From Paenibacillus sonchi (GTDB taxonomy: Bacteria; Bacillota; Bacilli; Paenibacillales; Paenibacillaceae), in assembly GCF_016772475.1 (NCBI RefSeq), contig NZ_CP068595.1, forward strand, positions 5,952,001 through 6,016,000: a DNA stretch of 64,000 nt, written 5' to 3'. A program made the translations under genes and the position numbers. Positions 1 through 64,000 of the stretch are shown here, piece after piece; position 1 is the stretch's first letter, and the number at the start of each line of letters is the position of its first letter. Under the pieces are notes generated by a model that saw only the letters and a list, made by a program, of their open reading frames with translations, was not told where the DNA came from and did no database searches.

Positions 1-511
1 GCTCTGCCACAGGAATACCGCGCAGGGCCTCATAATCAGATAACACCATCCTTCCACCCGCTTCAGCGCCGGGCAATCCGAAGCCGATCGCCTGTATAGC
101 AGGATACCGGTTAAGCAATTCATCAACAATGACTTCGAAGCAGGCCAAATCTACCTGTTCTACAGGCCGGTTAGCTTCATACAGACAGCGTCCAAAAAGT
201 GTAACCACCGTACAGCGGATACAGATTCTCCCGCGCTCTTCAAAAGGAAACAGGATCAGCGCCAAAGCATGCTCATCATTGTATATGTATTGCCGGGCAG
301 GCCTTCCCCCGCTGGATGAAATCTGCCCCGCCGCCAGCACCTCATTCTGCCGGGCCAGCACCTCAAGCACGGAGCCGGCGGTAACAATGCTGAGTCCCGT
401 GTCCTCGGCGATCTGCCGTTTGGTAGCCTGTTTGCGTTCCTTCAGGACACGCCGCACCAGGTTGATATTCACTTCCTTGATCACCAGAGCATTGCCTCCG
501 ATGTTCTTCAT
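1..511 (-). CDS. ROK-family transcriptional regulator (partial)
   Basis: This is the N-terminal part of a ROK (NagC/XylR-like) repressor; the rest lies beyond the left edge. The visible protein starts MKNIGGNALVIKEVNINLVR and carries an N-terminal winged helix-turn-helix (about residues 15-70, with KRQIAEDTGLS and a recognition-helix region around TAGSVLEVL). It then enters the ROK kinase-like fold, including AIQAIGFGLPGAEAGG near the edge. The ATG at 511 is preceded by AGGTGAGGG. ROK repressors usually sense a sugar or sugar phosphate and control carbohydrate genes. The target cannot be told here because the following genes are off the window. Family call is firm; function is inferred. Confidence 0.85.
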   Translation of the reverse strand, partial: MKNIGGNALVIKEVNINLVRRVLKERKQATKRQIAEDTGLSIVTAGSVLEVLARQNEVLAAGQISSSGGRPARQYIYNDEHALALILFPFEERGRICIRCTVVTLFGRCLYEANRPVEQVDLACFEVIVDELLNRYPAIQAIGFGLPGAEAGGRMVLSDYEALRGIPVAE

Positions 512-591
512 CTGCCCTCACCTCATTTATTATAATACTTTATAAAAGAATTTTAATAAATGGTTTTTTTATCGCGTGAGGATATAAATAA

Positions 592-616
592 GCCTGGCAG
601 ATGAATCCTGCCAGGC
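592..616 (-). terminator. Rho-independent terminator after the 2-oxoacid oxidoreductase operon
   Basis: A perfect 9-bp stem (GCCTGGCAG / CTGCCAGGC) with a 7-nt loop lies 35 bases beyond the stop codon at 651. It is followed on the minus strand by a weak T-rich stretch. Confidence 0.7.
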
Positions 617-650
617 CGCAAATTATAAATGATTACAGATATTATAAGTC

Positions 651-2957
651 CTACAAATCCGGGTGCTCGTGTTTGGCTTTGAGACGGGTCCAGCGGCGCT
701 GTACTTCACTTTCGAAAGCGCGCAGCGCAGGTTCGTTCTCCGGCTTGAGCAGATGGCGGGTTTTGCCCATCGTTTTCAGCCATGCAGAGACTTCTACCCG
801 TTTGTCCTTGTCTTCAGGGTTGTACGTAATCGTTGTCGTCCCCTGCTCTACTTCATACAGCGGGAAGAAGCAGGATTCCACGGCCAGCGACACAATATCC
901 GTACCGTCCTTGTCTTCACTCATCCAGTTAAGCGGGCAGGCAATGAGAATCTTGCCGTAGACCAGGCCTTCATTCTGTGCGTACCACTGGGCTTTGGCTG
1001 CCTTTTTGAGCAAATCCTGGGGATAAGCCTCACAGCCGGTGAACACATAAGGGATATTGGTGGCCGCCATGATCTGTGCAGTATCCTTATGCTGGGTTAC
1101 TTTACCCTGCTGCGTTTTGCCGATGCTTGAAGTCGATGTACGGTGGCCGAGCGGTGTGGAGTACGACTGCTGAGCCCCTGTATTCATGTATCCTTCGTTG
1201 TCATACTCCACAATAATCATCTTGTGGCCGCGCAGTGCCGCACCGATGGCCGGGCCCATACCGATATCCATCCCGCCGTCACCAGTAACCATGACAAAGG
1301 TGAAGTCTTCCTTCAGGCCAAGTCCATCCAGCTCACCGCGGCGTTTGCGTTCCCAGAACATTTCCACAACACCGGACAGCGTAGCTGCACCGTTTTGGAA
1401 CAGGTTGTGGATGAACGTCGATTTATGAGCCGAATAAGGGTAGCCGGTAGTCGTAACCATCGCGCAGCCGGTGTGGTACAGGGCCACAATATCCCCTTCG
1501 ATGCCCTTGAAGAACAGCTCCAGGCCGGAGAAAATGCCGCAGCCCGGACATGCGCCATGTCCCGGTGACAAGCGTCTTGGTTTCTTCATCAGGCTGCGGA
1601 CCGGCGGAACCCTTACGCTAAGCTTGCCTGTCTCTTCATTCTGCTTCACAGTGATGAGACCTGTCTTCAGGGATTCAAAACTCATCGGCTTCAGCAGACG
1701 CTTAGGCGCTTTGTCCGGCGTTCCCGGATTGTGGCCGTAGTAATCAAACGGAATGTCCACCCGGTCAGCAACTACTGCATCCATTGCCAATTGGAAGAAA
1801 TGATGTCCGTCCTCGGCGTAAAAGTCTTTGCCGCCCAGGCCGTAAATACGGCTGATTACCTTGGTAGTGGTGTTGCCATATGTGAACAGCGCCGCCTTGA
1901 TTTCGTTGACCATATTGCCGCCGTGTCCGCCGACCGAATCCGCACGGTCCCCAACCGTAATAGCCTTCACATTCTTCAGCGCTTCAGCAATTTGCTTCTG
2001 CGGGAACGGACGGATCATGTTCGGGGAGATGGCTCCGGCTTTGATTCCTTGCTGGCGGAGCTGGTCGACCACATCCTTGATAATCTCCGATGCGGAGTTC
2101 ATCAGGAACACGGCAACATCGGCGTCCTCCATCCGGTACTGCTCGATCATCGGATAATAGCGTCCGGTCAGCTCGGCAAATTCTTGGGCAATCTCTTCAA
2201 AGACTTCTCCGGCATTATACATGGCAACGGATTGCTGGTAACGGTTGTTGATATAATCAGGCTCGTTCATGTACGGGCCGACAGTTACCGGATTGTTGCG
2301 GTCCAGTGTGTCTGTGAAGCCCACAGGGGGCTGCTCGCCTACGAACTTATGAACATCTTCGCGGTGGGCAAAAGCCTGGACACGGCGCTTCTGGTGGGAC
2401 GTGAAATAGCCGTCGGAAGCGACCATGACCGGAAGGCGGACCTTCGCGTGCTCAGCCAGCTTCAGGGCCATCAGGTTCATGTCGTAGACAGACTGAGGGT
2501 CCCGGCACATCAGAATCGGCCAACCGGTGTTCAGGGCAAAATACAAGTCAGAGTGGTCGCCGTGAATGTTGAGCGGGCCTGAGATCGAACGGCAGATCAG
2601 GTTCATGACCATAGGCATGCGTGTACCTGCTTGTACAGGCATTTGCTCCAGCATGAACATATAACCCTGGGCGCTGGTTGCGTTGAATACACGTCCGCCC
2701 GCCGTCGATGCGCCGTAACAGATCCCCGCTGAGCTATGCTCACCATCTGAAGGAACAAGCATGATGTCATGCTGCCCGCTGGCTTTCATGGTATCCAGGA
2801 ACTGGGCAACCTCAGTCGATGGCGAGATCGGGAAATAACCCATCACATGATAGTTGATCTGATGGGCGGCATAAGCAGCCATTTCGTTGCCGGATTCATA
2901 TAGGAATTTCTGCTCCACTTTGGCAGAGCCTACTTCTTTTTCATAATCGATAGCCAT
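651..2957 (-). CDS. 2-oxoacid:ferredoxin oxidoreductase, fused alpha-beta subunits
   Basis: This is the catalytic part of a pyruvate- or branched-chain-2-oxoacid:ferredoxin oxidoreductase. Such enzymes oxidatively decarboxylate a 2-oxoacid to acyl-CoA and CO2 while reducing ferredoxin. In 768 residues it joins an alpha domain (about 15-400, with FPISPSTEVAQF and ATSAQGYMFMLEQMP) to a beta domain (from about 455). The beta domain has the cluster motif GHGACPGCG and further cysteines at HTGCAM and IACPLNW, plus the thiamine-diphosphate-binding GDGGMDIG and a following EYDNEGYMNTG segment. The ATG follows AAAGGTGG. The gamma-delta fusion gene sits 26 bp upstream in the same operon. The exact 2-oxoacid cannot be decided from sequence alone. 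Confidence 0.85.
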   Translation of the reverse strand: MAIDYEKEVGSAKVEQKFLYESGNEMAAYAAHQINYHVMGYFPISPSTEVAQFLDTMKASGQHDIMLVPSDGEHSSAGICYGASTAGGRVFNATSAQGYMFMLEQMPVQAGTRMPMVMNLICRSISGPLNIHGDHSDLYFALNTGWPILMCRDPQSVYDMNLMALKLAEHAKVRLPVMVASDGYFTSHQKRRVQAFAHREDVHKFVGEQPPVGFTDTLDRNNPVTVGPYMNEPDYINNRYQQSVAMYNAGEVFEEIAQEFAELTGRYYPMIEQYRMEDADVAVFLMNSASEIIKDVVDQLRQQGIKAGAISPNMIRPFPQKQIAEALKNVKAITVGDRADSVGGHGGNMVNEIKAALFTYGNTTTKVISRIYGLGGKDFYAEDGHHFFQLAMDAVVADRVDIPFDYYGHNPGTPDKAPKRLLKPMSFESLKTGLITVKQNEETGKLSVRVPPVRSLMKKPRRLSPGHGACPGCGIFSGLELFFKGIEGDIVALYHTGCAMVTTTGYPYSAHKSTFIHNLFQNGAATLSGVVEMFWERKRRGELDGLGLKEDFTFVMVTGDGGMDIGMGPAIGAALRGHKMIIVEYDNEGYMNTGAQQSYSTPLGHRTSTSSIGKTQQGKVTQHKDTAQIMAATNIPYVFTGCEAYPQDLLKKAAKAQWYAQNEGLVYGKILIACPLNWMSEDKDGTDIVSLAVESCFFPLYEVEQGTTTITYNPEDKDKRVEVSAWLKTMGKTRHLLKPENEPALRAFESEVQRRWTRLKAKHEHPDL

Positions 2958-2983
2958 TATTCATTCCACCTTTCTTCCGAGTA

Positions 2984-4000
2984 TTAGGCCTGGGTAATCA
3001 GATCAAACTGGTGGTGCACCGTATGGCTGTCCGCATAGCCTTCCTTCTCGCGCTGGCTTGACAACGCCGAGGTCGGGCATGCGCCCACACATTTCAGGCA
3101 GCCCTTGCAATATTGATAATCGATGCCTGTCAGGTACATTTGCGAACGGCCCTTGCGGTCAACCCGTTCCTCCCATACAAAACACTGATCCGGACAAACC
3201 GTATCGCACTGGGCACAGTGAATGCACGCTTCGAGATCAAACGCCGGGAGCATACCGGAGCGTGAAATGCTGAGATTCTTCAGGAATGTGCTGCCCGGAT
3301 TAATAATCGAGCCGCCCATCGGCTGAGTGTCGTAACCCAGAACACCAATATCGGAACGGACATATTCAGGCATGCTGTCACCGGCAGCCAGCTCAAACTG
3401 CATAAATTCCACTTCATTATAACCGCGCTCAAACGTCGAAATGGCCGACTGTACAGCCTGCGGATATTTTTTGCCGAGGGACTTCTCAATAACGCCCTTC
3501 ATGGTTTCGGTATCGAGAAACGGACAGAGCCGGAACAGCGCGCCCAGCATCGCCATATTTACACGGTTCTTCTCTTTCAGGGCAATGCTGGTTGCATCGA
3601 TCACGGCAATGGTTCCGGCCTTCATCTTCAGCAGCTCCTTCAGCTCCTCCGGCGATTTGGCCGAATTTACCAGTACCGTGCTGTGCTCAAGGATACCGCT
3701 GGTCACGTTGACGGTCTTGGCCAGCGCTTCATGGAACACGCCCACAACATGCGGACGTTCTACCGGCGAAGTATCGCGGATAGGCGTGTTCAGATCACAG
3801 AAGCGGATATGCGCCTTAACGGCAGACCCCTTCTTCTCCGAGCCGTAAGACGAGAAACTGACACCGTTCAGCCCTGCGCCGACCACTCCCGCTTCCGCGA
3901 GCATCTTGCCTGCCAGGTTCGCTCCCAAGCCTCCAATGGATTCCAGACGAATCTCGAAAAATCCAAGATCGTTAACGATTGGTAATTGTACCACCGACAA
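2984..4000 (-). CDS. 2-oxoacid:ferredoxin oxidoreductase, fused gamma-delta subunits
   Basis: This 338-residue partner of the alpha-beta protein combines a gamma domain (about 10-190, with IGGLGANLAGKMLAEAG near the start) and a ferredoxin-like delta domain. The delta domain holds two [4Fe-4S] motifs, CIHCAQCDTVCPDQC and CKGCLKCVGACP. Electrons from the thiamine centre would leave through these clusters to ferredoxin. The start is TTG at 4000, chosen because AAAGGGG lies at normal spacing upstream and the next residues (SVVQLPIVNDLGFFEIRLES) lead straight into the domain. It is first in the operon, and the long upstream region presumably carries the promoter. Confidence 0.85.
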   Translation of the reverse strand: MSVVQLPIVNDLGFFEIRLESIGGLGANLAGKMLAEAGVVGAGLNGVSFSSYGSEKKGSAVKAHIRFCDLNTPIRDTSPVERPHVVGVFHEALAKTVNVTSGILEHSTVLVNSAKSPEELKELLKMKAGTIAVIDATSIALKEKNRVNMAMLGALFRLCPFLDTETMKGVIEKSLGKKYPQAVQSAISTFERGYNEVEFMQFELAAGDSMPEYVRSDIGVLGYDTQPMGGSIINPGSTFLKNLSISRSGMLPAFDLEACIHCAQCDTVCPDQCFVWEERVDRKGRSQMYLTGIDYQYCKGCLKCVGACPTSALSSQREKEGYADSHTVHHQFDLITQA

Positions 4001-4064
4001 AACCCCTTTCTAAGTGTCAAGTAGAATAACATCCTTATGACTTTTTCAACGATTGTAACTTGAT

Positions 4065-4079
4065 TTCGCAGGTCGCGAA
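4065..4079. promoter_or_regulatory. Candidate operator upstream of the oxidoreductase operon
   Basis: An inverted repeat TTCGC-N5-GCGAA lies 65 bp upstream of the TTG start at 4000, inside a 360-bp non-coding stretch (4001-4362) that must hold the promoter. Further out, 4203-4222 (TTGTGAACAATATGTGTCAA) and 4303-4330 contain loose TGTGA/TCACA-like half sites reminiscent of redox-regulator sites. None is a perfect match to Fnr or Rex, so the regulator is unknown. Confidence 0.3.
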
Positions 4080-4362
4080 GTGACAAATCTTGCATTTTCC
4101 ACGCTTGGGGAATCACAATAATTTATGGATTTCAATCGATTTCTTTATACGCGACAGTGCTGCGTTACTTTAATAGAAGATAATCTGCCATAAAAACGAC
4201 AAATTGTGAACAATATGTGTCAAATTGCATTTCCCAAGTCGAATGTGGAACTAATGTCACCCTTAATTTAGCAATAAAATTAAAAATTAAGATGTTAAAT
4301 TTGTCACATAAAACATGATAAATATCACAGGCTTGAAACATGTCCCGCCCGAATTCAAAAAA

Positions 4363-4384
4363 GCCCGTCCGCTGCCGGACGGGC
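4363..4384 (-). terminator. Rho-independent terminator after the GH8 gene
   Basis: A perfect 9-bp GC-rich stem (GCCCGTCCG / CGGACGGGC) with a CTGC loop is followed on the minus strand by six T. It lies 26 bp beyond the GH8 stop codon. Confidence 0.9.
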
Positions 4385-4409
4385 TTGTGCTTCATCGCCG
4401 ACTCTTCAA

Positions 4410-5642
4410 TTAGTAAGTCCACCAGTTGCCGGACATTACGATCATCGAGAACAGCTTGATGCTGTCTTCATAATAGTCTTCCGCAGCACTGCCGGAGGTA
4501 TGGCTCCAGAGTGAATTCAGCCAAGCCTGATTGGATGCGGAAGTCATTGCACTGACGCCAAAGGGAGCGTAAAAAGCTCCGCTGTTGTAGCTTCCGAATG
4601 TGGAGCCGTTCAGCTTGTAGCCGTCCTTGATATTTCCCGGGGCGCTGTTGACCTTCGATTTGATCCAGCTGTTCATCTGATTCAACTGGTTCAAGGCTCT
4701 GTTATCTCCGGTAAGCAGGTAATCCGTTGTAATGCGCCAAGGCGTCCGGCAGGAGTTATAGTTGTAATTTCCGTCATTTGCGTCTTCCAGGAAGCCCGCT
4801 GCCGCCGGCTTGTAGACGCCTCCCGAATATACGACAAAGTCAGGCAGGAGTCCGGTGCTGGAGCTGTATCCGCTGTAAAGGCTGTTAATAATGGTGTAAG
4901 TTTTGTCCGTCACGTTCTGCCAGCGGGAATCTCCCGTCGCCGCCTGGAAGGCTTTGAGATGATTCAGCATAAAGTCCGACGGGCGTGTGGCCGTATTGTA
5001 CGTGCCGCTGTTAGCCCAATCCCCGAGCCGGATCGTCCACTGGCTCTGATTAATTTCGTTATCCATAATGGCGTTAATGATATTATTGGCTGCCTGCAGA
5101 TAGTTGACCGTACCGCTGCTTCCCCATTGTTTATGGGCGAGAAGCAGCGAGAAGGCGATGTCCATGTCTCCGTCGGTCGCGGAATCCTCGCCTTCAATGT
5201 TCTGAAAGCTGCTGTTTTGTTTCCAGGACATTAGATAAGGGTCGATGGAGCTGGGATGCGCAGTATAATAGTTATACAGGCCGTTGTAATACGTCTGGGC
5301 GTTGCTGTCGTAACCGGCCATCAGCACCGTGAACAGCATGCCATAGCCGTGTGCTTCAGATACCGTTTCCCCGGCCGAGTTATATTTGACATAATATTTG
5401 CCGGTGCCGGCAGGTTTGAGATATGCAGCCTTCCATGCATCCCATTTGGTCTTCACCGCATTGTCCATCACCGTTTGCGTCACATTATCCGGTTTGATCG
5501 TCCCGCCAGTATACGTGGTATGCTGGGGAAACGGTTTGTTCACTGCTGCAAATGCTGAGCCCGCAGGCAGGATAAAGATCGCCAGACATAACAATACGAA
5601 AGATTTCCAGTGCCACATACGCTTCCCTTGATTTTTCATCAT
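4410..5642 (-). CDS. Secreted glycoside hydrolase family 8 (endoglucanase/chitosanase type)
   Basis: The 410-residue protein has an N-terminal signal peptide (positive MKNQGKRMWHWK, hydrophobic core, likely cleavage after the AFA near residue 33), so it is exported. The mature part is a complete GH8 barrel. The general-acid glutamate lies in SEAHGYGM (about E96), and the family signature ATDGDMDIAFSLLLAHKQW carries the catalytic aspartates (about D157 and D159). GH8 members cut beta-1,4 links in cellulose, lichenan, xylan or chitosan; Bacillus and Paenibacillus relatives are often chitosanase-glucanases. The ATG at 5642 is preferred over a TTG three bases upstream because GAGGAG is then at proper spacing. 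It is a single gene with its own terminator. Confidence 0.88.
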   Translation of the reverse strand: MMKNQGKRMWHWKSFVLLCLAIFILPAGSAFAAVNKPFPQHTTYTGGTIKPDNVTQTVMDNAVKTKWDAWKAAYLKPAGTGKYYVKYNSAGETVSEAHGYGMLFTVLMAGYDSNAQTYYNGLYNYYTAHPSSIDPYLMSWKQNSSFQNIEGEDSATDGDMDIAFSLLLAHKQWGSSGTVNYLQAANNIINAIMDNEINQSQWTIRLGDWANSGTYNTATRPSDFMLNHLKAFQAATGDSRWQNVTDKTYTIINSLYSGYSSSTGLLPDFVVYSGGVYKPAAAGFLEDANDGNYNYNSCRTPWRITTDYLLTGDNRALNQLNQMNSWIKSKVNSAPGNIKDGYKLNGSTFGSYNSGAFYAPFGVSAMTSASNQAWLNSLWSHTSGSAAEDYYEDSIKLFSMIVMSGNWWTY

Positions 5643-6683
5643 CAATCACTCCTCAAAGTTTGGTAGACCTCAGCTTCAAAAAGCTTTGTGCAAACTCACC
5701 CTGGAAGCATACCCTTTGTTAGTAACATTTCGGATAATCGGTAATGCAGTCTGGTTCCTCACCTCCCTGGCAGCATCTGATTGGCAGCTTGCAGCGCGAA
5801 AAAGTTAAAGCGCTTTAACTTTTGCAGCAAAAAAAGAAGAGTCCTACACACAACGAAATTGCAAATAAGTACATAATTAATATATTATTCCAATCTATCA
5901 GTGTCAATACGTATAGAACAAAATTACCCTGGCAGGTGAATAACAACATTGGGCTTACGGCCGCAGGGATTCGCCACCGCTCCAAAATTAACGGGGGCAT
6001 GCTGAAGACGGACCGTTGTACTCCTCGCGATCTATCCGCAGCCGTTACGGACCGGAAAGCCGTTATAAATAGAAGATTCGTCTATTCCGCAGGACAAACG
6101 GACTGAGATGCCTTTATTTGTCCCTTTCCCCTTTATTCCAGGCTCCATAAATGATATAACGACTCCTGAGTCCGTATCCGCTGAAAAAGTAAGATTTTTG
6201 GCAAAATAAGGGCTCCTCAGTCCGCTACAGTCCGCGGATGGAGCCCAATTCCCCTGCATCGCTTATATCCTGTGAGGCTTCCAAGATATCCACACTTTTT
6301 TACACTATATAATTTCCTATACAATGAAATAAGAGGGAAGTCGCTTCCCCCAAAACCTATAAAATTCTTATCTTAGAGCAAAAACACCTGTGCCGTCCTC
6401 CAAGGGACAGTGCAGCCGTCTTGCTTCTAACGTTACCTGGAGAACGATTCACCTTGAATTCTACGGCAACTCTTTAAGTGGAAAAAGGTCAACTAATTTG
6501 CCGGAGTACCCTATCCTCGGGCAGATGAAGTGGAAAAAGGATCACTAATTCAGCCCATTTCGCCATTGGACCAGAAATGTGGCCCAATTTATACGAAAAT
6601 AACTTTTCCGCTTCACAGCTCGAAAGTGAGTTTCGCTTTAAAGATTCTCTAAATCGGAACTTCATTTTTTTAAAAAGTGGTTA
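5643..6683. other. Long non-coding stretch between the GH8 gene and the IS110 element
   Basis: No convincing gene is present; short open frames lack ribosome sites and family motifs. It contains a 24-bp palindrome at 5800-5823 (listed separately) and two related segments near 6161 and 6211 (GACTCCTGAGTCCG and GGCTCCTCAGTCCG). There are also two similar segments near 6477 and 6530 sharing AGTGGAAAAAGG and ACTAATT. Confidence 0.6.
5800..5823. promoter_or_regulatory. Perfect 24-bp palindrome, candidate LacI-family operator
   Basis: The 24 bases form a perfect palindrome with the core GTTAAAGCGCTTTAAC, centred on the CG at 5811-5812. The AAAGCGCTTT core is typical of LacI-family operators. It resembles a cre site but lacks the usual TG at the left end. 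It lies about 160 bp upstream of the GH8 start, so sugar-dependent control of that gene is the simplest inference. Confidence 0.6.
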
Positions 6684-7923
6684 TCATGTGGTAGGTGTCA
6701 GTTCCACTTGGTAGCCTAGCTTTTGAAGTTTTTTAATCAGGTAGTTTGCGGTCTGCTCTGGGGTGTTCAGATATTCCGTCCCGAGCTCTGTATAGGGGAC
6801 TTTATCCCGAAGCATCACATACATGATTCGGATCATCGCATGGGCTAATGCGATGATGGCTTTCTGTTTTCCTGCCCGTTTCACGATCCGACTGTACATG
6901 GCGGAAAGCCGATTATTCTTGGACTTACTCGCCGCCCAAGCACACTGGACGAGTACGGCTTTCAGAACTCGGTTCCCGCGTTTGTTCTTTTTACTTTTTT
7001 TTACCGGCACTCTCATGGTTGGCTGGACACACCCCCACCCAAGAGGCCAGGTGGGCTTCGCTTGGAAAAGGAGACATGTCGGTACCCAGTTCCGCCACGA
7101 TGCTCGCCGCCGCATCGGTGCTCACGCCTGGAACGGTATCCAGCAGTTCAATTTCCTTCATGTATGGCTGCACCAGTTCCTCAATTTCAGCTTCCAACGT
7201 CTGGATTTCACTCTCCAGATACTGCAAATGTTCCAAATGACGCCGGATCATCTTCCGGTGATGCAGGCGCAGTCGGCCGTTCAATGCCTCCACAAGGGAA
7301 GGCACCTTCATCTTCAGCCGGGTATGAACCAGCTTGCGGATCTCATGCACATCCAGCACTTCGCCATTCACCATCGAGTCCAGTAGCGCACGCCCGGAAA
7401 CGCCAAAAAGATCGGAGACATACGTGGTCAGTTTAATGTTGGCATCTTGTAGAATTTTGTGAATCCGGTTCTTTTCTTGCGTCGCGTTTTGCTTCAGTTT
7501 GCGCAGATACCGGGTAAGGTCACGCAAATCGCGGATGGGCTCGTCCGGGACAAAGCTTCCCTCAATCAAGCCACAACGGTGGAGCTTGGCGATCCACTCG
7601 GCATCCTTGACGTCAGTCTTCTTCCCGGGCATATTGCGGATATGATGCGGGTTGGCCAGCGTGATCGTACAGGTGCTCTCCAGAATGTTCCATACGGGTT
7701 TCCAAAAGACCCCTGTACTTTCCATGGCAATCTCGGTACATCCCTGCTGCTCCAGCCACTCCTGTAACCTCAAAAGCTCACGGGTTGTGGTTCCAAACGT
7801 CTCGGTCACCGACCTGGGTTTCTTCTCCAGAGGGCCACTCAGCAGACAAACCACCACTGTCTCCTGATGAATATCCAACCCGGCACAACGTTCACGAATG
7901 GCATCCATATTCCCTACCTCCAA
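6684..7923 (-). pseudogene. IS110-family transposase, frame interrupted at an A8 run
   Basis: The N-terminal 310 residues contain the DEDD RuvC-like nuclease motifs: LDIHQETVVVCLL, the glutamate in AMESTGVFW, and the DVKDAEW pair. They run into the Transposase_20 domain with GVCPANHESAGKKK and then stop at 6991. The remaining domain (KKNKRGNRVLKAVLVQCAWAA onward) continues in the +1 frame to a TGA at 6684. The switch occurs exactly at eight consecutive A residues on the minus strand (6995-7002). Seven A would give one uninterrupted 412-residue protein, the usual IS110 size. It is either a broken copy, a sequencing error, or a gene using transcriptional slippage. Confidence 0.85.
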
Positions 7924-8100
7924 GCCAAAAGTATGCGTGGATCATGCAACCTAAAGAGATAAAATTTTATACACGTGCTCGTGGCAACACTCGGCGATCC
8001 TCGTCGTTGCAGTGGGTCAGATTAGGTTTCGGGATGTTTCACCAATATTGAATCGACCTCTGATCCACGGCACAATTTTACCAAATATTCACTCTGACTT
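6684..8100 (-). mobile_element. IS110-family insertion element (boundaries approximate)
   Basis: The element is recognised by its DEDD transposase reading frame (6684-7923). IS110 elements lack classical terminal inverted repeats and have non-coding ends; in the IS110 group the end upstream of the transposase encodes a bridge RNA that specifies donor and target. Here the upstream non-coding side is about 7924-8100. It contains GCAAC at 7984-7988 and GTTGC at 8006-8010 as a possible stem. CGTGGATCA near 7937 is matched by TGATCCACG near 8058. Exact ends and any target-site core could not be fixed from this copy alone. Confidence 0.6.
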
Positions 8101-8408
8101 CACCTGATTTTCATGACCGACGGTGGCCGCCAGGCCATGGGTGATTAGGTTTACTTTTTCCACTTCAATCTCAGGATTTCTTGATTTCCGGAAAAATAAG
8201 TTCCCTTTTTCCAACTATCACGCCTGACGAAGACGCCGGTAAGCGAATGCTGGCTGGAATTAGGATATCTAGACCGGCGAATCCCTCAGAACTCGGCCTT
8301 GGGCACTCCGACAACGGCATTTCTGCCGTTGCTCGTTACAAGTTCGTCCAAAGATTGGGGGAAACTTCTCTTCTCCCAAAACAAAACATATAAATTCTTT
8401 TAAAAAAA
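8101..8408. other. Non-coding stretch between the IS110 element and pncB
   Basis: No gene is apparent. Segments near 8150 and 8195 are rich in the CTTTTTCCA motif also seen, in the other orientation, near 6480-6535 on the other side of the IS element. A short hairpin repeat sits at 8311-8331. Confidence 0.5.
8311..8331. repeat. Single copy of the CAACGGCA..TGCCGTTG hairpin motif
   Basis: The sequence ACAACGGCATTTCTGCCGTT with the following G closes as an 8-bp stem. It matches the core of the four 51-bp tandem units at 45017-45237, so it appears to be an isolated member of the same repeat family. Confidence 0.6.
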
Positions 8409-8442
8409 GCTGTCCTGTAAGAGATTCTCCTACAGCGACAGC
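8409..8442 (-). terminator. Rho-independent terminator after pncB
   Basis: The stem GCTGTC..GACAGC, extended by TGTA/TACA pairing, is followed on the minus strand by seven T (8402-8408). It ends the NAD salvage operon. Confidence 0.85.
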
Positions 8443-8461
8443 CCTCAAATCCTGGCCCAGC

Positions 8462-9934
8462 TTATATTTCAGAGTTCGGCCCATCGTTCAGATCCGTCAT
8501 CATATGCTCGGCAATCAGCTGCTGTTTGCGGGTCCAAACCAATTCGCTCAGATTCACACGGTACACTTCGGGATTCAGCTTGCGCAAATACTCCGGCCAG
8601 AACAAATCAATCTGTTCCTGATGGTAACGGCGGATTTCATCCAGCACCGGCAGCTTGTAGACCTGGAACCCGTTCACAAAAATCGGTTCCAGCATCGATA
8701 CCGCCTCGTATTTCTCCACATATTTCTGCAGATACGGATGCAGCGGATTGAACAGCTTCAAGCGTCTACCGCTGCGCGGTTCCTGCTCGCCAGGGAAGCT
8801 GATGTAATCGGCCAAGGCCTTGCCTTTGGGGCCGACGATCCGGAAGACTTCCTTTTTGCCGGGCGTAGATACTTTCTCCGGGTTGGAGGATATCTTGATC
8901 GTCGGCACCATTTCACCGGCAGGCGATTCAATCTCGACAAGCTTGTACACACCGCCCAAGGAAGGCTGGTCTGAGGCTGTGATGAGCTGTGTGCCGACAC
9001 CCCATGTGTCAATTGCCGCTCCTTGCGATTTCAAGTTCATGATCGTATTTTCGTCCAGATCATTGGAGGCTACGATCTTCACATAGTCCAAACCTGCCTC
9101 ATCCAGCATTTTACGCGCCTGAATGGACAAATAAGCCAAGTCACCGCTGTCCAGCCGGATGGCGTTCATCCGCTTGCCCGCCGCTTCCAGCATCTTCGCT
9201 GTATTGATCGCATGCGGCACACCGCTGCGGAGGGTATCAAAGGTATCCACCAGCAGGGTAACGCCATCCGGCATCACCTTGGCATACGCATCGAAGGCCT
9301 CCTGCTCGCTGGCAAAGCTCTGTACCCAGGAATGGGCATGGGTGCCCTTGGTGGGAATGCCGAATTTCTTGCCGGCAAGCATGTTCGAGGTGGCATGAAA
9401 GCCGCTTATATAAGCCGCGCGGGCGCCCCAGACAGCCGCATCTGCTTCCTGCGCGCGCCGGGTCCCGAACTCCAGCAGCGTATCCTTCGGGGCCACCTGC
9501 TTAATCCGGGATGCCTTGGTGGCGATCAGGGTCTGGTAGTTCATGAAATTCAGGATGGCCGTCTCTACGAGCTGCGCCTCCATGATGGTGCCCTCAACCC
9601 GGACCAGCGGTTCATCCGGGAAAACCAGCGCCCCCTCTTTCATGGAATAGATACTGCCCTGGAAATGGAACTGCAGCAGTTCCTCCAGAAAAGCAGGCGC
9701 ATAGTTCTCTTCCTGCTCCGACAGGTAGCGGATATCCTCTTCCGTAAAACGCAGCTCAGAGATATATTGGGTGATGCGCTCCAGCCCGGCGAATACGGCA
9801 AAGCCGTTGCCGAACGGAAGCTTGCGGAAATAGGCTTCGAACACCGCTCTCCGCTTATGGCTTCCATTCACCCAGTGGGCGTACATCATATTGATCTGAT
9901 ATTTGTCTGTATGTAGAGCAAGTTCTCTCCTCAA
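8462..9934 (-). CDS. pncB: Nicotinate phosphoribosyltransferase
   Basis: This 490-residue enzyme converts nicotinate and PRPP to nicotinate mononucleotide, the committed step of the Preiss-Handler NAD salvage route. Family segments are clear: the N-terminal LHTDKYQINMMYAHW, the central FGTRRAQEADAAVWGARAAYISGFHATSN containing the active-site histidine region, and VASNDLDENTIMNLKSQGA in the phosphate-binding barrel. The start is TTG at 9934, set by AGGAG at the right spacing and by the conserved N-terminus directly after it. It is last of three genes, 15 bp after the nicotinamidase, whose product it uses. Confidence 0.95.
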   Translation of the reverse strand: MRRELALHTDKYQINMMYAHWVNGSHKRRAVFEAYFRKLPFGNGFAVFAGLERITQYISELRFTEEDIRYLSEQEENYAPAFLEELLQFHFQGSIYSMKEGALVFPDEPLVRVEGTIMEAQLVETAILNFMNYQTLIATKASRIKQVAPKDTLLEFGTRRAQEADAAVWGARAAYISGFHATSNMLAGKKFGIPTKGTHAHSWVQSFASEQEAFDAYAKVMPDGVTLLVDTFDTLRSGVPHAINTAKMLEAAGKRMNAIRLDSGDLAYLSIQARKMLDEAGLDYVKIVASNDLDENTIMNLKSQGAAIDTWGVGTQLITASDQPSLGGVYKLVEIESPAGEMVPTIKISSNPEKVSTPGKKEVFRIVGPKGKALADYISFPGEQEPRSGRRLKLFNPLHPYLQKYVEKYEAVSMLEPIFVNGFQVYKLPVLDEIRRYHQEQIDLFWPEYLRKLNPEVYRVNLSELVWTRKQQLIAEHMMTDLNDGPNSEI

Positions 9935-9949
9935 ATCCTCATCTCCTAG

Positions 9950-10492
9950 CTATTCTTCTCTGACTACCTTCGCTCCGAGACTTCCGCTGAAATGTCCCAG
10001 CGCCCAGAGATGCCCTTCCGGATTGAAGCTGGCCACGGCATCCTTGTGAACGACAATGCTGAAACCCTTGTTATAGGCATCCACTGCCGTATGGAGGACA
10101 CAGATATCCGTGCAGACTCCGGCCAGGTGCAGTTCAGTAATGCCCCGTTCACGCAGCTTCAGCGTAAGGTCCGTGCCGCAAAAGGCACTGTAGCGCGTTT
10201 TGTCCATCCAATAGATGGAATCGCGGTTCTGTTCGTAAACGTCTTTGAGGCTGCCGTATAGCTCGCGGCCTGCGGTGCCCCGCAGATTATGCGGCGGGAA
10301 CAGCTTGGCCTCCGGATGGTAAGGATCATTCTCCTCGTGCAGATCCACCGCCATCACAACATAGTCGCCGCTGTCTACGAACGCCTGTGTCAGTTCGCTG
10401 ATCCGTGGTGCGATATCAATAGCGGGCTGTCCCACCGGCAGGCTGCCGTCCACAAAATCATTGGTGAAGTCAATTACGATCAAGGCTCTCAT
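9950..10492 (-). CDS. pncA: Nicotinamidase / isochorismatase-family cysteine hydrolase
   Basis: This 180-residue hydrolase probably deamidates nicotinamide to nicotinate. The catalytic triad of the family is visible: D8 in LIVIDFTNDF, a lysine in WMDKTRYSAF, and the nucleophilic cysteine in GVCTDICVLHTAVDAY. Metal-ligand histidines are suggested in DLHEENDPYHPEAKLFPPH. The general isochorismatase fold has other activities, but its position between a Nudix/NrtR-like gene and pncB makes nicotinamidase the strong reading. The ATG at 10492 lies 12 bp after the stop of the Nudix gene. Confidence 0.88.
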   Translation of the reverse strand: MRALIVIDFTNDFVDGSLPVGQPAIDIAPRISELTQAFVDSGDYVVMAVDLHEENDPYHPEAKLFPPHNLRGTAGRELYGSLKDVYEQNRDSIYWMDKTRYSAFCGTDLTLKLRERGITELHLAGVCTDICVLHTAVDAYNKGFSIVVHKDAVASFNPEGHLWALGHFSGSLGAKVVREE

Positions 10493-10503
10493 TCCGGTAC
10501 CTC

Positions 10504-11274
10504 CTAAGTATAGATGGATAACAAAGGCTCATGATCCGTGAACATATAGAGCTGTGCCGGACGCTGCGAATACTGGTTGGAGCTGACCGGATTGCCGGCT
10601 TCATCCCGTACTTCTTTTAATATACCCTGACGGCTGCGGGTTGAAGTGATTTTGCGGATAAAATTAGGCTCCTTGAATTCAGGCACGACCGTCTGGATCA
10701 CCTGATACAGCTCGCTTAGTGTGAAATGGTGCGGCAGAAACTGCCGGGCAATCGTCGTTTGCAGCATTTGCTGCTGAATCCGCAGGTAGGCATCGGTAAT
10801 AATGTCATGGTGGTCAAAAGCGAGCTCAAGCTCCTCAAGCGCTTCCTGCAGCGTGAACAGCCCCACCTCTCCCGCATCATCGGAAGCTTGTCTGTGCTCC
10901 AGCATCCATTCCTCCACCAGCGCAAAGAACGCATGGCTGATAATCCACCCGCGCGGATCGCGGCCAGGCTTGCTGTAGACACCCAGATATTCCAGATGTC
11001 CGCCGTCCACACCGGTTTCTTCCTTCAGCTCACGGGTTGCGGCATCATAGATGGATTCATCTTCCTGGCAAAAGCCCCCCGGCAGCGCCCACATCCCGGC
11101 ATATGGCCATTTTTTGCGTTTGACCAGCATCACCTTCAGTTCGCGCAGCGGAAGTGTCTTGGTGACGGTCTTCCGCTCGCGTTTGGTTAGCGTAAACATG
11201 ACGATATCGGCCGGAACCCCATCCGGTGTGCGGTATTTTTTGACGTTATAGGTTTGTTCCTCGTTCTCGCTCAC
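10504..11274 (-). CDS. Nudix hydrolase with C-terminal winged helix (NrtR-like)
   Basis: Residues about 20-165 form a Nudix domain with a full Nudix box (GGFCQEDESIYDAATRELKEETGV, quoted as key residues: G, E, RE, EE, G), so hydrolase activity towards ADP-ribose or related nucleotides is possible. The C-terminal part (about 170-256, FTLSELYQVIQTVVPEF and NFIRKITSTRSRQGILKEV) matches the winged helix that follows the Nudix domain in NrtR regulators of NAD genes and in related ADP-ribose pyrophosphatases. It is first of three NAD salvage genes. The start is GTG at 11274 after AAAGGA. Whether it regulates, hydrolyses or does both is not settled by sequence. Confidence 0.8.
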   Translation of the reverse strand: MSENEEQTYNVKKYRTPDGVPADIVMFTLTKRERKTVTKTLPLRELKVMLVKRKKWPYAGMWALPGGFCQEDESIYDAATRELKEETGVDGGHLEYLGVYSKPGRDPRGWIISHAFFALVEEWMLEHRQASDDAGEVGLFTLQEALEELELAFDHHDIITDAYLRIQQQMLQTTIARQFLPHHFTLSELYQVIQTVVPEFKEPNFIRKITSTRSRQGILKEVRDEAGNPVSSNQYSQRPAQLYMFTDHEPLLSIYT

Positions 11275-11325
11275 AATGAATCATCCTTTGCCGCTGCTTA
11301 TTTAATAATTGGTTGCATTCTTGAT

Positions 11326-11778
11326 TTAATCCCCGCAGGTTGAAGGAGGAGCTTCCGTACCCGCTTCTACATTGATTTTCTCGGAGACGGTGTCCCGGAT
11401 CACAGAAATCACCAGCTGCAGCAGATAGTTGATGTCGCTCTGGCTCTGCTGGAACTCATTGACAACCGGAATTTCGTCGATCTCATCCTGCAGCACTTCA
11501 ATTTCGCGCTCGATTTTGGCGACCATTTCCTTGTTCTTAAAGCTTTCGAAGGCCACAATCTCTTTCTGCTTCTTCTTGATGGCTGAAATGAGGCTCTGCA
11601 CCCGTTCATGATTCTGAATCTTTTGTTCAGCCTGCTGGAAGTGCTTCACTTCCTCGCTGGTGGAAATGAGTGAAGCAAGCTCCTTGGCTTTGCCCATGAT
11701 ATCCTCCCGCACAATCAGGTCACGGGTATTGTAGGTCTGCATGCCGTAATCGTTCAGACGCGGTTCTTCCTGGCTCAC
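11326..11778 (-). CDS. ricA: RicA (YmcA/YlbF-family) cell-fate and mRNA-processing regulator
   Basis: This 150-residue, mostly helical protein belongs to the YlbF/YmcA family. In Bacillus, RicA with RicF and RicT forms an iron-sulfur complex that assists RNase Y-dependent mRNA processing and affects sporulation, competence and biofilm formation. The core EEVKHFQQAEQKIQNHERVQ and IPVVNEFQQSQSDINYLLQL aligns well with Bacillus YmcA, and a cysteine lies near the C-terminus (STCGD). The gene follows miaB by 24 bp, the same order as ymcB-ymcA in Bacillus. The start is taken as GTG at 11778; the ATG at residue 13 would remove a non-conserved leader. Confidence 0.85.
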   Translation of the reverse strand: MSQEEPRLNDYGMQTYNTRDLIVREDIMGKAKELASLISTSEEVKHFQQAEQKIQNHERVQSLISAIKKKQKEIVAFESFKNKEMVAKIEREIEVLQDEIDEIPVVNEFQQSQSDINYLLQLVISVIRDTVSEKINVEAGTEAPPSTCGD

Positions 11779-11802
11779 TGCTATCGCCCCATTCCTCTAT
11801 GA

Positions 11803-13410
11803 TTATAGAATTGACACGGCCTCTGCCACGCAATCTCCCTTGATGTACCATGTCTTCGTATCCGTAATTCTAACCTGCACAAAGGTGCCGATCAGCTCCT
11901 TCGGCCCTTCAAAATGCACCAGCTTGTTGGCCCGGCTGCGGCCGGACAGCACATTCGAATTGTTTTTGCTCTCGCCTTCCACAAGCACTTCGACGGTCTC
12001 GCCAAGCATCCGGTCATTGCTGACCCGGCTCTGCTCCTTAATCAGATCATTCAAGCGCTGCAGGCGTTCACTCTTCACCTCTGGCGGCACATTATCCTCC
12101 ATCGAGGCTGCCGGCGTCCCTTCGCGCGGGGAATAAATGAAGGTATATGCCATATCATAGCCCACTTCGCGCACCAGCGACAGTGTCTCTTCGAACTGCT
12201 CTTCGGTTTCGCCGGGGAAACCGACAATAATATCGGTCGTCAGCACGGCGTCCGGGACACTCGCCTTGATCTTCCGGACAAGTTCCAGATACGTCTCGCG
12301 GCTGTATTTACGGCTCATTTTCTTCAGCACGGCTGTGCTTCCCGACTGCACCGGCAGGTGGATATGCTCCGTCAGGTTGCCGCCTTTGCCGAGCACCTCA
12401 ATCAATCTATCGTCAAAGTCACGGGGATGCGAGGTCATGAAGCGGATGCGGGGAATATCGATCTTCCGCATATCGTCCATCAGGTCCCCGAATGTATAGT
12501 CTATATCTGTGAAATCCTTGCCGTAGGCATTTACATTCTGCCCCAGCAGAGTGACTTCCTTGAAGCCTTGGCGGGCCAGCTCCCGCATCTCGGCAATCAC
12601 GTCTTCAGGCCGGCGGCTGCGCTCTTTGCCCCGTGTGAACGGCACGATGCAATAGGTGCAGAATTTATCGCAGCCGTACATGATATTCACCCAGGCGCGC
12701 ATGCCCTCCCGTTTTTTCGGCAGGTTCTCAATAATGTCGCCTTCCTTCGACCAGACCTCCACGACCAGTTCTTTGCTGAAATACGCTTCCTTGACCAGCT
12801 GCGGCAGGCGGTGAATGTTATGGGTGCCGAAGATCATATCCACGAAGCCGTGCTTGGACATAATCCGGTTGACCACGCCTTCCTCCTGGGACATGCAGCC
12901 GCAGACCCCAAGCAGCAGGCCCGGCTTCTCCAGCTTCAGATTTTTGAGATGGCCAAGCTCCCCGAACACCTTATCTTCGGCATTCTCACGGATAGCACAA
13001 GTGTTCAGCAGAATGATGTCCGCCATGTTGCGGTCCTCGGTGCCCAGGTAGCCCATCTGCTCCAGAAGCCCCTTCATGGTCTCGGTATCATGCTCATTCA
13101 TCTGGCAGCCGTAGGTGGCTATCGAGTAATAATGCTGCTTGTGGCGGTTGATCTCTCTGAACTCTTCCATAATCTTATTCGTTTCCGCATTGTCGAAATC
13201 AATAACCTCTATATCCTGCTTGCCCCGGCGTTTGCCTTCCTTGTAATCCGGGTTGGAGTTGATCTGAACCGTCCGGCCCTTGATCCGGTAGGTCGTCTTG
13301 CCTTCTTCCTCACTGATGACTTTGGCATCAGAGAAATCAAAATACTTGGAGTAATCCTTCGAACCACCCTTGCCGGATTTTAAGTCCGGTGAGTTATTCT
13401 CCGTCGTCAT
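11803..13410 (-). CDS. miaB: tRNA-2-methylthio-N6-dimethylallyladenosine synthase
   Basis: This radical-SAM methylthiotransferase adds a 2-methylthio group to i6A37 in tRNAs. It has 535 residues: a Bacillus-like N-terminal extension, the methylthiotransferase domain with three conserved cysteines ([31 protein letters not shown]), the radical-SAM motif CDKFCTYC, and a C-terminal TRAM domain. The open frame extends 71 codons further upstream, but the ATG at 13410 has AAAGGA at good spacing and the extension is not conserved. ricA follows in the same operon. Confidence 0.95.
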
Positions 13411-13642
13411 GGTTTCACGTCCTTTATTCATGAAGCTCTGCAGCATTTGCAAGGCTAATTTTGTAATACTCAAGTAAAAATTATAGCATAAATCAGCCAT
13501 TCCGGTAATCGGTGGGCGGCAGGCCATTATATTTGTTGAATCGGCCGCCTCCGGCCTACCCTCGCCGTCATATGCTGAAGCAAGCCGCACTGGACCCGCG
13601 AACTCAAAGCTGCGATTCTCCATGAATGGAACAATTGATCAA

Positions 13643-13669
13643 AAAACCGCCCTGTTCGGGGGCGGTTTT
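13643..13669. terminator. Bidirectional terminator between miaB and the flavin oxidoreductase
   Basis: A stem of about ten base pairs (AAAACCGCCC pairing with GGGCGGTTTT) is flanked by A and T runs, so it can act on both strands. It lies 30 bp after the old-yellow-enzyme stop at 13700 on the minus strand. Confidence 0.75.
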
Positions 13670-13699
13670 CAAGGCAAAGCTGTTATCCTGCTTGTATGA

Positions 13700-14793
13700 T
13701 TAATAAAGTGTTCTCGTCGCTTCGGGAGTAAAAGCAATAATTTCGTCTTTTTGGCCGCTCTGCACCTTGGCTGGCCATGCAGGATCACTAATGAGTGCTC
13801 TGCCGACAGCTACAAGATCGAACTCTGCCTTCTCCAGCTTCTCCATCAGCCGGTCCAGATTGTCTTCTTCATTTTGTTCTGTTACTGCGGAACCAAACTC
13901 ACTGTTCAGCCCTACCGAACCTACGGTAATCGTAGGTTTGCCGGTGATTTTCTTCGTCCATCCGGCCAGATTCAGCTCGGAGCCTTCAAATTCCGGCAGC
14001 CAGAAACGGCGCGTGGAGCAGTGGAAAATGTCTACGCCTGCATTGCTTAGCGGAGTCAGGAACCGGGCCAGTTCCTCCGGCGTCTGTGCCAGCTTGGCCG
14101 CATAGTCCCCGGCCTTCCACTGCGAGAAACGGAGAATGATCGGGAAATCCGGCCCTACCGCACGGCGGCATGCATCGATGATTTCAACGGCAAACGTTGT
14201 CCGTGCCTCCAGGTCGCCGCCGTACTCATCGGTGCGTTTGTTGGTTTTCTCCAGAAAAATTGATCGATCAGATATCCATGCGCCCCGTGCAGCTCAATGC
14301 CGTCAAAGCCCACAGCCTTGGCATCCGCCGCTGCCTGCGCAAAAGCAGCGACAATCCCGCTGATTTCCTGCTTGGTCATCAGTTCTGTAATCTTCTCACC
14401 GGCCAGGTTCAGCCCGGAAGGACCGACCGGCAGCGCGTCCACATTCGGCAGCTCGCCAATGGTACGGGCCATGCCGACATGCCAGAGCTGCGGAACGATT
14501 TTGCCCCCGGCAGCATGAACCTCTTCCACCACTTTTGCCCAGCCCTTCAGCGAGGCTTCACCGTGGATATTCGGGATATTCTGGTGGCTGACGGCTGAAG
14601 GATGATTGATGGCCGTCCCTTCTGTAACAATCAATCCGACTCCGCCTTCGGCACGGCGGCGGTAATAAGCAGCAACATCCTCACCCGGAACGCCATCGGG
14701 CGAAAACACACGGGTCATAGGGGCCATCACGATACGGTTGGCAAGTGTCAGGCTTCCTGCCTGAAAAGGGGCAAACAATTTATCGGTGTTCAT
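13700..14793 (-). pseudogene. NADH:flavin oxidoreductase / old yellow enzyme, single-base frameshift
   Basis: This FMN enzyme reduces activated C=C bonds with NAD(P)H. The N-terminal half is clear (LFAPFQAGSLTLANRIVMAPMTR, PQLWHVGMA, and the HGAHGYLIDQFFW active-site segment). After FFW the frame changes near 14249-14252. Adding one G (TGGAG to TGGGAG on the coding strand) restores WEKTNKRTDEYGG and continues through ILRFSQWK, GRALISDPAWP and a stop at 13700. The repaired length, 364 residues, is normal. The ATG at 14793 follows GGAGG. Because nothing else is damaged, a base-calling error is as likely as a real mutation. Confidence 0.85.
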
Positions 14794-14894
14794 ATCCAGC
14801 CTCCATTTCACAATATAATTACTTTAAGTAAGCATATTATGCCTTTTGCAGCGGGCAAAAGCAAATGAGGTATCCCATATTTATCCATAAAAAA

Positions 14895-14925
14895 CCGGGA
14901 CACCGCAGTTACCTGCTTATCCCGG
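14895..14925 (-). terminator. Terminator after the rhamnose operon
   Basis: The stem CCGGGA..TCCCGG with a long loop is followed on the minus strand by six T. It lies 42 bp after the rhaD stop. Confidence 0.75.
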
Positions 14926-14966
14926 CTCTTAAATCAAAGATAATCTGTGTATGCTCTAAATAAGTT

Positions 14967-15812
14967 CTATACTTCCAAAATCCCGGCTTTTGGGGTCACG
15001 CGGAATGCCGCAGCCAAATCGGCCAGCTGCCGGTCCGTGATCTTCTGCTTGATTTCTCTGCCGCCGATCAGGTTGTAGACAATTGCCGCTTTTTCAATCG
15101 TTTCCACCAGGCCAAAGGTTGCATCCATCGTTGCACCGGTAACAAAAATGCCATGCTGCGGCCAGATCACTACGCGGTAATCTTTCATTTTGTCGGCGGT
15201 TGCCCGGCCGATTTCACTGCTGCCCGGAACCATCCAAGGAATGACGCTGACCCCGTCCGGGAAGACGACGAGGCATTCGGTGCACATTTGCCACAGGGTT
15301 TTGGTGAATTTCAGCTCATCCAGGTCATGGGTGAAGGTCATGGCGATGACATTCGTGGCATGGGTATGCAGCACAATGCGGTGTGACGGATCTACCTTCA
15401 GCCGTTCAATGTGGCTCATAAAATGTGAAGGCAGCTCGCTCGTCGGCACTGCGCCGTTCCGGAGACCCCACAGCACTTCTACGCTCTCCCCGCTGCCGCT
15501 GACACGCAGCACACCGAGATTCGCTTCGGGATCTTTGATCACGTTGCGGAAATATTTGCCCGAACCTGTGACAATGAAATATTTACCGGCTAGCTCCTGT
15601 ACAGGAAAAGTTAGCTTAATCGTCCGCAGCGGCTCCCGGATGCTAATATATTTGGCTACCTCTTCTTCATCCAGCAGGCAGCTCACATTGCCGCCGTTCA
15701 GCTCATCCCAGCCCAGTGACCACATGTGGTGGGTGATTTCAGACATCTCCCGGATAAACGGCGCTTCCACGCTTGCGATATAACCTTTGGATTCAATTAC
15801 GGATGTGCTCAT
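14967..15812 (-). CDS. rhaD: L-rhamnulose-1-phosphate aldolase
   Basis: The enzyme splits L-rhamnulose 1-phosphate into dihydroxyacetone phosphate and L-lactaldehyde. The 281-residue protein has the class II aldolase pattern: [14 protein letters not shown] near the N-terminus, then the zinc-binding HTHATN and a later [10 protein letters not shown] histidine, with the usual catalytic glutamate region GSSEIGRAT. The open frame extends 27 codons further, but the ATG at 15812 has AAAGGAG at good spacing. It is the last gene of the rhamnose operon. Confidence 0.93.
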
Positions 15813-15864
15813 ATGTGTTCTCTCCTTTATATACGAAGGCTCGGACTTCCGGCCGCAGCCGCCC

Positions 15865-17121
15865 TTATCTTGCAGCCAGCACTTCCTGCTCATAGCGCTT
15901 CACTTCAGCCAGCCACTGCTCGCGGACAGGTGTATTCTGCTGGGCACAGTAATAATCCCAGACGGCACCGAACGGATAGGACTTGAATTCCTCGGCCAGG
16001 GCCAGACGGGAGGTATAATCTCCAGCCAGCTCAACCGCCTTCAGCTCGGCCACCGGCTCCAGCATGGCCCGCAGCAGTGCCTTGATGGTATTGCGTGTGC
16101 CGATGACCCATGCGGCGATATGATTGATGCTGCCGTCAAAAAAGTCCAGGCCGATATTCGTGCGGCCCAGCAAATCTCCACGGATAAGCTCGCGGGCGAT
16201 TTCGAGCAACTCGTCATCCATGGTGACGACATGGTCGCTGTCCCAGCGGACCGGCCGGCTGACATGCAGCAGCAGCTGTTCACTGAACATCAGAATGGAG
16301 GACAGTTTATTGGAAATGACTTCGGTCGGATGGAAATGTCCGGCATCCAGGCAGATCGCCTTGCCCCGGGTCAGCCCATAGCCCATATAGAATTCATGAG
16401 AACCAACAACATAACTCTCTGAACCGATTCCAAACAGCTTGCTTTCTACCGCATCTATGTTGAACTTCGGATCAATCTCCTCACTGAACACTTCATCCAG
16501 CGATTCCTTCAGGCGCATGCGCGGAGCCAGCCGGTCCACCGGGGTATCCTTATAGCCGTCCGGCACCCAGAAATTCGTCACGCAGGGCTGCCCCAGCTCG
16601 CGGCCAAAATATTCAGCAATCCGGCGCGAAGCCTTGCAATGCCGGATCCAGAAGCTGCGGATCTCCTCGTCCGCATGGCTTAAGGTGAAGCCGTCTGCCG
16701 CTTTGGGATGGGAGAAGCAGGTCGGATTGAAATCCAGACCCAGCCCCTGTTCCTTGGCCCACTCGACCCAAGGCGCAAAATGGCGCGGCTCCAGTTCATC
16801 CAGATCCACCTGTTCATCCGTGTCCGCATAGATGGCATGCAGATTCACCTTGTGTTTGCCCGGAATCAGCGACAAGGCCTTCTCCAAATCCTTGCGCAGC
16901 TCATCCGGTGTACCGGAGCGTCCAGGATAGCTCCCGGTTACCGCAATGCCCCCGCTCAGCTCCTTATCCTTAAAAAGAAACCCTTTGACATCATCGCCCT
17001 GCCAGCAGTGCAATGAAATTTTGATCTGCGCCAGCTTCTCCAATACTTCATCCACATGGATTCCATGGGCTGCATAGACTTTCTTGGCCTCGTTATAACT
17101 ATTGATGATGTTCTGATCCAT
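15865..17121 (-). CDS. rhaA: L-rhamnose isomerase
   Basis: This enzyme interconverts L-rhamnose and L-rhamnulose, the first step of the pathway. It has 418 residues, the normal length, with the metal- and substrate-binding regions of the family: [41 protein letters not shown] and [23 protein letters not shown]. The ATG at 17121 follows AGGAGG; the 51-codon upstream extension of the frame overlaps rhaB and is not part of the protein. It sits 37 bp after rhaB. Confidence 0.96.
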
Positions 17122-17158
17122 GCTGCAACCTCCTAAAAGTGTGGTGAGCATCTGCTCC

Positions 17159-18613
17159 CTAATGGTGGTGAAGGGCCTCCCAGCGGTCCAGCAGCTCTTC
17201 CAGCTGCGGAACAGGGCGCGGGGTATATGAAGCCATGGGAAAAGAATTCCCGATGATCGCTCTGGCTTCGGCAATATTGGCTACACTGCCTGCATGAATC
17301 AGCTGAACCGCGAGATTTCCCAGTGCCGTTGACTCCGTGGGTCCGGCCAGCACCTCTCTGCCGGCCACATCGGCAGTCAGCTGGCACAGCAGCCCGTTGT
17401 TCGCCCCGCCGCCGACAATTTGCAGCACCTCCACCGCTGTTCCCGTAAGCTCTTCCAGCTCCTGCAGATAACTCCGGTAGGACAAAGCCAGGCTGTCGAA
17501 TATACAGCGTGCAAGTTGTCCCGGTGTTTCCGGGACAGGCTGGCCGCTCTCCGCACAGGCGGCGCGGATTTCCTCAATCATGTTGCCCGGATTGAGGAAA
17601 CGCGGCGCGTTGCACGGGATCAGGCTGCGGAAGCCTTCAGCTTCTCCGGCCAGCCGGGCCAGCTCAGCGAAGCTGTAGCGTTCACCGACCAGCCTGCGCA
17701 CCTCCTGAATCAGCCAGAGGCCCATGATATTCTTGAGGAACCGGTAGGTACCGTAGGCTCCCCATTCGTTGGTATAATTCGCCGCCATCGCCTTCGGATC
17801 GTTGATCGGCTGGTCAAGCTCCACACCCAGCAGCGACCAGGTGCCGCTGCTGATGTAAGCTGCAGACCGGCCTTTTTGCACAGGTACACCAAGCACTGCA
17901 GAGGCGGTGTCATGTGTGGCTGCACAGATCAACTGGCAGCGGGGCAGATCATACTGGCGGACAAGCGATTCCTGGACAAATCCAAGACTCTCACCCGGAG
18001 CTGTCAGCGGGGCAAACTGCTCTCTTCGCAAGTGAAGAAACGACAGCAGCCCGGAGTCGAAGTCGCCCGTCTGTAAATTCAGCAGTTGGGTGGTAGAGGC
18101 ATTCGTGACCTCATTGATCTTCCGCCCGCCTAATCTATAGTAGAGATAATCCGGCACCAGCAGAATTTGATCCGCTTGGGCCAGCTCTTTGCGGTCATGG
18201 GCATATAATTGATATAAGGTATTGAAGGTTAATTGCTGAATCCCTGTTTTGGCATACACTGTGTCAGGTGGAAGGATGGCGGCTACTTCCTCCATAACCC
18301 CCTCCGTACGGCGGTCACGGTAGGCATACACCTCCTTGATGCGGCTTCCAGCCGCATCAAGGAGTACATAATCCACCGCCCACGTATCGATGCCTAACGT
18401 ACACTCCGTGATGCCCAGTGCTTTGGCCTGGCGGAGTCCAACGATAATCTGATCAAATAAATAATCAATATCCCAGAAGCAGGAGCCGTCACGTTCTGTG
18501 AAGCCATTGCTGAAGCGGTGGATTTCCTCAAGGCTGAGCTTCCCCTCCTGAAGAGTCCCCAGCACCAGCCGGCCGCTGGAGGCGCCGATATCGACGGCGA
18601 TATGTTTGTTCAT
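17159..18613 (-). CDS. rhaB: Rhamnulokinase
   Basis: The enzyme phosphorylates L-rhamnulose with ATP. The 484-residue protein has the FGGY kinase layout: N-terminal phosphate loop [14 protein letters not shown], the [13 protein letters not shown] motif, the [11 protein letters not shown] sugar and catalytic region, and the C-terminal ATP-binding [17 protein letters not shown]. The ATG at 18613 follows AAGGAG. It is second in the operon, between the lactaldehyde reductase-like gene and rhaA. Confidence 0.95.
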
Positions 18614-18640
18614 AGAAGCTCTCCTTACTTAGAGGTTGTT

Positions 18641-19792
18641 CTAGAGAATTTTGCGGAACAGGGTGATCACTTCTTCTTTGGTGGGAATGAACGGATTGCC
18701 GGGTGCGCAAGCGTCCTTCATCGAGTTCTCCGCAAGCAGGTCAAGATCGACTTCATTTACTCCAAGCTCTGATAATTTGGAAGGGATGCCGACTTCCTTG
18801 GAAAGTGCTTTGATCGATTCAATAACGAAATCGGCACATTGCTGATCGCTTTTGCCTTCAACCTGGAGGCCGATAGCCTTGGCAATGCTTCTGAATTTCT
18901 CCGGCACATGTTTCGCGTTTTCTTCTTCCACATAAGGCAGCAGCATCGCATTGCATACACCATGCGGAAGATCATATACGCCGCCAAGCTGGTGCGCCAT
19001 TGCATGCACATAGCCAAGTCCGGCGTTGTTGAACGCCAATCCGCCGAGGAAAATCGCATACACCATTTGCTCCCGGGCCTCAATATCATGGCCGTTCTTT
19101 ACCGTCCGGGCCAGATTGGCGAAGATCAGCTCTACCGCAGCAAGCGCGGTAGCATCGGTTACCGGATAGGCTCCAGGAGTAACCAGGGCTTCGATGGCAT
19201 GGGTCAGCGCATCCATCCCGGTTGCCGCAGTTAGTGCGGCCGGTTTGTCGATCATCAGCTCAGGATCATTGACCGAAATGGTGGCAATGCTGTTTTTATC
19301 GACCATAACCATCTTCACTTTGCGTTCTTCATCTGTGATGACGTAGTTGATGGTGACTTCGGCAGAGGTGCCTGCGGTAGTATTGACTGCTACAATCGGC
19401 AGTGATTTGTTCCTGGATTTGTGCACACCTTCATAGTCCTTGATATGCCCGCCGTTGGTGGCGATAATTCCGATGGCCTTTGCCGTATCCTGCGGCGAGC
19501 CGCCGCCGATGGAGATCAGATAATCACAGCCCTGCGCATTCAGGAAAGCTAAGCCGTCATGGACATTTTTACACGTAGGGTTCGGTTTGACTTCATCATA
19601 GAGGGCATATTGGATTCCCGCTTCATCCAGTACTGCCAGCAGTTTGCCGGCGATGCCGCTCTTAACCAGAAATTTGTCGGTGACCACAAGCGCCTTCTTC
19701 AGCTTCAATTCCTGAATGTAAGGACCAATTTCCTTCAGACAGCCTTTTCCCATAATGTTGGTGGACGGAACATAATAGACATGAGTACTCAT
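18641..19792 (-). CDS. fucO: Iron-containing alcohol dehydrogenase, likely lactaldehyde reductase
   Basis: This 383-residue group III alcohol dehydrogenase probably reduces L-lactaldehyde, the RhaD product, to 1,2-propanediol and regenerates NAD under anaerobic conditions. The NAD site (SIGGGSPQDTAKAIG, TTAGTSAEVT) and the metal-binding region (GMDALTHAIEAL, HAMAHQLGGVYDLPHG) are intact. It is the first gene of the rhamnose operon, which supports the substrate assignment over other alcohols. Confidence 0.85.
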   Translation of the reverse strand: MSTHVYYVPSTNIMGKGCLKEIGPYIQELKLKKALVVTDKFLVKSGIAGKLLAVLDEAGIQYALYDEVKPNPTCKNVHDGLAFLNAQGCDYLISIGGGSPQDTAKAIGIIATNGGHIKDYEGVHKSRNKSLPIVAVNTTAGTSAEVTINYVITDEERKVKMVMVDKNSIATISVNDPELMIDKPAALTAATGMDALTHAIEALVTPGAYPVTDATALAAVELIFANLARTVKNGHDIEAREQMVYAIFLGGLAFNNAGLGYVHAMAHQLGGVYDLPHGVCNAMLLPYVEEENAKHVPEKFRSIAKAIGLQVEGKSDQQCADFVIESIKALSKEVGIPSKLSELGVNEVDLDLLAENSMKDACAPGNPFIPTKEEVITLFRKIL

Positions 19793-19980
19793 TGATTGAC
19801 CAGCCTCCCAGGCAATTTGTTAAAGCGGTTAATGTTCTTCTTCGCAAGCTGGAAGCTCTATGCGGCTGCGGCACCTCAGGCTGGCCACTGAGTACAAAAC
19901 AGCCGACCGGCACTGGCGCCCCTCAAAAAGGTATCGCTTACAAACAAAGCATTAACATCCTCATCGTATCCCCACAAATC

Positions 19981-20026
19981 TTTGTTGTCAACAAATAAAA
20001 TATAAATAATGTTGTTTTTATTTGTT
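19981..20026. promoter_or_regulatory. Operator cluster in the rhamnose/DeoR divergent promoter region
   Basis: Within the 352-bp gap between the divergent fucO-like gene and the DeoR gene lie a 7-1-7 palindrome (TTTGTTGTCAACAAA, 19981-19995) and an overlapping 11-bp inverted repeat, AACAAATAAAA (19990-20000) with TTTTATTTGTT (20016-20026). Repeated ATTTGTT half sites of this kind suggest binding by the adjacent DeoR-type repressor. The rest of 19793-20144 is AT-rich and shows no gene. Confidence 0.5.
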
Positions 20027-20144
20027 TAATGTCTGTTTCACAAAGAAACATCTATGTATTTCCTGTGATTTTCACATATTTTCTTGCAAAACACAGATAT
20101 TTAAGTCTATAGTTATTCCATACAGCTCCGGAAAGGTGATACAT

Positions 20145-20900
20145 ATGCTTGCAGCCGAACGACGCAAAAAAATCATAGATCTTGTGCATCAGGACAAAAG
20201 GGTGCTCGTCTCCGATCTCAGCCGGATGTTCGAGGTAACCGAAGAAACGATCCGGCGGGATCTGGAAAAGCTGGAGAAGGACGGCATTCTAAGCCGGACT
20301 TACGGCGGGGCGATGCTGAACAGGCATACCAATGAGGATTTGCCCTTTGTGACGCGCAATGCGCTTAACACTGATATGAAACGCAATATTGCGCTTAAGG
20401 CGCTGGATCTGATTAACGATGGAGACACCCTGATGGTGGACCCCAGCTCTACTGCCTTTGAGTTTCTAAAGCTGCTGGGCAACAAAAACAATCTGACTGT
20501 AATCACAAATTCAATTAATATTCTGCATGAGTTCGCCAGCTCAGGTATGAATATCATATCCTCCGGCGGTTCGCTGCGCCACCGTTCGCTGTCACTGGTC
20601 GGGCCGGTCGCCCATGATACCATCCGGCGCTACAACGTGGACACCGCAGTCATCAGCTGCAAAGGCATTGATATGGAGCGGGGAGTTACGGATTCCAACG
20701 AGCCGGAATGCGAGCTGAAGAAGTACATGCTGCGCCAGGCCCAGAAGGTTGTGCTTCTCGCCGACCATACCAAGTTCGACAAAACAGCGTTCACCAGGCT
20801 GGTGGAGCTTAGCAGCATTGACGTGCTCATTACGGACCGCCGGCCTGCGGAATCCTGGCTGACACGGCTGGCTGAAGAAAATATCGAGGTATTGTACTAA
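20145..20900 (+). CDS. DeoR-family regulator of the rhamnose operon (inferred target)
   Basis: The 251-residue protein has the DeoR N-terminal helix-turn-helix (MLAAERRKKIIDLV, VSDLSRMFEVTEETIRRDLEKLE, GILSRTYGGA) and the C-terminal sugar-phosphate-isomerase-like effector domain (DGDTLMVDPSSTAFEFLKLL, ISSGGSLRHRSLSLVGP, and DHTKFDKTAF). Such regulators usually sense a phosphorylated sugar. The ATG at 20145 follows GAAAGGTG; the frame is open for 41 more codons upstream but lacks conservation. Its divergent position beside the rhamnose operon makes it the probable regulator. Confidence 0.88.
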   Translation: MLAAERRKKIIDLVHQDKRVLVSDLSRMFEVTEETIRRDLEKLEKDGILSRTYGGAMLNRHTNEDLPFVTRNALNTDMKRNIALKALDLINDGDTLMVDPSSTAFEFLKLLGNKNNLTVITNSINILHEFASSGMNIISSGGSLRHRSLSLVGPVAHDTIRRYNVDTAVISCKGIDMERGVTDSNEPECELKKYMLRQAQKVVLLADHTKFDKTAFTRLVELSSIDVLITDRRPAESWLTRLAEENIEVLY

Positions 20901-20903
20901 AAA

Positions 20904-20948
20904 GACCGCCCGGTCCCTGCCATTTGCTGTGCAGGGAACCGGGCGGTC
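20904..20948. terminator. Bidirectional terminator between deoR-type gene and UPF0597 gene
   Basis: A long stem (GACCGCCCGGT with ACCGGGCGGTC, extended by CCTGC/GCAGG) lies immediately after the DeoR stop and 12 bp from the facing UPF0597 stop, so it serves both convergent genes. Confidence 0.88.
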
Positions 20949-20960
20949 TTGCATATGCTG

Positions 20961-22247
20961 CTACACCGCTCCGCCTTTGGAGAGCATGATATTTAATATC
21001 GCTGTATCGGTATCCGCCAGCCCTTCCTGAACCAGCCGCTCCATGTTGCGGATCGTATCTTCAACCTCATCGAAAATAACACCATCCTTCGTGGTTGGCG
21101 GGATGTTGTTCATCGCCAGTGTGGCTGCCTGGATGGCCGCATTGGTGGAGGTGGAAATTTTCAGCGCACAGGTTGATTTCGCGCCGTCACAGATCATGCC
21201 TGACAAGGAAGCTATTGTATTCTGTATTCCATGCTTGATCTGCGCCAGGCTGCCTCCCATAAGATAAATAATCCCGCTGTTCGCCCCCACTCCGCCCGCA
21301 ATCCCTGAACCACATAGCGGCGAGAGCCGCCCGATGTAATGCTTAATGTGGACTGTGACCAGATTGCTCAGCGCGAGCGCCCGTGCCAGCTTCTCCTCGT
21401 CCTTGCCCAAAAGCTCTGCCAGTGCAATCACGGGCAGCGTGCAGGCAATACCCTGATTCCCGCTGCCGGCCGTTGTCATCACCGGCATGGCACTGCCGTC
21501 CATCCGCGCATCGGAGGCCGCTGCCGTCGCGGCGATGATCCGGCTGGCCACATCATTGCCGAACAAATTTACCGCCGATTGCTGGCTCATCTTTTTGCCT
21601 ACCTGCAGGCCATAATTGCCCCGCAATCCCTCATCGGATATGGCTTTGTTCATCCGGGCACCTTCCAGAAGAAAGCTGAGATCCCCGAAAGGAACCGTAT
21701 GGATAAACTCAAAAATCCGGTCAACAGAACCGGCATAGCCGGAATCCGCCCGCCCCGGCTTACCGCAGTCTGCTTTGGATTTTGGCGGAGTGATCTTCTC
21801 CCCGTCCAGAGCCAGAAACTCTATATGGGTATGCTCTCCGGCAATAATGGCTGTCGCCAGATGATTCCGGGAGTACACCTTAGCTTCGATATACAGTTTC
21901 TCGGGAGTGTCCTTCAACTCTACTTCCAAAAGCCCCCGGTCCAGCAGCGCATTGGCCTGCTTCAATTCTGCCGGTGTCAGGTTAGACAAGATTTCGAGCT
22001 CTTTGTGGGAACGGCCCACTACCGCACCGAGTGCCGCCGCAATGGGGAGTCCGGTCTGCCCTGTGCCGGGTATGCCCACCCCCATAGCATTTTTAATGAT
22101 ATTGCCGCTGAGCTGGAGCCGGATGGATGTGATTTCTTCCTCAAGAAGCTCTGCCGCCAAGGAAACAGCATAGGCAACTGCAATCGGTTCGGTACACCCT
22201 TCCGCCGGAACTACTTCCTTATGCAAAATTTCCAATAAGCTCGACAT
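20961..22247 (-). CDS. UPF0597 / L-cysteine desulfidase-like iron-sulfur enzyme
   Basis: The 428-residue protein is a full-length member of the UPF0597 (CyuA/YhaM, serine-dehydratase alpha-like) family. Characterised members split L-cysteine into pyruvate, ammonia and sulfide. Candidate [4Fe-4S] cysteines sit in the expected places: PAEGCTEPIA near the N-terminus, GNQGIACTLP and RLSPLCGSGIAGG; a further GMICDGAKSTCAL segment is present. The ATG at 22247 follows TAGGAG. It is divergent from fdhD across a 237-bp gap, and its sulfide could in principle serve the neighbouring iron-sulfur and Mo-enzyme maturation genes, but that link is inference. Confidence 0.75.
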   Translation of the reverse strand: MSSLLEILHKEVVPAEGCTEPIAVAYAVSLAAELLEEEITSIRLQLSGNIIKNAMGVGIPGTGQTGLPIAAALGAVVGRSHKELEILSNLTPAELKQANALLDRGLLEVELKDTPEKLYIEAKVYSRNHLATAIIAGEHTHIEFLALDGEKITPPKSKADCGKPGRADSGYAGSVDRIFEFIHTVPFGDLSFLLEGARMNKAISDEGLRGNYGLQVGKKMSQQSAVNLFGNDVASRIIAATAAASDARMDGSAMPVMTTAGSGNQGIACTLPVIALAELLGKDEEKLARALALSNLVTVHIKHYIGRLSPLCGSGIAGGVGANSGIIYLMGGSLAQIKHGIQNTIASLSGMICDGAKSTCALKISTSTNAAIQAATLAMNNIPPTTKDGVIFDEVEDTIRNMERLVQEGLADTDTAILNIMLSKGGAV

Positions 22248-22484
22248 ATGGATTCTCCTACTCTCTATTTTCTCTGGTTCTCTCTGACCCAGAAGTTTGT
22301 TTCTATATAATATATCAGCGGCAAGCTCCAGGGAACCCCTTATCTTGTCCGGAAGCCCCAATTGTGAGAAGTGAAATTGACAGACTTTGGAAAACGTGTT
22401 GTAGTAGGAATGTGCAGGATAGTAATTTTTAACATTTTAAGTTATTTTTACTTTTCTTAAATTTTGCATATTCGGAGGATAACC

Positions 22485-23303
22485 ATGGAACAGCATTCGG
22501 AGCAGCATGGAAGCATCATCCGCTACCGCAGCGGCCGGCTCAGCCGGGAAGAGGATACGATTGTGGCAGAGCAACCGGTAACCGTCAAAATCAACGGCGA
22601 AGAATTCGTTACCCTGGTCTGCACACCGGAGTACATCGAGGATATGGTTGTCGGGTATTTGGCATCGGAGGGCATTATCCGGGGAATGCAGGATATCCGG
22701 CAGCTGTGGACACAGGAAGAAGAAGGCTTTGTGCATGTAACTACAGACCGTTGGAATCCGCTCCACCGCCAGCTTTTTGCCAAACGTTATGTCACCTCCT
22801 GCTGCGGGTCCAGCCGCCACGGGTTCGTCTATATCAATGATGCACGGACCGCCAAAAGTATAACAGGAGTTCATACCCTGCTTACTTTCGATGATTGCTT
22901 CCGCCTCATGGATGAGGTGCTTAGCGGCGCTGAGCTGTTCCACCGGACTGGAGGCGTACACTGTGCCGCACTCTGTAATTCGGAAGGGATCGTGCTCTCC
23001 CGCAGTGATATTGGACGCCACAATGCGCTGGACAAAATTTACGGGCACTGTCTGAGGACAGGCATCGATCCCGGCAATCAGATCATCGCCTTCAGCGGCC
23101 GCATTTCCTCGGAGATTCTGCTCAAGGCGGCTAAAATCGGGTGTGAGATCATTTTATCCAAATCTGCTCCTACGGGCCTGGCTGTTGAACTGGCAGAGCA
23201 GCTGGGGATCACCGCGGTAGGCTTCATCCGGCAGAATTCCTGCAATGTGTATACACATCCCGAGCGGATCAGCGACCTGGGGCCACTGGAAATGAAAAGA
23301 TAA
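22485..23303 (+). CDS. fdhD: FdhD, formate dehydrogenase sulfurtransferase
   Basis: FdhD moves sulfur from a cysteine desulfurase to the molybdenum cofactor, a step needed for active formate dehydrogenase. The 272-residue protein shows the family landmarks: LVCTPEYIEDMVVGYLASEGII, the cysteine pair in YVTSCCGSSRHGF, HRTGGVHCAALC, GRHNALDKIYG and SKSAPTGLAVELAEQLGI. The ATG at 22485 follows CGGAGG. The target FdhF is encoded in the facing operon at 32936-35080, so this gene belongs functionally to the formate/hydrogen island. Confidence 0.95.
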   Translation: MEQHSEQHGSIIRYRSGRLSREEDTIVAEQPVTVKINGEEFVTLVCTPEYIEDMVVGYLASEGIIRGMQDIRQLWTQEEEGFVHVTTDRWNPLHRQLFAKRYVTSCCGSSRHGFVYINDARTAKSITGVHTLLTFDDCFRLMDEVLSGAELFHRTGGVHCAALCNSEGIVLSRSDIGRHNALDKIYGHCLRTGIDPGNQIIAFSGRISSEILLKAAKIGCEIILSKSAPTGLAVELAEQLGITAVGFIRQNSCNVYTHPERISDLGPLEMKR

Positions 23304-23432
23304 AACAAGCAATTTCAAGCATAAAGCTCACTGTTCTGTAAATTTACTTTTGTTACAATATTTACAAGTCATGTTCAGCCGTTATGTGACTATGTCGGAC
23401 AGCCGAGGGAGGGATGCGCAACGTACCCGATA

Positions 23433-24482
23433 TTGGAACAATTAGCGTCTGGCGGATCTGTGAGCCAGCAGAATTTGGCGGATCTGATCAGCCATCTTGA
23501 AGGAGGTCTCCGAAGGCGGCTGCATGATCTGGCCCATAAGGCAAGAATCACAGCCTACGGCACCGCCGTTTACTTGCGCGGACTAATCGAATTCTCAAAT
23601 ATCTGCAAACAAAACTGCCTGTACTGCGGCCTGCGCTCCGGGAATAGAACCTTAAGCCGTTACCGGCTGCTGCCGGAAGAGATTCTCGATTGCTGCCGTG
23701 AGGGCTACGCCTTGGGCTACCGTACGTTTGTACTGCAGAGCGGTGAAGACGACTGGTATACCACGGACAAGCTGGTGCGGTTGATCACATCGGTCAAACA
23801 GCAGTTCCCGGATGCCGCGCTGACACTGTCGGTCGGTGAGCGGGATGATGAAAGTTATACAAGGCTGTACGCGGCGGGTGCAGACCGTTTTTTGCTGCGT
23901 CATGAAACTGCCTCTGCCCCTCTGTACCGCGCACTCCATCCTACGATGGAATATGCGGAACGCCGGGACCGCCTCCGTGCCCTGCAGCGGATCGGCTATC
24001 AGGTGGGAGCGGGATTCATGGTCGGTCTGCCCGGGCAGACCGCTGCCGATTTGGCGGACGATCTGCTGTATCTGCAGGAGCTGCAGCCGGATATGATCGG
24101 CATCGGACCTTTTTTGCCGCACCGGGACACTCCGCTGAGGGACGAGCAGCCGGGAACGGTAGAGAACACACTCGACATGATTGCCCTGGCCCGGCTGATG
24201 GTGCCGGATGCCCTGATTCCGGCGACTACGGCGATGGGGACCGCCCATCCGAACGGACGGGAGCGGGCGCTGCAGGCTGGAGCGAATGTCCTGATGCCCA
24301 ACCTCTCCCCTATGTCCGTACGGGCCAAATATATGCTCTACAATAACAAAATCTGTACGGGCGACGAATCCGCCCAGTGCAGATTCTGTCTGGAGCAGCG
24401 GGTGAAGTCCGCCGGCTTCCATGTGGATATGGGACGCGGCGACAGCTTGAAGCATCTCTCCCGCTCTCTCCAGGAACAATGA
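23433..24482 (+). CDS. hydE: [FeFe]-hydrogenase maturase HydE (radical SAM)
   Basis: HydE acts on the HydG-made iron-cysteine complex during assembly of the H-cluster diiron unit. The protein (about 349 residues) has the radical-SAM motif CKQNCLYCG (C58, C62, C65) and the HydE pattern around it: AYLRG-like VYLRGLIEFSNIC, FVLQSGED, and MVGLPGQTAADLADDLLYL. The start is uncertain. The TTG at 23433 lies 19 nt after a strong AGGGAGGG, too far for normal spacing. An ATG at 23414 lies right on that site but one base out of frame, so an extra C in the CCC at 23426-23428 could be hiding the true start. Confidence 0.93.
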   Translation: MEQLASGGSVSQQNLADLISHLEGGLRRRLHDLAHKARITAYGTAVYLRGLIEFSNICKQNCLYCGLRSGNRTLSRYRLLPEEILDCCREGYALGYRTFVLQSGEDDWYTTDKLVRLITSVKQQFPDAALTLSVGERDDESYTRLYAAGADRFLLRHETASAPLYRALHPTMEYAERRDRLRALQRIGYQVGAGFMVGLPGQTAADLADDLLYLQELQPDMIGIGPFLPHRDTPLRDEQPGTVENTLDMIALARLMVPDALIPATTAMGTAHPNGRERALQAGANVLMPNLSPMSVRAKYMLYNNKICTGDESAQCRFCLEQRVKSAGFHVDMGRGDSLKHLSRSLQEQ

Positions 24483-24523
24483 AGTCCTGATCATAAAGAT
24501 AATCCAGAAAGAAGTGGATATGA

Positions 24524-26038
24524 GTGAACAAGCTGAATGAACGCCGGACAGCGGATTTTATTCAAGACGAAGAGATTAGGGAAGCCCTGCAGTATGGCTC
24601 GGATGCAGCATCCGACCCGCAGATCATTGCCGCCATCCTGGAAAAAGCAAAGGCCTGCAAGGGCTTAAGCTCCCGGGAAGCAGCCGTGCTGCTCCATGTG
24701 GAGGACAAGGAAACGCTGGAGCAATTGTACCGGGTCTCCCGGGGCATTAAGGAACAGATATACGGCAACCGGATCGTCCTGTTTGCACCGCTGTATGTCA
24801 GCAACTATTGTGTTAATAATTGTGTATACTGCGGATACAAGCATTCCAACTCGGAGTTTGCGCGCAGCCGCCTGAATGCAGCTGAAATTACCGAAGAGGT
24901 CAAGGTGCTGCAGGCTCTCGGACATAAAAGACTGGTGCTGGAGGCCGGCGAAGACCCCCGCAACTGCTCTATCGACTATATTATCGATTGCATCCGGACG
25001 ATCTATGACACCAAGCTGGACAATGGCAGCATCCGGCGGATCAACGTCAATATCGCCGCAACGACAGAAGAAGATTACCGGAGGCTTGCGGCAGCCGGAA
25101 TCGGCACCTACATCCTTTTCCAGGAGACATACCATCGGCCCAGCTACCGGAATTTCCATCCGGAAGGACCCAAACATGATTACGACTGGCATACGACGGC
25201 CATGGACCGGGCCATGGCTGCTGGCATTGACGATGTCGGCATCGGGGTTCTATATGGCCTCTACGACCATAAATACGATACTATTGCCATGCTGAAGCAT
25301 GCGGAGCATCTGGAGCAGGCGTTCGGCTGCGGCCCGCATACAATCTCTGTCCCCCGCCTGCGTGCAGCCGAAAACGTGAATCTGGACAATTACCCCCATC
25401 TGGTCAGCGATGCGGATTTTGCCAGAATCGTTGCGGTGCTGAGAATGGCTGTGCCCTATACCGGAATGATCCTGTCCACCCGCGAGGATTCTGAATTTCG
25501 CGATCAGATTATCAGACTCGGCATCTCGCAGATCAGCGCGGGTTCTGCGACTGGTGTCGGTGCCTATAGTGTCAATAAGAACAAGGAGGATACTCCGCAG
25601 TTCACTGTCGGCGACCACCGCTCGCCGATGGAAATCATCAAAAGCCTGTGCAAGGACGGCTATGTGCCCAGCTACTGCACAGCCTGCTACAGGGAAGGCC
25701 GCACCGGCGACCGCTTTATGCAGCTGGCCAAATCGGGCCAGATTCACAATGTCTGCCAGCCCAACTCGCTGATGACCTTCCAGGAATACCTGCTGGATTA
25801 TGCCGATGAGGAAATGCGGGCCATCGGTGAGCAGACGATCCGCGAGAATCTGGAGCGCATTCCGCGGGAAGGCGTCAGAAAAGCTACCCGTGAGCAGCTG
25901 CAGCGGATTCATGCGGGGAGAGGGATTTGCGGTTCTAGCGTGAATGTGCCGGGTAGAGAGCTGACCCCGGGGCTAATATGCAAAAAAGCAGAGTATTCCA
26001 CCGGGACTGGCGTAAAGAAAATTAATTTGCAAATTTAG
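24524..26038 (+). CDS. hydG: [FeFe]-hydrogenase maturase HydG (radical SAM)
   Basis: HydG cleaves tyrosine to form CO and cyanide ligands on an iron-cysteine synthon for the H-cluster. The 504-residue protein has both required iron-sulfur sites: the radical-SAM CX3CX2C (C96, C100, C103 in NYCVNNCVYCG) and the C-terminal CX2CX22C (C385, C388, C411), whose presence separates HydG from ThiH. The start is GTG at 24524; an overlapping ATG at 24519 stops after six codons. It follows hydE by 41 bp and ends at a strong terminator. Confidence 0.96.
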   Translation: MNKLNERRTADFIQDEEIREALQYGSDAASDPQIIAAILEKAKACKGLSSREAAVLLHVEDKETLEQLYRVSRGIKEQIYGNRIVLFAPLYVSNYCVNNCVYCGYKHSNSEFARSRLNAAEITEEVKVLQALGHKRLVLEAGEDPRNCSIDYIIDCIRTIYDTKLDNGSIRRINVNIAATTEEDYRRLAAAGIGTYILFQETYHRPSYRNFHPEGPKHDYDWHTTAMDRAMAAGIDDVGIGVLYGLYDHKYDTIAMLKHAEHLEQAFGCGPHTISVPRLRAAENVNLDNYPHLVSDADFARIVAVLRMAVPYTGMILSTREDSEFRDQIIRLGISQISAGSATGVGAYSVNKNKEDTPQFTVGDHRSPMEIIKSLCKDGYVPSYCTACYREGRTGDRFMQLAKSGQIHNVCQPNSLMTFQEYLLDYADEEMRAIGEQTIRENLERIPREGVRKATREQLQRIHAGRGICGSSVNVPGRELTPGLICKKAEYSTGTGVKKINLQI

Positions 26039-26071
26039 GCGGCATTTTCATCGATAGTGGAATTGAAAACG

Positions 26072-26101
26072 GCTGCGCATCCCTTCAATGGGCAGCGCAG
26101 C
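26072..26101 (+). terminator. Rho-independent terminator after hydG
   Basis: The stem GCTGCGC..GCGCAGC with an inner CCC/GGG pairing is followed by TTTTT at 26102-26106. Confidence 0.9.
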
Positions 26102-26106
26102 TTTTT

Positions 26107-26355
26107 GAGCTGGCATACAGCAGAATACGATTCGAACACGCAGGACAATAAGCATAAGTAACCCTAACCAGGCCCTGGCCCATTCGTACCTTTCACGTGA
26201 ATCTGCTTTAATTACCGCTCCTAATTCCAGCTTGTAACTTCTGCTAATCGGTTTAAGCTAATCTAAGTTCACTAATTCCACCGCGCACCCCCGCTGCTAG
26301 CAAACAGTACACCCGCCTTAACCCCACGAAGGAATAGCACCATTGGCTACAATAA
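26107..26355. other. Non-coding gap between convergent hydG and hydF
   Basis: No gene, repeat or promoter was recognised here; it separates the two terminators of the facing operons. Confidence 0.5.
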
Positions 26356-26397
26356 AAGAGTAATGAGATTCCAATTAATCAGAGTCTCATTACTCTT
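26356..26397 (-). terminator. Terminator after hydF operon
   Basis: A perfect 13-bp stem (AAGAGTAATGAGA / TCTCATTACTCTT) with a 16-nt loop is followed on the minus strand by a TTTTATT stretch, 31 bp beyond the hydF stop. Confidence 0.85.
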
Positions 26398-26427
26398 GAA
26401 TTCAAAACAGATGCCGCCTGCTTCAGA

Positions 26428-27735
26428 CTATGGGCAGGGACATGGTATCCGGCCTCCGGCTTCGCAGCCATTGCCGGAGCCCCCATTCTCCCAAGCCAGC
26501 ATAGCCGACGGGAACATCTCAATGGCCCGGGGAAAAACACCCTGAACATAGGCGATAAACACACCATAATTGACTATCGGCACACCGGCTGCCTCCGCTT
26601 CATCCAGTCTCCGCAGCATTGCCCGGCGGTTCAGCATACAGGCACCGCAGTGGATGATCAGCGAATACTGCTCCAGATCCGCCGGGAAATCACTGCCTGC
26701 TGCGTGGTCGATCAACAGTTGCCGGCCCGTGATCTCCCGCAGCCAGCGGGGAATCTTGACAGAGCCGATGTCATCAGACTGGCGGTGGTGCGTGCAGGCT
26801 TCGGCAATCAGGACCCGGTCACCGTCTTTCAGTCTGGTGATGGAGCGCGCACCGCTTACCAGCCGGGGAAGATCGCCTTTGTACCGGGCAAACAGAATGG
26901 AGAATGAAGTAAGCGGCACATCCGGCGGTGTATCCGCCTGAACCTTCAGAAACACCTGTGAATCCGTGATAACAATACGCGGCTTGCCGGTCAATCGGGA
27001 CAGAGTGTGGCTCAGCTCCTGCTCCTTAGTGACCACAGCCAATGCATCACATTCCATAATATCGCGGATGGTCTGCTGCTGAGGGAGAATCAGCCTGCCC
27101 TTCGGGGCAGCCTTATCAACCGGCACCACCAGCACGGCCACATCGCCGGGGCTCAGCAGATCCCCGACCAGCCGGAAACGCTGCTCCTCCTGGGCGAGCC
27201 TGTCTGCTGCCGCCCTCTTCAGCGCGCCGATTCCGCTTCCGTTCATCGTGCTGACCGGGAACAGCCGGATGGAAGAGCCGGCCTCCAGCCGCAAGGCCAA
27301 CTGGCTGCACCGTTCTTCGAGCGACGGCGGGTCAGATGTGATTTTATCGATTTTGTTTAATACAATCATTACATTTGTTCCAGCCGCGGCCAATCTCTGG
27401 AGCAGCTCCCGCTCAAACTCCCCCGCACCCGCCTCTGCATCTACCACGAGGAGCGCCAGATCTGTTTTTTTCAGAACATGCAGCGTCTGGCGGATACGCT
27501 GCTCACCAAGTTCCCCCGTGTCGTCCAGTCCGGCAGTGTCGATCAGCACGACCGGACCCGCCGGGAGCAGCTCCATAGGCCGGTACACGGGATCGGTTGT
27601 CGTCCCGCTTACCGGGGAGACGATCGACACTTCCTGTCCGCAGAACGCATTGGTCAGACTTGATTTGCCGGCATTACGGCGGCCAAAAACAGCGATATGC
27701 GCTCTTTCTCCACGCGGTGTATCATTCACGCTCAT
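26428..27735 (-). CDS. hydF: [FeFe]-hydrogenase maturase HydF (GTPase and scaffold)
   Basis: HydF is the scaffold that receives the diiron precursor and passes it to apo-hydrogenase. The 435-residue protein has a GTPase domain with P-loop GRRNAGKS (18-25), the DTAGLDD switch and NKID. The C-terminal [4Fe-4S] site is the CxH..HCxxC pattern (C314, H316, H362, C363, C366). The ATG overlaps the aspA stop (ATGA), showing translational coupling. It is last in the fdhF-hydA operon. Confidence 0.96.
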   Translation of the reverse strand: MSVNDTPRGERAHIAVFGRRNAGKSSLTNAFCGQEVSIVSPVSGTTTDPVYRPMELLPAGPVVLIDTAGLDDTGELGEQRIRQTLHVLKKTDLALLVVDAEAGAGEFERELLQRLAAAGTNVMIVLNKIDKITSDPPSLEERCSQLALRLEAGSSIRLFPVSTMNGSGIGALKRAAADRLAQEEQRFRLVGDLLSPGDVAVLVVPVDKAAPKGRLILPQQQTIRDIMECDALAVVTKEQELSHTLSRLTGKPRIVITDSQVFLKVQADTPPDVPLTSFSILFARYKGDLPRLVSGARSITRLKDGDRVLIAEACTHHRQSDDIGSVKIPRWLREITGRQLLIDHAAGSDFPADLEQYSLIIHCGACMLNRRAMLRRLDEAEAAGVPIVNYGVFIAYVQGVFPRAIEMFPSAMLAWENGGSGNGCEAGGRIPCPCP

Positions 27736-29185
27736 TCTGGGATGAGCCTCCTTCCATGTTCAGCACCGGACTGTCCGCTGCGGCCGGGAATTCCCGGCTT
27801 GGTTACCTCCAGCGGATGCAGCACCTCTTGAATCTGTTTCCCGGTCATCCATCCGCCCTCCACCAGCAGTTGCTCCAGGGGACGGCCGGATGCAGCTGCC
27901 GCCTTGGCAAGTGCTGCAGCATTGTCATAACCAAGATAGGTTATCGTAGCGGCAGCCAGCACTCCTGAACGGTCCACATGCTCACGGCACCGGGGTACAT
28001 CCAGCTTGAGGCCGCTCAAGCAGCGTTCCCGGAACAGCGGAATGCCGTGCAGCAGCAGCTCCAGAGATTCCAATAAAGCCTCGGCAAGTACAGGGGTGAA
28101 CGCGTTCAACTCCAATTGACCGCTTGCAGCCGCCAGCGTTACAGCTGTATCCTCCGCGATCACCCTCATCGCCACAGAGCCCAGCATCTCGGCGATGACC
28201 GGGTTTACTTTCCCGGCATGATCGAAGACCCCGCCTGCACTGCCGGGAGAATATATTCGCCGATCCCTCCGGCAGGACCGGAAGACAGCAGCCGGAAGTC
28301 ATTGGAAATCTTCAGCAGATTGACCGCTGCGGCCTTGAGCAGACCGGATACTTCCACGAACACATCCATGTTCTGAGTCCCGTCCATCGGAAAATCGCTC
28401 CGGCAAAGGCCCAGCCCCGTTAGCTCGCGCAGTTCATCAGCTATGGTATAAATATAGGTTAGCGGCGCGTTCATCCCCGTCCCTACAGCCGTTCCTCCGA
28501 TATTGATTTCCCGCAGCCGTTCCTCGGCCTTGTACAGCCGCCAGCGGTCCCGTGCAGCCGCCTTGGCATAGGCTCCGAAGGATTGTCCCGCCAGAATCGG
28601 CAGTGCATCCATCAACTGGGTCCTTCCAAGTCTCAGCAGGTCCGCATATTCATGTTCCTTCACCTGGAACGCTTCCTGAAGTGAAGCCAGCTCTTCGGCC
28701 AGCTGCCGCAGGAGCGGGATGACAGCAATGCGCAGCGCAGTCGGATAGACATCGTTCGTCGACTGATGAAGGTTCACATCATCAATGGGATGGACGATGC
28801 TGTAATCCCCCCTTGATCCCCCCAACAGCTCAATGGCACGGTTCGCTATTACCTCGTTCACATTCATATTGCTGCTGGTTCCCGCTCCCCCTTGATAGGC
28901 ATCAACGATCAAATGCGCGTCCAGACTGCCGTCCAGGATCTCTTCACATGCCGCAAGAATGGCCTGCACCTTCTGCTGCGGCAAAGCATGATTCCGCCCG
29001 TTTACCTTGGCCGCTGCCTGTTTGACCCTGGCGATCGCATGCATCAGCTTACGGTTCGCCGGCCGTCCTCCGGCCGCGAAGTTCTCCTTCGCCCGCGCGG
29101 TATGAATGCCATAATAGGCATCCTGCGGAACGGGCAGGCTGCCCAGAGCATCACGCTCCATCCGGTACGTAGAATCATCCGTCAT
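27732..29185 (-). pseudogene. aspA: Aspartate ammonia-lyase (AspA/fumarase family), single-base frameshift
   Basis: The family enzyme splits aspartate to fumarate and ammonia. The first 326 codons are intact (YYGIHTARAKENF, GGAGTSSNMNVNEV, HQSTNDVYPTA, TQLMDALPI, GGTAVGTGMN) up to the signature GSSIMPGK. A stop follows at once. One extra A in the AAA run (28209-28211) restores MPGKVNPVIAEML and continues to a TGA at 27732, giving a normal 484 residues. The family is commonly found inside hydrogenase-maturation operons, where it may supply ammonia for the dithiomethylamine bridge; that role is inference. Only this one base is wrong, so a sequencing error is likely. Confidence 0.85.
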
Positions 29186-29192
29186 CTATGCT

Positions 29193-30266
29193 TCACCCGC
29201 CAATCTGTGACATCTGGCGGACGGTATTCTCCTGCAGCGGCCGGGAGGAACCGCTCTCCTTAAGCCCGTCCGGCATTTCATGCCGCCCGGGCTTATGTTC
29301 CAGCGACCGCAGGAACAATTGCTTGAGCAGTTCAGCCTTCCCGATATACGGCCTTACATTCCATTCGTCATTCCAGTACAGGCAGGGCTTGATATGACCG
29401 CTGGCCGTGATGCGCAGCCGGTTGCAGGTCATGCAGAAATGCTTGCTGACCGGGTCGATCAGCCCGAATTGTCCCGCCGCCCCCTTAATGCGGTAATACC
29501 GGGCTGGCCCCGAATCCGTCGTGTCCATTGTTACATCACGACCGAGCGCTGCCCCATGACCGGGATCATCAGAGCAGACCGGCTCATACGCCCAGCCTGC
29601 CTTGGAACAGCGCTCCAAAATTCCGCCAAGCGGCATATATCCTGCTTGCCAGCCCTCCGTTCCCCGGCCGATCGGCATATATTCAATGAACCGGATATCC
29701 AGAGGGTATTTCAGGGTCAATTGCAGAAAGGACTCGATTTCATCATCGTTTACCCCTTTCATGACAACCATATTCACCTTCACCCGTTCGAAGCCTGCAT
29801 TCAGGCTGCTGCCAATGGCGTGAAGCACCCTCCCGACATCCCCTCCTCGGGTAATCTTGGCGAAACGCTCCGGCTGGAGGGAGTCCAGACTGATATTGAC
29901 ATCGGTCAATCCGGCATCATGCAGCACCCTGGCCTTGGAAGCCAGCAGCATTCCATTCGTTGTAAGACCTATGCGCTCAATCCCGCTTACCGCATGCAGA
30001 CGGGCTACCAGTTCCTCTAACCGCGGACGCAGCAGCGGCTCACCGCCGGTAAGCCGCACCTTAGTTACACCCATATCTGCAAGCACGGCCACCACCGAGG
30101 CAATTTCATCATAGGTCAGCGGCTCCGGTAAAGAAGCTGCGCCCGCTTGGTCCGGTCTGCAATACTCACAAGACAGATTGCAGCGGTCCGTGACGGAGAT
30201 GCGCACATAATTGTGTATACGGCCAAAGGAATCGGCCAAAGCCTGGGCATCAGACAAGACATTCAC
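29193..30266 (-). CDS. moaA: GTP 3',8-cyclase MoaA (molybdopterin synthesis)
   Basis: MoaA starts molybdenum-cofactor synthesis by rearranging GTP. The 357-residue protein has the N-terminal radical-SAM motif CNLSCEYC (C29, C33, C36) and the second cluster site near FCMTCNRLRITASGHIKPC. LTGGEPLLRP and FIEYMPIG are also family landmarks. It lies 23 bp after a ferredoxin gene and 7 bp before aspA. A moaA copy inside the formate dehydrogenase operon would tie cofactor supply to FdhF production. The ribosome site AAGGTGA sits unusually close to the ATG at 30266. Confidence 0.94.
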   Translation of the reverse strand: MNVLSDAQALADSFGRIHNYVRISVTDRCNLSCEYCRPDQAGAASLPEPLTYDEIASVVAVLADMGVTKVRLTGGEPLLRPRLEELVARLHAVSGIERIGLTTNGMLLASKARVLHDAGLTDVNISLDSLQPERFAKITRGGDVGRVLHAIGSSLNAGFERVKVNMVVMKGVNDDEIESFLQLTLKYPLDIRFIEYMPIGRGTEGWQAGYMPLGGILERCSKAGWAYEPVCSDDPGHGAALGRDVTMDTTDSGPARYYRIKGAAGQFGLIDPVSKHFCMTCNRLRITASGHIKPCLYWNDEWNVRPYIGKAELLKQLFLRSLEHKPGRHEMPDGLKESGSSRPLQENTVRQMSQIGG

Positions 30267-30289
30267 CTTGCTTTCTAATGTGGATCAAT

Positions 30290-30874
30290 TCAGAACCGGA
30301 TAAGTCCGCCGAACTGCTGAAGTGTCTGTGCACTGGCCGCCCTTTTGGCAGCGGTGTCCATGGATACATCATCGGGAACCACAAGCTGAAGCGCATGCGT
30401 GGGACAAATCTGTACGCATGCCGGACCGTTCCCGCTCTCTTCACACAAATCGCATTTGCTGGCAACCAGCCGTTCCTTGCGCGCCCATACCCCGTTTGCG
30501 TTCGAGCGAAGTCCAGGCTGTACCTGCTTCTGCCCGCCCCGGAACTCGGGAACCATAGCAATCGCTCCAAATGGGCAGACCAGCATACAGGTCTTGCAGC
30601 CGATACAGGTATCCTGGTTGATTGAGATACTGCTGCCTATATTGGTTATTGAGCCATTCGGACATACATTGGCGCAAGGAGCATCCTCGCATTGACGGCA
30701 CTGCACCGGGGCGGTGACCTGATCGGTCTCCATTACCCTCAGCCGCGGATAAAAGTCGGGATTCTCTTCCTGCTGCAGGAACATATTATCCGCGGAATGG
30801 GCGGACACACAAGCCACCTCACAGGTATGGCAGCCAATGCACAGACCAGGATCGGCGATGACAAAACTGTTCAT
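30290..30874 (-). CDS. Four-cluster ferredoxin subunit of the hydrogenase-formate dehydrogenase complex (HycB/HydN-like)
   Basis: This 194-residue electron carrier has four [4Fe-4S] motifs in the HycB/HydN arrangement: CIGCHTCEVAC near the start, CRQCEDAPCANVCP, CIGCKTCMLVCP, and a split fourth site made by CDLC and the distant CVQICP. In formate-hydrogen complexes such proteins wire formate dehydrogenase to hydrogenase. The ATG overlaps the hydA stop (ATGA), with GGAGG inside the end of hydA. Compared with the second ferredoxin at 32295-32939 it lacks the long insert before the last cluster. Confidence 0.9.
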   Translation of the reverse strand: MNSFVIADPGLCIGCHTCEVACVSAHSADNMFLQQEENPDFYPRLRVMETDQVTAPVQCRQCEDAPCANVCPNGSITNIGSSISINQDTCIGCKTCMLVCPFGAIAMVPEFRGGQKQVQPGLRSNANGVWARKERLVASKCDLCEESGNGPACVQICPTHALQLVVPDDVSMDTAAKRAASAQTLQQFGGLIRF

Positions 30875-32295
30875 AATTTTCCTCCTTTACGCCCAGCGCT
30901 TATTGGGGAGACGTTCTTCTCCCTGGATTGATACGTCGTATGGAGCAGATGATGGGGTACATGGCCCAGAGGCTCACCCAGGAAATCCTTATACAGCTTG
31001 ATAATGGCCGGATTCTCATGTGATTTCCGCACCTGCTGATGGGAATCATGGCGGTAGACAGAGCTTTTTCTGGCCTGATAGGCTGTCTTGCGCAGGGTCT
31101 CCAGCAGCAGCTTGGGCTGTCCGCCTCCGCTGACACAGCCCTCCGGACAGCCCATCACTTCAATAAAATGATAAGGGCAATGGCCTGCCTTCACCTGGTT
31201 CAGAACCGCAGACACATATTTCAGCCCGGCGACGACGGCGACCTTCAGTTCCAGCTCGCCCAGCTGGACCGTTGCCGTGCGGAGCCCTTCTTCGCCCCGG
31301 ACAAAATCTAACTGGAGGTTCGGGATCGTCTCATGCGTCACCAGCTCATAACCGGTACGGATGGCCGCTTCCATCACCCCGCCGGTTACCCCAAAGATTG
31401 ATCCCGCCCCGGAATATAAGCCCAGCGGGGAATCAAACGGTTCATCCGGCAGATTCACAAAGTCTATGCCTGCATCTTTAATCAGATGGGCCAGCTCCCG
31501 GGTAGTGATGACTACATCGACTTCCCGGAGCCCGTCCACCTCCATCTCTTCACGGCTGCACTCAAACTCCTTGCAGGTGCAGGGCATGACCGCCACACTG
31601 TAAATTTTCGCCGGGTCCACCCCGTCCTGCTTGGCGCCATAGGTTTTGACGAGCGCACCAACCATTTGCATCGGCGACTTGCAGCTCGATAAATGGTCAA
31701 GCAGCTCCGGCGCAGCCGTCTCAGCATGCTTGACCCATGCAGGGCAGCAGGAAGTGAACATGGGCAGGCGCTCACCCGACAATACCCTTCCGATCAGCTC
31801 CGTTCCTTCTTCCATAATCGTAACGTCCGCACCGAAGTTGGTATCATAGATCCGGTCAAACTTCAGCCGCCGCAGTGCGGCGGCCATCTTGCCCGGGGTC
31901 AATGTGCCCAGGGGCAGGCCGAATTCCTCGGCCAGGGAAACCCTGATGGCCGGTGCGCATTGCACCACCTTAAACAGCGCCGAATCTGCCAGCGCACGCT
32001 TGACTTCAAGCGCTTGGCCGGTGGAATAGGCTGCGAACAAAGGCTCCCGCACACTTGGGAGCTGTCCCCTCTGCAGCCGCTTGGCCTTCAGGCCATCCGA
32101 AGCTTCCAGATGGTCCGGAGCATAAGCGGTACAGATCTGCACGCACTGTCCGCAGATTACGCAGCGGTGCGCATCCACTGTCTGGGGCTCGCCCGGCTCT
32201 CCGGTGATGGCATCCACCGGGCAGACCGCCGCGCAGCGGCGGCAGCCGGTGCACAGCTCTGAATCAATATGAATGATGGGCTCACTGGACGGCAT
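30871..32295 (-). CDS. hydA: [FeFe]-hydrogenase catalytic subunit
   Basis: The 474-residue enzyme interconverts protons and H2 at the H-cluster. Two N-terminal [4Fe-4S] sites are visible (C15, C18, C21, C25 and C45, C48, C51, C55). All three H-cluster motifs are intact: L1 TSCCPAW (181-187), L2 MPCTCKEFE (237-245) and L3 EVMGCPEGCVSGGGQP (from 379). No further N-terminal cluster domains or NADH site are present, which fits a subunit fed by partner ferredoxins. Genes for FdhF and two HycB-like ferredoxins overlap or abut it, as expected for a formate-linked (group A4-like) hydrogenase. Its start overlaps the preceding stop by one base (TAATG). Confidence 0.96.
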   Translation of the reverse strand: MPSSEPIIHIDSELCTGCRRCAAVCPVDAITGEPGEPQTVDAHRCVICGQCVQICTAYAPDHLEASDGLKAKRLQRGQLPSVREPLFAAYSTGQALEVKRALADSALFKVVQCAPAIRVSLAEEFGLPLGTLTPGKMAAALRRLKFDRIYDTNFGADVTIMEEGTELIGRVLSGERLPMFTSCCPAWVKHAETAAPELLDHLSSCKSPMQMVGALVKTYGAKQDGVDPAKIYSVAVMPCTCKEFECSREEMEVDGLREVDVVITTRELAHLIKDAGIDFVNLPDEPFDSPLGLYSGAGSIFGVTGGVMEAAIRTGYELVTHETIPNLQLDFVRGEEGLRTATVQLGELELKVAVVAGLKYVSAVLNQVKAGHCPYHFIEVMGCPEGCVSGGGQPKLLLETLRKTAYQARKSSVYRHDSHQQVRKSHENPAIIKLYKDFLGEPLGHVPHHLLHTTYQSREKNVSPISAGRKGGKL

Positions 32296-32939
32296 TAGAA
32301 TGTCCCCCCTTCTCTGTTCAAGCTGCGGGAGCGGCCCGTCCCCGCCTCAACCAGCCGCAGCGCCTTTTCCGGGCAGACGGCCACACAAGCGGGGAAGGGA
32401 TTACGGTCTTGAGCTGCGGCGGCTGAAGACCCCCTGCCGCCGGCACCCTCCCCGGCAGCAGAACCACCGGGGAGTTCCGTGTTCCTGCACAGATCACATT
32501 TGTAGGCAGTGATCCGGGTTTTGCGCTGCAGCCTGCTGTCCCGGCGTTCCTGCAGCAGCGGCTGCGGCAGCTCCGCTCCGCCGCTGTAGGCCTTGTACAG
32601 GCTGATCGCCCCGAACGGGCAGGCCAGGGCACAAGCCTTGCAGCCGATGCAGGCTTCCGCGTCGATGGCAATGACCCCGTCCTGCTGGCGGATCGCCTGG
32701 ACCGGACAGGCTCCCGCGCAAGGGGCGTTCTCGCATTGCCGGCATTGAACCGGCATCGTGAAGCTGTCGGTGCGGATGACATACAGCCGGGGAAGCACCG
32801 GCATCGTGACAGTGCCGACTGCGGTGCCCACACCGTTGTCACGGTTGTGCACCGCGAAGCAGGCCAGCTCACAGGCCTTGCAGCCGATGCATTTGGCGGC
32901 TTCGGCAATGACCAGGGAATTGGAAGCGGCGTGGTTCAT
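32295..32939 (-). CDS. Four-cluster ferredoxin subunit with Gly/Ala-rich insert (HycB-like)
   Basis: The second HycB-like electron carrier has 214 residues and four [4Fe-4S] motifs: CIGCKACELAC, CRQCENAPCAGACP, CIGCKACALACP, and CDLC plus a distant CVAVCP. Between the two halves of the last site lies an insert of about 30 residues rich in Gly, Ala and Ser, absent from the paralogue at 30290-30874. The ATG overlaps the fdhF stop (ATGA), so it is translated directly after the formate dehydrogenase and probably sits next to it in the complex. Confidence 0.9.
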   Translation of the reverse strand: MNHAASNSLVIAEAAKCIGCKACELACFAVHNRDNGVGTAVGTVTMPVLPRLYVIRTDSFTMPVQCRQCENAPCAGACPVQAIRQQDGVIAIDAEACIGCKACALACPFGAISLYKAYSGGAELPQPLLQERRDSRLQRKTRITAYKCDLCRNTELPGGSAAGEGAGGRGSSAAAAQDRNPFPACVAVCPEKALRLVEAGTGRSRSLNREGGTF

Positions 32940-35080
32940 TCCGGAACCGCCCCCACCAGCATCTGCTTTCTCAGCTCCGCATATTGTTTGCGGACCAAAG
33001 CTTCGGCCTGTGCCTGGTCGGATATCGCTTCAATCCGGACCGCACAGTATTTAAATTCCGGTGTTTTGGAGACAGGGTCCAGATAATCAACCGTCAGCTC
33101 ATTGCAGGCCCCGATCCAGAAATGATAGGTCATGTAAGTTGCACCTTTTTTGATCCGGCCGCTGACCTGCGCCCTGGCCATGATGTGCCCCCGCCGGGAA
33201 TAGACCTGCACCAATTGGCCGTCCGCAATGCCATGCTCCGCCGCATCCTCCAGACTGATCTGGATGTTCCCCGGCTCATCGGACAGCTGGCTGAGCGCCC
33301 GGCAATTGCCGGTCATCGTGCGCACGGAATAATGCCCGACCTCCCGGACCGTGGAGAGCGTCAAAGGATATTCGTCATCCGGCTGCTCCAGCGGCGCTCT
33401 CCATTCACAGGCGAACAGCTGTCCTTTGCCGCTTGGCGTGGTAAACCGGTTCCCTTGGTACAGATAAGGGGTCCCCGGATGATCCTCGGAAGGACAAGGC
33501 CACTGAACCCCTCCAAGTGCTTCCATCTTGCTGTAGCTGGCTCCGGCGAAGCTTGGACACAGCTTCCGCATCTCATCCCAGATTTCCTCGGAATTCTTAT
33601 ATGCCATCGGGTAACCCATGGCTGTAGACACTTCACTGATGATCTGCCAGTCCGGCTTCACTTCGCCGGGCGGATCGATTGCTTTGCGGATACGCTGGAA
33701 ACCCCGGTCGGCCGAAGAATAGACGCCGTCATGCTCGCCCCAGGAGGTGGCTGGCAGAATCACATCGGCGTGCAGCGCCGTTTTGTTCATGAAGATATCC
33801 TGGACAATCACCAGCTCCAGCTGATCCAGCGCCTCCCGCAGCTCGGCGGCATTCGGGTCGCTCTGCACCGGATCTTCACCGAAGATATAATAAGCCTTGA
33901 TTTTGTTCTCCTTCAGGATGAGATGCGGTACCTCCGTCAGCCGGTATCCTGTCTTATCCGGGAGGGATGTGCCCCAGGCTTTCTCGAATTTCTTGCGGAT
34001 TTTGGCATCTTCCACAGACTGGTAGCCAGGATAGACGTTAGGCAGCGCGCCCATGTCGCAGGAGCCCTGCACATTATTTTGTCCGCGTACCGGACCGATC
34101 CCGACACTTTCCCTGCCGAAATGACCGGTCAGAAGCGCAAGCGAAGCCAATCCCTTGACCACATCCACGGCCTGGGCAAACTGGCATACCCCCATGCCGT
34201 AGAGAATCATCGCTTTGCCGGATTTGGCATATTGGCGCATCACCTTGCGGATGTCTGCCGCCCGCACACCGGTTATACGCTCTGCATATTCAGGGGTATA
34301 TTTCTCCACATTCGCCTTGTATTCATCAAAGCCCTGAACGAAATTGGAGACATAATCCTTGTCATACAGCTCCTCTTCAATAAGCACATGGCCAAATGCG
34401 TTCACCAGCGCCATGTTCGTCCCGCCCTTCAGCGGCAGCCAGGTGTCGGCAATCCGCGCCGATTCGGTCTTCCGGGGGTCCGCGACAATCAGCACCGCCC
34501 CCTTCTGTTTCGCTTTTACAATTCTTCTGGCCACAATCGGGTGGGTAACGGCAGCATTGTAGCCAAAGATCAGCAGCAGATCGGTGTTTTCAATTTCCGG
34601 AATCGAATTGGACATCGCCCCGTCTCCCAGCGAATACGTCAGTCCCGCAACAGACGGACCGTGACAGACCCGCGCACAGTGGTCGATATTATTCGTCCCG
34701 ATAACCGCCCGCATAAACTTTTGCATGACATAGTTGGCCTCATTGCCCGGCCCTCTGGCCGAACCCGTGCCCATAATCGCATCCGGCCCGTATTTCTCCT
34801 TGATCGCGTTCAGCTTCTCCGCAGTAAATCCTATCGCCTCTTCCCACGACACCTCTTGCAGCACACCTTCCTTGCGGATCATAGGCTTGCGGAGGCGGGA
34901 GGTCAGCAGCTGCGGATCATTCAGGAAATCCCAGCCGTAATGGCCTTTCAGACAAAGATTCCCTTCGTTCGTCCGGCCATCAGCAGGCTCTGCGCCTACG
35001 ACCTGTCCATTCTCGACCAGCAAATACAGCTGGCAGCCGCTGCCGCAATAAGGGCATACAGTTAATACTTTATTTTCCAT
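32936..35080 (-). CDS. fdhF: Formate dehydrogenase H-type catalytic subunit (Mo/W-bis-MGD, Cys form)
   Basis: The 714-residue molybdopterin oxidoreductase has an N-terminal [4Fe-4S] site (C9, C12, C16, C43) and the formate dehydrogenase active-site segment HCARVCHGPSV. Cysteine 139 replaces the selenocysteine of E. coli FdhF and is followed by the conserved histidine. The MGD-binding domains run to the C-terminus. No signal peptide or twin-arginine motif is present, so it is cytoplasmic. The ATG at 35080 follows AGAGGTGA. With the two ferredoxins and HydA it makes the full subunit set of a hydrogen-dependent CO2 reductase or formate-hydrogenlyase. Confidence 0.95.
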   Translation of the reverse strand: MENKVLTVCPYCGSGCQLYLLVENGQVVGAEPADGRTNEGNLCLKGHYGWDFLNDPQLLTSRLRKPMIRKEGVLQEVSWEEAIGFTAEKLNAIKEKYGPDAIMGTGSARGPGNEANYVMQKFMRAVIGTNNIDHCARVCHGPSVAGLTYSLGDGAMSNSIPEIENTDLLLIFGYNAAVTHPIVARRIVKAKQKGAVLIVADPRKTESARIADTWLPLKGGTNMALVNAFGHVLIEEELYDKDYVSNFVQGFDEYKANVEKYTPEYAERITGVRAADIRKVMRQYAKSGKAMILYGMGVCQFAQAVDVVKGLASLALLTGHFGRESVGIGPVRGQNNVQGSCDMGALPNVYPGYQSVEDAKIRKKFEKAWGTSLPDKTGYRLTEVPHLILKENKIKAYYIFGEDPVQSDPNAAELREALDQLELVIVQDIFMNKTALHADVILPATSWGEHDGVYSSADRGFQRIRKAIDPPGEVKPDWQIISEVSTAMGYPMAYKNSEEIWDEMRKLCPSFAGASYSKMEALGGVQWPCPSEDHPGTPYLYQGNRFTTPSGKGQLFACEWRAPLEQPDDEYPLTLSTVREVGHYSVRTMTGNCRALSQLSDEPGNIQISLEDAAEHGIADGQLVQVYSRRGHIMARAQVSGRIKKGATYMTYHFWIGACNELTVDYLDPVSKTPEFKYCAVRIEAISDQAQAEALVRKQYAELRKQMLVGAVPE

Positions 35081-35112
35081 CTCTTGTCACCTCTTCTTGT
35101 GAATTTTTGCAC

Positions 35113-35118
35113 ATTATA
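35113..35118 (-). promoter_or_regulatory. Candidate -10 element for fdhF
   Basis: A TATAAT hexamer on the minus strand lies 33 bp before the fdhF ATG, just after the terminator-like hairpin. No good -35 at 16-18 bp was found, so an activator or a different start is possible. Confidence 0.35.
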
Positions 35119-35128
35119 TACAACAAAA

Positions 35129-35178
35129 AATAAGCCAATACAAAGCATACTGTTCCATACACCGTGTAATGGCTTATT
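35129..35178 (-). terminator. Terminator or attenuator between DUF2294 gene and fdhF
   Basis: On the minus strand AATAAGCCA pairs with TGGCTTATT across a 32-nt loop and is followed directly by six T. It would end the DUF2294 transcript or attenuate read-through into fdhF. It starts about 36 bp after the DUF2294 stop. Confidence 0.6.
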
Positions 35179-35213
35179 AAAAAGCGAAGTGACCCACGGC
35201 CCTTTCTCTCTAA

Positions 35214-35563
35214 TCAAACCGATTTATTAAGTTGTATGATGACGCTCCGGCCTTCATGATACTGATCACAAAGTCTCCAAGAATATGAAAACCTGCAGCC
35301 TACCGTCTCTATCAGTTCCTCCATAAAACCGCGCTCCAAATAAGGCTTCAGCACCTTCCAGTACTCCGCAACGAGATCAGCCGCGCCCTCCTTCAGCAGA
35401 ATTTCCGACAGACTGGAGAGAATCCCCCTGATTTCAATAGTGATCTGCGACTCATTATCCAGCTTCACCTTCACATTCTCCGGCCCTTTCCCCGGTAATG
35501 CTTCACAATCTTCACGGCAAGTCTTCTAATCTTCTCCTGGTATTCAAAATCAGCCTCAGACAT
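35214..35563 (-). pseudogene. DUF2294-family protein, single-base frameshift
   Basis: DUF2294 proteins are about 115 residues and of unknown function. The visible 86-residue frame has the body (ITIEIRGILSSLSEILL, ETVGCRFSYSWRLCDQ). The conserved N-terminus (MSEADFEYQEKIRRLAVKIV, then KHYRGKG) lies in another frame from an ATG at 35563 that has AGGTGAGGG upstream. Adding one base at 35482-35483 (coding GGGCCGG to GGGCCCGG) gives RGKGPENVKVKL and a normal 116-residue protein. It lies at the head of the fdhF operon, separated by a hairpin. A link to formate metabolism is only suggested by position. Confidence 0.7.
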
Positions 35564-36066
35564 CCAAACACCCTCACCTGAGCATTCCTTTATATGGAAT
35601 TTCTTATAAGCAATTCATATGTTAAACCCATCCATAAATGTTGTCAATTGATAAAATCGCTTCATAAAATGAAGTCCGATGTTTGCAGATCTCGGGTTGA
35701 GGTTGTGCTGGTGCAGAATATTGGAGTCCTCACCGCTGTGTTCCTAGACTGTCTAAGTTGGACTGGTGCCCGTTGGAGCGCTAATTGTATTTCGTGCAAT
35801 TAAAAGAGGACGTATCCGCCTTTTTTCAGCGCTAAATGTATTCTGTACAGTTAAAAATGGCGTTTGACTGCGTTTTTGTTGATTGAGTGCGATTGAAGTG
35901 TACGAAATACAGTTAAATCTATTTTTGAACCGATATCAGCCTATTGAGTTGCACAAAATACAGTTACCGTTTGGACACAGCCCTCCAAAAAACAAACGAG
36001 CAATTATCGCGATTTAACTACATTACTCACATTATGCAGAGGAGATGTTCGCCGGAAAGCAAAAAA
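35564..36066. other. Non-coding stretch with short dispersed repeats
   Basis: There is no gene between the DUF2294 start and the gnd terminator. It holds four related motifs at about 50-60 bp spacing, listed separately. Confidence 0.5.
35787..35968. repeat. Four short repeats of the TGTA(T/C)TTCGTGCA / TGYACGAAATACA type
   Basis: Related motifs occur near 35787 (TGTATTTCGTGCAATTAAAA), 35847 (TGTATTCTGTACAGTTAAAA), 35899 (TGTACGAAATACAGTTAAAT) and 35950 (TTGCACAAAATACAGTTACC), spaced 51-60 bp, the first two inverted relative to the last two. Similar palindromes recur at 43609-43680. Confidence 0.5.
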
Positions 36067-36090
36067 CCCGCAGAGCCGGAAATCTGCAGG
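36067..36090 (-). terminator. Terminator after gnd
   Basis: The stem CCTGCAGA..TCTGCGGG on the minus strand is followed by six T. Confidence 0.85.
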
Positions 36091-36162
36091 TCTTCAGGAC
36101 CGGTAAAAAGCCCAGTAAAAAAGCCCAGTAAAAAAGTATAAATCTCTTACGTTCGGTACGGC

Positions 36163-37059
36163 TTATTCCTTCGTTTCCACAGCATGGCCGCCGAACTCAT
36201 TGCGCAGAGCTGCAACGACTTTGCCGGTGAAGGTGTCCGCCTCCAGCGACCGGTAGCGCATCAGGAGCGCCATGGCGATGACAGGGGTCGCAGCCTGCAG
36301 ATCAAACGCAGTTTCCAGCGTCCACCGGCCTTCCCCGGACGAGTGCATAACCCCTTTAATCTCATCCAGCTTGGCATCCTTGGAAAAGGCGCGCTCCACC
36401 AGTTCCATCAGCCAGGAGCGGATGACAGAACCGTTGTTCCATACCCGTGCCACTTGTTCGAAATTATAATCGAACCCGCTTTTCTCCAGCACCTCGAAGC
36501 CCTCTCCGATGGCAGCCATCATCCCGTATTCTATCCCGTTATGGACCATTTTCAGAAAATGTCCGCTGCCCGGCTTGCCGGCAAACAAATATCCGTCCTG
36601 GACAGCAGTGTCCCTGAAGAGCGGTTCTGCAACTGCCCAGGCCTCCTCATCGCCTCCAACCATGTAACATGCTCCATTGCGCGCGCCTTCCATCCCTCCG
36701 GAGGTTCCTGCATCCAGGAAGTAGATTCCCTGCTGCGCAAGCTCTCCGTGACGGCGGATGGATTCTTTGTACTGGGAATTCCCGGCCTCTATAATAATAT
36801 CTCCCTTGGATAACAGCGGGGCCAGTCCTTCAATAACGGAATCGACAAAAGCATGCGGCACCATAATCCAGGCAATCCGCGGCGCTTCCAGCCTGGAGAC
36901 CAGTCCGGCCAGACTGTCTGCTCCAGCCGCACCTTTGGACTCAAGCTCCGAAACCGCCTCCCGGTTTACATCAAACGCAACCACCTCGTGTCCATGGTCC
37001 AGCAGATTCCGGCCCAGATTGGCGCCCATTTTTCCTAATCCGATCAATCCGACTTTCAT
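36163..37059 (-). CDS. gnd: 6-phosphogluconate dehydrogenase (decarboxylating), GntZ/YqeC type
   Basis: The enzyme oxidises 6-phosphogluconate to ribulose 5-phosphate and CO2. The 298-residue form is the shorter NAD-preferring type. Visible are the nucleotide site GLIGLGKMGANLGRNLLDHG, the substrate motif DAGTSGGMEGARNGACYMVGG, catalytic GHFLKMVHNGIEYGMM, and a C-terminal helical domain. The ATG at 37059 follows CGGAGGG; the long upstream extension of the frame lies inside zwf and is not real. It follows zwf by 40 bp, giving the oxidative pentose-phosphate pair. Confidence 0.93.
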   Translation of the reverse strand: MKVGLIGLGKMGANLGRNLLDHGHEVVAFDVNREAVSELESKGAAGADSLAGLVSRLEAPRIAWIMVPHAFVDSVIEGLAPLLSKGDIIIEAGNSQYKESIRRHGELAQQGIYFLDAGTSGGMEGARNGACYMVGGDEEAWAVAEPLFRDTAVQDGYLFAGKPGSGHFLKMVHNGIEYGMMAAIGEGFEVLEKSGFDYNFEQVARVWNNGSVIRSWLMELVERAFSKDAKLDEIKGVMHSSGEGRWTLETAFDLQAATPVIAMALLMRYRSLEADTFTGKVVAALRNEFGGHAVETKE

Positions 37060-37099
37060 GATTATATCCCTCCGTTTGTATTCGTTAACCTGGAATTTC

Positions 37100-38638
37100 T
37101 CATGCTCCCGGACGTACAGCTTCCGAATCCGCAGCATGAACGGCAGTAATCTTATTGTGTGCATCAGACGTTGGTTCATCCAGCCACCAGTGGGCATCGC
37201 CCAGCAATTCATCCGCAGCCGCCGGACCGTTGGAGCCTGCAGGATACAAATGCAGCGGAAGCGTGCCGCCAGCCGTTGCCTCGATGATCGGTTGAACCCA
37301 CTGCCAGGATAATTCCACTTCATCCCAGTGGGCAAAAAAAGTGGCATCGCCCAGCAGCGCATCATAAATAAGGTTCTCATAGGCTTCCGGCAGCTCCGGA
37401 TTGGCCGAATCATGTCTGATGCTTACGGGTTCAAGCTGTCCGTGCTGGCGCGGATTTTTGGTATTGAGCTGCAGCGATATCCCTTCTTCCGGACCAATGT
37501 CGATAATCAGCAGATTCGGATCGAGATTCAGTCTGTTCAGGTTATGCAAGTCATTAAACGGTTCTTTGAACTCTATAACGATCCGTGTCGACTTCTCTTT
37601 CATACGTTTGCCGGTACGGATGTAGAAAGGCACTTCATCCCAGAGCGGGTCATCGATAAACAGGCGGGCGGCGATATATGTCTCGTTCTGCGAAGACGGA
37701 CCGATTCCCGGCTCGGAGGTATAGGCGTCCACGGGACGGCCTTTGATCTCTCCCGCTGCATATTGGCCGCGAATCACATGCTGCGCCAGATTCTCCCGCA
37801 GCAGCGGACGGACCGACTGGATAACATGCCGTTTTTTGCTGCGGACATCCTCTGGAGTGCTTCCCTTCGGAAGCTGCATTGCCATCATCATTACGAGCTG
37901 AAGCATATGATTCTGGAACATGTCGCGGAGTGCCCCGGCCTTGTCATAATAACCGGCCCGTTCTTCCACACCGACTGTCTCACTGGCCGTAATCTGCACA
38001 TTGGCGATATAGCGGTTCTGCCACAAGGCTCTCAGGACAGGATTGGAATATTTCAGCACCTCAAGGTTCTGCACCATGGGCTTGCCCAGAAAGTGGTCGA
38101 TACGGAAAATCTCTTCTTCTGTAAAAGCTGCGTTCAGGCTGTCATTCAGCACCCGCGCCGATTCCAGATCGGTCCCGAACGGCTTCTCAATAATCAGACG
38201 TTTCCAGCCCCGGGTGTCCCCGAGTCCGCTGGCATTGATATTTGCGGCAATTTCACCGAAAAATTCCGGCCCGACCGACAGATAAAACATCCGGTTCTGC
38301 GGAAGGCCAAGCTCCTCTTCACGCCGCTGAACATGCCCCAGCAGCTTCCTATAATCCTCAGGGTGGCCCACATCCAGCACACTGTATTCAAAAGACTTAA
38401 GAAAACGTTGCAGCTCCGGGGAATCCTCTACCTTCCGCCGGGAAAAGGCGTGGAGTGAATCCAGTACACCTGCCTGAAACGATTCATTAGTCAGCGTTCT
38501 TCTGCCCAGACCTATCACAGAGAGAGGACCGGAAAGCTTGCCATCGGCAAACAAGTTATATAAGGCGGGAAAAATCTTCCGCTTCGCCAAATCCCCGGTT
38601 GCCCCAAAAAGTACAAATGTTGATGATTCCACTTTCAT
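37100..38638 (-). CDS. zwf: Glucose-6-phosphate 1-dehydrogenase
   Basis: The enzyme oxidises glucose 6-phosphate to 6-phosphogluconolactone. The 512-residue protein has the N-terminal nucleotide motif FGATGDLAKRKIFPALYNL, the active-site signature RIDHFLGKPMVQNLEVLKY and the substrate segment EKPFGTDLESA. The ATG at 38638 has GGGAGG unusually close (about 1-2 nt), but the N-terminus is conserved. It is first in the zwf-gnd operon and divergent from an HxlR regulator. Confidence 0.95.
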   Translation of the reverse strand: MKVESSTFVLFGATGDLAKRKIFPALYNLFADGKLSGPLSVIGLGRRTLTNESFQAGVLDSLHAFSRRKVEDSPELQRFLKSFEYSVLDVGHPEDYRKLLGHVQRREEELGLPQNRMFYLSVGPEFFGEIAANINASGLGDTRGWKRLIIEKPFGTDLESARVLNDSLNAAFTEEEIFRIDHFLGKPMVQNLEVLKYSNPVLRALWQNRYIANVQITASETVGVEERAGYYDKAGALRDMFQNHMLQLVMMMAMQLPKGSTPEDVRSKKRHVIQSVRPLLRENLAQHVIRGQYAAGEIKGRPVDAYTSEPGIGPSSQNETYIAARLFIDDPLWDEVPFYIRTGKRMKEKSTRIVIEFKEPFNDLHNLNRLNLDPNLLIIDIGPEEGISLQLNTKNPRQHGQLEPVSIRHDSANPELPEAYENLIYDALLGDATFFAHWDEVELSWQWVQPIIEATAGGTLPLHLYPAGSNGPAAADELLGDAHWWLDEPTSDAHNKITAVHAADSEAVRPGA

Positions 38639-38659
38639 TCCTCCCGTTGTTATAGAATA

Positions 38660-38688
38660 TTTATAAGGTTACTTATTATTACTCACAA
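38660..38688 (-). promoter_or_regulatory. Sigma-A promoter for zwf-gnd
   Basis: On the minus strand TTGTGA (38683-38688) and TATAAA (38660-38665) are 17 bp apart, 20 bp before the zwf start. AGTAATAATAAGTAAC fills the spacer and is a possible site for the divergent HxlR regulator. Confidence 0.6.
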
Positions 38689-38832
38689 ACTTTACAACAC
38701 TCATAATACGACTGCTGAAACCATTCGTCAACCTCATTCCGACATTTACGGATAGTGCTTATTTTCACGAATTCATCACTATGGTATAGTAAGGGAGAAA
38801 TTAATAATAACTTGGTTGGGATGGGGACAACT

Positions 38833-39146
38833 ATGATAGAGGATGTCAAATCACTGCTCGGGGTGCAGAGCATGTCCATCAGATTATCGGGAAAAAGTGG
38901 GTCAGTCTGATCATTCATGTACTTAATGACGGACCGAAACGCTTCAGTGAGCTGAATACGATGATTCCGGATTTGAGCAAACGTATGCTGAACGAACGCC
39001 TGAAGGAGCTGGAGGAATACGGCTTGCTGATTCGCGTGGTGATCCCTGACCGGCCGGTGCGGACCGAATATTCTTTGACGGCCAAAGGCCAGGAGCTGGG
39101 CGAGGCGCTGGGCCATGTGGAAGCCTGGGCATTAAAATGGCTGTAA
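38833..39146 (+). pseudogene. HxlR-family transcriptional regulator, single-base frameshift
   Basis: The winged-helix body is clear: EHVHQIIGKKWVSLIIHVL, then GPKRFSELNTMIPDLSKRML, then ELEEYGLLIRVVIPDRPVRTEY and a C-terminal GEALGHVEAWALKW. The only good start, the ATG at 38833 after GGATGGGG, is one base out of frame with it. Adding one base near 38866 (coding GTGCAGAG to, for example, GTGCCAGAG) joins them into 104 residues, typical for the family. HxlR proteins often respond to reactive electrophiles or redox stress. It is divergent from zwf, the NADPH-producing gene, which it may control. Confidence 0.75.
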
Positions 39147-39181
39147 TCATATAAATAACAAGTCCACTTTTTATTGAGCAA

Positions 39182-39284
39182 GTAGAAACGGGTACCGTCC
39201 TTATTAGGACGGTACCCGTTTCAGCGAGAAATAGAAGGATAATTTATAGCGTGAGGCATATAAATTCTTATATTTCGAAAAAAA
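39182..39284. repeat. Dispersed about 100-bp repeat, copy A
   Basis: This segment matches 57861-57962 along its length, sharing TTTCAGCGAGAAATA, ACCGTCCTT..AGGACGGTA and CATATAAAT(C/T)CTTATATTT. An inner hairpin (GGTACCGTCC / GGACGGTACC) is perfect here. In both places it lies directly after the U-tract of a minus-strand terminator. Confidence 0.75.
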
Positions 39285-39313
39285 CAGCAGGACTCCAAAA
39301 CGGAGCCCTGCTG
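39285..39313 (-). terminator. Terminator after the decayed GH43 gene
   Basis: The stem CAGCAGG(A)CTCC / GGAG(C)CCTGCTG is followed on the minus strand by seven T. Confidence 0.8.
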
Positions 39314-39339
39314 CTTGGCATGCTATTCGTTGTTTCCGT

Positions 39340-39897
39340 GATAGTGAGGGATCAAATGGCACACGCAGACTCTGGTAGGGATAACCCAGCGTATCGTAAT
39401 CATCCCGCTCGGGCAATTCCGGGAACGGATGGGGTTCCAGATCCGGTCCTTCTACCGCCAGCGCAGGCAGCTTGCCGCCATGGGCCAGGCGCAGCCAGCC
39501 GTCATCCGTCCAGACAACGTGCTGGATGGCCGTTTCCCGGCCCAGCGGATTCATCGTTCCGGTTCCCGGGATGGGACGCGTGCACAGATGGGCCATGTAC
39601 CACTCGCCGGATTGCGTCTCCACCATTGAGCCATGACCTGCCTGCTGAAAGGCAAAGGTCAGATCGTGCGCAGTGGTCCGGGTAATCCGGATCGGTCTCA
39701 TAAGGACCGGTCCGGCTGCGGCTGCGGGCGAACGTAACCATATGATTGATGCCCGTCCCGCCTTCTGCGACCAGCAGGTAATAATAGCCGTTTCTCTGAT
39801 AAAGCTGCGGCCCTTCCGTTACGCCGGCAGGCGTCCCTTTGTACAGCTCATGGACAGGTCCAGACAAGCTGCGGCTCTCAGGATCATACTGCTGCAT
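39340..39897 (-). pseudogene. Glycoside hydrolase family 43 remnant
   Basis: Only the middle of a GH43 beta-xylosidase or arabinofuranosidase survives. One frame carries GVTEGPQLYQRNGYYYLLVAEGG with the catalytic-acid glutamate and TFARSRSRTGPYE. A second frame carries AGHGSMVETQSGEWYMAHL, RETAIQHVVWTDDGWLRL and YPYQSLRVPFDPS. The normal protein has over 500 residues; about 170 N-terminal and most C-terminal residues are missing. The upstream sequence has a stop and then the divergent AraC gene. This is real decay, not just one lost base. Confidence 0.8.
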
Positions 39898-39957
39898 GAT
39901 TATACCGTTTTATTGTAGCGGTTACAGCTGTAAAAAGTTATACTGGGTTATACGGAA

Positions 39958-40845
39958 ATGTTTATATTTTGTCATGATGGAGGCTTTATGAAACAGCTGT
40001 TCGAACCTGTCATTTTTACGGACCGCAAGTCGCTGATTTGGGACTATCAGATATATACCGACGATCATTACAAAGGGTACTACCATTGGCACCAATGCTG
40101 TGAAATCATGTATGTTCACAGCGGCCAGGGCAACGTTGTCGTGAACCAGCAGATGTACGAAATCCGCTCCGGCATGCTGTTCTTTTTCCAGCCCTACCAG
40201 CTGCACCGGATTTATTCCGAGGTCTCGCGCGAGTGTCCTTTTGTACGTACGATTTTTTATATCGATCCGCACACCGCCGAGCATCTGCTGTCGGGCTTTG
40301 CCAAACGCAAGGCGGTCTTCTCCGCGCTCTGGCAGGGCCAGAATACCTATTGCGGGTTTGATTTGAGCAGCAGCGCCGGAGCGGTTGATTGGATCTATAA
40401 GAATTACAACCTGTGCCGCAACAGCGCCATGGAGGAAGACACCGAGGATATTACGATAATGCTCCTTCAGCTGCTGAGCTGTCTCGGAACCGGAGAGAAT
40501 TCCCTCATTCAACCGGAGGAACGGCGAAACCTCCGCTATTCCGAGCAGATTATGAGCTGGATCGAGGAACACTATCAGGAAGAAGTTAATCTGGAGCAGC
40601 TTGCCGCCGAGACCCATTTGTCCAAGTCCTATGTCTCCAGAGTCTTTCATCAGGAAACGGGCGGACGCCTGGTGGACTACCTTACAGCCCGGCGGATCAA
40701 ACAGGCTTGCCGTCTGCTTAGCACAACCGACATGCCGGTCGAACAGATCGGCATCGCCGTCGGTTTTCCGAACGCCTCCTACTTCAATCAGCTTTTCAAA
40801 AGAGTCCTCGGAACCACGCCCCTGAAGTACAGAAAAAACAATTAA
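39958..40845 (+). CDS. AraC-family transcriptional regulator (cupin sensor)
   Basis: The 295-residue regulator has an N-terminal cupin-like sugar-sensing domain (YHWHQCCEIMYVHSGQGNVVVN, GMLFFFQPYQLHRIYSE) and two C-terminal helix-turn-helix motifs (VNLEQLAAETHLSKSYVSRVFHQETG and MPVEQIGIAVGFPNASYFNQLFKRVLGTTPLKYR). It looks intact although the GH43 and GH28 genes on either side are decayed. Its original role was probably control of those hydrolases. It ends only 5 bp from the facing GH28 remnant without a clear terminator. Confidence 0.9.
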   Translation: MFIFCHDGGFMKQLFEPVIFTDRKSLIWDYQIYTDDHYKGYYHWHQCCEIMYVHSGQGNVVVNQQMYEIRSGMLFFFQPYQLHRIYSEVSRECPFVRTIFYIDPHTAEHLLSGFAKRKAVFSALWQGQNTYCGFDLSSSAGAVDWIYKNYNLCRNSAMEEDTEDITIMLLQLLSCLGTGENSLIQPEERRNLRYSEQIMSWIEEHYQEEVNLEQLAAETHLSKSYVSRVFHQETGGRLVDYLTARRIKQACRLLSTTDMPVEQIGIAVGFPNASYFNQLFKRVLGTTPLKYRKNN

Positions 40846-40850
40846 GACGT

Positions 40851-41810
40851 TTATTCCCGTTTGAACACCACATTGTGCGCATAGGCATTCAACAGGATGA
40901 GGTCTGTGCGCGTATTTTCTACCCATTCCCCACCGATCTGCAGGCTGATGAATTCCACCGCGTTCACGCCCCGGTCTTCATCGTACCCGTAAATCCGCGA
41001 AGGATGGACCGCGCTCCCGTTGAAGCTGACATTGCGAAAGGTCACTTGTTCAATCCCCGTTCCCGGCTCAGGGTTGTAATCCTTGTTCATCACCACCCGC
41101 AGATCAAACAGCTGTCCCTGCTCGATCCGTTCAACCCGGATGTTGCTGTACAGCACGTTCCGTACCGTATTGCCGTCGCCCGCATTAATGGACAGCGCTC
41201 CCCAATAGTTCTCCTGCGGCTCATTAAAAATGCTGTAATGCGGCGGATCGATCACCGTAATGCCTTCAACCCTGATCCGGCGCGAGAAAACAATCCTTAC
41301 CCCGCGAAAAGCGGAAAACCGGTGAAAATCCGCCAAATACACCACACCCCGGCCCCGAATTTCAACATCCTCCACCCGTTCGCAGACAAAGAGCCGATAA
41401 ATGCCGCACCGCCAGCCAAATAGATGACTGTTCCGGACGGAATTGCAAATACGGTTTCTTCTATATAATGGGTTCCGGGCAAAATAGAGCGTTTGCGGCA
41501 GTCCGGTCCCCTGGTCTTCAGTCCGCTTCAGTAATGAGAGGAGATCCGGAGAACGGTGGATGCCCGGCTGAACCAGATGGACACCCGCCCCATCCGGCTG
41601 TGGTGCCCCAGCCTCCATGGGATTGGCAAAAAGGTGCAGATTCCGGAATCGGCCGCCGTTAATCTCCACCGAAAGCTTTTGCGGCCCGTTCAGCCTGAAG
41701 CTGATTTTGTGTCCGTCATGACTGCATTCTACTGAGCGTGAGGCGGGGAAATATTCACATTTTCAATCTCCGATGTGATTCGGGGCCTCATACACCTGCA
41801 GCTGATTCAT
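40851..41810 (-). pseudogene. Glycoside hydrolase family 28 (pectin-degrading) remnant
   Basis: Pieces of a GH28 polygalacturonase-like protein lie in several frames. They are an N-terminal MNQLQVYEAPNHI from an ATG at 41810, KISFRLNGPQKLSVEINGGR, then HYIEETVFAIPSGTVIYLAGGAAFIGS in another frame, then VCERVEDVEIRGRGVVYLADF and a C-terminal part ending VVFKRE. There is an early in-frame stop (about 41760) and at least two frame changes near 41400 and 41480. The usual catalytic TDGIDI..GDDAI region is missing. It is a true pseudogene with internal deletions. Confidence 0.8.
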
Positions 41811-42058
41811 TCTCAATTAACCTCCCTGGATATGCCCTGCTAAGAGTATACCGCCCTCCCTCCTTCCGTAGTTTGGCTGGGTTATACAGAAATGTTGGTA
41901 TTTTGTCGCGGTAACAGCGCTTCCATTATTCAGCAAGATTTCGATACTCCGCTGGCAGGATGACAAGATTTCGATATTTTGGGATATCAAATTGCAACTT
42001 TCCTCCATTGCTTCACGATATACTCAGGTCACAAACTTAAATACTGGAGGCATCCGCA

Positions 42059-43164
42059 ATGAGTACAGCCTATTGGCAGGAAATCATGGACAAACTGGAC
42101 ACGAAGGTAACACGCATGGCAGAGCAGATCGGCGGCAAATGTCCGCATTATGCCGGTGCAGACGGCAAATATGATGATATGGCTTCCGACTGGTGGACCA
42201 CCGGCTTCTGGCCCGGCCTTCTCTGGATCATGCATGACATGACCGGAAAAGAACTATATAAAGAAGCGGCCTGGCATTGGGACGCCACTCTGGAGGAATG
42301 GTTCGTTAAACCGACGGTGGAGCTGCATCATGATGTGGGTTTTCAGTTTCTGCCTACAGCTGTCATCAAGCATACGCTGACAGGCGACGAGGACGGACTG
42401 CGCCGAGGGATTGAGGCCGCCAACTTCCTGGCCGCCCGCTATAATCCCGCAGGCAAATTCATCCGCGCCTGGAATGAAGACAAATATGGCTGGGTCATCA
42501 TCGACTGCATGCTGAATATTTCGCTGCTCTTCTGGGCCAGCAAGGTTACCGGTGATCCGCGCTACAAGCATATTGCGGTCAGCCATGCGGAGACTACTAT
42601 GCAGTACGGTATCCGTGAGGATGGCTCCACGAAGCATATCCTCTCCTTCGATGCCGAAACGGGCGCGTATATTGAGAACTTCGGCGGACAAGGTTATTCG
42701 CCGGAATCCTGCTGGAGCCGCGGAGCCGCTTGGGGCCTGTACGGATTCGTCAATACGTACCGTCATACCGGGGATGAACGCTTCTTGAATACCGCCAAGC
42801 GGATTGCCCATTACTTCATCGCTGCTCTGCCGGACGATCAGGTTCCTTATTGGGATTTCCGCACCGGAAATGACGGGCGCAAATACAAGGACAGCTCGGC
42901 TGCAGCTATCGCCGCTTCCGGCCTGCTGGAGCTTGCCGATGTTGTCCCGCTGGGCGAAAAAAGTCTGTACGCCAATGCCGCAGAACGCATTCTTCGCTCC
43001 CTGACTGATAATTATGCCACCTGGGATCAGCCGGAGCATGAAGCGGTCCTCACCAAAAGTACAGGCAGCGGGACTCCTTCATCGAGGTCTCGCTGATTTA
43101 CGCAGACTACTACTATATTGAAGCTGTCGCGAAGCTAAACGGATGGAAGCACCGGATATTCTAG
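42059..43164 (+). pseudogene. GH88/GH105 unsaturated glucuronyl hydrolase, single-base frameshift near the end
   Basis: The enzyme removes 4,5-unsaturated uronic acids from oligosaccharides made by polysaccharide lyases. Family motifs are intact: DWWTTGFWPGLLW, ELHHDVGFQFLPTA (D92), WVIIDCMLNISLLFWAS (D149) and ESCWSRGAAWGLYGF. The frame shifts at 43064-43065. One added G (coding ACAGGC to ACAGGGC) gives GTGQRDSFIEVSLIYADYYYIEAV and the normal end KHRIF at 43164, 368 residues in all. Both catalytic aspartates precede the shift. Probably a sequencing error. Confidence 0.87.
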
Positions 43165-43221
43165 TTCAGGTTCTGCTTCCGAACGAGCAGCATTCATCTG
43201 GATGCTTTCAGCTGTAGACAT

Positions 43222-43263
43222 ACCAATCGCCTTGTCCCCGAAATAGAGGGCAAGGCGATTGGT
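43222..43263 (+). terminator. Terminator after the GH88 gene
   Basis: A 13-bp stem (ACCAATCGCCTTG / CAAGGCGATTGGT) is followed by TTTTC. Confidence 0.88.
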
Positions 43264-43970
43264 TTTCATTTGGTCTTCATGTATGTTGAGAAGCAAGCGA
43301 TATGTAAAACCCCCGATAAACTGTTGCCGTTACGCGGAATTCTATAATGGTGTTGCTGCCATCAAATCCTCCAGCAGGTAAAAATGTCGTTTACCATCAG
43401 TAAGAATTGATAGGAATATAATTACGGGCTATGCTCATTCACTACACTTTTATCTTTTTACCTTTTTAGTTAAGTTAATTAAGTGTACAGAACGAACTTG
43501 AAATATGTAATCTTCATTTGGACAAGTTGATTATTGCATGCATGTACTTTGTGAACTATCGGACGAAACTATCAAGCGCCGCTGTAGCAAAACCGTTTGT
43601 GACTGCACTTCGTGCAATAGATTTCCGGATTTGGAGTCACAAATAGCTTTTCCGGGAAATTCTAATGCACGAAGTGCAATAGATTGCAATTTTTGGACTA
43701 ATTTGTAATAGTTTCGTGTCCAACTCAGTATCGTAGCTGTACCGTTGGAGCATCGGCAGGGTATCGGTGCGGTATTTTGTGCGGCATCCGCTCTGTTACC
43801 TCATCGGCAGTGTTGTCCGCATCTGTCTCGGTAATCCGCATCGGCATCCATCGGTAGCAGTATTCGCCCGCATCCCATCGGTAGCGGCAGCGGTCATCGG
43901 GATTGTCGTGTTTGCCCCACCCTTTTTTTAAGTCTCAATTACCTAGGCCAGTATATCCTCTCGCTGTTTT
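43264..43970. other. Non-coding stretch with palindromic and low-complexity repeats
   Basis: No gene is visible. Two palindromes of the same family, TGCACTTCGTGCAATAGATT near 43611 and TGCACGAAGTGCAATAGATT near 43664, lie 53 bp apart. From about 43750 to 43905 the sequence is built of imperfect short repeats of the GCATCGGTAGC / CATCGGCA type. Confidence 0.55.
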
Positions 43971-44330
43971 CTAGCCCAGCAGCCAAGCCAATGCTTCCGT
44001 CTCGCTGCCGAACACCCGGAAGTCCTCGCCTTTGTTCAGTTCGGTCAGCAGTTCTTTGAATCTGCCTTGAGTGGCCTCTTCAGTACGGATTACAGCCGCA
44101 GCCTTGATGTGGTAATTAATCAATTTCTGCAGGGTTGTGCCTGCCAGACCTGTTCTGAGATTATAAAATTCGTCAGAGAGCGTTCCTTCCTGAAGCAGCA
44201 GCTTATAGCTGTTATGCTCAAAGCACCCTGAGATTAGATCGAGCACGTCCTGCTCTGTGCGCAGCGGCTGATCGTCAGGGCGGCAGAGAATAAAGCCCTG
44301 CCCTTCTTTTTGAATCGATTCGATCTTCAT
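43971..44330 (-). CDS. DUF4180-domain protein
   Basis: The roughly 119-residue protein matches DUF4180, which has no assigned biochemical role. Recognisable parts are QDVLDLISGCFEHNSYKLLL, SDEFYNLRTGLAGTTLQKLINY and KAAAVI, ending in GSETEALAWLLG. The ATG at 44330 is chosen over a TTG six bases upstream because GGAGG is then 8 nt away. It follows the PadR gene by 16 bp, an association often seen for this domain, so PadR probably controls it. Confidence 0.8.
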   Translation of the reverse strand: MKIESIQKEGQGFILCRPDDQPLRTEQDVLDLISGCFEHNSYKLLLQEGTLSDEFYNLRTGLAGTTLQKLINYHIKAAAVIRTEEATQGRFKELLTELNKGEDFRVFGSETEALAWLLG

Positions 44331-44346
44331 ATCCAATACCTCCTGT

Positions 44347-44898
44347 TCAAGTTAGCCCCAGCTCTTGACGCAATTCCGCAAGCCAGGTCAATTCATTGTT
44401 GTAGGTTGAGATCAGATTGCTGTGAATCAGCTTCCATAGCGTGATCCCTTTCACATTACCTTCGTTCACATAATGCTCGCTGCCAGCCTGACCTTTCAGG
44501 AGCAATAACTGTGTGCGCACTTCCTGCTCATATCCTGCCAGCAGCGCGTTCAATTCATCCGGGTTCAACTGATCCGCCCAAGCAAGCTGGATTAGAAAGG
44601 TCTTCTTGAATTCCGGCGGCTCTGGTGGAGCAACCACCCACTTCCGCAGTTCGGCGAGACCGGCAGATGTGATTGTATAGATCTTTTTGGAGGGCGAGCT
44701 GTCCTGATGCCGGACCTCATTGGTTACAAAACCCGCATTCAACAGCTCCACCAGCGCTTTGTAGATTTGATTGTTATTGCCGGACCAATACAGGAATGAG
44801 GATTCCTGTATGAGCTTTTTGAGATCATACCCGGTCATTGGCTTATGGCTCAGCAATCCTAGAATAGCGTGATTGATTGAGATAAGTTTCACCTCCAC
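44347..44898 (-). CDS. PadR-family transcriptional regulator
   Basis: The 183-residue protein has the PadR winged helix (NHAILGLLSHKPMTGYDLKKLIQESSFLYWSG, IYKALVELLNAGFV, SSPSKKIYTITSAGLAELRKWV) followed by the helical dimerisation domain (GEEEVRT-like YEQEVRTQLLLLKGQAGSEHY). PadR repressors respond to phenolics or antimicrobials. The start is unclear: GTG at 44898 or 44892 overlap the GGAGGTGA ribosome site, and the conserved ISINHAILG begins just after it without an ATG. Confidence 0.88.
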   Translation of the reverse strand: MEVKLISINHAILGLLSHKPMTGYDLKKLIQESSFLYWSGNNNQIYKALVELLNAGFVTNEVRHQDSSPSKKIYTITSAGLAELRKWVVAPPEPPEFKKTFLIQLAWADQLNPDELNALLAGYEQEVRTQLLLLKGQAGSEHYVNEGNVKGITLWKLIHSNLISTYNNELTWLAELRQELGLT

Positions 44899-45016
44899 TT
44901 AAGTATCATATGTTAACTGTATCATATGTTATCCGGGAAGTCGACAGTGACTTCAGATTTTAGGTTTTATGAATGTAGATATCAGCAGCGCCGTTTATCA
45001 CAACAAACGAGGCTAA

Positions 45017-45237
45017 CCCGCCAGCGACGCTCTAACAACGGCACTTCTGCCGTTGTTTCTAGACAAACCCGCCGCCCGCGCTTCAACAACGGCACTTCTG
45101 CCGTTGTTTCTAGACAAACCCGCCGCCCGCGCTCCAACAACGGTATTTTTGCCGTTGTTTCCGGGCAAACCCGCCGCCCGCGCTCCAACAACGGTATTTT
45201 TGCCGTTGTTTCCGGGCAAACCCGCCGGCTGCGCTCG
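45017..45237. repeat. Four 51-bp tandem units, each with a perfect hairpin
   Basis: Hairpins AACAACGGCA..TGCCGTTGTT start at 45034, 45085, 45136 and 45187, with a period of exactly 51 bp (the last two use GGTA..TGCC). They are separated by a conserved ACAAACCCGCCGCCCGCGCT-like linker. Because 51 is a multiple of three, both strands stay open and simulate a 17-residue repeat protein, but no ribosome site or known domain supports translation. One isolated copy lies at 8311-8331. Confidence 0.85.
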
Positions 45238-45327
45238 GGTCCACATTCGTCTTTTAGGCGAACCCAACCAAAAAGCCCCTCACCCCTTATCCATAACCGA
45301 AAAAAACATAATTTCCTAAACAAAAGC

Positions 45328-45370
45328 AAAGCGGCCGCATCATCCTTCACTGGGATAACGCAGCCGCTTT
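45328..45370. terminator. Hairpin terminator downstream of the GH52 gene
   Basis: The stem AAAGCGGC / GCCGCTTT with inner GC pairing and T-rich flanks lies 180 bp beyond the GH52 stop; it may act in both directions. Confidence 0.55.
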
Positions 45371-45549
45371 TATGGGGTTAGGTAGCCTGCTTCAACCACG
45401 AAGCACGCCCAAGCGAACATAGTGTGACTAAATTCATCCCACTTTCCTGCTGCCCCCCTTTCAGATGAATATATGTGTCATTTAATCGAAAAAGTCCCAC
45501 GAACTCAACTATAGTTATCGCTCATCCATTCCTACGAACTCAACTATAA

Positions 45550-47664
45550 TCATTGTTCATCCAGCCACAAAATGGCTGTGACCCCACGCGGATAATATTT
45601 GCTTCCCGTGATTTCACCGGAGATGATCTGGTCGCTCCAGCTCCAGACCGACAGTTCCGGATGCGTAAGCCACTCCACATGAGCCCGGTCCGCTTCACTG
45701 CCGCTCTCTGTCCACTCCAGGCCCAGAATCTGGCGGGCGATGAACTGGCTGAGATAGATTTTGCTCAGCCAGCTGTTGTTGCTGGTCGAGGAGATTTTCC
45801 AGCCGCCGTCTTCGAACAGGCAGACTCCCTTGACGAGCACCGCCTGCAGATGCCGCTCCAAGGCAGCCATATATCCGGCGAAACGTCCATCCCGTTCCAG
45901 CGCTTCTCTGCAGCCGGTAAAGTACGGGAATACCAGCCCTTCGATAGCCGGGATGATCTTGGAGTCGTTGCCTTCGCCGATTACTGCCGGAATGTAGCCG
46001 TCCTCCGTAACACTTGCCACAATCGTTGCAGCGCAGCGTTCAGCCTGGTCCCCGGCAGTAGCGGACAGTTCCGGCTTTCCTGCCTCGCGGAAAATCTTTT
46101 CCATCGCAAGATAAGCCGCCCAGCATTTTCCAGCGAGGTAAATGTTGTTCCGGGCCTGCCCGAGCGAGACATCCAGGCTGTCATAGGTTGTGATCTCCGC
46201 CCCGCCCATCGTGCGCGAGCTGTCCAGACCCATGACGCCGTTGCGCTGTCCGGGTTCAGGATGGTCGCGGTTGATCATGCTGGTGAGGCAATCTTCCAGC
46301 ACGCCCAGATTCCGTTCCATCCAGGAGCGGTCTCCCGTATGCTCCAGATACACCGCGCTGCTAAGCACCCAGTTGACAAGCTGTTCATGGGTCATATGTG
46401 AAAAGCAGCCGTCAATGCCATACATCTCATAAGCCGAGTAGCCGGCACGCGACACCGCATTGGCCACTCCCATATCATGAGTAAAGCTGATGCCTCCGGG
46501 ATAATCCGTCTCGTCGCCGGGGAAGCGGACGGTATCTGTATAGCTGTACCGCTCCACGAACATATCCAGTTCATTGCGCACGGTCCATGGGTTCATCCGC
46601 AGCTCATAGAACAACTGGTCGACCGTAAGATCGAAGGTATTCATCATGCGGTATTCGCCTTCGTTCACGATCCAGAACGGTTTTTGGTTGTAATCCAGCA
46701 ATTGGGTAGAACCGTAATAGCTGCGGATTGCATGGGCAAGCATGAAGGTCTGGTCTTCGCTGAGCCCTGAATCCTCCAGCATGGCATTGGCTTGTACGGC
46801 CTGCTGCTTAATCTCCGCAAAGTGTGCCAAAGCATACTCCGCAACAGACTCCACATTGCTGAAATAACGATTATAGTAGTAGGATGCGTCCATCCCGGTG
46901 GTTACGAAGCCGGAACGGTGGAAGCAGACAGCGAAACGGTAGCACTGCTTCACCCCCGGCGGCACCTCAATCACTTGTGCGCCTACGTGGCCCAGACCAA
47001 AGGTCCAGTTCTCCTCCAGCTCAGCCAGCAGGATGTCTTCCATCGTGAAATGCAGTGCCGATTTCACGCCGGTTCCCTGCTCTGCGGCGATGGCCAGAAA
47101 TCTGCCCTGCCCTACTCCGGTTAGCCCGGCCTGCATGTCATCCAGCCGTCTCATCGCGCTGTAAGGATCATTGCCCTGGAAGCCGAAAAAGGCGCGTCTA
47201 GCCGATGGGCTTGCAGTATTATCCACTTCCAGCTCCACGAGCAGGGCCGGAAGCAGAATCTGCTTCAATTCCTCCTCTGAGGCTGTTTCCGGATCGGGGA
47301 CCGCCCTTACCGGTGAGTAAATGCGGAAGGTTAAATCCCCTGCCGACCAGCTGTCTATGCTGAGGCTGAAATCACGGGTAATCTCTTCATCCGCAAACGG
47401 ATGGAGAATTCTTGGTTTGTCCGGATTGGGGTCGGGGTTTTCAATATCATAGCGCTTGCTCTCATCATCCCCGCCCTGCTCATGAAAAGGCAGTGTATCA
47501 TAGCCGTTGCCGTCCTTCCGGGCAAGGCCGATAAATATGCTCTGTCTGGGCGGCTTGCCGGCCTCCAGATCGAAGCCGCCTGCGGCTCCTTTGAAGCCCA
47601 GGGTAAAGCTCGCAAACGCTCCAATGGGTGAATGATGGGCATTAAAAAATTGATTCTTCGGCAT
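45550..47664 (-). CDS. Glycoside hydrolase family 52 beta-xylosidase
   Basis: The 704-residue protein is a complete GH52 enzyme, which releases xylose from xylo-oligosaccharides. It has the conserved N-terminus NQFFNAHHSPIGAFASFTLGF. The catalytic nucleophile is E335 in FWIVNEGEYRMMNTFDL and the acid/base D495 in TTYDSLDVSLGQARNN, the same numbers as in the Geobacillus enzyme. No signal peptide, so it acts in the cytoplasm on imported oligomers. The ATG at 47664 follows GGAGGGAG. It is divergent from an AraC gene that probably regulates it. Confidence 0.96.
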   Translation of the reverse strand: MPKNQFFNAHHSPIGAFASFTLGFKGAAGGFDLEAGKPPRQSIFIGLARKDGNGYDTLPFHEQGGDDESKRYDIENPDPNPDKPRILHPFADEEITRDFSLSIDSWSAGDLTFRIYSPVRAVPDPETASEEELKQILLPALLVELEVDNTASPSARRAFFGFQGNDPYSAMRRLDDMQAGLTGVGQGRFLAIAAEQGTGVKSALHFTMEDILLAELEENWTFGLGHVGAQVIEVPPGVKQCYRFAVCFHRSGFVTTGMDASYYYNRYFSNVESVAEYALAHFAEIKQQAVQANAMLEDSGLSEDQTFMLAHAIRSYYGSTQLLDYNQKPFWIVNEGEYRMMNTFDLTVDQLFYELRMNPWTVRNELDMFVERYSYTDTVRFPGDETDYPGGISFTHDMGVANAVSRAGYSAYEMYGIDGCFSHMTHEQLVNWVLSSAVYLEHTGDRSWMERNLGVLEDCLTSMINRDHPEPGQRNGVMGLDSSRTMGGAEITTYDSLDVSLGQARNNIYLAGKCWAAYLAMEKIFREAGKPELSATAGDQAERCAATIVASVTEDGYIPAVIGEGNDSKIIPAIEGLVFPYFTGCREALERDGRFAGYMAALERHLQAVLVKGVCLFEDGGWKISSTSNNSWLSKIYLSQFIARQILGLEWTESGSEADRAHVEWLTHPELSVWSWSDQIISGEITGSKYYPRGVTAILWLDEQ

Positions 47665-47798
47665 AACTCAAAGCACTCCCTCCAGCTTTTATCCGGTACT
47701 ACCGGACTCTATCTCTATGTTAGCTATCCCCTTGCTCCCCTGACAGGTTCAAAGCCGCCTATTATTTGGGCAAATCGAACGAATGAATCCGGCTATGC

Positions 47799-47804
47799 TA
47801 TAAT
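47799..47804 (+). promoter_or_regulatory. Extended -10 promoter element for the AraC gene
   Basis: TATGCTATAAT, an extended -10 with a TG two bases upstream of TATAAT, lies 35 bp before the AraC ATG at 47839. The -35 is weak, as often seen with extended -10 promoters. Confidence 0.5.
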
Positions 47805-47838
47805 AAATTCATATATTCCAGTGAAAAAGAGGACACTC

Positions 47839-48756
47839 ATGAACGTGAATTTTCCCGGCATTGAACATTCTTTGGACGGCCGCATGTCCCCGGATCTGCA
47901 GGCGGCTTTCCATATCTACGCCGCCCACTGGCGCAAAGTCAACGCGCAGTGGCAATACCCCGAGCATACCCATCCAATGTTCGAAATCAACCTTGTGCTG
48001 CAGGGAAGGCAGCACATGACTGTTGGCGGGCAAGCCTATTTGCAGGAATGCGGAGACATCCTGTTCATCCGCCCCGGGGTCAGACATGCCAGTCTTGGGG
48101 CTGACGCCGCCGGGGACATGACCTATTATTGCCTGCATTTTGATATCGATGATCTGTCTCTGCGGCGCACACTCCTGACGATGGATACCGTCAGCCTCAG
48201 CGGCGAATCGCCCGTGCTGCTGGCGATCCGCTCAGCGCTGGATGTGATGATCCGCACGGCGATTCTCACGGAGGCTGAAGATGCCCAGCGGAACCGGCTG
48301 GTGAGGCTGAACGCCTCCCTGCAGCTGTTCGCTGCACTCAGCGCATGGGTGCTGTCCGAGACCCCTGCGGCCACACGTAGCGCACAGCCGGGGATTACAG
48401 AGAATACCGTCGCTCTCGCGAATGCAGTGGAGGGCTTGCTGCAGGAATCGGTCTTTACAGCTGCAGCAACGGGCAGCAGAGGCGGCGGCATTGAGGACAT
48501 TGCCGCACGGCTGGGCTACAGCCCGAACCACTGCAACCGGGCATTCCGGCACATCTACGGAATGTCGCCCAGACAATACCTGTCCGGTCTGATTATCCGC
48601 CACGCGAGGCTGATGCTGCTGGACAACAGCCTGTCTGTCGAGGCCATCGCCCACCGGCTCGGCTACCGCGATGTCTCCCATTTCAGCAAGCAGTTCAAGC
48701 GCTGGACCGGCCTGCCGCCCATGGCTTACCGCCAGCTGACCGCAGCGTCCAAATAG
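47839..48756 (+). CDS. AraC-family transcriptional regulator beside the xylosidase gene
   Basis: This 305-residue regulator has an N-terminal cupin domain (WQYPEHTHPMFEINLVLQGRQHMTVGG, GDILFIRPGVRHASLG) and C-terminal helix-turn-helix pair (GIEDIAARLGYSPNHCNRAFRHIYGMSPRQYL and LSVEAIAHRLGYRDVSHFSKQFKRWTGLPPMAYR). The ATG at 47839 follows AGAGGA; the 69-codon upstream extension covers the intergenic promoter region. It is divergent from GH52, its likely target. Confidence 0.9.
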   Translation: MNVNFPGIEHSLDGRMSPDLQAAFHIYAAHWRKVNAQWQYPEHTHPMFEINLVLQGRQHMTVGGQAYLQECGDILFIRPGVRHASLGADAAGDMTYYCLHFDIDDLSLRRTLLTMDTVSLSGESPVLLAIRSALDVMIRTAILTEAEDAQRNRLVRLNASLQLFAALSAWVLSETPAATRSAQPGITENTVALANAVEGLLQESVFTAAATGSRGGGIEDIAARLGYSPNHCNRAFRHIYGMSPRQYLSGLIIRHARLMLLDNSLSVEAIAHRLGYRDVSHFSKQFKRWTGLPPMAYRQLTAASK

Positions 48757-48885
48757 TTCACATGACCAGGACGGGCACCACGGCGGTTGACATTGACAAG
48801 CGGAGATTTGAATCGGCTGCCTGAAGGAGTAGGCCGCAGCATGCAAATAAGGGTCCGGCAAGCCATGTCTCCCCGGCAGACAGAA

Positions 48886-48924
48886 AAGACGGCTCCAATT
48901 CAACTAACGAATTGAAACCGTCTT
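48886..48924. terminator. Bidirectional terminator between AraC and GH2 genes
   Basis: The stem AAGACGG / CCGTCTT with an inner AATTC / GAATT pairing and T runs on both sides lies between the convergent stops at 48756 and 48946. Confidence 0.8.
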
Positions 48925-48945
48925 ATTTTGGACAATCCTCTAAAT

Positions 48946-50706
48946 CTAACCCAGATTAATCTCACGGATCTTGCCGAGCGGAACCTTGGGTTTGCGGTCC
49001 TCCGTCAGAAGTCCGTTCACTTCCTGCTGCACATCGCTTACCTGGGTATAGCAGTAGCCGCTGATGTATGGCGTCGCTTTGATCGCCGCAGTAATCGCCT
49101 GGAAGCGCTCCAGGAAATCCTGCTCGGTCTTCACCTGATTTCCATATCCCCAGCCGCTGTCCGTCTGGAAGGCAATGCCGCCGAACTCACTGATGATTAC
49201 CGGCTGCCCTTTGTAGGCATATCCTTCGGCCCAGGCAAATTTGTAGTTATTGAAGGAAACCCCATTATTAACGATGGAGTTTTGGTCGGCATAGGTGCCC
49301 AGAAATTGTTCTCCGGCTTCTACATAATCATGCAGGGTCAAAATATCCGAAACGGTATGCTCCCAGCCGTCGTTCGTCACAACAGGACGGTAAGGGTCGA
49401 TCGCTTTGGTCAGATGATAGATGCCCTCCGTGAATTTCTGCTGTCTGACATCCTTGGCAATGGCGGGAATGCCCCACGATTCATTGAATGGAACCCAGGT
49501 GATGATGCATGGATGATTATACTGCTGCGGCACAACCTCCAGCCACTCCCGGGTGAAGCGTTCGACAGCAAGATCATTGAATTCATAGGTAGCGGCCATT
49601 TCCGACCACACCAGCATCCCTTTCACATCGCACCAGTACAGAAAACGGGCATCCTCAATTTTCATGTGCTTGCGCAGGCCGTTGTAGCCCATTTCCGCAA
49701 TCCAATCGATGTCCTCGATCAGTGCCTGCTCGTCCGGCGGCGTCAAATGGCTGTCGGTCCAGTACCCCTGATCCAGAATCAGACGCTGGTATAACGGCCT
49801 GTTGTTAAGCAGAATCTGGCCGTTGTCAATGGAGATTTTACGCATTCCGAAATAAGAATTCACATGGTCTACGCTTTCCTCACCGCTAAGCAGCGTGAAT
49901 TCAACGTCAAACAGATTGGGCGCCTCGGGCGACCACAGGCATTGCAGCCAAGGCCCTGCAGCTTCATGCAGCACATCCACCTCAAGGCTCACCAGATCAC
50001 GGTCAATGCCCAGGCTGAACCGCTTCACCTGCCGCCCTTTCAGGGAAATCAGCGTATCGAGTGTAAGCTCCAGCCCTTCTCTGAGGCCTGCAATGCGGAA
50101 ATCGAAGCGGATCATATGCCGGTCGACATCCGGCGTCATTTTCACGGAATCTATCCGTGTTTCGCTTACGCACTCCAGCCAGACGGATTTCCATATCCCG
50201 GTCGTCTGCACATAGAAGCATTCAAAACTGTCGGAGATCCAGCGCTGCTTGCCCCGGGGCTGGGTGCGGTCCATGCTGTCCTCAGCTTTGAGCACAATCC
50301 GGTTGGCGGCACCAAACGTCACAAACGGGGTAATGTCAAAAGAAAAGGCGGCATATCCTCCTTCATGCTGGCCGACATAGGAGCCGTTCACCCAGCATTT
50401 TGCCCGGTAATCCACGCCCTGAAAATGCAGAATCGCCCGCTTCCCGGCGTTCTCCGCCGGAAGCTCCAGTGTCCGCTCATACCAGACATTAGGATGAAAT
50501 TCCGGAATGCCGATCCCGCTGGCGGCCGTTTCATAAGTGAAGGGAACCGTAATCTTCCGGGCTTCCGGGAATGTGGCATACCATGCCTCCGCCTCTCCGC
50601 TATTGGCATCATCAAAGCTGAAATTCCATTCTCCATCTAAGTCAAGCCATTCGTTGCGTACAAACTGTGGTCTGGGGTAATTGGGAATATAAGATTTTGT
50701 CGTCAT
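48946..50706 (-). CDS. Glycoside hydrolase family 2 enzyme
   Basis: The roughly 586-residue protein has the GH2 order: sugar-binding jelly roll (YPRPQFVRNEWLDLDGEWNF, GYAAFSFDITPF), an immunoglobulin-like domain, and a TIM barrel. The barrel holds the acid/base glutamate in WVPFNESWG (about E409) and the nucleophile in VIISEFGG (about E507). GH2 includes beta-galactosidases, glucuronidases and mannosidases; substrate is not decided. There is no signal peptide. It is the last gene of the ABC importer operon, so it acts on the sugar brought in by it. The ATG at 50706 is preferred over a GTG 24 bases upstream. Confidence 0.9.
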   Translation of the reverse strand: MTTKSYIPNYPRPQFVRNEWLDLDGEWNFSFDDANSGEAEAWYATFPEARKITVPFTYETAASGIGIPEFHPNVWYERTLELPAENAGKRAILHFQGVDYRAKCWVNGSYVGQHEGGYAAFSFDITPFVTFGAANRIVLKAEDSMDRTQPRGKQRWISDSFECFYVQTTGIWKSVWLECVSETRIDSVKMTPDVDRHMIRFDFRIAGLREGLELTLDTLISLKGRQVKRFSLGIDRDLVSLEVDVLHEAAGPWLQCLWSPEAPNLFDVEFTLLSGEESVDHVNSYFGMRKISIDNGQILLNNRPLYQRLILDQGYWTDSHLTPPDEQALIEDIDWIAEMGYNGLRKHMKIEDARFLYWCDVKGMLVWSEMAATYEFNDLAVERFTREWLEVVPQQYNHPCIITWVPFNESWGIPAIAKDVRQQKFTEGIYHLTKAIDPYRPVVTNDGWEHTVSDILTLHDYVEAGEQFLGTYADQNSIVNNGVSFNNYKFAWAEGYAYKGQPVIISEFGGIAFQTDSGWGYGNQVKTEQDFLERFQAITAAIKATPYISGYCYTQVSDVQQEVNGLLTEDRKPKVPLGKIREINLG

Positions 50707-50763
50707 GGTACTTATACCTGTCCTCTCCACTTCACTAATTAAAATTTGTTTTCATCAAAATGA

Positions 50764-51570
50764 TTAACCTTTAATCCCCGACATGCTGATCCCTTTGACA
50801 ATCTGGCGTTCAAAAATAACGAACAGCACAATAATCGGAATCGAAGCAATCGCGTTGACGACCATCGGCTTGACGTAATCCTCAGAATACTGGCTTATCA
50901 GGGTCGGAATGCCCATTGGCAGTGTAAACAGGTTATCGTCGGTGATGGACAGAAACGGCCAGAGGAAATTATTCCAGGAACCGATGAAGGTCAAAATAGC
51001 CATAGAGGCCAGCGCCGGGCGGCAGAGCGGCAGCATGATACGCATGAAGATCCGCCAGCTTCCGCCCCCGTCAATCTGGACACTCTCCAGCAGGTCGTTC
51101 GGGATGCCGTCAAAAAAGCTTTTCAGCACAATAACCGCAACGGGGGAAGCCAGCGCCGGGATAATCAATCCCTGATAGGAATTCAGCAGATTCATATCCT
51201 TTGCTACCTGATACAGCGGAATAATCGTTGCTTCACCGGGAATCAGCAGCCCGGCCAGCACCACAAAAAACATCAGGGTGCGGTAACGGAACGGAATTTT
51301 GGATAAAGCAAACCCGGCCAATGCCGCAGCAGCTACGGTCAGCACTGTGACAAAAGCAGCAACCAGCAGGCTGTTCCCGATCCAGTTCGTCAGCTTTGTG
51401 CCGCTAAGGATTTCCTGGTACACCGCAAAAGAATAGGGCGGGGTGAACCAGTCCGTTACAGTGATAATCTTCATGCCCTCTTCTTTGACCGATACGAACA
51501 GCATCCACACCAGCGGCCCCGCGAACAGCACGGCCATGAATAATGAGACCAAACGGTAGACCCATTTCAT
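50764..51570 (-). CDS. Carbohydrate ABC importer permease (MalG type)
   Basis: This 268-residue inner-membrane protein of the MalG family has about six membrane segments and the EAA loop ESVQIDGGGSWRIFMRIMLPLCRPAL, which docks the ATPase. Its stop is shared with the start of the upstream permease (51570), so the two are translationally coupled. The ATP-binding subunit is not encoded here, as is usual for these importers that share a common MsmX-like ATPase. Confidence 0.93.
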   Translation of the reverse strand: MKWVYRLVSLFMAVLFAGPLVWMLFVSVKEEGMKIITVTDWFTPPYSFAVYQEILSGTKLTNWIGNSLLVAAFVTVLTVAAAALAGFALSKIPFRYRTLMFFVVLAGLLIPGEATIIPLYQVAKDMNLLNSYQGLIIPALASPVAVIVLKSFFDGIPNDLLESVQIDGGGSWRIFMRIMLPLCRPALASMAILTFIGSWNNFLWPFLSITDDNLFTLPMGIPTLISQYSEDYVKPMVVNAIASIPIIVLFVIFERQIVKGISMSGIKG

Positions 51571-52460
51571 TACAGCTCCGCTCCTTTGCGGTTATTCATC
51601 CAGTATTGCAGCGCCGACAGCACCAGCAGAATCACAAACAGCAGATAGGACATGGTCGCCGCATAGCCCAGATCATTGCTCTTGAAGCCGGTCTGATAGA
51701 TCAATTGAATAATCGGCCGGGTCGAATCGAGCGGTCCGCCGCCGGTCACAATATAAATCTGCATGAACACCTTGAACGACGCGATAATCTGCAGCATGGT
51801 AATCGTCTTCGTAATCGGAGCCAGATACGGAAGCGTAATCCGCCAGAACATCTGCCGGTCCCCCGCTCCGTCAAGGCGGGCCGCCTCGTAAATTTCGTCC
51901 GGAATTTCCTGAATCGCCGATAAATGCAGAATAAAGTTGAAGCCTACTGTCCACCAGAGGGTGATCAGCGTAATGGCAATCCAGGCGAGACGGGTTTCCG
52001 TCAGCCAAAATATTTCCGTCCCCCCGGGAAGCAGATGAATTAAATGGAGTACGGAATTCACCAGTCCGGTATACGGCTGGAATACGAACAAGCCCAAATA
52101 GGAAGCTACCGCGACGGACAGCACACTGGGGATGAAGAAAATACTGCGGTAAAACTTTTGCAGCATGGACTTCCGGTTGGCAATCAGCGCCAGTGAAATT
52201 GACAGCACAAGCATAGTCGGTGTTGTCAGCACAACAAAGATCAGCGAATGTCCAAGTGCTTCCCATACCTCCCGGTCCTGCAGCACCTTGCTGTAATTGT
52301 CCCAGCCGAGAAAGTCCATTTTGCGGATCAGGGTCCATTTGTAAAAAGTCATTTCCACGCCCTTGAACATCGGCCAGATGGTGAACAGGCCATATACAAT
52401 CAGAAAGGGAAGCAGGAACAGCAGCGCCTGCGCATCCGCCCTCCATTTTTTTATCTTCAT
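51570..52460 (-). CDS. Carbohydrate ABC importer permease (MalF type)
   Basis: The 296-residue MalF-type permease has about six membrane segments, starting with LLFLLPFLIVYGLFTIWPMF, and the EAA loop YEAARLDGAGDRQMFWRITLPYLAPI. It follows the binding-protein gene by 78 bp and overlaps the second permease by one base. Confidence 0.93.
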   Translation of the reverse strand: MKIKKWRADAQALLFLLPFLIVYGLFTIWPMFKGVEMTFYKWTLIRKMDFLGWDNYSKVLQDREVWEALGHSLIFVVLTTPTMLVLSISLALIANRKSMLQKFYRSIFFIPSVLSVAVASYLGLFVFQPYTGLVNSVLHLIHLLPGGTEIFWLTETRLAWIAITLITLWWTVGFNFILHLSAIQEIPDEIYEAARLDGAGDRQMFWRITLPYLAPITKTITMLQIIASFKVFMQIYIVTGGGPLDSTRPIIQLIYQTGFKSNDLGYAATMSYLLFVILLVLSALQYWMNNRKGAEL

Positions 52461-52538
52461 TCAGGTCACCTCTCCCCAAAACGGCGCACAGGCCGCGTGA
52501 ATCACCGCCATAAGACCTGTGCATTGCCGCCTGCATGG

Positions 52539-53899
52539 CTATTTATCCAGCTCTTTCTGCACGCCTGCCTCCATTTTGTCCATGGCTTCAGCCGGCTTCA
52601 TTTTATTAGCCCATACCTCATTGAGGATTTTGAAGGAGACATTATCACGGATCTGCCAGTTCTTAGTCGACGGTTTGTTGAATTTCACCGTACCGGCAAC
52701 AGCGGCATAATCGCTGCGGTAAGGCATGTCTTTATATTCCTGCTTCTCCAGAACCGATGGTTTGGAGGGAATATGGCCCGCTTTTGCCCAAATCTGCCCG
52801 TTCTCAGCTACATAGTCGGCAAAGATCAATGCGGCTTTTCGTTTGGCAGGGTCTTCGGACTTGGTCAGCGGTAAAATAATCGTGTGGGAATCGCCCCAGG
52901 TCGCTTCCTGGCCGAACAGCTTGGGAATCGGCATCGCTCCGAACTCCAGCCCCTTCGTAGCTTCCCAGGTTCCGGTGGCCCAAACGCCGGTCATCATGAT
53001 CGCCGCAGTGCCGCTCTGGAAGTTTTTGTAGAAGTCAGGATCGTTTTTCTTGATATAGCCTTCAGTGAACAGCTTCTGAATATATTCAGCCGCCTGGATG
53101 CCTTTCGCCTTGTCGATTTCGGCTTTCTTCAGATCATCGGATACCAGATCATTGCCGCCAAGCTGTGAATACAGCGCCCACCACAAGCGGTAAGGATCAT
53201 CATTGGAATTGGAAAGGGCAAACGGGGTCGTTTTGGCCGGAAGCTTCTCCTTCAATGTCTTCAAAAAGGCCAGGAAACCGTCTGCGGACTGCTCAAGCAC
53301 CGGTTTGCCGTCATCGCCCAGCAGCCCCGCTTCCTTCAGCAGTTTTTTGTTGTAGTACATAATAAAAGGATGGGTATCAATCGGCACGGCATAATGTTTG
53401 CCGTCCACAACCGTTGCATCCAGCAGATTCTGATTAAAAGTCGCCCAGTCGACGCCTGCTTCTCCGGCCACTGCGTCCAGATCGGTTACAACTCCCTGGT
53501 TGATCAGATCCGGCAGCCGGGAGGTGTGGGAAATACCGATATCCGGGCCGTTGCCGTTGCCCACGGCGGTAATCAGCTTGGTGTAGTATTCCGCCCAGAC
53601 GAGCTTTGTGTTCTTCACCTTGATGTCGGGGTGGCTTTTGTTGAATTCATCAACCAGCTTCTGCATGTTGTCCCCGTCGCCGCCGTCGAACAAGGTCCAG
53701 AATGATAGGTTGACGGCTTCACCGCTGCCTTCAGTTCCTGTATCCCCCCTGTGCTGTTGTCCGCAGAAGGAGCGGGGCTGTTGCCTGTGTTGCCGCCTGT
53801 TGCGCCTCCGGCATTATTATTGCTGCCGCAAGCTCCGAGTACCAGTGAAAATGAGAGCATGAAGGTTAAAGCCAGAAAACCGGTGTTTCTTTTCTTCAT
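52539..53899 (-). pseudogene. Sugar ABC importer substrate-binding lipoprotein, single-base frameshift
   Basis: The N-terminus is a lipoprotein signal (KKRNTGFLALTFMLSFSLVL then the lipobox LGAC). A Gly/Asn/Ser-rich linker leads to the binding domain (NLSFWTLFDGGDGDNMQKLVDEFN, then DIGISHTSRLPDLINQG). The two parts lie in different frames. Adding one C at 53714-53715 (coding AAGCCGTC to AAGCCCGTC) joins them into 453 residues, the usual size. The ATG at 53899 follows AAAGGGGAG. It is the first gene of the importer-GH2 operon and probably binds an oligosaccharide. A base-calling error is likely. Confidence 0.88.
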
Positions 53900-53976
53900 T
53901 CCTGTCTCCCCTTTATTCTGTTCTGGATACAAAACAGTTTATTTGTTTTATTACATTTATTTTGTATCTAATGACG

Positions 53977-54005
53977 ATTATAAGGAGTTTTAGTCAATAT
54001 GTCAA
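53977..54005 (-). promoter_or_regulatory. Consensus sigma-A promoter of the sugar importer operon
   Basis: On the minus strand TTGACA (54000-54005) and TATAAT (53977-53982) are exactly 17 bp apart, a perfect housekeeping promoter, about 80 bp before the binding-protein ATG. Confidence 0.9.
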
Positions 54006-54013
54006 CGCTTTCA
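54000..54013 (-). promoter_or_regulatory. Catabolite response element (CcpA site) over the -35 box
   Basis: TGAAAGCGTTGACA fits the cre consensus TGWAANCGNTNWCA at every position, and its last six bases are the -35 TTGACA. CcpA binding here would block polymerase, so the importer operon should be repressed by glucose. Confidence 0.85.
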
Positions 54014-54044
54014 TATCGTATTTTAGTAATAATGGACATTAAAA

Positions 54045-54078
54045 AACCATTAGTTACAGAATAACTGTACTAATGGTT
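54045..54078 (-). terminator. Terminator overlapping the end of the ArsR-like gene
   Basis: The stem AACCATTAGT / ACTAATGGTT contains the stop codon of the regulator and is followed by six T on the minus strand. Confidence 0.88.
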
Positions 54079-55017
54079 CTGATCTTCTTCGTCACTGGTA
54101 AAGCTCAGCTTCATCAAAATTTCCTGGGGATGGTCGCCGAAGCTCCGGCCGAACAAATTGACGCCGCCTTGATGAACAGATTCCGGATTCACGCCAATGC
54201 GCAGCCGGATCTTCGGGCTTTGGGTCAGATTAAGCTGGCTCAGGCTTACATCCGATACTTTTTCCATATCGAGTGTTGTCTTGTCCCTGTCGACCCTCCA
54301 TGTCTTGAGCAGCCCGTATTGTGTAGAGGAATCCCACCACCAGGCCGGATTCAGCTTGCCCCGTCTGCCCCCGAAATCACCGGGGCTTGTCCACATGCCT
54401 ATCTCGACCCCGTTGATCCACACCGATATATCCGACGGCCAGTTGTTGTCGTAATTAGGCGCTTCCGAGCAAATCTCCATCGACACCTCCAGCGATTCGA
54501 CTCTGGAGCCCTTTGGCACTTCCACCGGGAGCAAATATTCGATATATCCTTTGCGGAACCAGATAATCTGCGCGCCTACATGCTTAGGATGGTAAAAGCC
54601 CGCCGGTTCATCCTCGCGGACCAGCATGGCTTCCGCATCAGCCATGCCGCAGGTCGGCGATACGTCGCAATCGCTGTAATGGCCGATCGGCACCTCAATT
54701 TCATAGACACTCACAGCCCCTTTGCGTACAGACTTCTCCTCATTCAGGGCAATATGTATATCATCGTAATTGCGGCTGCATACCTTCATCGCCCCGCGGG
54801 AAGCAGGCAGCAGCTCCGTATTGATCAGCCGGGCCGCTTCCAGCACCTTCACATTGCTGGCCACCGTCGATACAGGCAGCTTCAGCGCCTCTGCGATTTC
54901 AATTACGTTCAAATTTTGCGAATTCAGCAAATGGAGAATATCGACCCGGGAACGGGTCGACAATGCATGCGCCACTGCCACCAGCTTCTCCGGATCGCCA
55001 AAACCTAGTTCAAGCAC
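54070..55017 (-). CDS. ArsR-type winged-helix regulator with long C-terminal domain
   Basis: The 315-residue protein starts with an ArsR-like winged helix (VAHALSTRSRVDILHLLNSQNLNVIEIAEALKLPVSTVASNVKVLEAARLI). A roughly 200-residue C-terminal domain of unknown function follows, rich in aromatic residues (WWWDSSTQYGLLKTWRVDRD, GVEIGMWTSPGDFGGRRG). The C-terminal part resembles those of sugar-locus regulators in Paenibacillus-type genomes; its ligand is unknown. It lies just upstream of the importer operon in the same direction, but a terminator separates them. It may sense the imported sugar. Confidence 0.75.
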   Translation of the reverse strand: MLELGFGDPEKLVAVAHALSTRSRVDILHLLNSQNLNVIEIAEALKLPVSTVASNVKVLEAARLINTELLPASRGAMKVCSRNYDDIHIALNEEKSVRKGAVSVYEIEVPIGHYSDCDVSPTCGMADAEAMLVREDEPAGFYHPKHVGAQIIWFRKGYIEYLLPVEVPKGSRVESLEVSMEICSEAPNYDNNWPSDISVWINGVEIGMWTSPGDFGGRRGKLNPAWWWDSSTQYGLLKTWRVDRDKTTLDMEKVSDVSLSQLNLTQSPKIRLRIGVNPESVHQGGVNLFGRSFGDHPQEILMKLSFTSDEEDQNH

Positions 55018-55186
55018 AGACTACACTCCTTCGGCCCCAAGTAATACCATAATAGTACGTGCTTGGAGTCACAAAATCAACCAGTGTTCTCCGGAAAATA
55101 ATCCGGTATGGCGCCGCAGCCTCTGTGCCCCGCTCCTTTGCTCATGGTACAATACAACCAGAAATATACATAATGAGGTGATCCAG

Positions 55187-55932
55187 ATGATCTATTTCAT
55201 AAAATTTGTGTACAGCTTCGTGCTGCCCCCGGCCTTTTCGTTATCCTGCTGCTGGGGCTGACGGTCTGGCTGTGGCGGCGCAGCCGCCGCCCGGCCCTGG
55301 CCCTGCTCGGCGTCACCCTCCTGCTCTATCTCTCCATGACTCCCTGGGTCAGTAACCTGCTGATGGGCGGACTGGAGCGCCAGTATGATAAGCCTGAGCT
55401 GCTGCAGGGTGATGTAATCGTCGTGCTGGGCGGCGGAGCCACCTCCGGAACCCCGGATATCGACGGGGAAGGCAATCTGTTTGGCTCGGCAGCCAACCGG
55501 CTGCTGACCGCAGTGCGGCTGTACCGCCAGACCGGACTGCCGATCCTGTTCTCCGGCGGCCAGGTTTTTCCCGACAGCGGCAACGAAGCGGATATCGCCA
55601 AGCGGCAGCTGATTGGCCTTGGTGTTCCCGAGCGCGATATTCTGGCCGAGAACCGGTCGCTGAATACCGAGCAGAATGCCGCCAATACCGCAGCCATGAT
55701 GAACAGCAAGGGGCTTAGCCACCCCATTCTGGTTACCTCGGCCTTTCACATGCCCCGGGCGATGGCTTTTTTCAAGGATAACGGACTGGCACCGCTTGCC
55801 TATCCAACAGATTACACGGCTAGCCGGGGAAGCGGCCTGTATCCGGCCATGTTCACACCTTCTCCAGGTGCGATGAATAATACCGGAACAGCACTTAAGG
55901 AATACCTCGGGCTGCTTGCCGCCCGTTTCTGA
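55187..55932 (+). pseudogene. YdcF-like (DUF218) membrane protein, single-base frameshift
   Basis: The DUF218 domain is intact (DVIVVLGGGATSG, YRQTGLPILFSGGQV, ENRSLNTEQNAANTAAM, ILVTSAFHMPRAMAFF). The N-terminal membrane part begins at an ATG at 55187 after GAGGTGATC, but goes out of frame in the C run 55226-55230. Six C instead of five gives VLPPGLFVILLLGLTVWLWRR and a second hydrophobic segment before the domain, 248 residues in total. Relatives act in envelope or cofactor transport, but the role is not established. Probably a sequencing error. Confidence 0.8.
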
Positions 55933-56058
55933 TGTCCGGAGAAATGGGCTTACCATGGATCGCCCCAATCAGGTCTGGGGAGCCGCCCTGAATCCGTTCA
56001 ATCAAAGATTGCTGTGCACTCAACCGAATGTGGGGAAAAATAAAGTTTACGGCCGCTT

Positions 56059-56774
56059 TTATTGCTGCTCGGCATATCTCCACCAGGCAAAGGTTCCGGC
56101 TATTCCGATTATCCCCGTATACGCAAGAATGACTATACTGCTCAGCTGTAGAGAACCGGTGCTTTGAAATACCGACGGGATGGTCCATGGGAAATAGGGG
56201 CAAATCCAAAAGAAGCCAACACATTGGAAAGAATGACGATGATCAGGATGAGCCCCAGGGGTGCCAGGTAGCCCTTGGTCACATTAGCCAAAAGAATGCT
56301 TGGTGCGGTCACAAAAATGTACAACAGCGAGGTGATCAGGAACTTAATGAACAAGCTCCAAATGAAAGCGGCGGACCCGCCTTGGGCGCCCAGAAGGGCT
56401 CCTACGGCAAGACCTACGGCAAACATATAGATGGAAAGTAACAGGCACCATGCTAAAATGACAAGGAATTTGGACAATACAATTTTCGCTCTGGAAATGG
56501 GCTTGGCCAGTAAATCTTTGATGGTTCTATCCGAAAACTCCCGTCCGAATACCCATGCCGCAACAAAGGTGTATCCGATCAGTCCCAGCGGGGCAAGCGT
56601 ATCCAGCAATCCGGTTAAATACGCTTCCCACTGTACACCGCCGGCGTCACTGGATAATACATTTCCGACGCCCATCATGACGGGCCCGAAGCCTAAAACC
56701 AAAAACATGATCCAGAACACATTGGAGCGGATAATCTTGCGAATCTCACAATGTAACACAGATAGAATATTCAT
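56059..56774 (-). pseudogene. ABC-2 type exporter permease, single-base frameshift near the end
   Basis: The protein has about six hydrophobic segments (NVFWIMFLVLGFGPVMMGVG, LIGYTFVAAWVFGREFSDRTIKDLLAKPISRAKIV, then four more). The frame breaks at the G run 56197-56200. Adding one base gives FAPYFPWTIPSVFQSTGSLQ and a last membrane helix ending at a TAA at 56059, 238 residues in all. Its start overlaps the ATPase stop (ATGA). With the ATPase it resembles BcrAB/LanFE-type exporters that protect against peptide antibiotics. Confidence 0.82.
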
Positions 56775-57724
56775 CTTTTAATCCCCCTGTTGACTCCGAT
56801 GGTGCGGAGAAAATATCCTTCCAGATCCTCCGTAATTACCCGGAGCGACGTTGGCGGCTGATTGCTTTGAACGAGCAGTTCGGCCAGCCGTTCGGGATGA
56901 TCTGCCGCATGTTCATTGGTTAGTTTAATAGAGCCGTCCGGGGTATCCTCAAAGGCATAGCCATGCTCTTCCAGCACCTTCTTCAAGGCAGGTTTGTTCC
57001 GGCCGCTCACGACCAGGCTTTTCTCTAAGGATTGCTCCAGCTTATCCATTGCGACTTCTTTAACCAGCTGGCCGCTGTGAATAATTCCAATCCGTGTAGA
57101 CACCTTCGAGAGCTCCTCTAACAGATGGCTGGATATAAAAACCGTTATGCCGAAATTGTTCGCCAGATTATATAACATATTCCGTATCTCCGCCACGCCT
57201 GCGGGATCAAGGCCATTGATCGGCTCGTCCAAGATTAGAATTTCCGGATCGTGAATCATCGCTTTCGCAAGTCCCAGGCGCTGCTTGTTTCCCAAAGAGA
57301 GATGTTTTGCTTTTTTCTTTTTGTGCGGCTCAAGCCCCAGCTTATAGATCACCTGATGTACGGCATCTTTGTCCGGCAACCCTTGCATGCGTCTTGCGAT
57401 GTCAAGATTCTCCGTTACAGTCAGATCAGGATAAAAAGTAGCCTCCTCCAAATATCCAACCTTGCTCCATAATTTATAGTTTCCGGCATCGACCTTTTCG
57501 CCTAACATATAGAGCTTGCCGGAAGTTGGCTTGATCATCGACAGAAGCATCTTGATCGTCGTTGTCTTCCCGGCGCCATTCAGTCCCAGGAATCCAAAGA
57601 TCTCTCCCCGGCTGACCTCCAGCGAAAGATTGTTTAATACGGTATAGTCGCCAAATTTTTTGTGCACTCCGTCAATTTGTATAGCGGGCGTGCTGCCGAT
57701 TCTTTTCTTTGATAAAATACTCAT
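56771..57724 (-). CDS. ABC exporter ATP-binding protein (BcrA-like)
   Basis: The 317-residue ATPase has Walker A GLNGAGKTTT, the signature LSLGNKQRLGLAKAM, Walker B ILILDEPINGLD, the switch histidine in FISSHLLEELS, and a C-terminal domain typical of BcrA/CcmA-like exporters. The ATG at 57724 follows AGGAGG. It is translationally coupled to the permease. It lies downstream of the two-component genes but is separated from them by a terminator. Confidence 0.92.
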   Translation of the reverse strand: MSILSKKRIGSTPAIQIDGVHKKFGDYTVLNNLSLEVSRGEIFGFLGLNGAGKTTTIKMLLSMIKPTSGKLYMLGEKVDAGNYKLWSKVGYLEEATFYPDLTVTENLDIARRMQGLPDKDAVHQVIYKLGLEPHKKKKAKHLSLGNKQRLGLAKAMIHDPEILILDEPINGLDPAGVAEIRNMLYNLANNFGITVFISSHLLEELSKVSTRIGIIHSGQLVKEVAMDKLEQSLEKSLVVSGRNKPALKKVLEEHGYAFEDTPDGSIKLTNEHAADHPERLAELLVQSNQPPTSLRVITEDLEGYFLRTIGVNRGIKR

Positions 57725-57860
57725 TCGTCAGACCTCCTACTTGTCAAGTTCCAGTGATTGTAGTTTTCTGCTACAACTTATTTTTACATCCAAAGATGAA
57801 GCTTCTTTAAAAGAAAAATAAATAGATCTAAAGAGAATATAAAAAACTATAAACTGCCAA

Positions 57861-57962
57861 GCAGAAACGGCTTCGCCGTCCTTTAAAAGGACGGTATCGT
57901 TTCAGCGAGAAATATAAGGATGATTTGTGGCGTGAACCATATAAATCCTTATATTTTAAAAA
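57861..57962. repeat. Dispersed about 100-bp repeat, copy B
   Basis: Clearly related to 39182-39284, with the shared TTTCAGCGAGAAATA block, the CCGTCCTTT..AAGGACGG hairpin and CATATAAATCCTTATATTTT. It lies directly after the U-tract of the histidine-kinase terminator, the same placement as copy A. Confidence 0.75.
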
Positions 57963-57971
57963 ACAAAAAAA

Positions 57972-58004
57972 GGCTGTTACCTGGGTCCACACCCGGGAAC
58001 AGCC
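57972..58004 (-). terminator. Terminator after the histidine kinase gene
   Basis: The stem GGCTGTT / AACAGCC with inner pairing (CCTGGGT / ACCCGGG) is followed on the minus strand by seven T. It ends the two-component operon and separates it from the ABC genes. Confidence 0.88.
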
Positions 58005-58042
58005 TGTAGCTTTGTTGTTGGAGAAGGAGTGCAAAAATAAAA

Positions 58043-59098
58043 TCAGCGTTGTACCGCCAGGGGAAGGCTGAATCTGATCCCCAAACCGCCATATTCGGAG
58101 GAGTAGGCAACAATTTCGCCCCCGTGATGTTCAATAATAGATTTACAGCTTGCCAGCCCCAGCCCCAGTCCGCCCTTTTGGATCTGCCGCGATTGATCTA
58201 CCGTGAAAAATTTAAGGAACAGAGAAGACATATCCTTATCCGGCACTCCAATTCCATTATCCTCCATTTGGAAATAGGCATAATGTTCCCGCAGGTATCC
58301 GGTCATATACACCTTCAGCTTATGCTTTCCTCCATATCTTACAGCATTGCTAAAGAGATTGCCGAACACCCGGCGGATCATCGGTTCATTGACCATTAGC
58401 CGTATACTGTCCGTGAAGGAATGGCGGCAGGTCAGTTCGATGTCAAGTCCAGCCAGCTCGTACTCATATTCAAAAGCAATTTCTTCGAATAATTCTGTTG
58501 CCTTTACAGGTTTGGCCACCATGGATTCGAGCTCCAGTTTTTCTTTGGTGAAGCTGGAGAAATCATTGAGGAGTTCAACCATATATGCTGACTTCCTTTG
58601 AATCAATTCATAATATTCCTGCTTTTCAGTTTCGGGTAAATCCTTGTGTGTAGCCAGCAGTTCAGTAAAACCGTTAATAGAGGTCAGGGGTGTTTTCAAA
58701 TCGTGGGCGATGGCTGCAATCATATCGGTTTGTTCTCTGTGGGCGAGTTGAAGCCTATGCTCCATCTTATTGAAGTGCTTATAAAGTTCTCCGATCTCGT
58801 CCTTACGCTTCAAAGCCAGCGGAGGCAGGGGATGGACCACATTTACTTCCCCCAGCCGGGTATTCAGACGCCGAATGGGCTTCTCTATGCGAAAATGAAT
58901 ATAGATGATCAGAATAAAAAATATGCAACCAGCAATGGCGAATATGGGCAGCAGCAAGGCTATATATCGTGAGTCCAGCAAGGTGGTACGTATAGGAGAG
59001 TATACTGCAAAGACAAACTTTAAATACAAACCAATAGAAAACATAAGAATTAGCAGCATCAGCAGGAATAATAGGGGAAGCTTTATTTTCAGTTTCAT
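58043..59098 (-). CDS. Sensor histidine kinase
   Basis: The 351-residue kinase has two N-terminal membrane helices (about 7-29 and 46-67) separated by a loop of only about 15 residues. Then come a HAMP segment, the phosphoacceptor H132 in AIAHDLKTPLTSINGF, and an ATPase domain with N box (RRVFGNLFSNAVRYGG), DNGIGVPD and GLGLGLASCKSI. The tiny external loop is typical of kinases that sense through the membrane or a partner transporter. It directly follows the response regulator and lies just upstream of an ABC exporter. Confidence 0.92.
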   Translation of the reverse strand: MKLKIKLPLLFLLMLLILMFSIGLYLKFVFAVYSPIRTTLLDSRYIALLLPIFAIAGCIFFILIIYIHFRIEKPIRRLNTRLGEVNVVHPLPPLALKRKDEIGELYKHFNKMEHRLQLAHREQTDMIAAIAHDLKTPLTSINGFTELLATHKDLPETEKQEYYELIQRKSAYMVELLNDFSSFTKEKLELESMVAKPVKATELFEEIAFEYEYELAGLDIELTCRHSFTDSIRLMVNEPMIRRVFGNLFSNAVRYGGKHKLKVYMTGYLREHYAYFQMEDNGIGVPDKDMSSLFLKFFTVDQSRQIQKGGLGLGLASCKSIIEHHGGEIVAYSSEYGGLGIRFSLPLAVQR

Positions 59099-59099
59099 C

Positions 59100-59795
59100 C
59101 TATTGCTCTCTTTCTGTGTATTTATAGCCTATGCCCCAAATGGTTTTAATAAAGTTATGTTCAGGGCCCAGTTTCTTGCGGATATTTTTGATATGAACCG
59201 TTACGGTATTGATCTCTCCGTATTCGTCTCCCCAAACGTTCTCATAGATCTGTTCACGGCTCAATACCTGATTGGGGTGACGCATAAGGATAGACAAAAT
59301 TTGAAATTCCTTCGCGGATAAGTCGAGCTTCCGGCTGTACAGGAAGGCTTCAAACGTTTTATCATTCAAAATGAGCGGAGCATCAGCCTTTTCTTTAGTG
59401 GGACTAAGTTCGCCCCACTCTTTATGCAGCCTGTCCACTTTCCGGAAATGAGCCTTTATCCTGGAGGCCAGCTCCTGAATACTGAAAGGTTTGGTCATAT
59501 AATCATCTGCGCCGATTTCAAGACCGACAATTTTATCAATATCCTGATCCCGTGCACTTAATAACAGAATGGGAACATTATACGAGGACCGGATAGTTCT
59601 GCAGACATCCAGTCCATTCATATCAGGCATTACTATATCCAGAACAATGAAATCAATATGGTGATCATCCACGGCAGATAAGGCTTCTCTCCCGGAGCTT
59701 GCCGTGATTACGGCAAATTGCTCGTACCTTAAGCTCTTGGTGATGAGTTTCACGATTTCTTCATCATCGTCTACTACTAATATCGTTTTTGGCAT
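59100..59795 (-). CDS. OmpR-family response regulator
   Basis: The 231-residue regulator has a receiver domain (ILVVDDDEEIVKLI, phosphoacceptor D53 in FIVLDIVMPDMNG, a KPF motif in DDYMTKPFS) and a winged-helix DNA-binding domain (LSAKEFQILSILMRHPNQVLSREQIYENVWG, TVTVHIKNIRKKLG). The ATG at 59795 is preferred; the longer open frame upstream has no conserved sequence. It is paired with the kinase starting two bases later. Confidence 0.93.
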   Translation of the reverse strand: MPKTILVVDDDEEIVKLITKSLRYEQFAVITASSGREALSAVDDHHIDFIVLDIVMPDMNGLDVCRTIRSSYNVPILLLSARDQDIDKIVGLEIGADDYMTKPFSIQELASRIKAHFRKVDRLHKEWGELSPTKEKADAPLILNDKTFEAFLYSRKLDLSAKEFQILSILMRHPNQVLSREQIYENVWGDEYGEINTVTVHIKNIRKKLGPEHNFIKTIWGIGYKYTEREQ

Positions 59796-59966
59796 CTTTA
59801 TACCACCCAGCCTCTTTAAATGGACTGCATTTATAACACAAGAGCCGCATGGACTCGAATTGACAAAAAAAGTCGCGCTCAATGCGCCTCTCCAGTTCCG
59901 GATACGCTGGAATAAGAGCTTGAGCACGCCTTGGGAAATGCTGGATGTGTTCATGAATTTCATGTT

Positions 59967-60452
59967 TCAGGATTCTTTCAATTTAACCAGCTCGCAGAAC
60001 CCGGCATGCACAACCCCGGCAAGCTGCTCCGGTGCCAGCTCCATCTGTAGGCCAATCTTGCCGCCGCTGACAGCCATTGTTGCGAGTGCCCCGGCACTGC
60101 TGTCAATAAAGGTAGGATACAGCTTCTTCATTCCTACAGGAGAACAGCCGCCGCGCACGTAGCCGGTCCATTTCAGCAGATCCTTCACCGGAAGCATCTC
60201 GACCTTCTTCTCTCCCGCCGCCTTGGCGGCTTTTTTCAAATCCAGCTCTTCGGCCACCGGGATGACAAACACATACAGGTTCGCCCCGCTATGCGCAACA
60301 AGCGTCTTAAAAACCGATTCCGGCGGCAGCCCCACTTTCTCAGCTACCGCTGTTCCATGAATCTGGCCGTTCTCATTGTCATACATATGGATCTCGTAAG
60401 CGATTTTCCGGGTATCCAGAATCCGCATCGCATTGGTTTTGGTAACTTGCAT
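59967..60452 (-). CDS. ybaK: YbaK/EbsC-family Cys-tRNA(Pro) deacylase
   Basis: The 161-residue protein hydrolyses mischarged Cys-tRNA(Pro). It has the YbaK fold and the catalytic lysine in PESVFKTLVAHSG. Other family landmarks are TNAMRILDTRKIAYEIHMY, LLKWTGYVRGGCSPVGMKK and SAGALATMAVSGGKIGLQMEL. It is a stand-alone gene. Confidence 0.93.
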   Translation of the reverse strand: MQVTKTNAMRILDTRKIAYEIHMYDNENGQIHGTAVAEKVGLPPESVFKTLVAHSGANLYVFVIPVAEELDLKKAAKAAGEKKVEMLPVKDLLKWTGYVRGGCSPVGMKKLYPTFIDSSAGALATMAVSGGKIGLQMELAPEQLAGVVHAGFCELVKLKES

Positions 60453-60492
60453 CCTTCATCGACCTTTCAGGCAGCTCTATCTGTCCGCTCTG

Positions 60493-60744
60493 TTAATCTC
60501 TCGGGTAATCCATGGCCATGATGTCCATAAAAGGAACCTTGATGAGCTCCTCGCCCCGGCTCACATGCACCTTGCCGGTACGCGGGTCCATGCCGACGAT
60601 CGTCCCCCGTACCTGCTCCTCTTTGCCCCAGACCGTCAATAAAATCTCGGAAGCCTCCTGCATCGCTTCTGTTAATTGATTGCCGATTTCCTCCAGCACA
60701 AATTCATCTCTTGTCGGCCGTTTGGCCACTTTCGCTTTTGCCAC
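60493..60744 (-). CDS. YolD-like family protein
   Basis: The 83-residue protein matches the YolD-like family (RPTRDEFVLEEIGNQLTEAM, ending EELIKVPFMDIMAMDY). Such proteins are often encoded next to UvrX/YqjW-type Y-family polymerases in SOS operons, as here, though it lies 240 bp beyond the operon end. Function is unknown. The start is GTG at 60744, fixed by GGAGGA at normal spacing; the longer frame to 60777 overlaps that ribosome site. Confidence 0.8.
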   Translation of the reverse strand: MAKAKVAKRPTRDEFVLEEIGNQLTEAMQEASEILLTVWGKEEQVRGTIVGMDPRTGKVHVSRGEELIKVPFMDIMAMDYPRD

Positions 60745-60981
60745 GCTATTCCTCCAATAAGTTATGTCTGTTTCCATGTGTTATCATCTAGGTTATATCT
60801 TTGGCACCTCCCCGTCAACCACAGCACCTTCAGCTTCCACTGTAGATGGAACGCCATTCTGTGCAATATAGGGGCTGAAGTTATAAATCGGAATAATTAG
60901 TGGAACAATCGGATCGGTAATTATTTTCGAATGATTATGTGGATTGTAAAAAAACTGTCCTCCAGTTCATCTGGCAGTGAA

Positions 60982-61458
60982 TTAAATAGGCTGCTCACTT
61001 TTCAAGTGTGAAAGAATGCGTGTTGCGTATTTTGTAAATCGGATACTGATCTCAGACCGCAATACTTCTCTAACAATACCAAACTGATCCTCATAGCCGC
61101 GGCAAACATAACGATGGTAAATAATCCCATCATGGGTTTCATCACTGAAAATTTTGATATTTCGTTGCCGCAATTCTCGATTAATTTTGGACAGGTCTTT
61201 GGTAATGTAATTCATTATGATTTGAATGACTTGCTCAAAAAGCTGCTTGAACAAATGTGTTGAGTTCTTAAGGTCCTGTAAACTTTTGTCGCACATGGTC
61301 AACATGTACGGGAACATAATGGCATCCCGAATCATGGTCAGTTCTTCCGTCGTTATTCTCCCGGTCTGCAGATTTTTATTTCGGTTCACATATTGCTCCT
61401 GATGTTCCGTTAAAAGCATCTTTGATTTCCATCTCTCGTTTCCGTCGAGTTTGCTCAT
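60982..61458 (-). CDS. Helical protein of unknown function in the polymerase operon
   Basis: The 158-residue protein has no named domain that I recognise with confidence. It is mainly helical and charged (TTEELTMIRDAIMFPYMLTMCDKSLQDL, KQLFEQVIQIIMNYITKDLSKINRELRQRNIKIF). It resembles small YhjD-like proteins seen after Y-family polymerases in Bacillales. Its ATG overlaps the polymerase stop (ATGA), so it is translated with the polymerase and probably takes part in the same DNA-damage response. Confidence 0.65.
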   Translation of the reverse strand: MSKLDGNERWKSKMLLTEHQEQYVNRNKNLQTGRITTEELTMIRDAIMFPYMLTMCDKSLQDLKNSTHLFKQLFEQVIQIIMNYITKDLSKINRELRQRNIKIFSDETHDGIIYHRYVCRGYEDQFGIVREVLRSEISIRFTKYATRILSHLKSEQPI

Positions 61459-62707
61459 TTGAAATGTCCCCCAATTTGACCTGCTCGTTCCCGTGCCACG
61501 CCGGCTTCCAGCAAAGAAGAGGCCCGCATGATGGCATCGCTGCCGTACCGATCCTTAATATGGTCCGTAGCCCGCTCAATCGCATAGGCAGCATTTCTGT
61601 CTTCAAACAAAGTCAATTGATAAACACTGTCATCCGAAAGTTGTGTTAACGAAATAAATAAGCGACTTATCGGCATTCCTTTCCAATGCTCAATAAAAAG
61701 TTTTCGTGCTGCCTGGGCAATTTCATGGGTCAAGGATGTAGGTTGTTGCAACGTCATTTGACGGCCAAATGACGAAGCCTTTTCTCCATCCGTTTCTACC
61801 GCCCCTACAGACACCACCCGGCCTTGATAGCCATGCCTGCGCGCCCGCCGACAGACCTCCACCACTAATTCAAGCAGGACAACCTCAATGTCCTCCAAAC
61901 GCCCATATAAGCTGCTTCTTAAGGCTTTTCCATGGCTTATGGATTTGAGAGCGCCCCGAATGGAGGAGACTACTGGACTGGAATCCTTTCCGTTTGCGAT
62001 CTGCCAATAATATTCCGCCTGGATATCCGATTGCTTTCGGAACTCTCTGCGCATCCTTTGCTTAAATTCGCCTAATTCCAGGCGAGCAATATCGCCTATG
62101 GTCGGTAGACCCATTCGCAGAAAATGCATCGTCATGCGGGAACCCACCATAAACATTTGGCGAACGGGTAATGGCCATAGGTCCCTTTCCATATTCTCAA
62201 ACCCAAGCTTAAATACACCATCATTTCTTTTTTCGCAAAATTATCGGTTGCCATTTTGGCTAAAATTTTTGTAGGCCCAATTCCAACTCTGGACCATACG
62301 CCAGTAGATAATTTCACTCGCGACTGTATTAAATGCGCAATTTCATCTTCGGAGCCAAAGAGCGCCGTAGAACCCGTTACGTCAAGAAATTGTTCATCGA
62401 TGCTGTATGGCTCAACTTGATCGGTTATCGATTCAAAAATCTTCGTAATTAATAAGGATATCGTGATATACTGTCCCATTCTGGGGCGAATGACCACGAG
62501 ATCAGGGCAGAGAGCCAAGGCCTCTCCTACCCGCGAGGCAGTTGTAACACCTTTGGCTTTGGCGAGAGGGCAGGCCGCCAAAATAATCCCCGATTTACGC
62601 GCCGGGTCGCCAACGGCTACCGGTTTGTTTTGATACTCTGGATGAGCTGCTTTTTCAACGGAGGCATAAAACGATTGTCCGTCCACGAGAAAAATGACTT
62701 TAGACAT
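61455..62707 (-). pseudogene. Y-family DNA polymerase (UvrX/YqjW-like), single-base frameshift
   Basis: These proteins are SOS-induced translesion polymerases. The palm and fingers are intact (VIFLVDGQSFYASVEKA with a metal-binding aspartate, and YSIDEQFLDVTG with the catalytic acidic pair). The frame breaks at 62228-62233. Seven A instead of six on the coding strand gives FAKKRNDGVFKLGFENMERDLWP and runs through the thumb and little-finger domains to a TGA at 61455, 417 residues, the usual size. The SOS-box-like sites at 63094-63130 lie upstream of the operon. Probably a sequencing error. Confidence 0.85.
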
Positions 62708-62759
62708 ATCCGAATCACCAGCTTTGTAGTATTGGATTCATTTCGAAAATAATAATCTT

Positions 62760-62884
62760 TGCAGATATCCAGGCCCCGCGCGGTTTGCCAATAATATTCT
62801 GCCTGGATATCGCTCTGCTTGCCCATGGTGGTTCGCATAAAAGGCTTGGCAGTCGGACAGCAGAATGACACGATCCTTAGGCAT
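62760..62884 (-). pseudogene. Remnant of a second Y-family polymerase
   Basis: From an ATG at 62884 the frame reads MPKDRVILLSDCQAFYA, a Y-family N-terminus. It then jumps to GKQSDIQAEYYWQTARGLDI (in another frame), which corresponds to RKQSDIQAEYYWQIANGKD deep in the thumb domain of the neighbouring polymerase. Several hundred codons between are deleted. The ATG overlaps the end of the upstream 65-residue gene, the arrangement expected of the original operon. Confidence 0.75.
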
Positions 62885-63074
62885 AGCGCTTCTCTCCTAC
62901 CCGCCGCCAAGCAAGGATATTGGCAACAATAAATACGCGGGGGGCTCCGGCAGTAAGACAATGGGCCCGGAGCCGCCCGTCCCTGATGCCCACAACTTCA
63001 ATTTTACGCTGAGATAGGTTTCCCAGCTTGTCCATATATACAATTTCGATCATTTGACCGTCTCGAATCCGCAT
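62877..63074 (-). CDS. Small protein at the head of the SOS polymerase operon
   Basis: The 65-residue protein (MRIRDGQMIEIVYMDKLGNL then SQRKIEVVGIRDGRLRAHC and ILAWRRVGEKRYA) looks like a short beta-barrel of the WYL-like type, with the pattern IEIVY..G..SQRKIEV..I..G.L.A.C....PR.F....I. The ATG at 63074 follows GGAGG at good spacing; the 15-codon extension lies in the promoter. Small proteins of this kind often precede Y-family polymerases in Paenibacillus-type operons; the function is unknown. Confidence 0.75.
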   Translation of the reverse strand: MRIRDGQMIEIVYMDKLGNLSQRKIEVVGIRDGRLRAHCLTAGAPRVFIVANILAWRRVGEKRYA

Positions 63075-63093
63075 AAGATCCGCCTCCACCACA

Positions 63094-63130
63094 GGAACAT
63101 TTGTTTGTATTATAACCAAACATACGTTCT
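63094..63130 (-). promoter_or_regulatory. Two SOS-box-like (LexA) sites flanking a -10 box
   Basis: CAAACATACGTTCT (63117-63130) matches the Bacillus LexA box CGAACRNRYGTTYC at 12 of 14 positions and GGAACATTTGTTTG (63094-63107) at 11 of 14. TATAAT on the minus strand (63109-63114) lies between them, 35 bp before the first ATG of the operon. This placement supports LexA control of the polymerase genes. Confidence 0.65.
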
Positions 63131-63225
63131 ACAAACAACAAGTAAGATATTCTTAGGCTGGGATAAAAAAGAAACCAGAACCTCCGCCCTTCCTGTACAG
63201 CAAAGGTGGAGTTCCAGGATTAATC

Positions 63226-63296
63226 TTTTTGTTGCAAATGCAATAAAGTTAGGGTAAATTTAATCTGTCCCGCTTTTATTGCATTTGCAACAAAAA
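63226..63296. promoter_or_regulatory. Long inverted repeat with two MarR-type operators
   Basis: TTTTTGTTGCAAATGCAATAAA at 63226-63247 (quoted as core TTGCAAATGCAA) and its reverse complement at 63274-63296 form a 22-bp inverted repeat around a short promoter region. Each arm contains TTGCA-N2-TGCAA (63232-63243 and 63279-63290), a typical MarR site. It lies 19 bp before the MarR start, indicating autoregulation. Confidence 0.75.
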
Positions 63297-63314
63297 TATC
63301 TGCTAAGGAGTTTA

Positions 63315-63770
63315 ATGATGAAGGAAATTCTTCGGGAAATCGGAATGATAGCAAGGGCACTGGATTCCATGAGCAATATAGAATTTAAAGAATATGACCT
63401 TACAAAAGGGCAGTATTTGTACCTTGTGCGAATATGTGAACATCCAGGAATCATCCAAGAAAAGTTAGCTGAGATGATAAAAGTAGACCGGTCAACAGCA
63501 ACCCGTGCTATAAAAAAACTTGAAATTAACGGTTTTATTGAAAAAAAGGAAGACAAACATAACAAAAAAAATAAAAACCTCTTTCCAACAGAAAAAGGAC
63601 AGCATGTTTATCCTTTTATAAAAAGAGAAAATGATCATTCCAATCTGGTTGCGCTAAAGGGATTTTCCGAAAGTGAATTAGAAACCATGTTCACCCTGCT
63701 TCAAAGAGTAAGAAAAAATGTAGAAAAAGACTGGGAATTTGTAAAAAAGGGAAACAAGAGAATTTATTGA
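63315..63770 (+). CDS. MarR-family transcriptional regulator
   Basis: The 151-residue protein has the MarR winged helix (YDLTKGQYLYLVRICEHPGIIQEKLAEMIKVDRSTATRAIKKLEINGFIEKKED, LFPTEKGQHVY). Two adjacent ATG codons follow AAGGAG; 63318 has the better spacing, 63315 is the longer reading. Codon use is more AT-rich than in the rest of the window. It is followed by an acetyltransferase gene 21 bp later, probably its co-regulated partner. Confidence 0.9.
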   Translation: MMKEILREIGMIARALDSMSNIEFKEYDLTKGQYLYLVRICEHPGIIQEKLAEMIKVDRSTATRAIKKLEINGFIEKKEDKHNKKNKNLFPTEKGQHVYPFIKRENDHSNLVALKGFSESELETMFTLLQRVRKNVEKDWEFVKKGNKRIY

Positions 63771-63791
63771 TTATATAAGGAGGCTACTTAA

Positions 63792-64000
<209 letters not shown>

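Follow-up and report, generated by a model that had tools for sequence, protein, structure and literature searches.

The hydrogen-dependent CO2 reductase (HDCR) of Thermoanaerobacter kivui is among the fastest known CO2 hydrogenating catalysts. The solved complex (PDB 7qv7) contains a formate dehydrogenase subunit FdhF, two HycB subunits and the hydrogenase HydA; its FdhF lacks selenocysteine (excerpt of PMC6288185), and in filament-forming HDCR each of the two HycB subunits ends in a C-terminal helix that serves oligomerisation (excerpt of PMC10413684). E. coli formate hydrogenlyase-1 converts formate to H2 and CO2 with a [NiFe] hydrogenase and membrane subunits (excerpt of PMC6288185). A Cys-type Fdh/Hyd complex with the same subunit set as HDCR, CbFdh/Hyd, has been purified from the solvent-producing Clostridium beijerinckii (excerpt of PMC12905484), and a 2018 review reported HDCR clusters in 'many' Paenibacilli and proposed a formate hydrogenlyase role for them. 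The enzyme island described here is therefore already known for the genus and simply adds another Paenibacillus species to the reported set; the first-pass annotation, which set it against the acetogens, overstated its novelty. Our literature search found no description of the leader ORF and RNA, the shortened HycB4-type helix or the nifH co-occurrence reported below, and the first two of these, leader and helix, were also missed by the first-pass annotation, whose account of the subunit set stood.

The window, the whole 64,000-nucleotide stretch of DNA analysed from the soil bacterium Paenibacillus sonchi, carries four subunit genes on the minus strand in the order fdhF (32936 to 35080), hycB-a (32295 to 32939), hydA (30871 to 32295) and hycB-b (30290 to 30874). 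Adjacent genes share 4 bases at fdhF/hycB, 1 at hycB/hydA and 4 at hydA/hycB, in line with the coupling noted earlier. Adjoining them are genes for the formate dehydrogenase sulfurtransferase FdhD (22485 to 23303, plus strand; TIGR00129, 224 bits against a cut-off of 140.9), the H-cluster radical SAM maturases HydE (23433 to 24482, plus; TIGR03956, 485 against 254.6) and HydG (24524 to 26038, plus; TIGR03955, 684 against 312), the H-cluster maturation GTPase HydF (26428 to 27735, minus; TIGR03918, 546 against 325.6) and MoaA for molybdopterin precursor synthesis (29193 to 30266, minus; TIGR02666, 344 against 284). The fdhD ORF is listed from a TTG at 22464, its first ATG being at 22485. Island proteins were scored against NCBIfam cut-offs, with Pfam 4Fe-4S cut-offs for the two HycBs; on these measures every gene named in the first-pass annotation was present where it had been placed, with FdhF, HydA and the accessory proteins above their NCBIfam cut-offs and both HycBs above those of Pfam, HycB-b falling below every NCBIfam cut-off listed. 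The order fdhF-hycB-hydA-hycB recurs at 18 of 19 Paenibacillus loci (the nineteenth is cut by its contig end) and at many Clostridium and Desulfosporosinus loci, and so is not a product of chance; one locus, L042, lies on a contig without fdhF.

FdhF (714 aa) scored 911 bits against TIGR01591 (cut-off 666). Residue 139 is Cys rather than Sec, as had been read from the sequence, and Cys is also found in 18/18 Paenibacillus fdhF. The protein matches FdhF of the T. kivui HDCR (E 1e-223, 748 bits) but is nearer by score to E. coli FdhH, its best solved match (997 bits). HydA (474 aa) aligned end to end with T. kivui HydA2 (7qv7_D; E 9.9e-210) and scored 430 bits against FeFe_hydrog_A (cut-off 406). 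The motifs TSCCPAW, MPCTCKEFE and EVMGCPEGCVSGGGQP, which we take to be H-cluster signatures, are intact, in agreement with the earlier reading. In a tree of 97 rows HydA fell within the T. kivui HydA2 clade (support 100), and the Paenibacillus A4-type HydA formed a single clade (98), as the group A4 placement anticipated at first pass would have it; five of the 20 loci encoding a long HydA (L011, L014, L024, L025 and L028) were absent from this tree, which drew on plus-strand hits only, and L108 and L109, labelled A4 beforehand, fell outside the A4 clade. An electron-bifurcating HydABC type was ruled out, since that type would group with the long HydA preceded by a HydB-like ORF, and the island HydA lies apart from the long HydA of Paenibacillaceae. 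The alignable part of the long HydA lies mainly beyond the first 93 residues, starting at residue 94.

HycB-a (214 aa) is a HycB4-type four-cluster ferredoxin whose best match is T. kivui HycB4 (7qv7_B; E 4e-57), and HycB-b (194 aa; E 8e-48 against the T. kivui HDCR) was assigned to the HycB3 type from a paralogue tree and from its tail. The 16 cluster cysteines of HycB-a are invariant in 43 sequences, and HycB-b also has 16. The matches to T. kivui subunits thus uphold the identification of an HDCR/[FeFe]-formate hydrogenlyase subunit set. In contrast to filament-forming HDCR, with helices on both HycB subunits, only HycB-b has a helix-favouring tail here. Among HycB-a-type tails, 14 of 20 from Paenibacillus were less helix-favouring than all 58 others, the remaining six falling within the range of the latter; a structural model of HycB-a had no helix after residue 188, whereas the T. 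kivui control had one at residues 172-191, both models being of modest confidence. The C-terminal helix that builds the filament in T. kivui looks, from these tails and models, shortened or lost in the Paenibacillus HycB4-type subunit. An enzyme related to that of T. kivui which may lack filaments would allow their purpose to be tested in a natural setting. The HycB4-type tail of C. beijerinckii has 27 residues, yet is helix-favouring (0.35).

Taken together, we consider it probable that the island encodes a soluble four-subunit HDCR/group-A4 formate dehydrogenase-[FeFe] hydrogenase with its maturation genes, acting mainly as a cytosolic formate hydrogenlyase under an attenuator-like leader. 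Subunits, clade, motifs and the pairing and covariation of the leader RNA can be read from sequence, whereas assembly of the complex, the direction in which it runs, and the switching of the RNA with its signal are inferred. Electrons from formate would be taken up at the Mo/W-bisPGD site of FdhF and would run through both HycBs, by way of four 4Fe-4S clusters in each, before reaching HydA, where protons would be reduced to H2, the overall reaction being reversible.

The operon appears to begin with a small ORF, followed by an RNA whose P1 helix would be set against an intrinsic terminator. A sigma70-like promoter, TTGACA-N17-TAACAT, is predicted from the sequence at 35619 to 35647 (minus strand), approximately 540 nt before fdhF, and TTGACA is visible in 11/19 alignment rows. 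The ORF (35214 to 35563, minus) is MpsC/DUF2294-like and is frameshifted here; it was found at 18 Paenibacillus loci besides the window, and before fdhF at 11 non-Paenibacillus loci plus L122. It is 116-121 aa long in relatives, the L090 copy matches PF10057 with an E of 9.1e-08, and a sequence comparison with solved structures yielded no relative of the protein (best E 0.3). Its start, 35563, is also the end point of the region delimited at first pass.

The RNA (35126 to 35220, minus) consists of P1-P3 (35170-35220) and a terminator hairpin with a T-run (approximately 35126-35175). The antiterminator-like P1 and the terminator share one strand, which is nearly invariant. Seventeen pairs make up the consensus, eight of them with double changes, most of which lie in P2-P3. 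Across the alignment 93.0% of cells were paired in P1-P3, against 41-60% when slid, and 97.6% in the terminator, against 30-51%; further pair types did not exceed those in shuffles (108/500 as high for P1-P3, 492/500 for the terminator). P1 was paired in 203/203 cells with a single double change, so that the antiterminator helix rests mainly on its full retention. L060, which has a long P3 insert, was omitted from these alignments. In the pairing prediction the conserved 5' structure and the intrinsic terminator are mutually exclusive, and alifold chose the outer P1 when given the 5' part alone but the terminator when given the entire element. Since both helices need the same strand, attenuation probably governs how strongly fdhF is expressed.

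The RNA could alternatively be read as a terminator plus an upstream hairpin. It would then serve only to end the small upstream gene, P1-P3 would be non-regulatory and fdhF would have its own near promoter, with the Rex/FNR-like palindrome ATGTGCAAAAATTCACAA (35097 to 35114, no strand assigned), just before the fdhF ribosome site, as operator. This palindrome lies at -36 to -30 in 12/19 loci (Markov-shuffle p 0.00-0.03) and is absent from L039 and six P. polymyxa-type loci, and a TATAAT lies between the T-run and fdhF in the window. However, the -10-like sequence beside the start codon is not conserved across loci and was dropped as the fdhF promoter; the T-run is only approximately 45 nt from the start codon in the window. 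Moreover, P2-P3, with most of the double changes, is conserved across Paenibacillus, Clostridium and Desulfosporosinus, the strand common to P1 and terminator barely varies, and where L073 departs from it at shared column 62, both helices show a matching change. We therefore regard this alternative as unlikely, though the strongest of those considered, and retain the attenuator.

No Rfam family matched over its gathering threshold, the L054 stretch giving four chance-level matches far below it, and a known Rfam RNA was ruled out accordingly. An RNA model built from Paenibacillus only recovered 12 non-Paenibacillus loci plus L122, before fdhF in Clostridium and Desulfosporosinus. Weak RNA matches were also seen at L083, L057, L126-L131 and L133. 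The P. sonchi genome has one strong copy, at fdhF, and in 26 genomes model R1 gave one strong match in 17 and none or a weak one in nine; these scans scored only the best 150 candidates, and the E-values of the RNA models are rough. The models found the RNA of L060, and the scan of its genome, G400, gave no match. The Moco/Tuco riboswitch candidate (excerpt of PMC2408646) is also a leader RNA of molybdoenzyme genes, whereas the present RNA matches no Rfam family and has its one own-genome copy at fdhF. Since the MpsC-like ORF, in 29/29 elements having it, has a stop codon that begins between RNA positions -5 and +25, the signal may lie in the translation of this ORF, in its product, or in binding of a metabolite, for instance a Mo/W cofactor. 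We lean towards a cis-regulatory RNA family not described before and specific to the fdhF operon of soluble formate-H2 complexes in Paenibacillus, Clostridium and Desulfosporosinus, an antiterminator (P1-P3)/terminator switch coupled to the MpsC-like ORF, together with a Paenibacillus enzyme that forms no filaments and, as a variant of HDCR, is adapted to releasing formate as H2. The leader, if real, would be a first handle on the cells' decision to make formate-H2 complexes, and it points to a companion protein of the MpsC/DUF2294 family, of unknown role, beside them.

The remaining genome bears on the direction of the reaction. No CO dehydrogenase/CooS was found in it, the sole Prismane-family protein being hydroxylamine reductase (864 bits), and hence there is no complete Wood-Ljungdahl pathway; an acetogenic role was ruled out, and the non-acetogenic host supposed earlier is supported in this respect. 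The island HydA is the only [FeFe] hydrogenase of the genome. Unlike E. coli formate hydrogenlyase, with [NiFe] hydrogenase 3, the genome has no NiFe large subunit (PF00374), and no membrane hydrogenase subunit is encoded among the island ORFs, as previously noted. The genome has two PFL-like genes, and a PFL-like match was present in 39/39 A4 genomes against 292/355 others (p 0.001; counts read by eye). With pyruvate formate-lyase genes and without CO dehydrogenase, in contrast to the T. kivui system, the host would most likely use the enzyme mainly as a cytosolic formate hydrogenlyase, mostly needing the reaction in the direction opposite to CO2 hydrogenation.

The complex might instead act mainly as a CO2 reductase that recaptures nitrogenase H2 and holds it as formate, because the genome, which has nifH, lacks an uptake hydrogenase. 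NifH exceeded its cut-off in 29/39 A4 genomes against 45/355 others (p 8e-16) and in 17/17 A4 genomes of the same genus, and the link held within genomes with a PFL-like match (p 1e-13), these being genome counts uncorrected for relatedness from lists read by eye. However, nifH is linked in like manner to the long [FeFe] HydA (25/32 against 49/362), so that the A4-nifH association may only mark anaerobic lineages; in addition, 10/39 A4 genomes have no nifH over the cut-off and eight with both A4 and nifH have a NiFe large subunit. The nifH link was accordingly demoted from support for H2 recapture, which we judge slightly less probable still than the terminator-only leader, and formate hydrogenlyase activity remains the preferred role. 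That FdhF reduces a ferredoxin pool while HydA is an independent ferredoxin hydrogenase is highly improbable, for although the FdhF, HycB and HydA families each also occur alone in other bacteria, here the genes overlap, their order is kept in 18/19 Paenibacillus loci, the proteins match subunits of one solved complex, and a complex made up of these subunits has been purified from C. beijerinckii.

A C. beijerinckii locus, L060, and its close kin L054 and L057 also have the MpsC-like ORF and the RNA, but unlike the island hydE, hydF and hydG were not found adjoining. Between moaA and hydF the window has an aspartase/fumarase-like gene (27732 to 29185, minus) split by a frameshift into ORFs at 28205-29185 and 27732-28187, the first part scoring 461 bits against PRK12273, below its cut-off of 510. 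In 14/14 Paenibacillus loci holding both parts they lie in a single frame with no stop between (a strict frame test counted 10/14, the matches in L044, L046, L047 and L048 overrunning the stop by a few bases), which rules out a conserved programmed frameshift. The aspartase-like and MpsC-like genes are both frameshifted in this assembly, and the occurrence of two single-base frameshifts separated by approximately 7 kb hints that the assembly contains errors.

The first-pass annotation had described a complete island for a soluble formate-H2 complex of the hydrogen-dependent CO2 reductase (HDCR) or [FeFe] formate hydrogenlyase (FHL) type in this part of the 7.78 Mb, three-contig P. sonchi genome. 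Four minus-strand genes, fdhF (35080-32936), the HycB4-type ferredoxin gene hycB-a (32939-32295), hydA (32295-30871) and the HycB3-type hycB-b (30874-30290), overlap their neighbours by 4, 1 and 4 bases, and are followed on the same strand by moaA (30266-29193) and hydF (27735-26428); hydE, hydG and fdhD (22485-23303) lie on the plus strand. Both HycBs pass Pfam 4Fe-4S cut-offs and the other products pass those of NCBIfam. An aspartase-like gene (27732-29185, minus strand) between moaA and hydF is split by a one-base frameshift, and its first part scores below its cut-offs. This gene was found in 17 of 19 Paenibacillus loci, and both parts share one frame with no intervening stop in all 14 loci that hold both; the frameshift is possibly an assembly error. 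About 7 kb away, an MpsC/DUF2294-like ORF (35214-35563) is also frameshifted by one base.

Comparison with solved structures supports the proposed subunit set, as do the cut-offs and gene overlaps. HydA matches HydA2 of the T. kivui HDCR end to end (E 9.9e-210), with CpI and other [FeFe] enzymes scoring far lower and mostly aligning only from about residue 95, and each HycB matches the HycB4 and HycB3 subunits of that complex. The closest solved relative of FdhF is E. coli formate dehydrogenase H (997 bits), ahead of T. kivui FdhF (748 bits). HydA shares 96% identity with a protein of Paenibacillus graminis and with that of P. jilunlii (L090). A 97-protein HydA tree places it within a Paenibacillus clade (support 98) inside an 80-row clade with T. 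kivui HydA2 (support 100), and 15 long HydA proteins of other Paenibacillaceae stand apart (support 100). This agrees with the expected group A4, a label that comes from the characterised members of the clade by tree position. As had also been noted, FdhF has Cys in place of Sec: residue 139 is Cys here and in all 18 Paenibacillus loci having fdhF. Across 80 loci, 64 active-site motifs comprised 32 TGA (Sec), 31 Cys and one chance match in L090. The neighbouring residue tracks this choice, Sec-type motifs reading U-H-A-P or U-H-S-P and most Cys-type motifs C-H-G-P, with L074, L088 and L105 as exceptions.

The island was thus correctly recognised but is not new. HDCR-like clusters are reported in 18 organisms and in many Paenibacilli by PMC6288185, which cites formate-dependent H2 evolution by P. 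polymyxa extracts and concludes that the complex may replace FHL. A C. beijerinckii complex, with Cys-type FdhF as here, has been purified and is reversible (PMC12905484), and PMC6119302 gives an account of the T. kivui enzyme.

The HDCR filament is built by the C-terminal helices of HycB3 and HycB4, according to mutagenesis described in PMC10413684. hycB-a and hycB-b form two old paralogues, and the Paenibacillus hycB-a proteins are one clade (support 99) on the T. kivui HycB4 side, in a tree where the two labels need two changes rather than one and several long branches leave details unsure. We scored tails by their best 12-residue helix propensity (kcal/mol, lower being better). In T. kivui and 57 further non-Paenibacillus loci the hycB-a tail favours helix (median 0.27, range 0.18-0.42), compared with 0.62 (0.25-1.07) for 20 Paenibacillus copies (p 2e-7, relatedness not corrected). 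Fourteen of the 20 are worse than the worst of the 58, and six (L031-L035 and L039, with tails of 25-31 residues) lie within their range. AlphaFold2 models built from one shared set of 43 sequences, both at modest confidence (pLDDT 65), give T. kivui HycB4 a 20-residue C-terminal helix (172-191) and the P. sonchi protein none, its last strand (194-198) being followed by coil. The hycB-b tails are kept, and of the two filament helices only that of hycB-a appears shortened or lost. We predict from these sequences and models that the complex would build no filament, or only short ones.

Between the MpsC-like ORF and fdhF lies a leader RNA element (35220-35126) with the consensus GGUU(U/G/C/A)GAUU, P2, P3, AUAA(G/A)CC, hairpin, GG(C/U)UU and T-run. 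RNAalifold on the 5' part of 30 sequences gave 17 pairs, namely P1 (columns 1-4/60-63 and 7-9/56-58), P2 and P3, 8 of them changed on both sides; on the whole element it dropped outer P1 and took the terminator (59-68/147-156), columns 60-63 being used by both. Taken as 19 pairs, P1-P3 pair in 93.0% of cells against 41-60% when slid, with 9 double-changed pairs (shuffles 5.9; 5/500 as high) and 41 double-changed cells (12.3; 0/500). The terminator pairs in 97.6% of cells against 30-51% slid, with 10 double-changed cells (2.0; 0/500). Further pair types showed no excess over shuffles for P1-P3 (108/500 as high) or the terminator (492/500). The seven P1 pairs alone form in 203/203 cells with one double change, in L073, where altered column 62 is matched in both competing helices. 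The P. sonchi sequence folds at -17.1 kcal/mol for P1-P3 (z -2.8) and -21.5 kcal/mol for the terminator (z -5.6). The structure predicted from the alignment is attenuator-like, with a 5' part and a terminator that would be mutually exclusive.

Each of the 18 Paenibacillus loci that include fdhF has the small upstream ORF (116-121 residues), as does P. sonchi, where it is frameshifted. The L090 copy matches PF10057 (MpsC) at E 9e-8; for the P. polymyxa type the match is 22.1 bits, slightly below the 23-bit cut-off. An MpsC-like ORF occupies the equivalent place in 11 non-Paenibacillus loci and in L122, and in all 29 aligned elements having the ORF the first base of its stop codon falls between RNA positions -5 and +25. 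This overlap suggests that a ribosome finishing the ORF would cover the 5' strand of P1 and free the terminator; alternatively, the small protein or a metabolite might steady P1. In 12 of 19 loci the ribosome site is preceded by a Rex/FNR-like palindrome, which may provide an additional, redox-dependent control. In L044 (P. polymyxa type), a TGTGA-N6-GCACA site lies elsewhere in the leader, about -162 before fdhF.

Searched with model R1, the P. sonchi genome contains one copy of the element (E 7.8e-12), with no further hit at E 10 or better in the best 150 candidates; of 22 genomes reached via loci and searched at the same depth, 15 hold one strong copy. One of these, at L122, did not contribute to R1 and has MpsC-like ORF (60%), RNA and fdhF (81%). 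Genome G204 has one copy; G164 and G210, which lack A4 HydA, show none (best E 1.4). Model R2, for which only Paenibacillus sequences (19) were used, recovered L122 and 12 loci from outside Paenibacillus (E 4e-9 to 1.7e-3); after these, the best match in 1.04 Mb was at E 1. All of these R2 finds have the MpsC-like ORF except L066 (Clostridium magnum), where the RNA (8517-8602) precedes a more distant fdhF (47%) by about 400 nt with no recognisable ORF. R1 gave no match or a weak one in six A4 HydA genomes, and the RNA is therefore not universal to such complexes (Acetobacterium, Anaerospora, Tepidibacter, C. ljungdahlii, Sporomusa and Pelosinus). Against Rfam, the window stretch had no hits down to E 5 and the window none above threshold; the L054 stretch had four at chance level and, among six loci, a single one passed its threshold (5_ureB_sRNA in L050, which does not lie at the element). 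No such element appeared in a word search of four RNA-discovery papers (PMC11109978, PMC8632094, PMC6429828, PMC2864571) or in open literature listings, subscription papers and supplements lying outside this scope.

The genome has one [FeFe] hydrogenase domain and no NiFe large subunit was found in it, so the complex contains the only hydrogenase found. The presumed non-acetogenic character held: no CO dehydrogenase was found in the genome, its sole Prismane-family protein being a hydroxylamine reductase (864 bits, cut-off 367) that scores 33 bits with the CO dehydrogenase model (cut-off 478). Two PFL-like proteins are present; the cell can therefore make formate, and it lacks the Wood-Ljungdahl CO dehydrogenase. 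FHL is the best-supported role of the complex, the direction in the cell being one that we infer. The genome also carries nifH and five molybdopterin-family matches at four places, one molybdopterin oxidoreductase gene adjoining a formate/nitrite-family transporter (L005 3183-4010, near 1434471 of contig C1) that is over the TIGR00790 cut-off and below that of the FocA model.

An [FeFe] hydrogenase domain is encoded in 70 of 394 Paenibacillaceae genomes. Identity to the P. sonchi HydA indicates the A4 type in 39 (71% or more) and the long, HydABC-like type in 32 (50-54%, C-terminal part only), the latter with a second match directly beside it in a frame of about 630-680 residues in 31 of 32, as expected of a HydB-like neighbour. 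Both types occur together only in G183, with about three such genomes expected by chance (p 0.35, not significant). The NiFe large subunit is over cut-off in G030 and G274, which have neither A4 HydA nor nifH, and in eight genomes with both (G174, G175, G178, G201, G205, G209, G255 and G085). PFL-like matches occur in 39/39 A4 genomes versus 292/355 others. nifH is over cut-off in 74 genomes: in tests that ignore relatedness, it is found in 29/39 A4 genomes versus 45/355 without (p 8e-16), a link that persists among PFL-bearing genomes (p 1e-13), and in 25/32 long-type genomes versus 49/362 without (p 2e-14).
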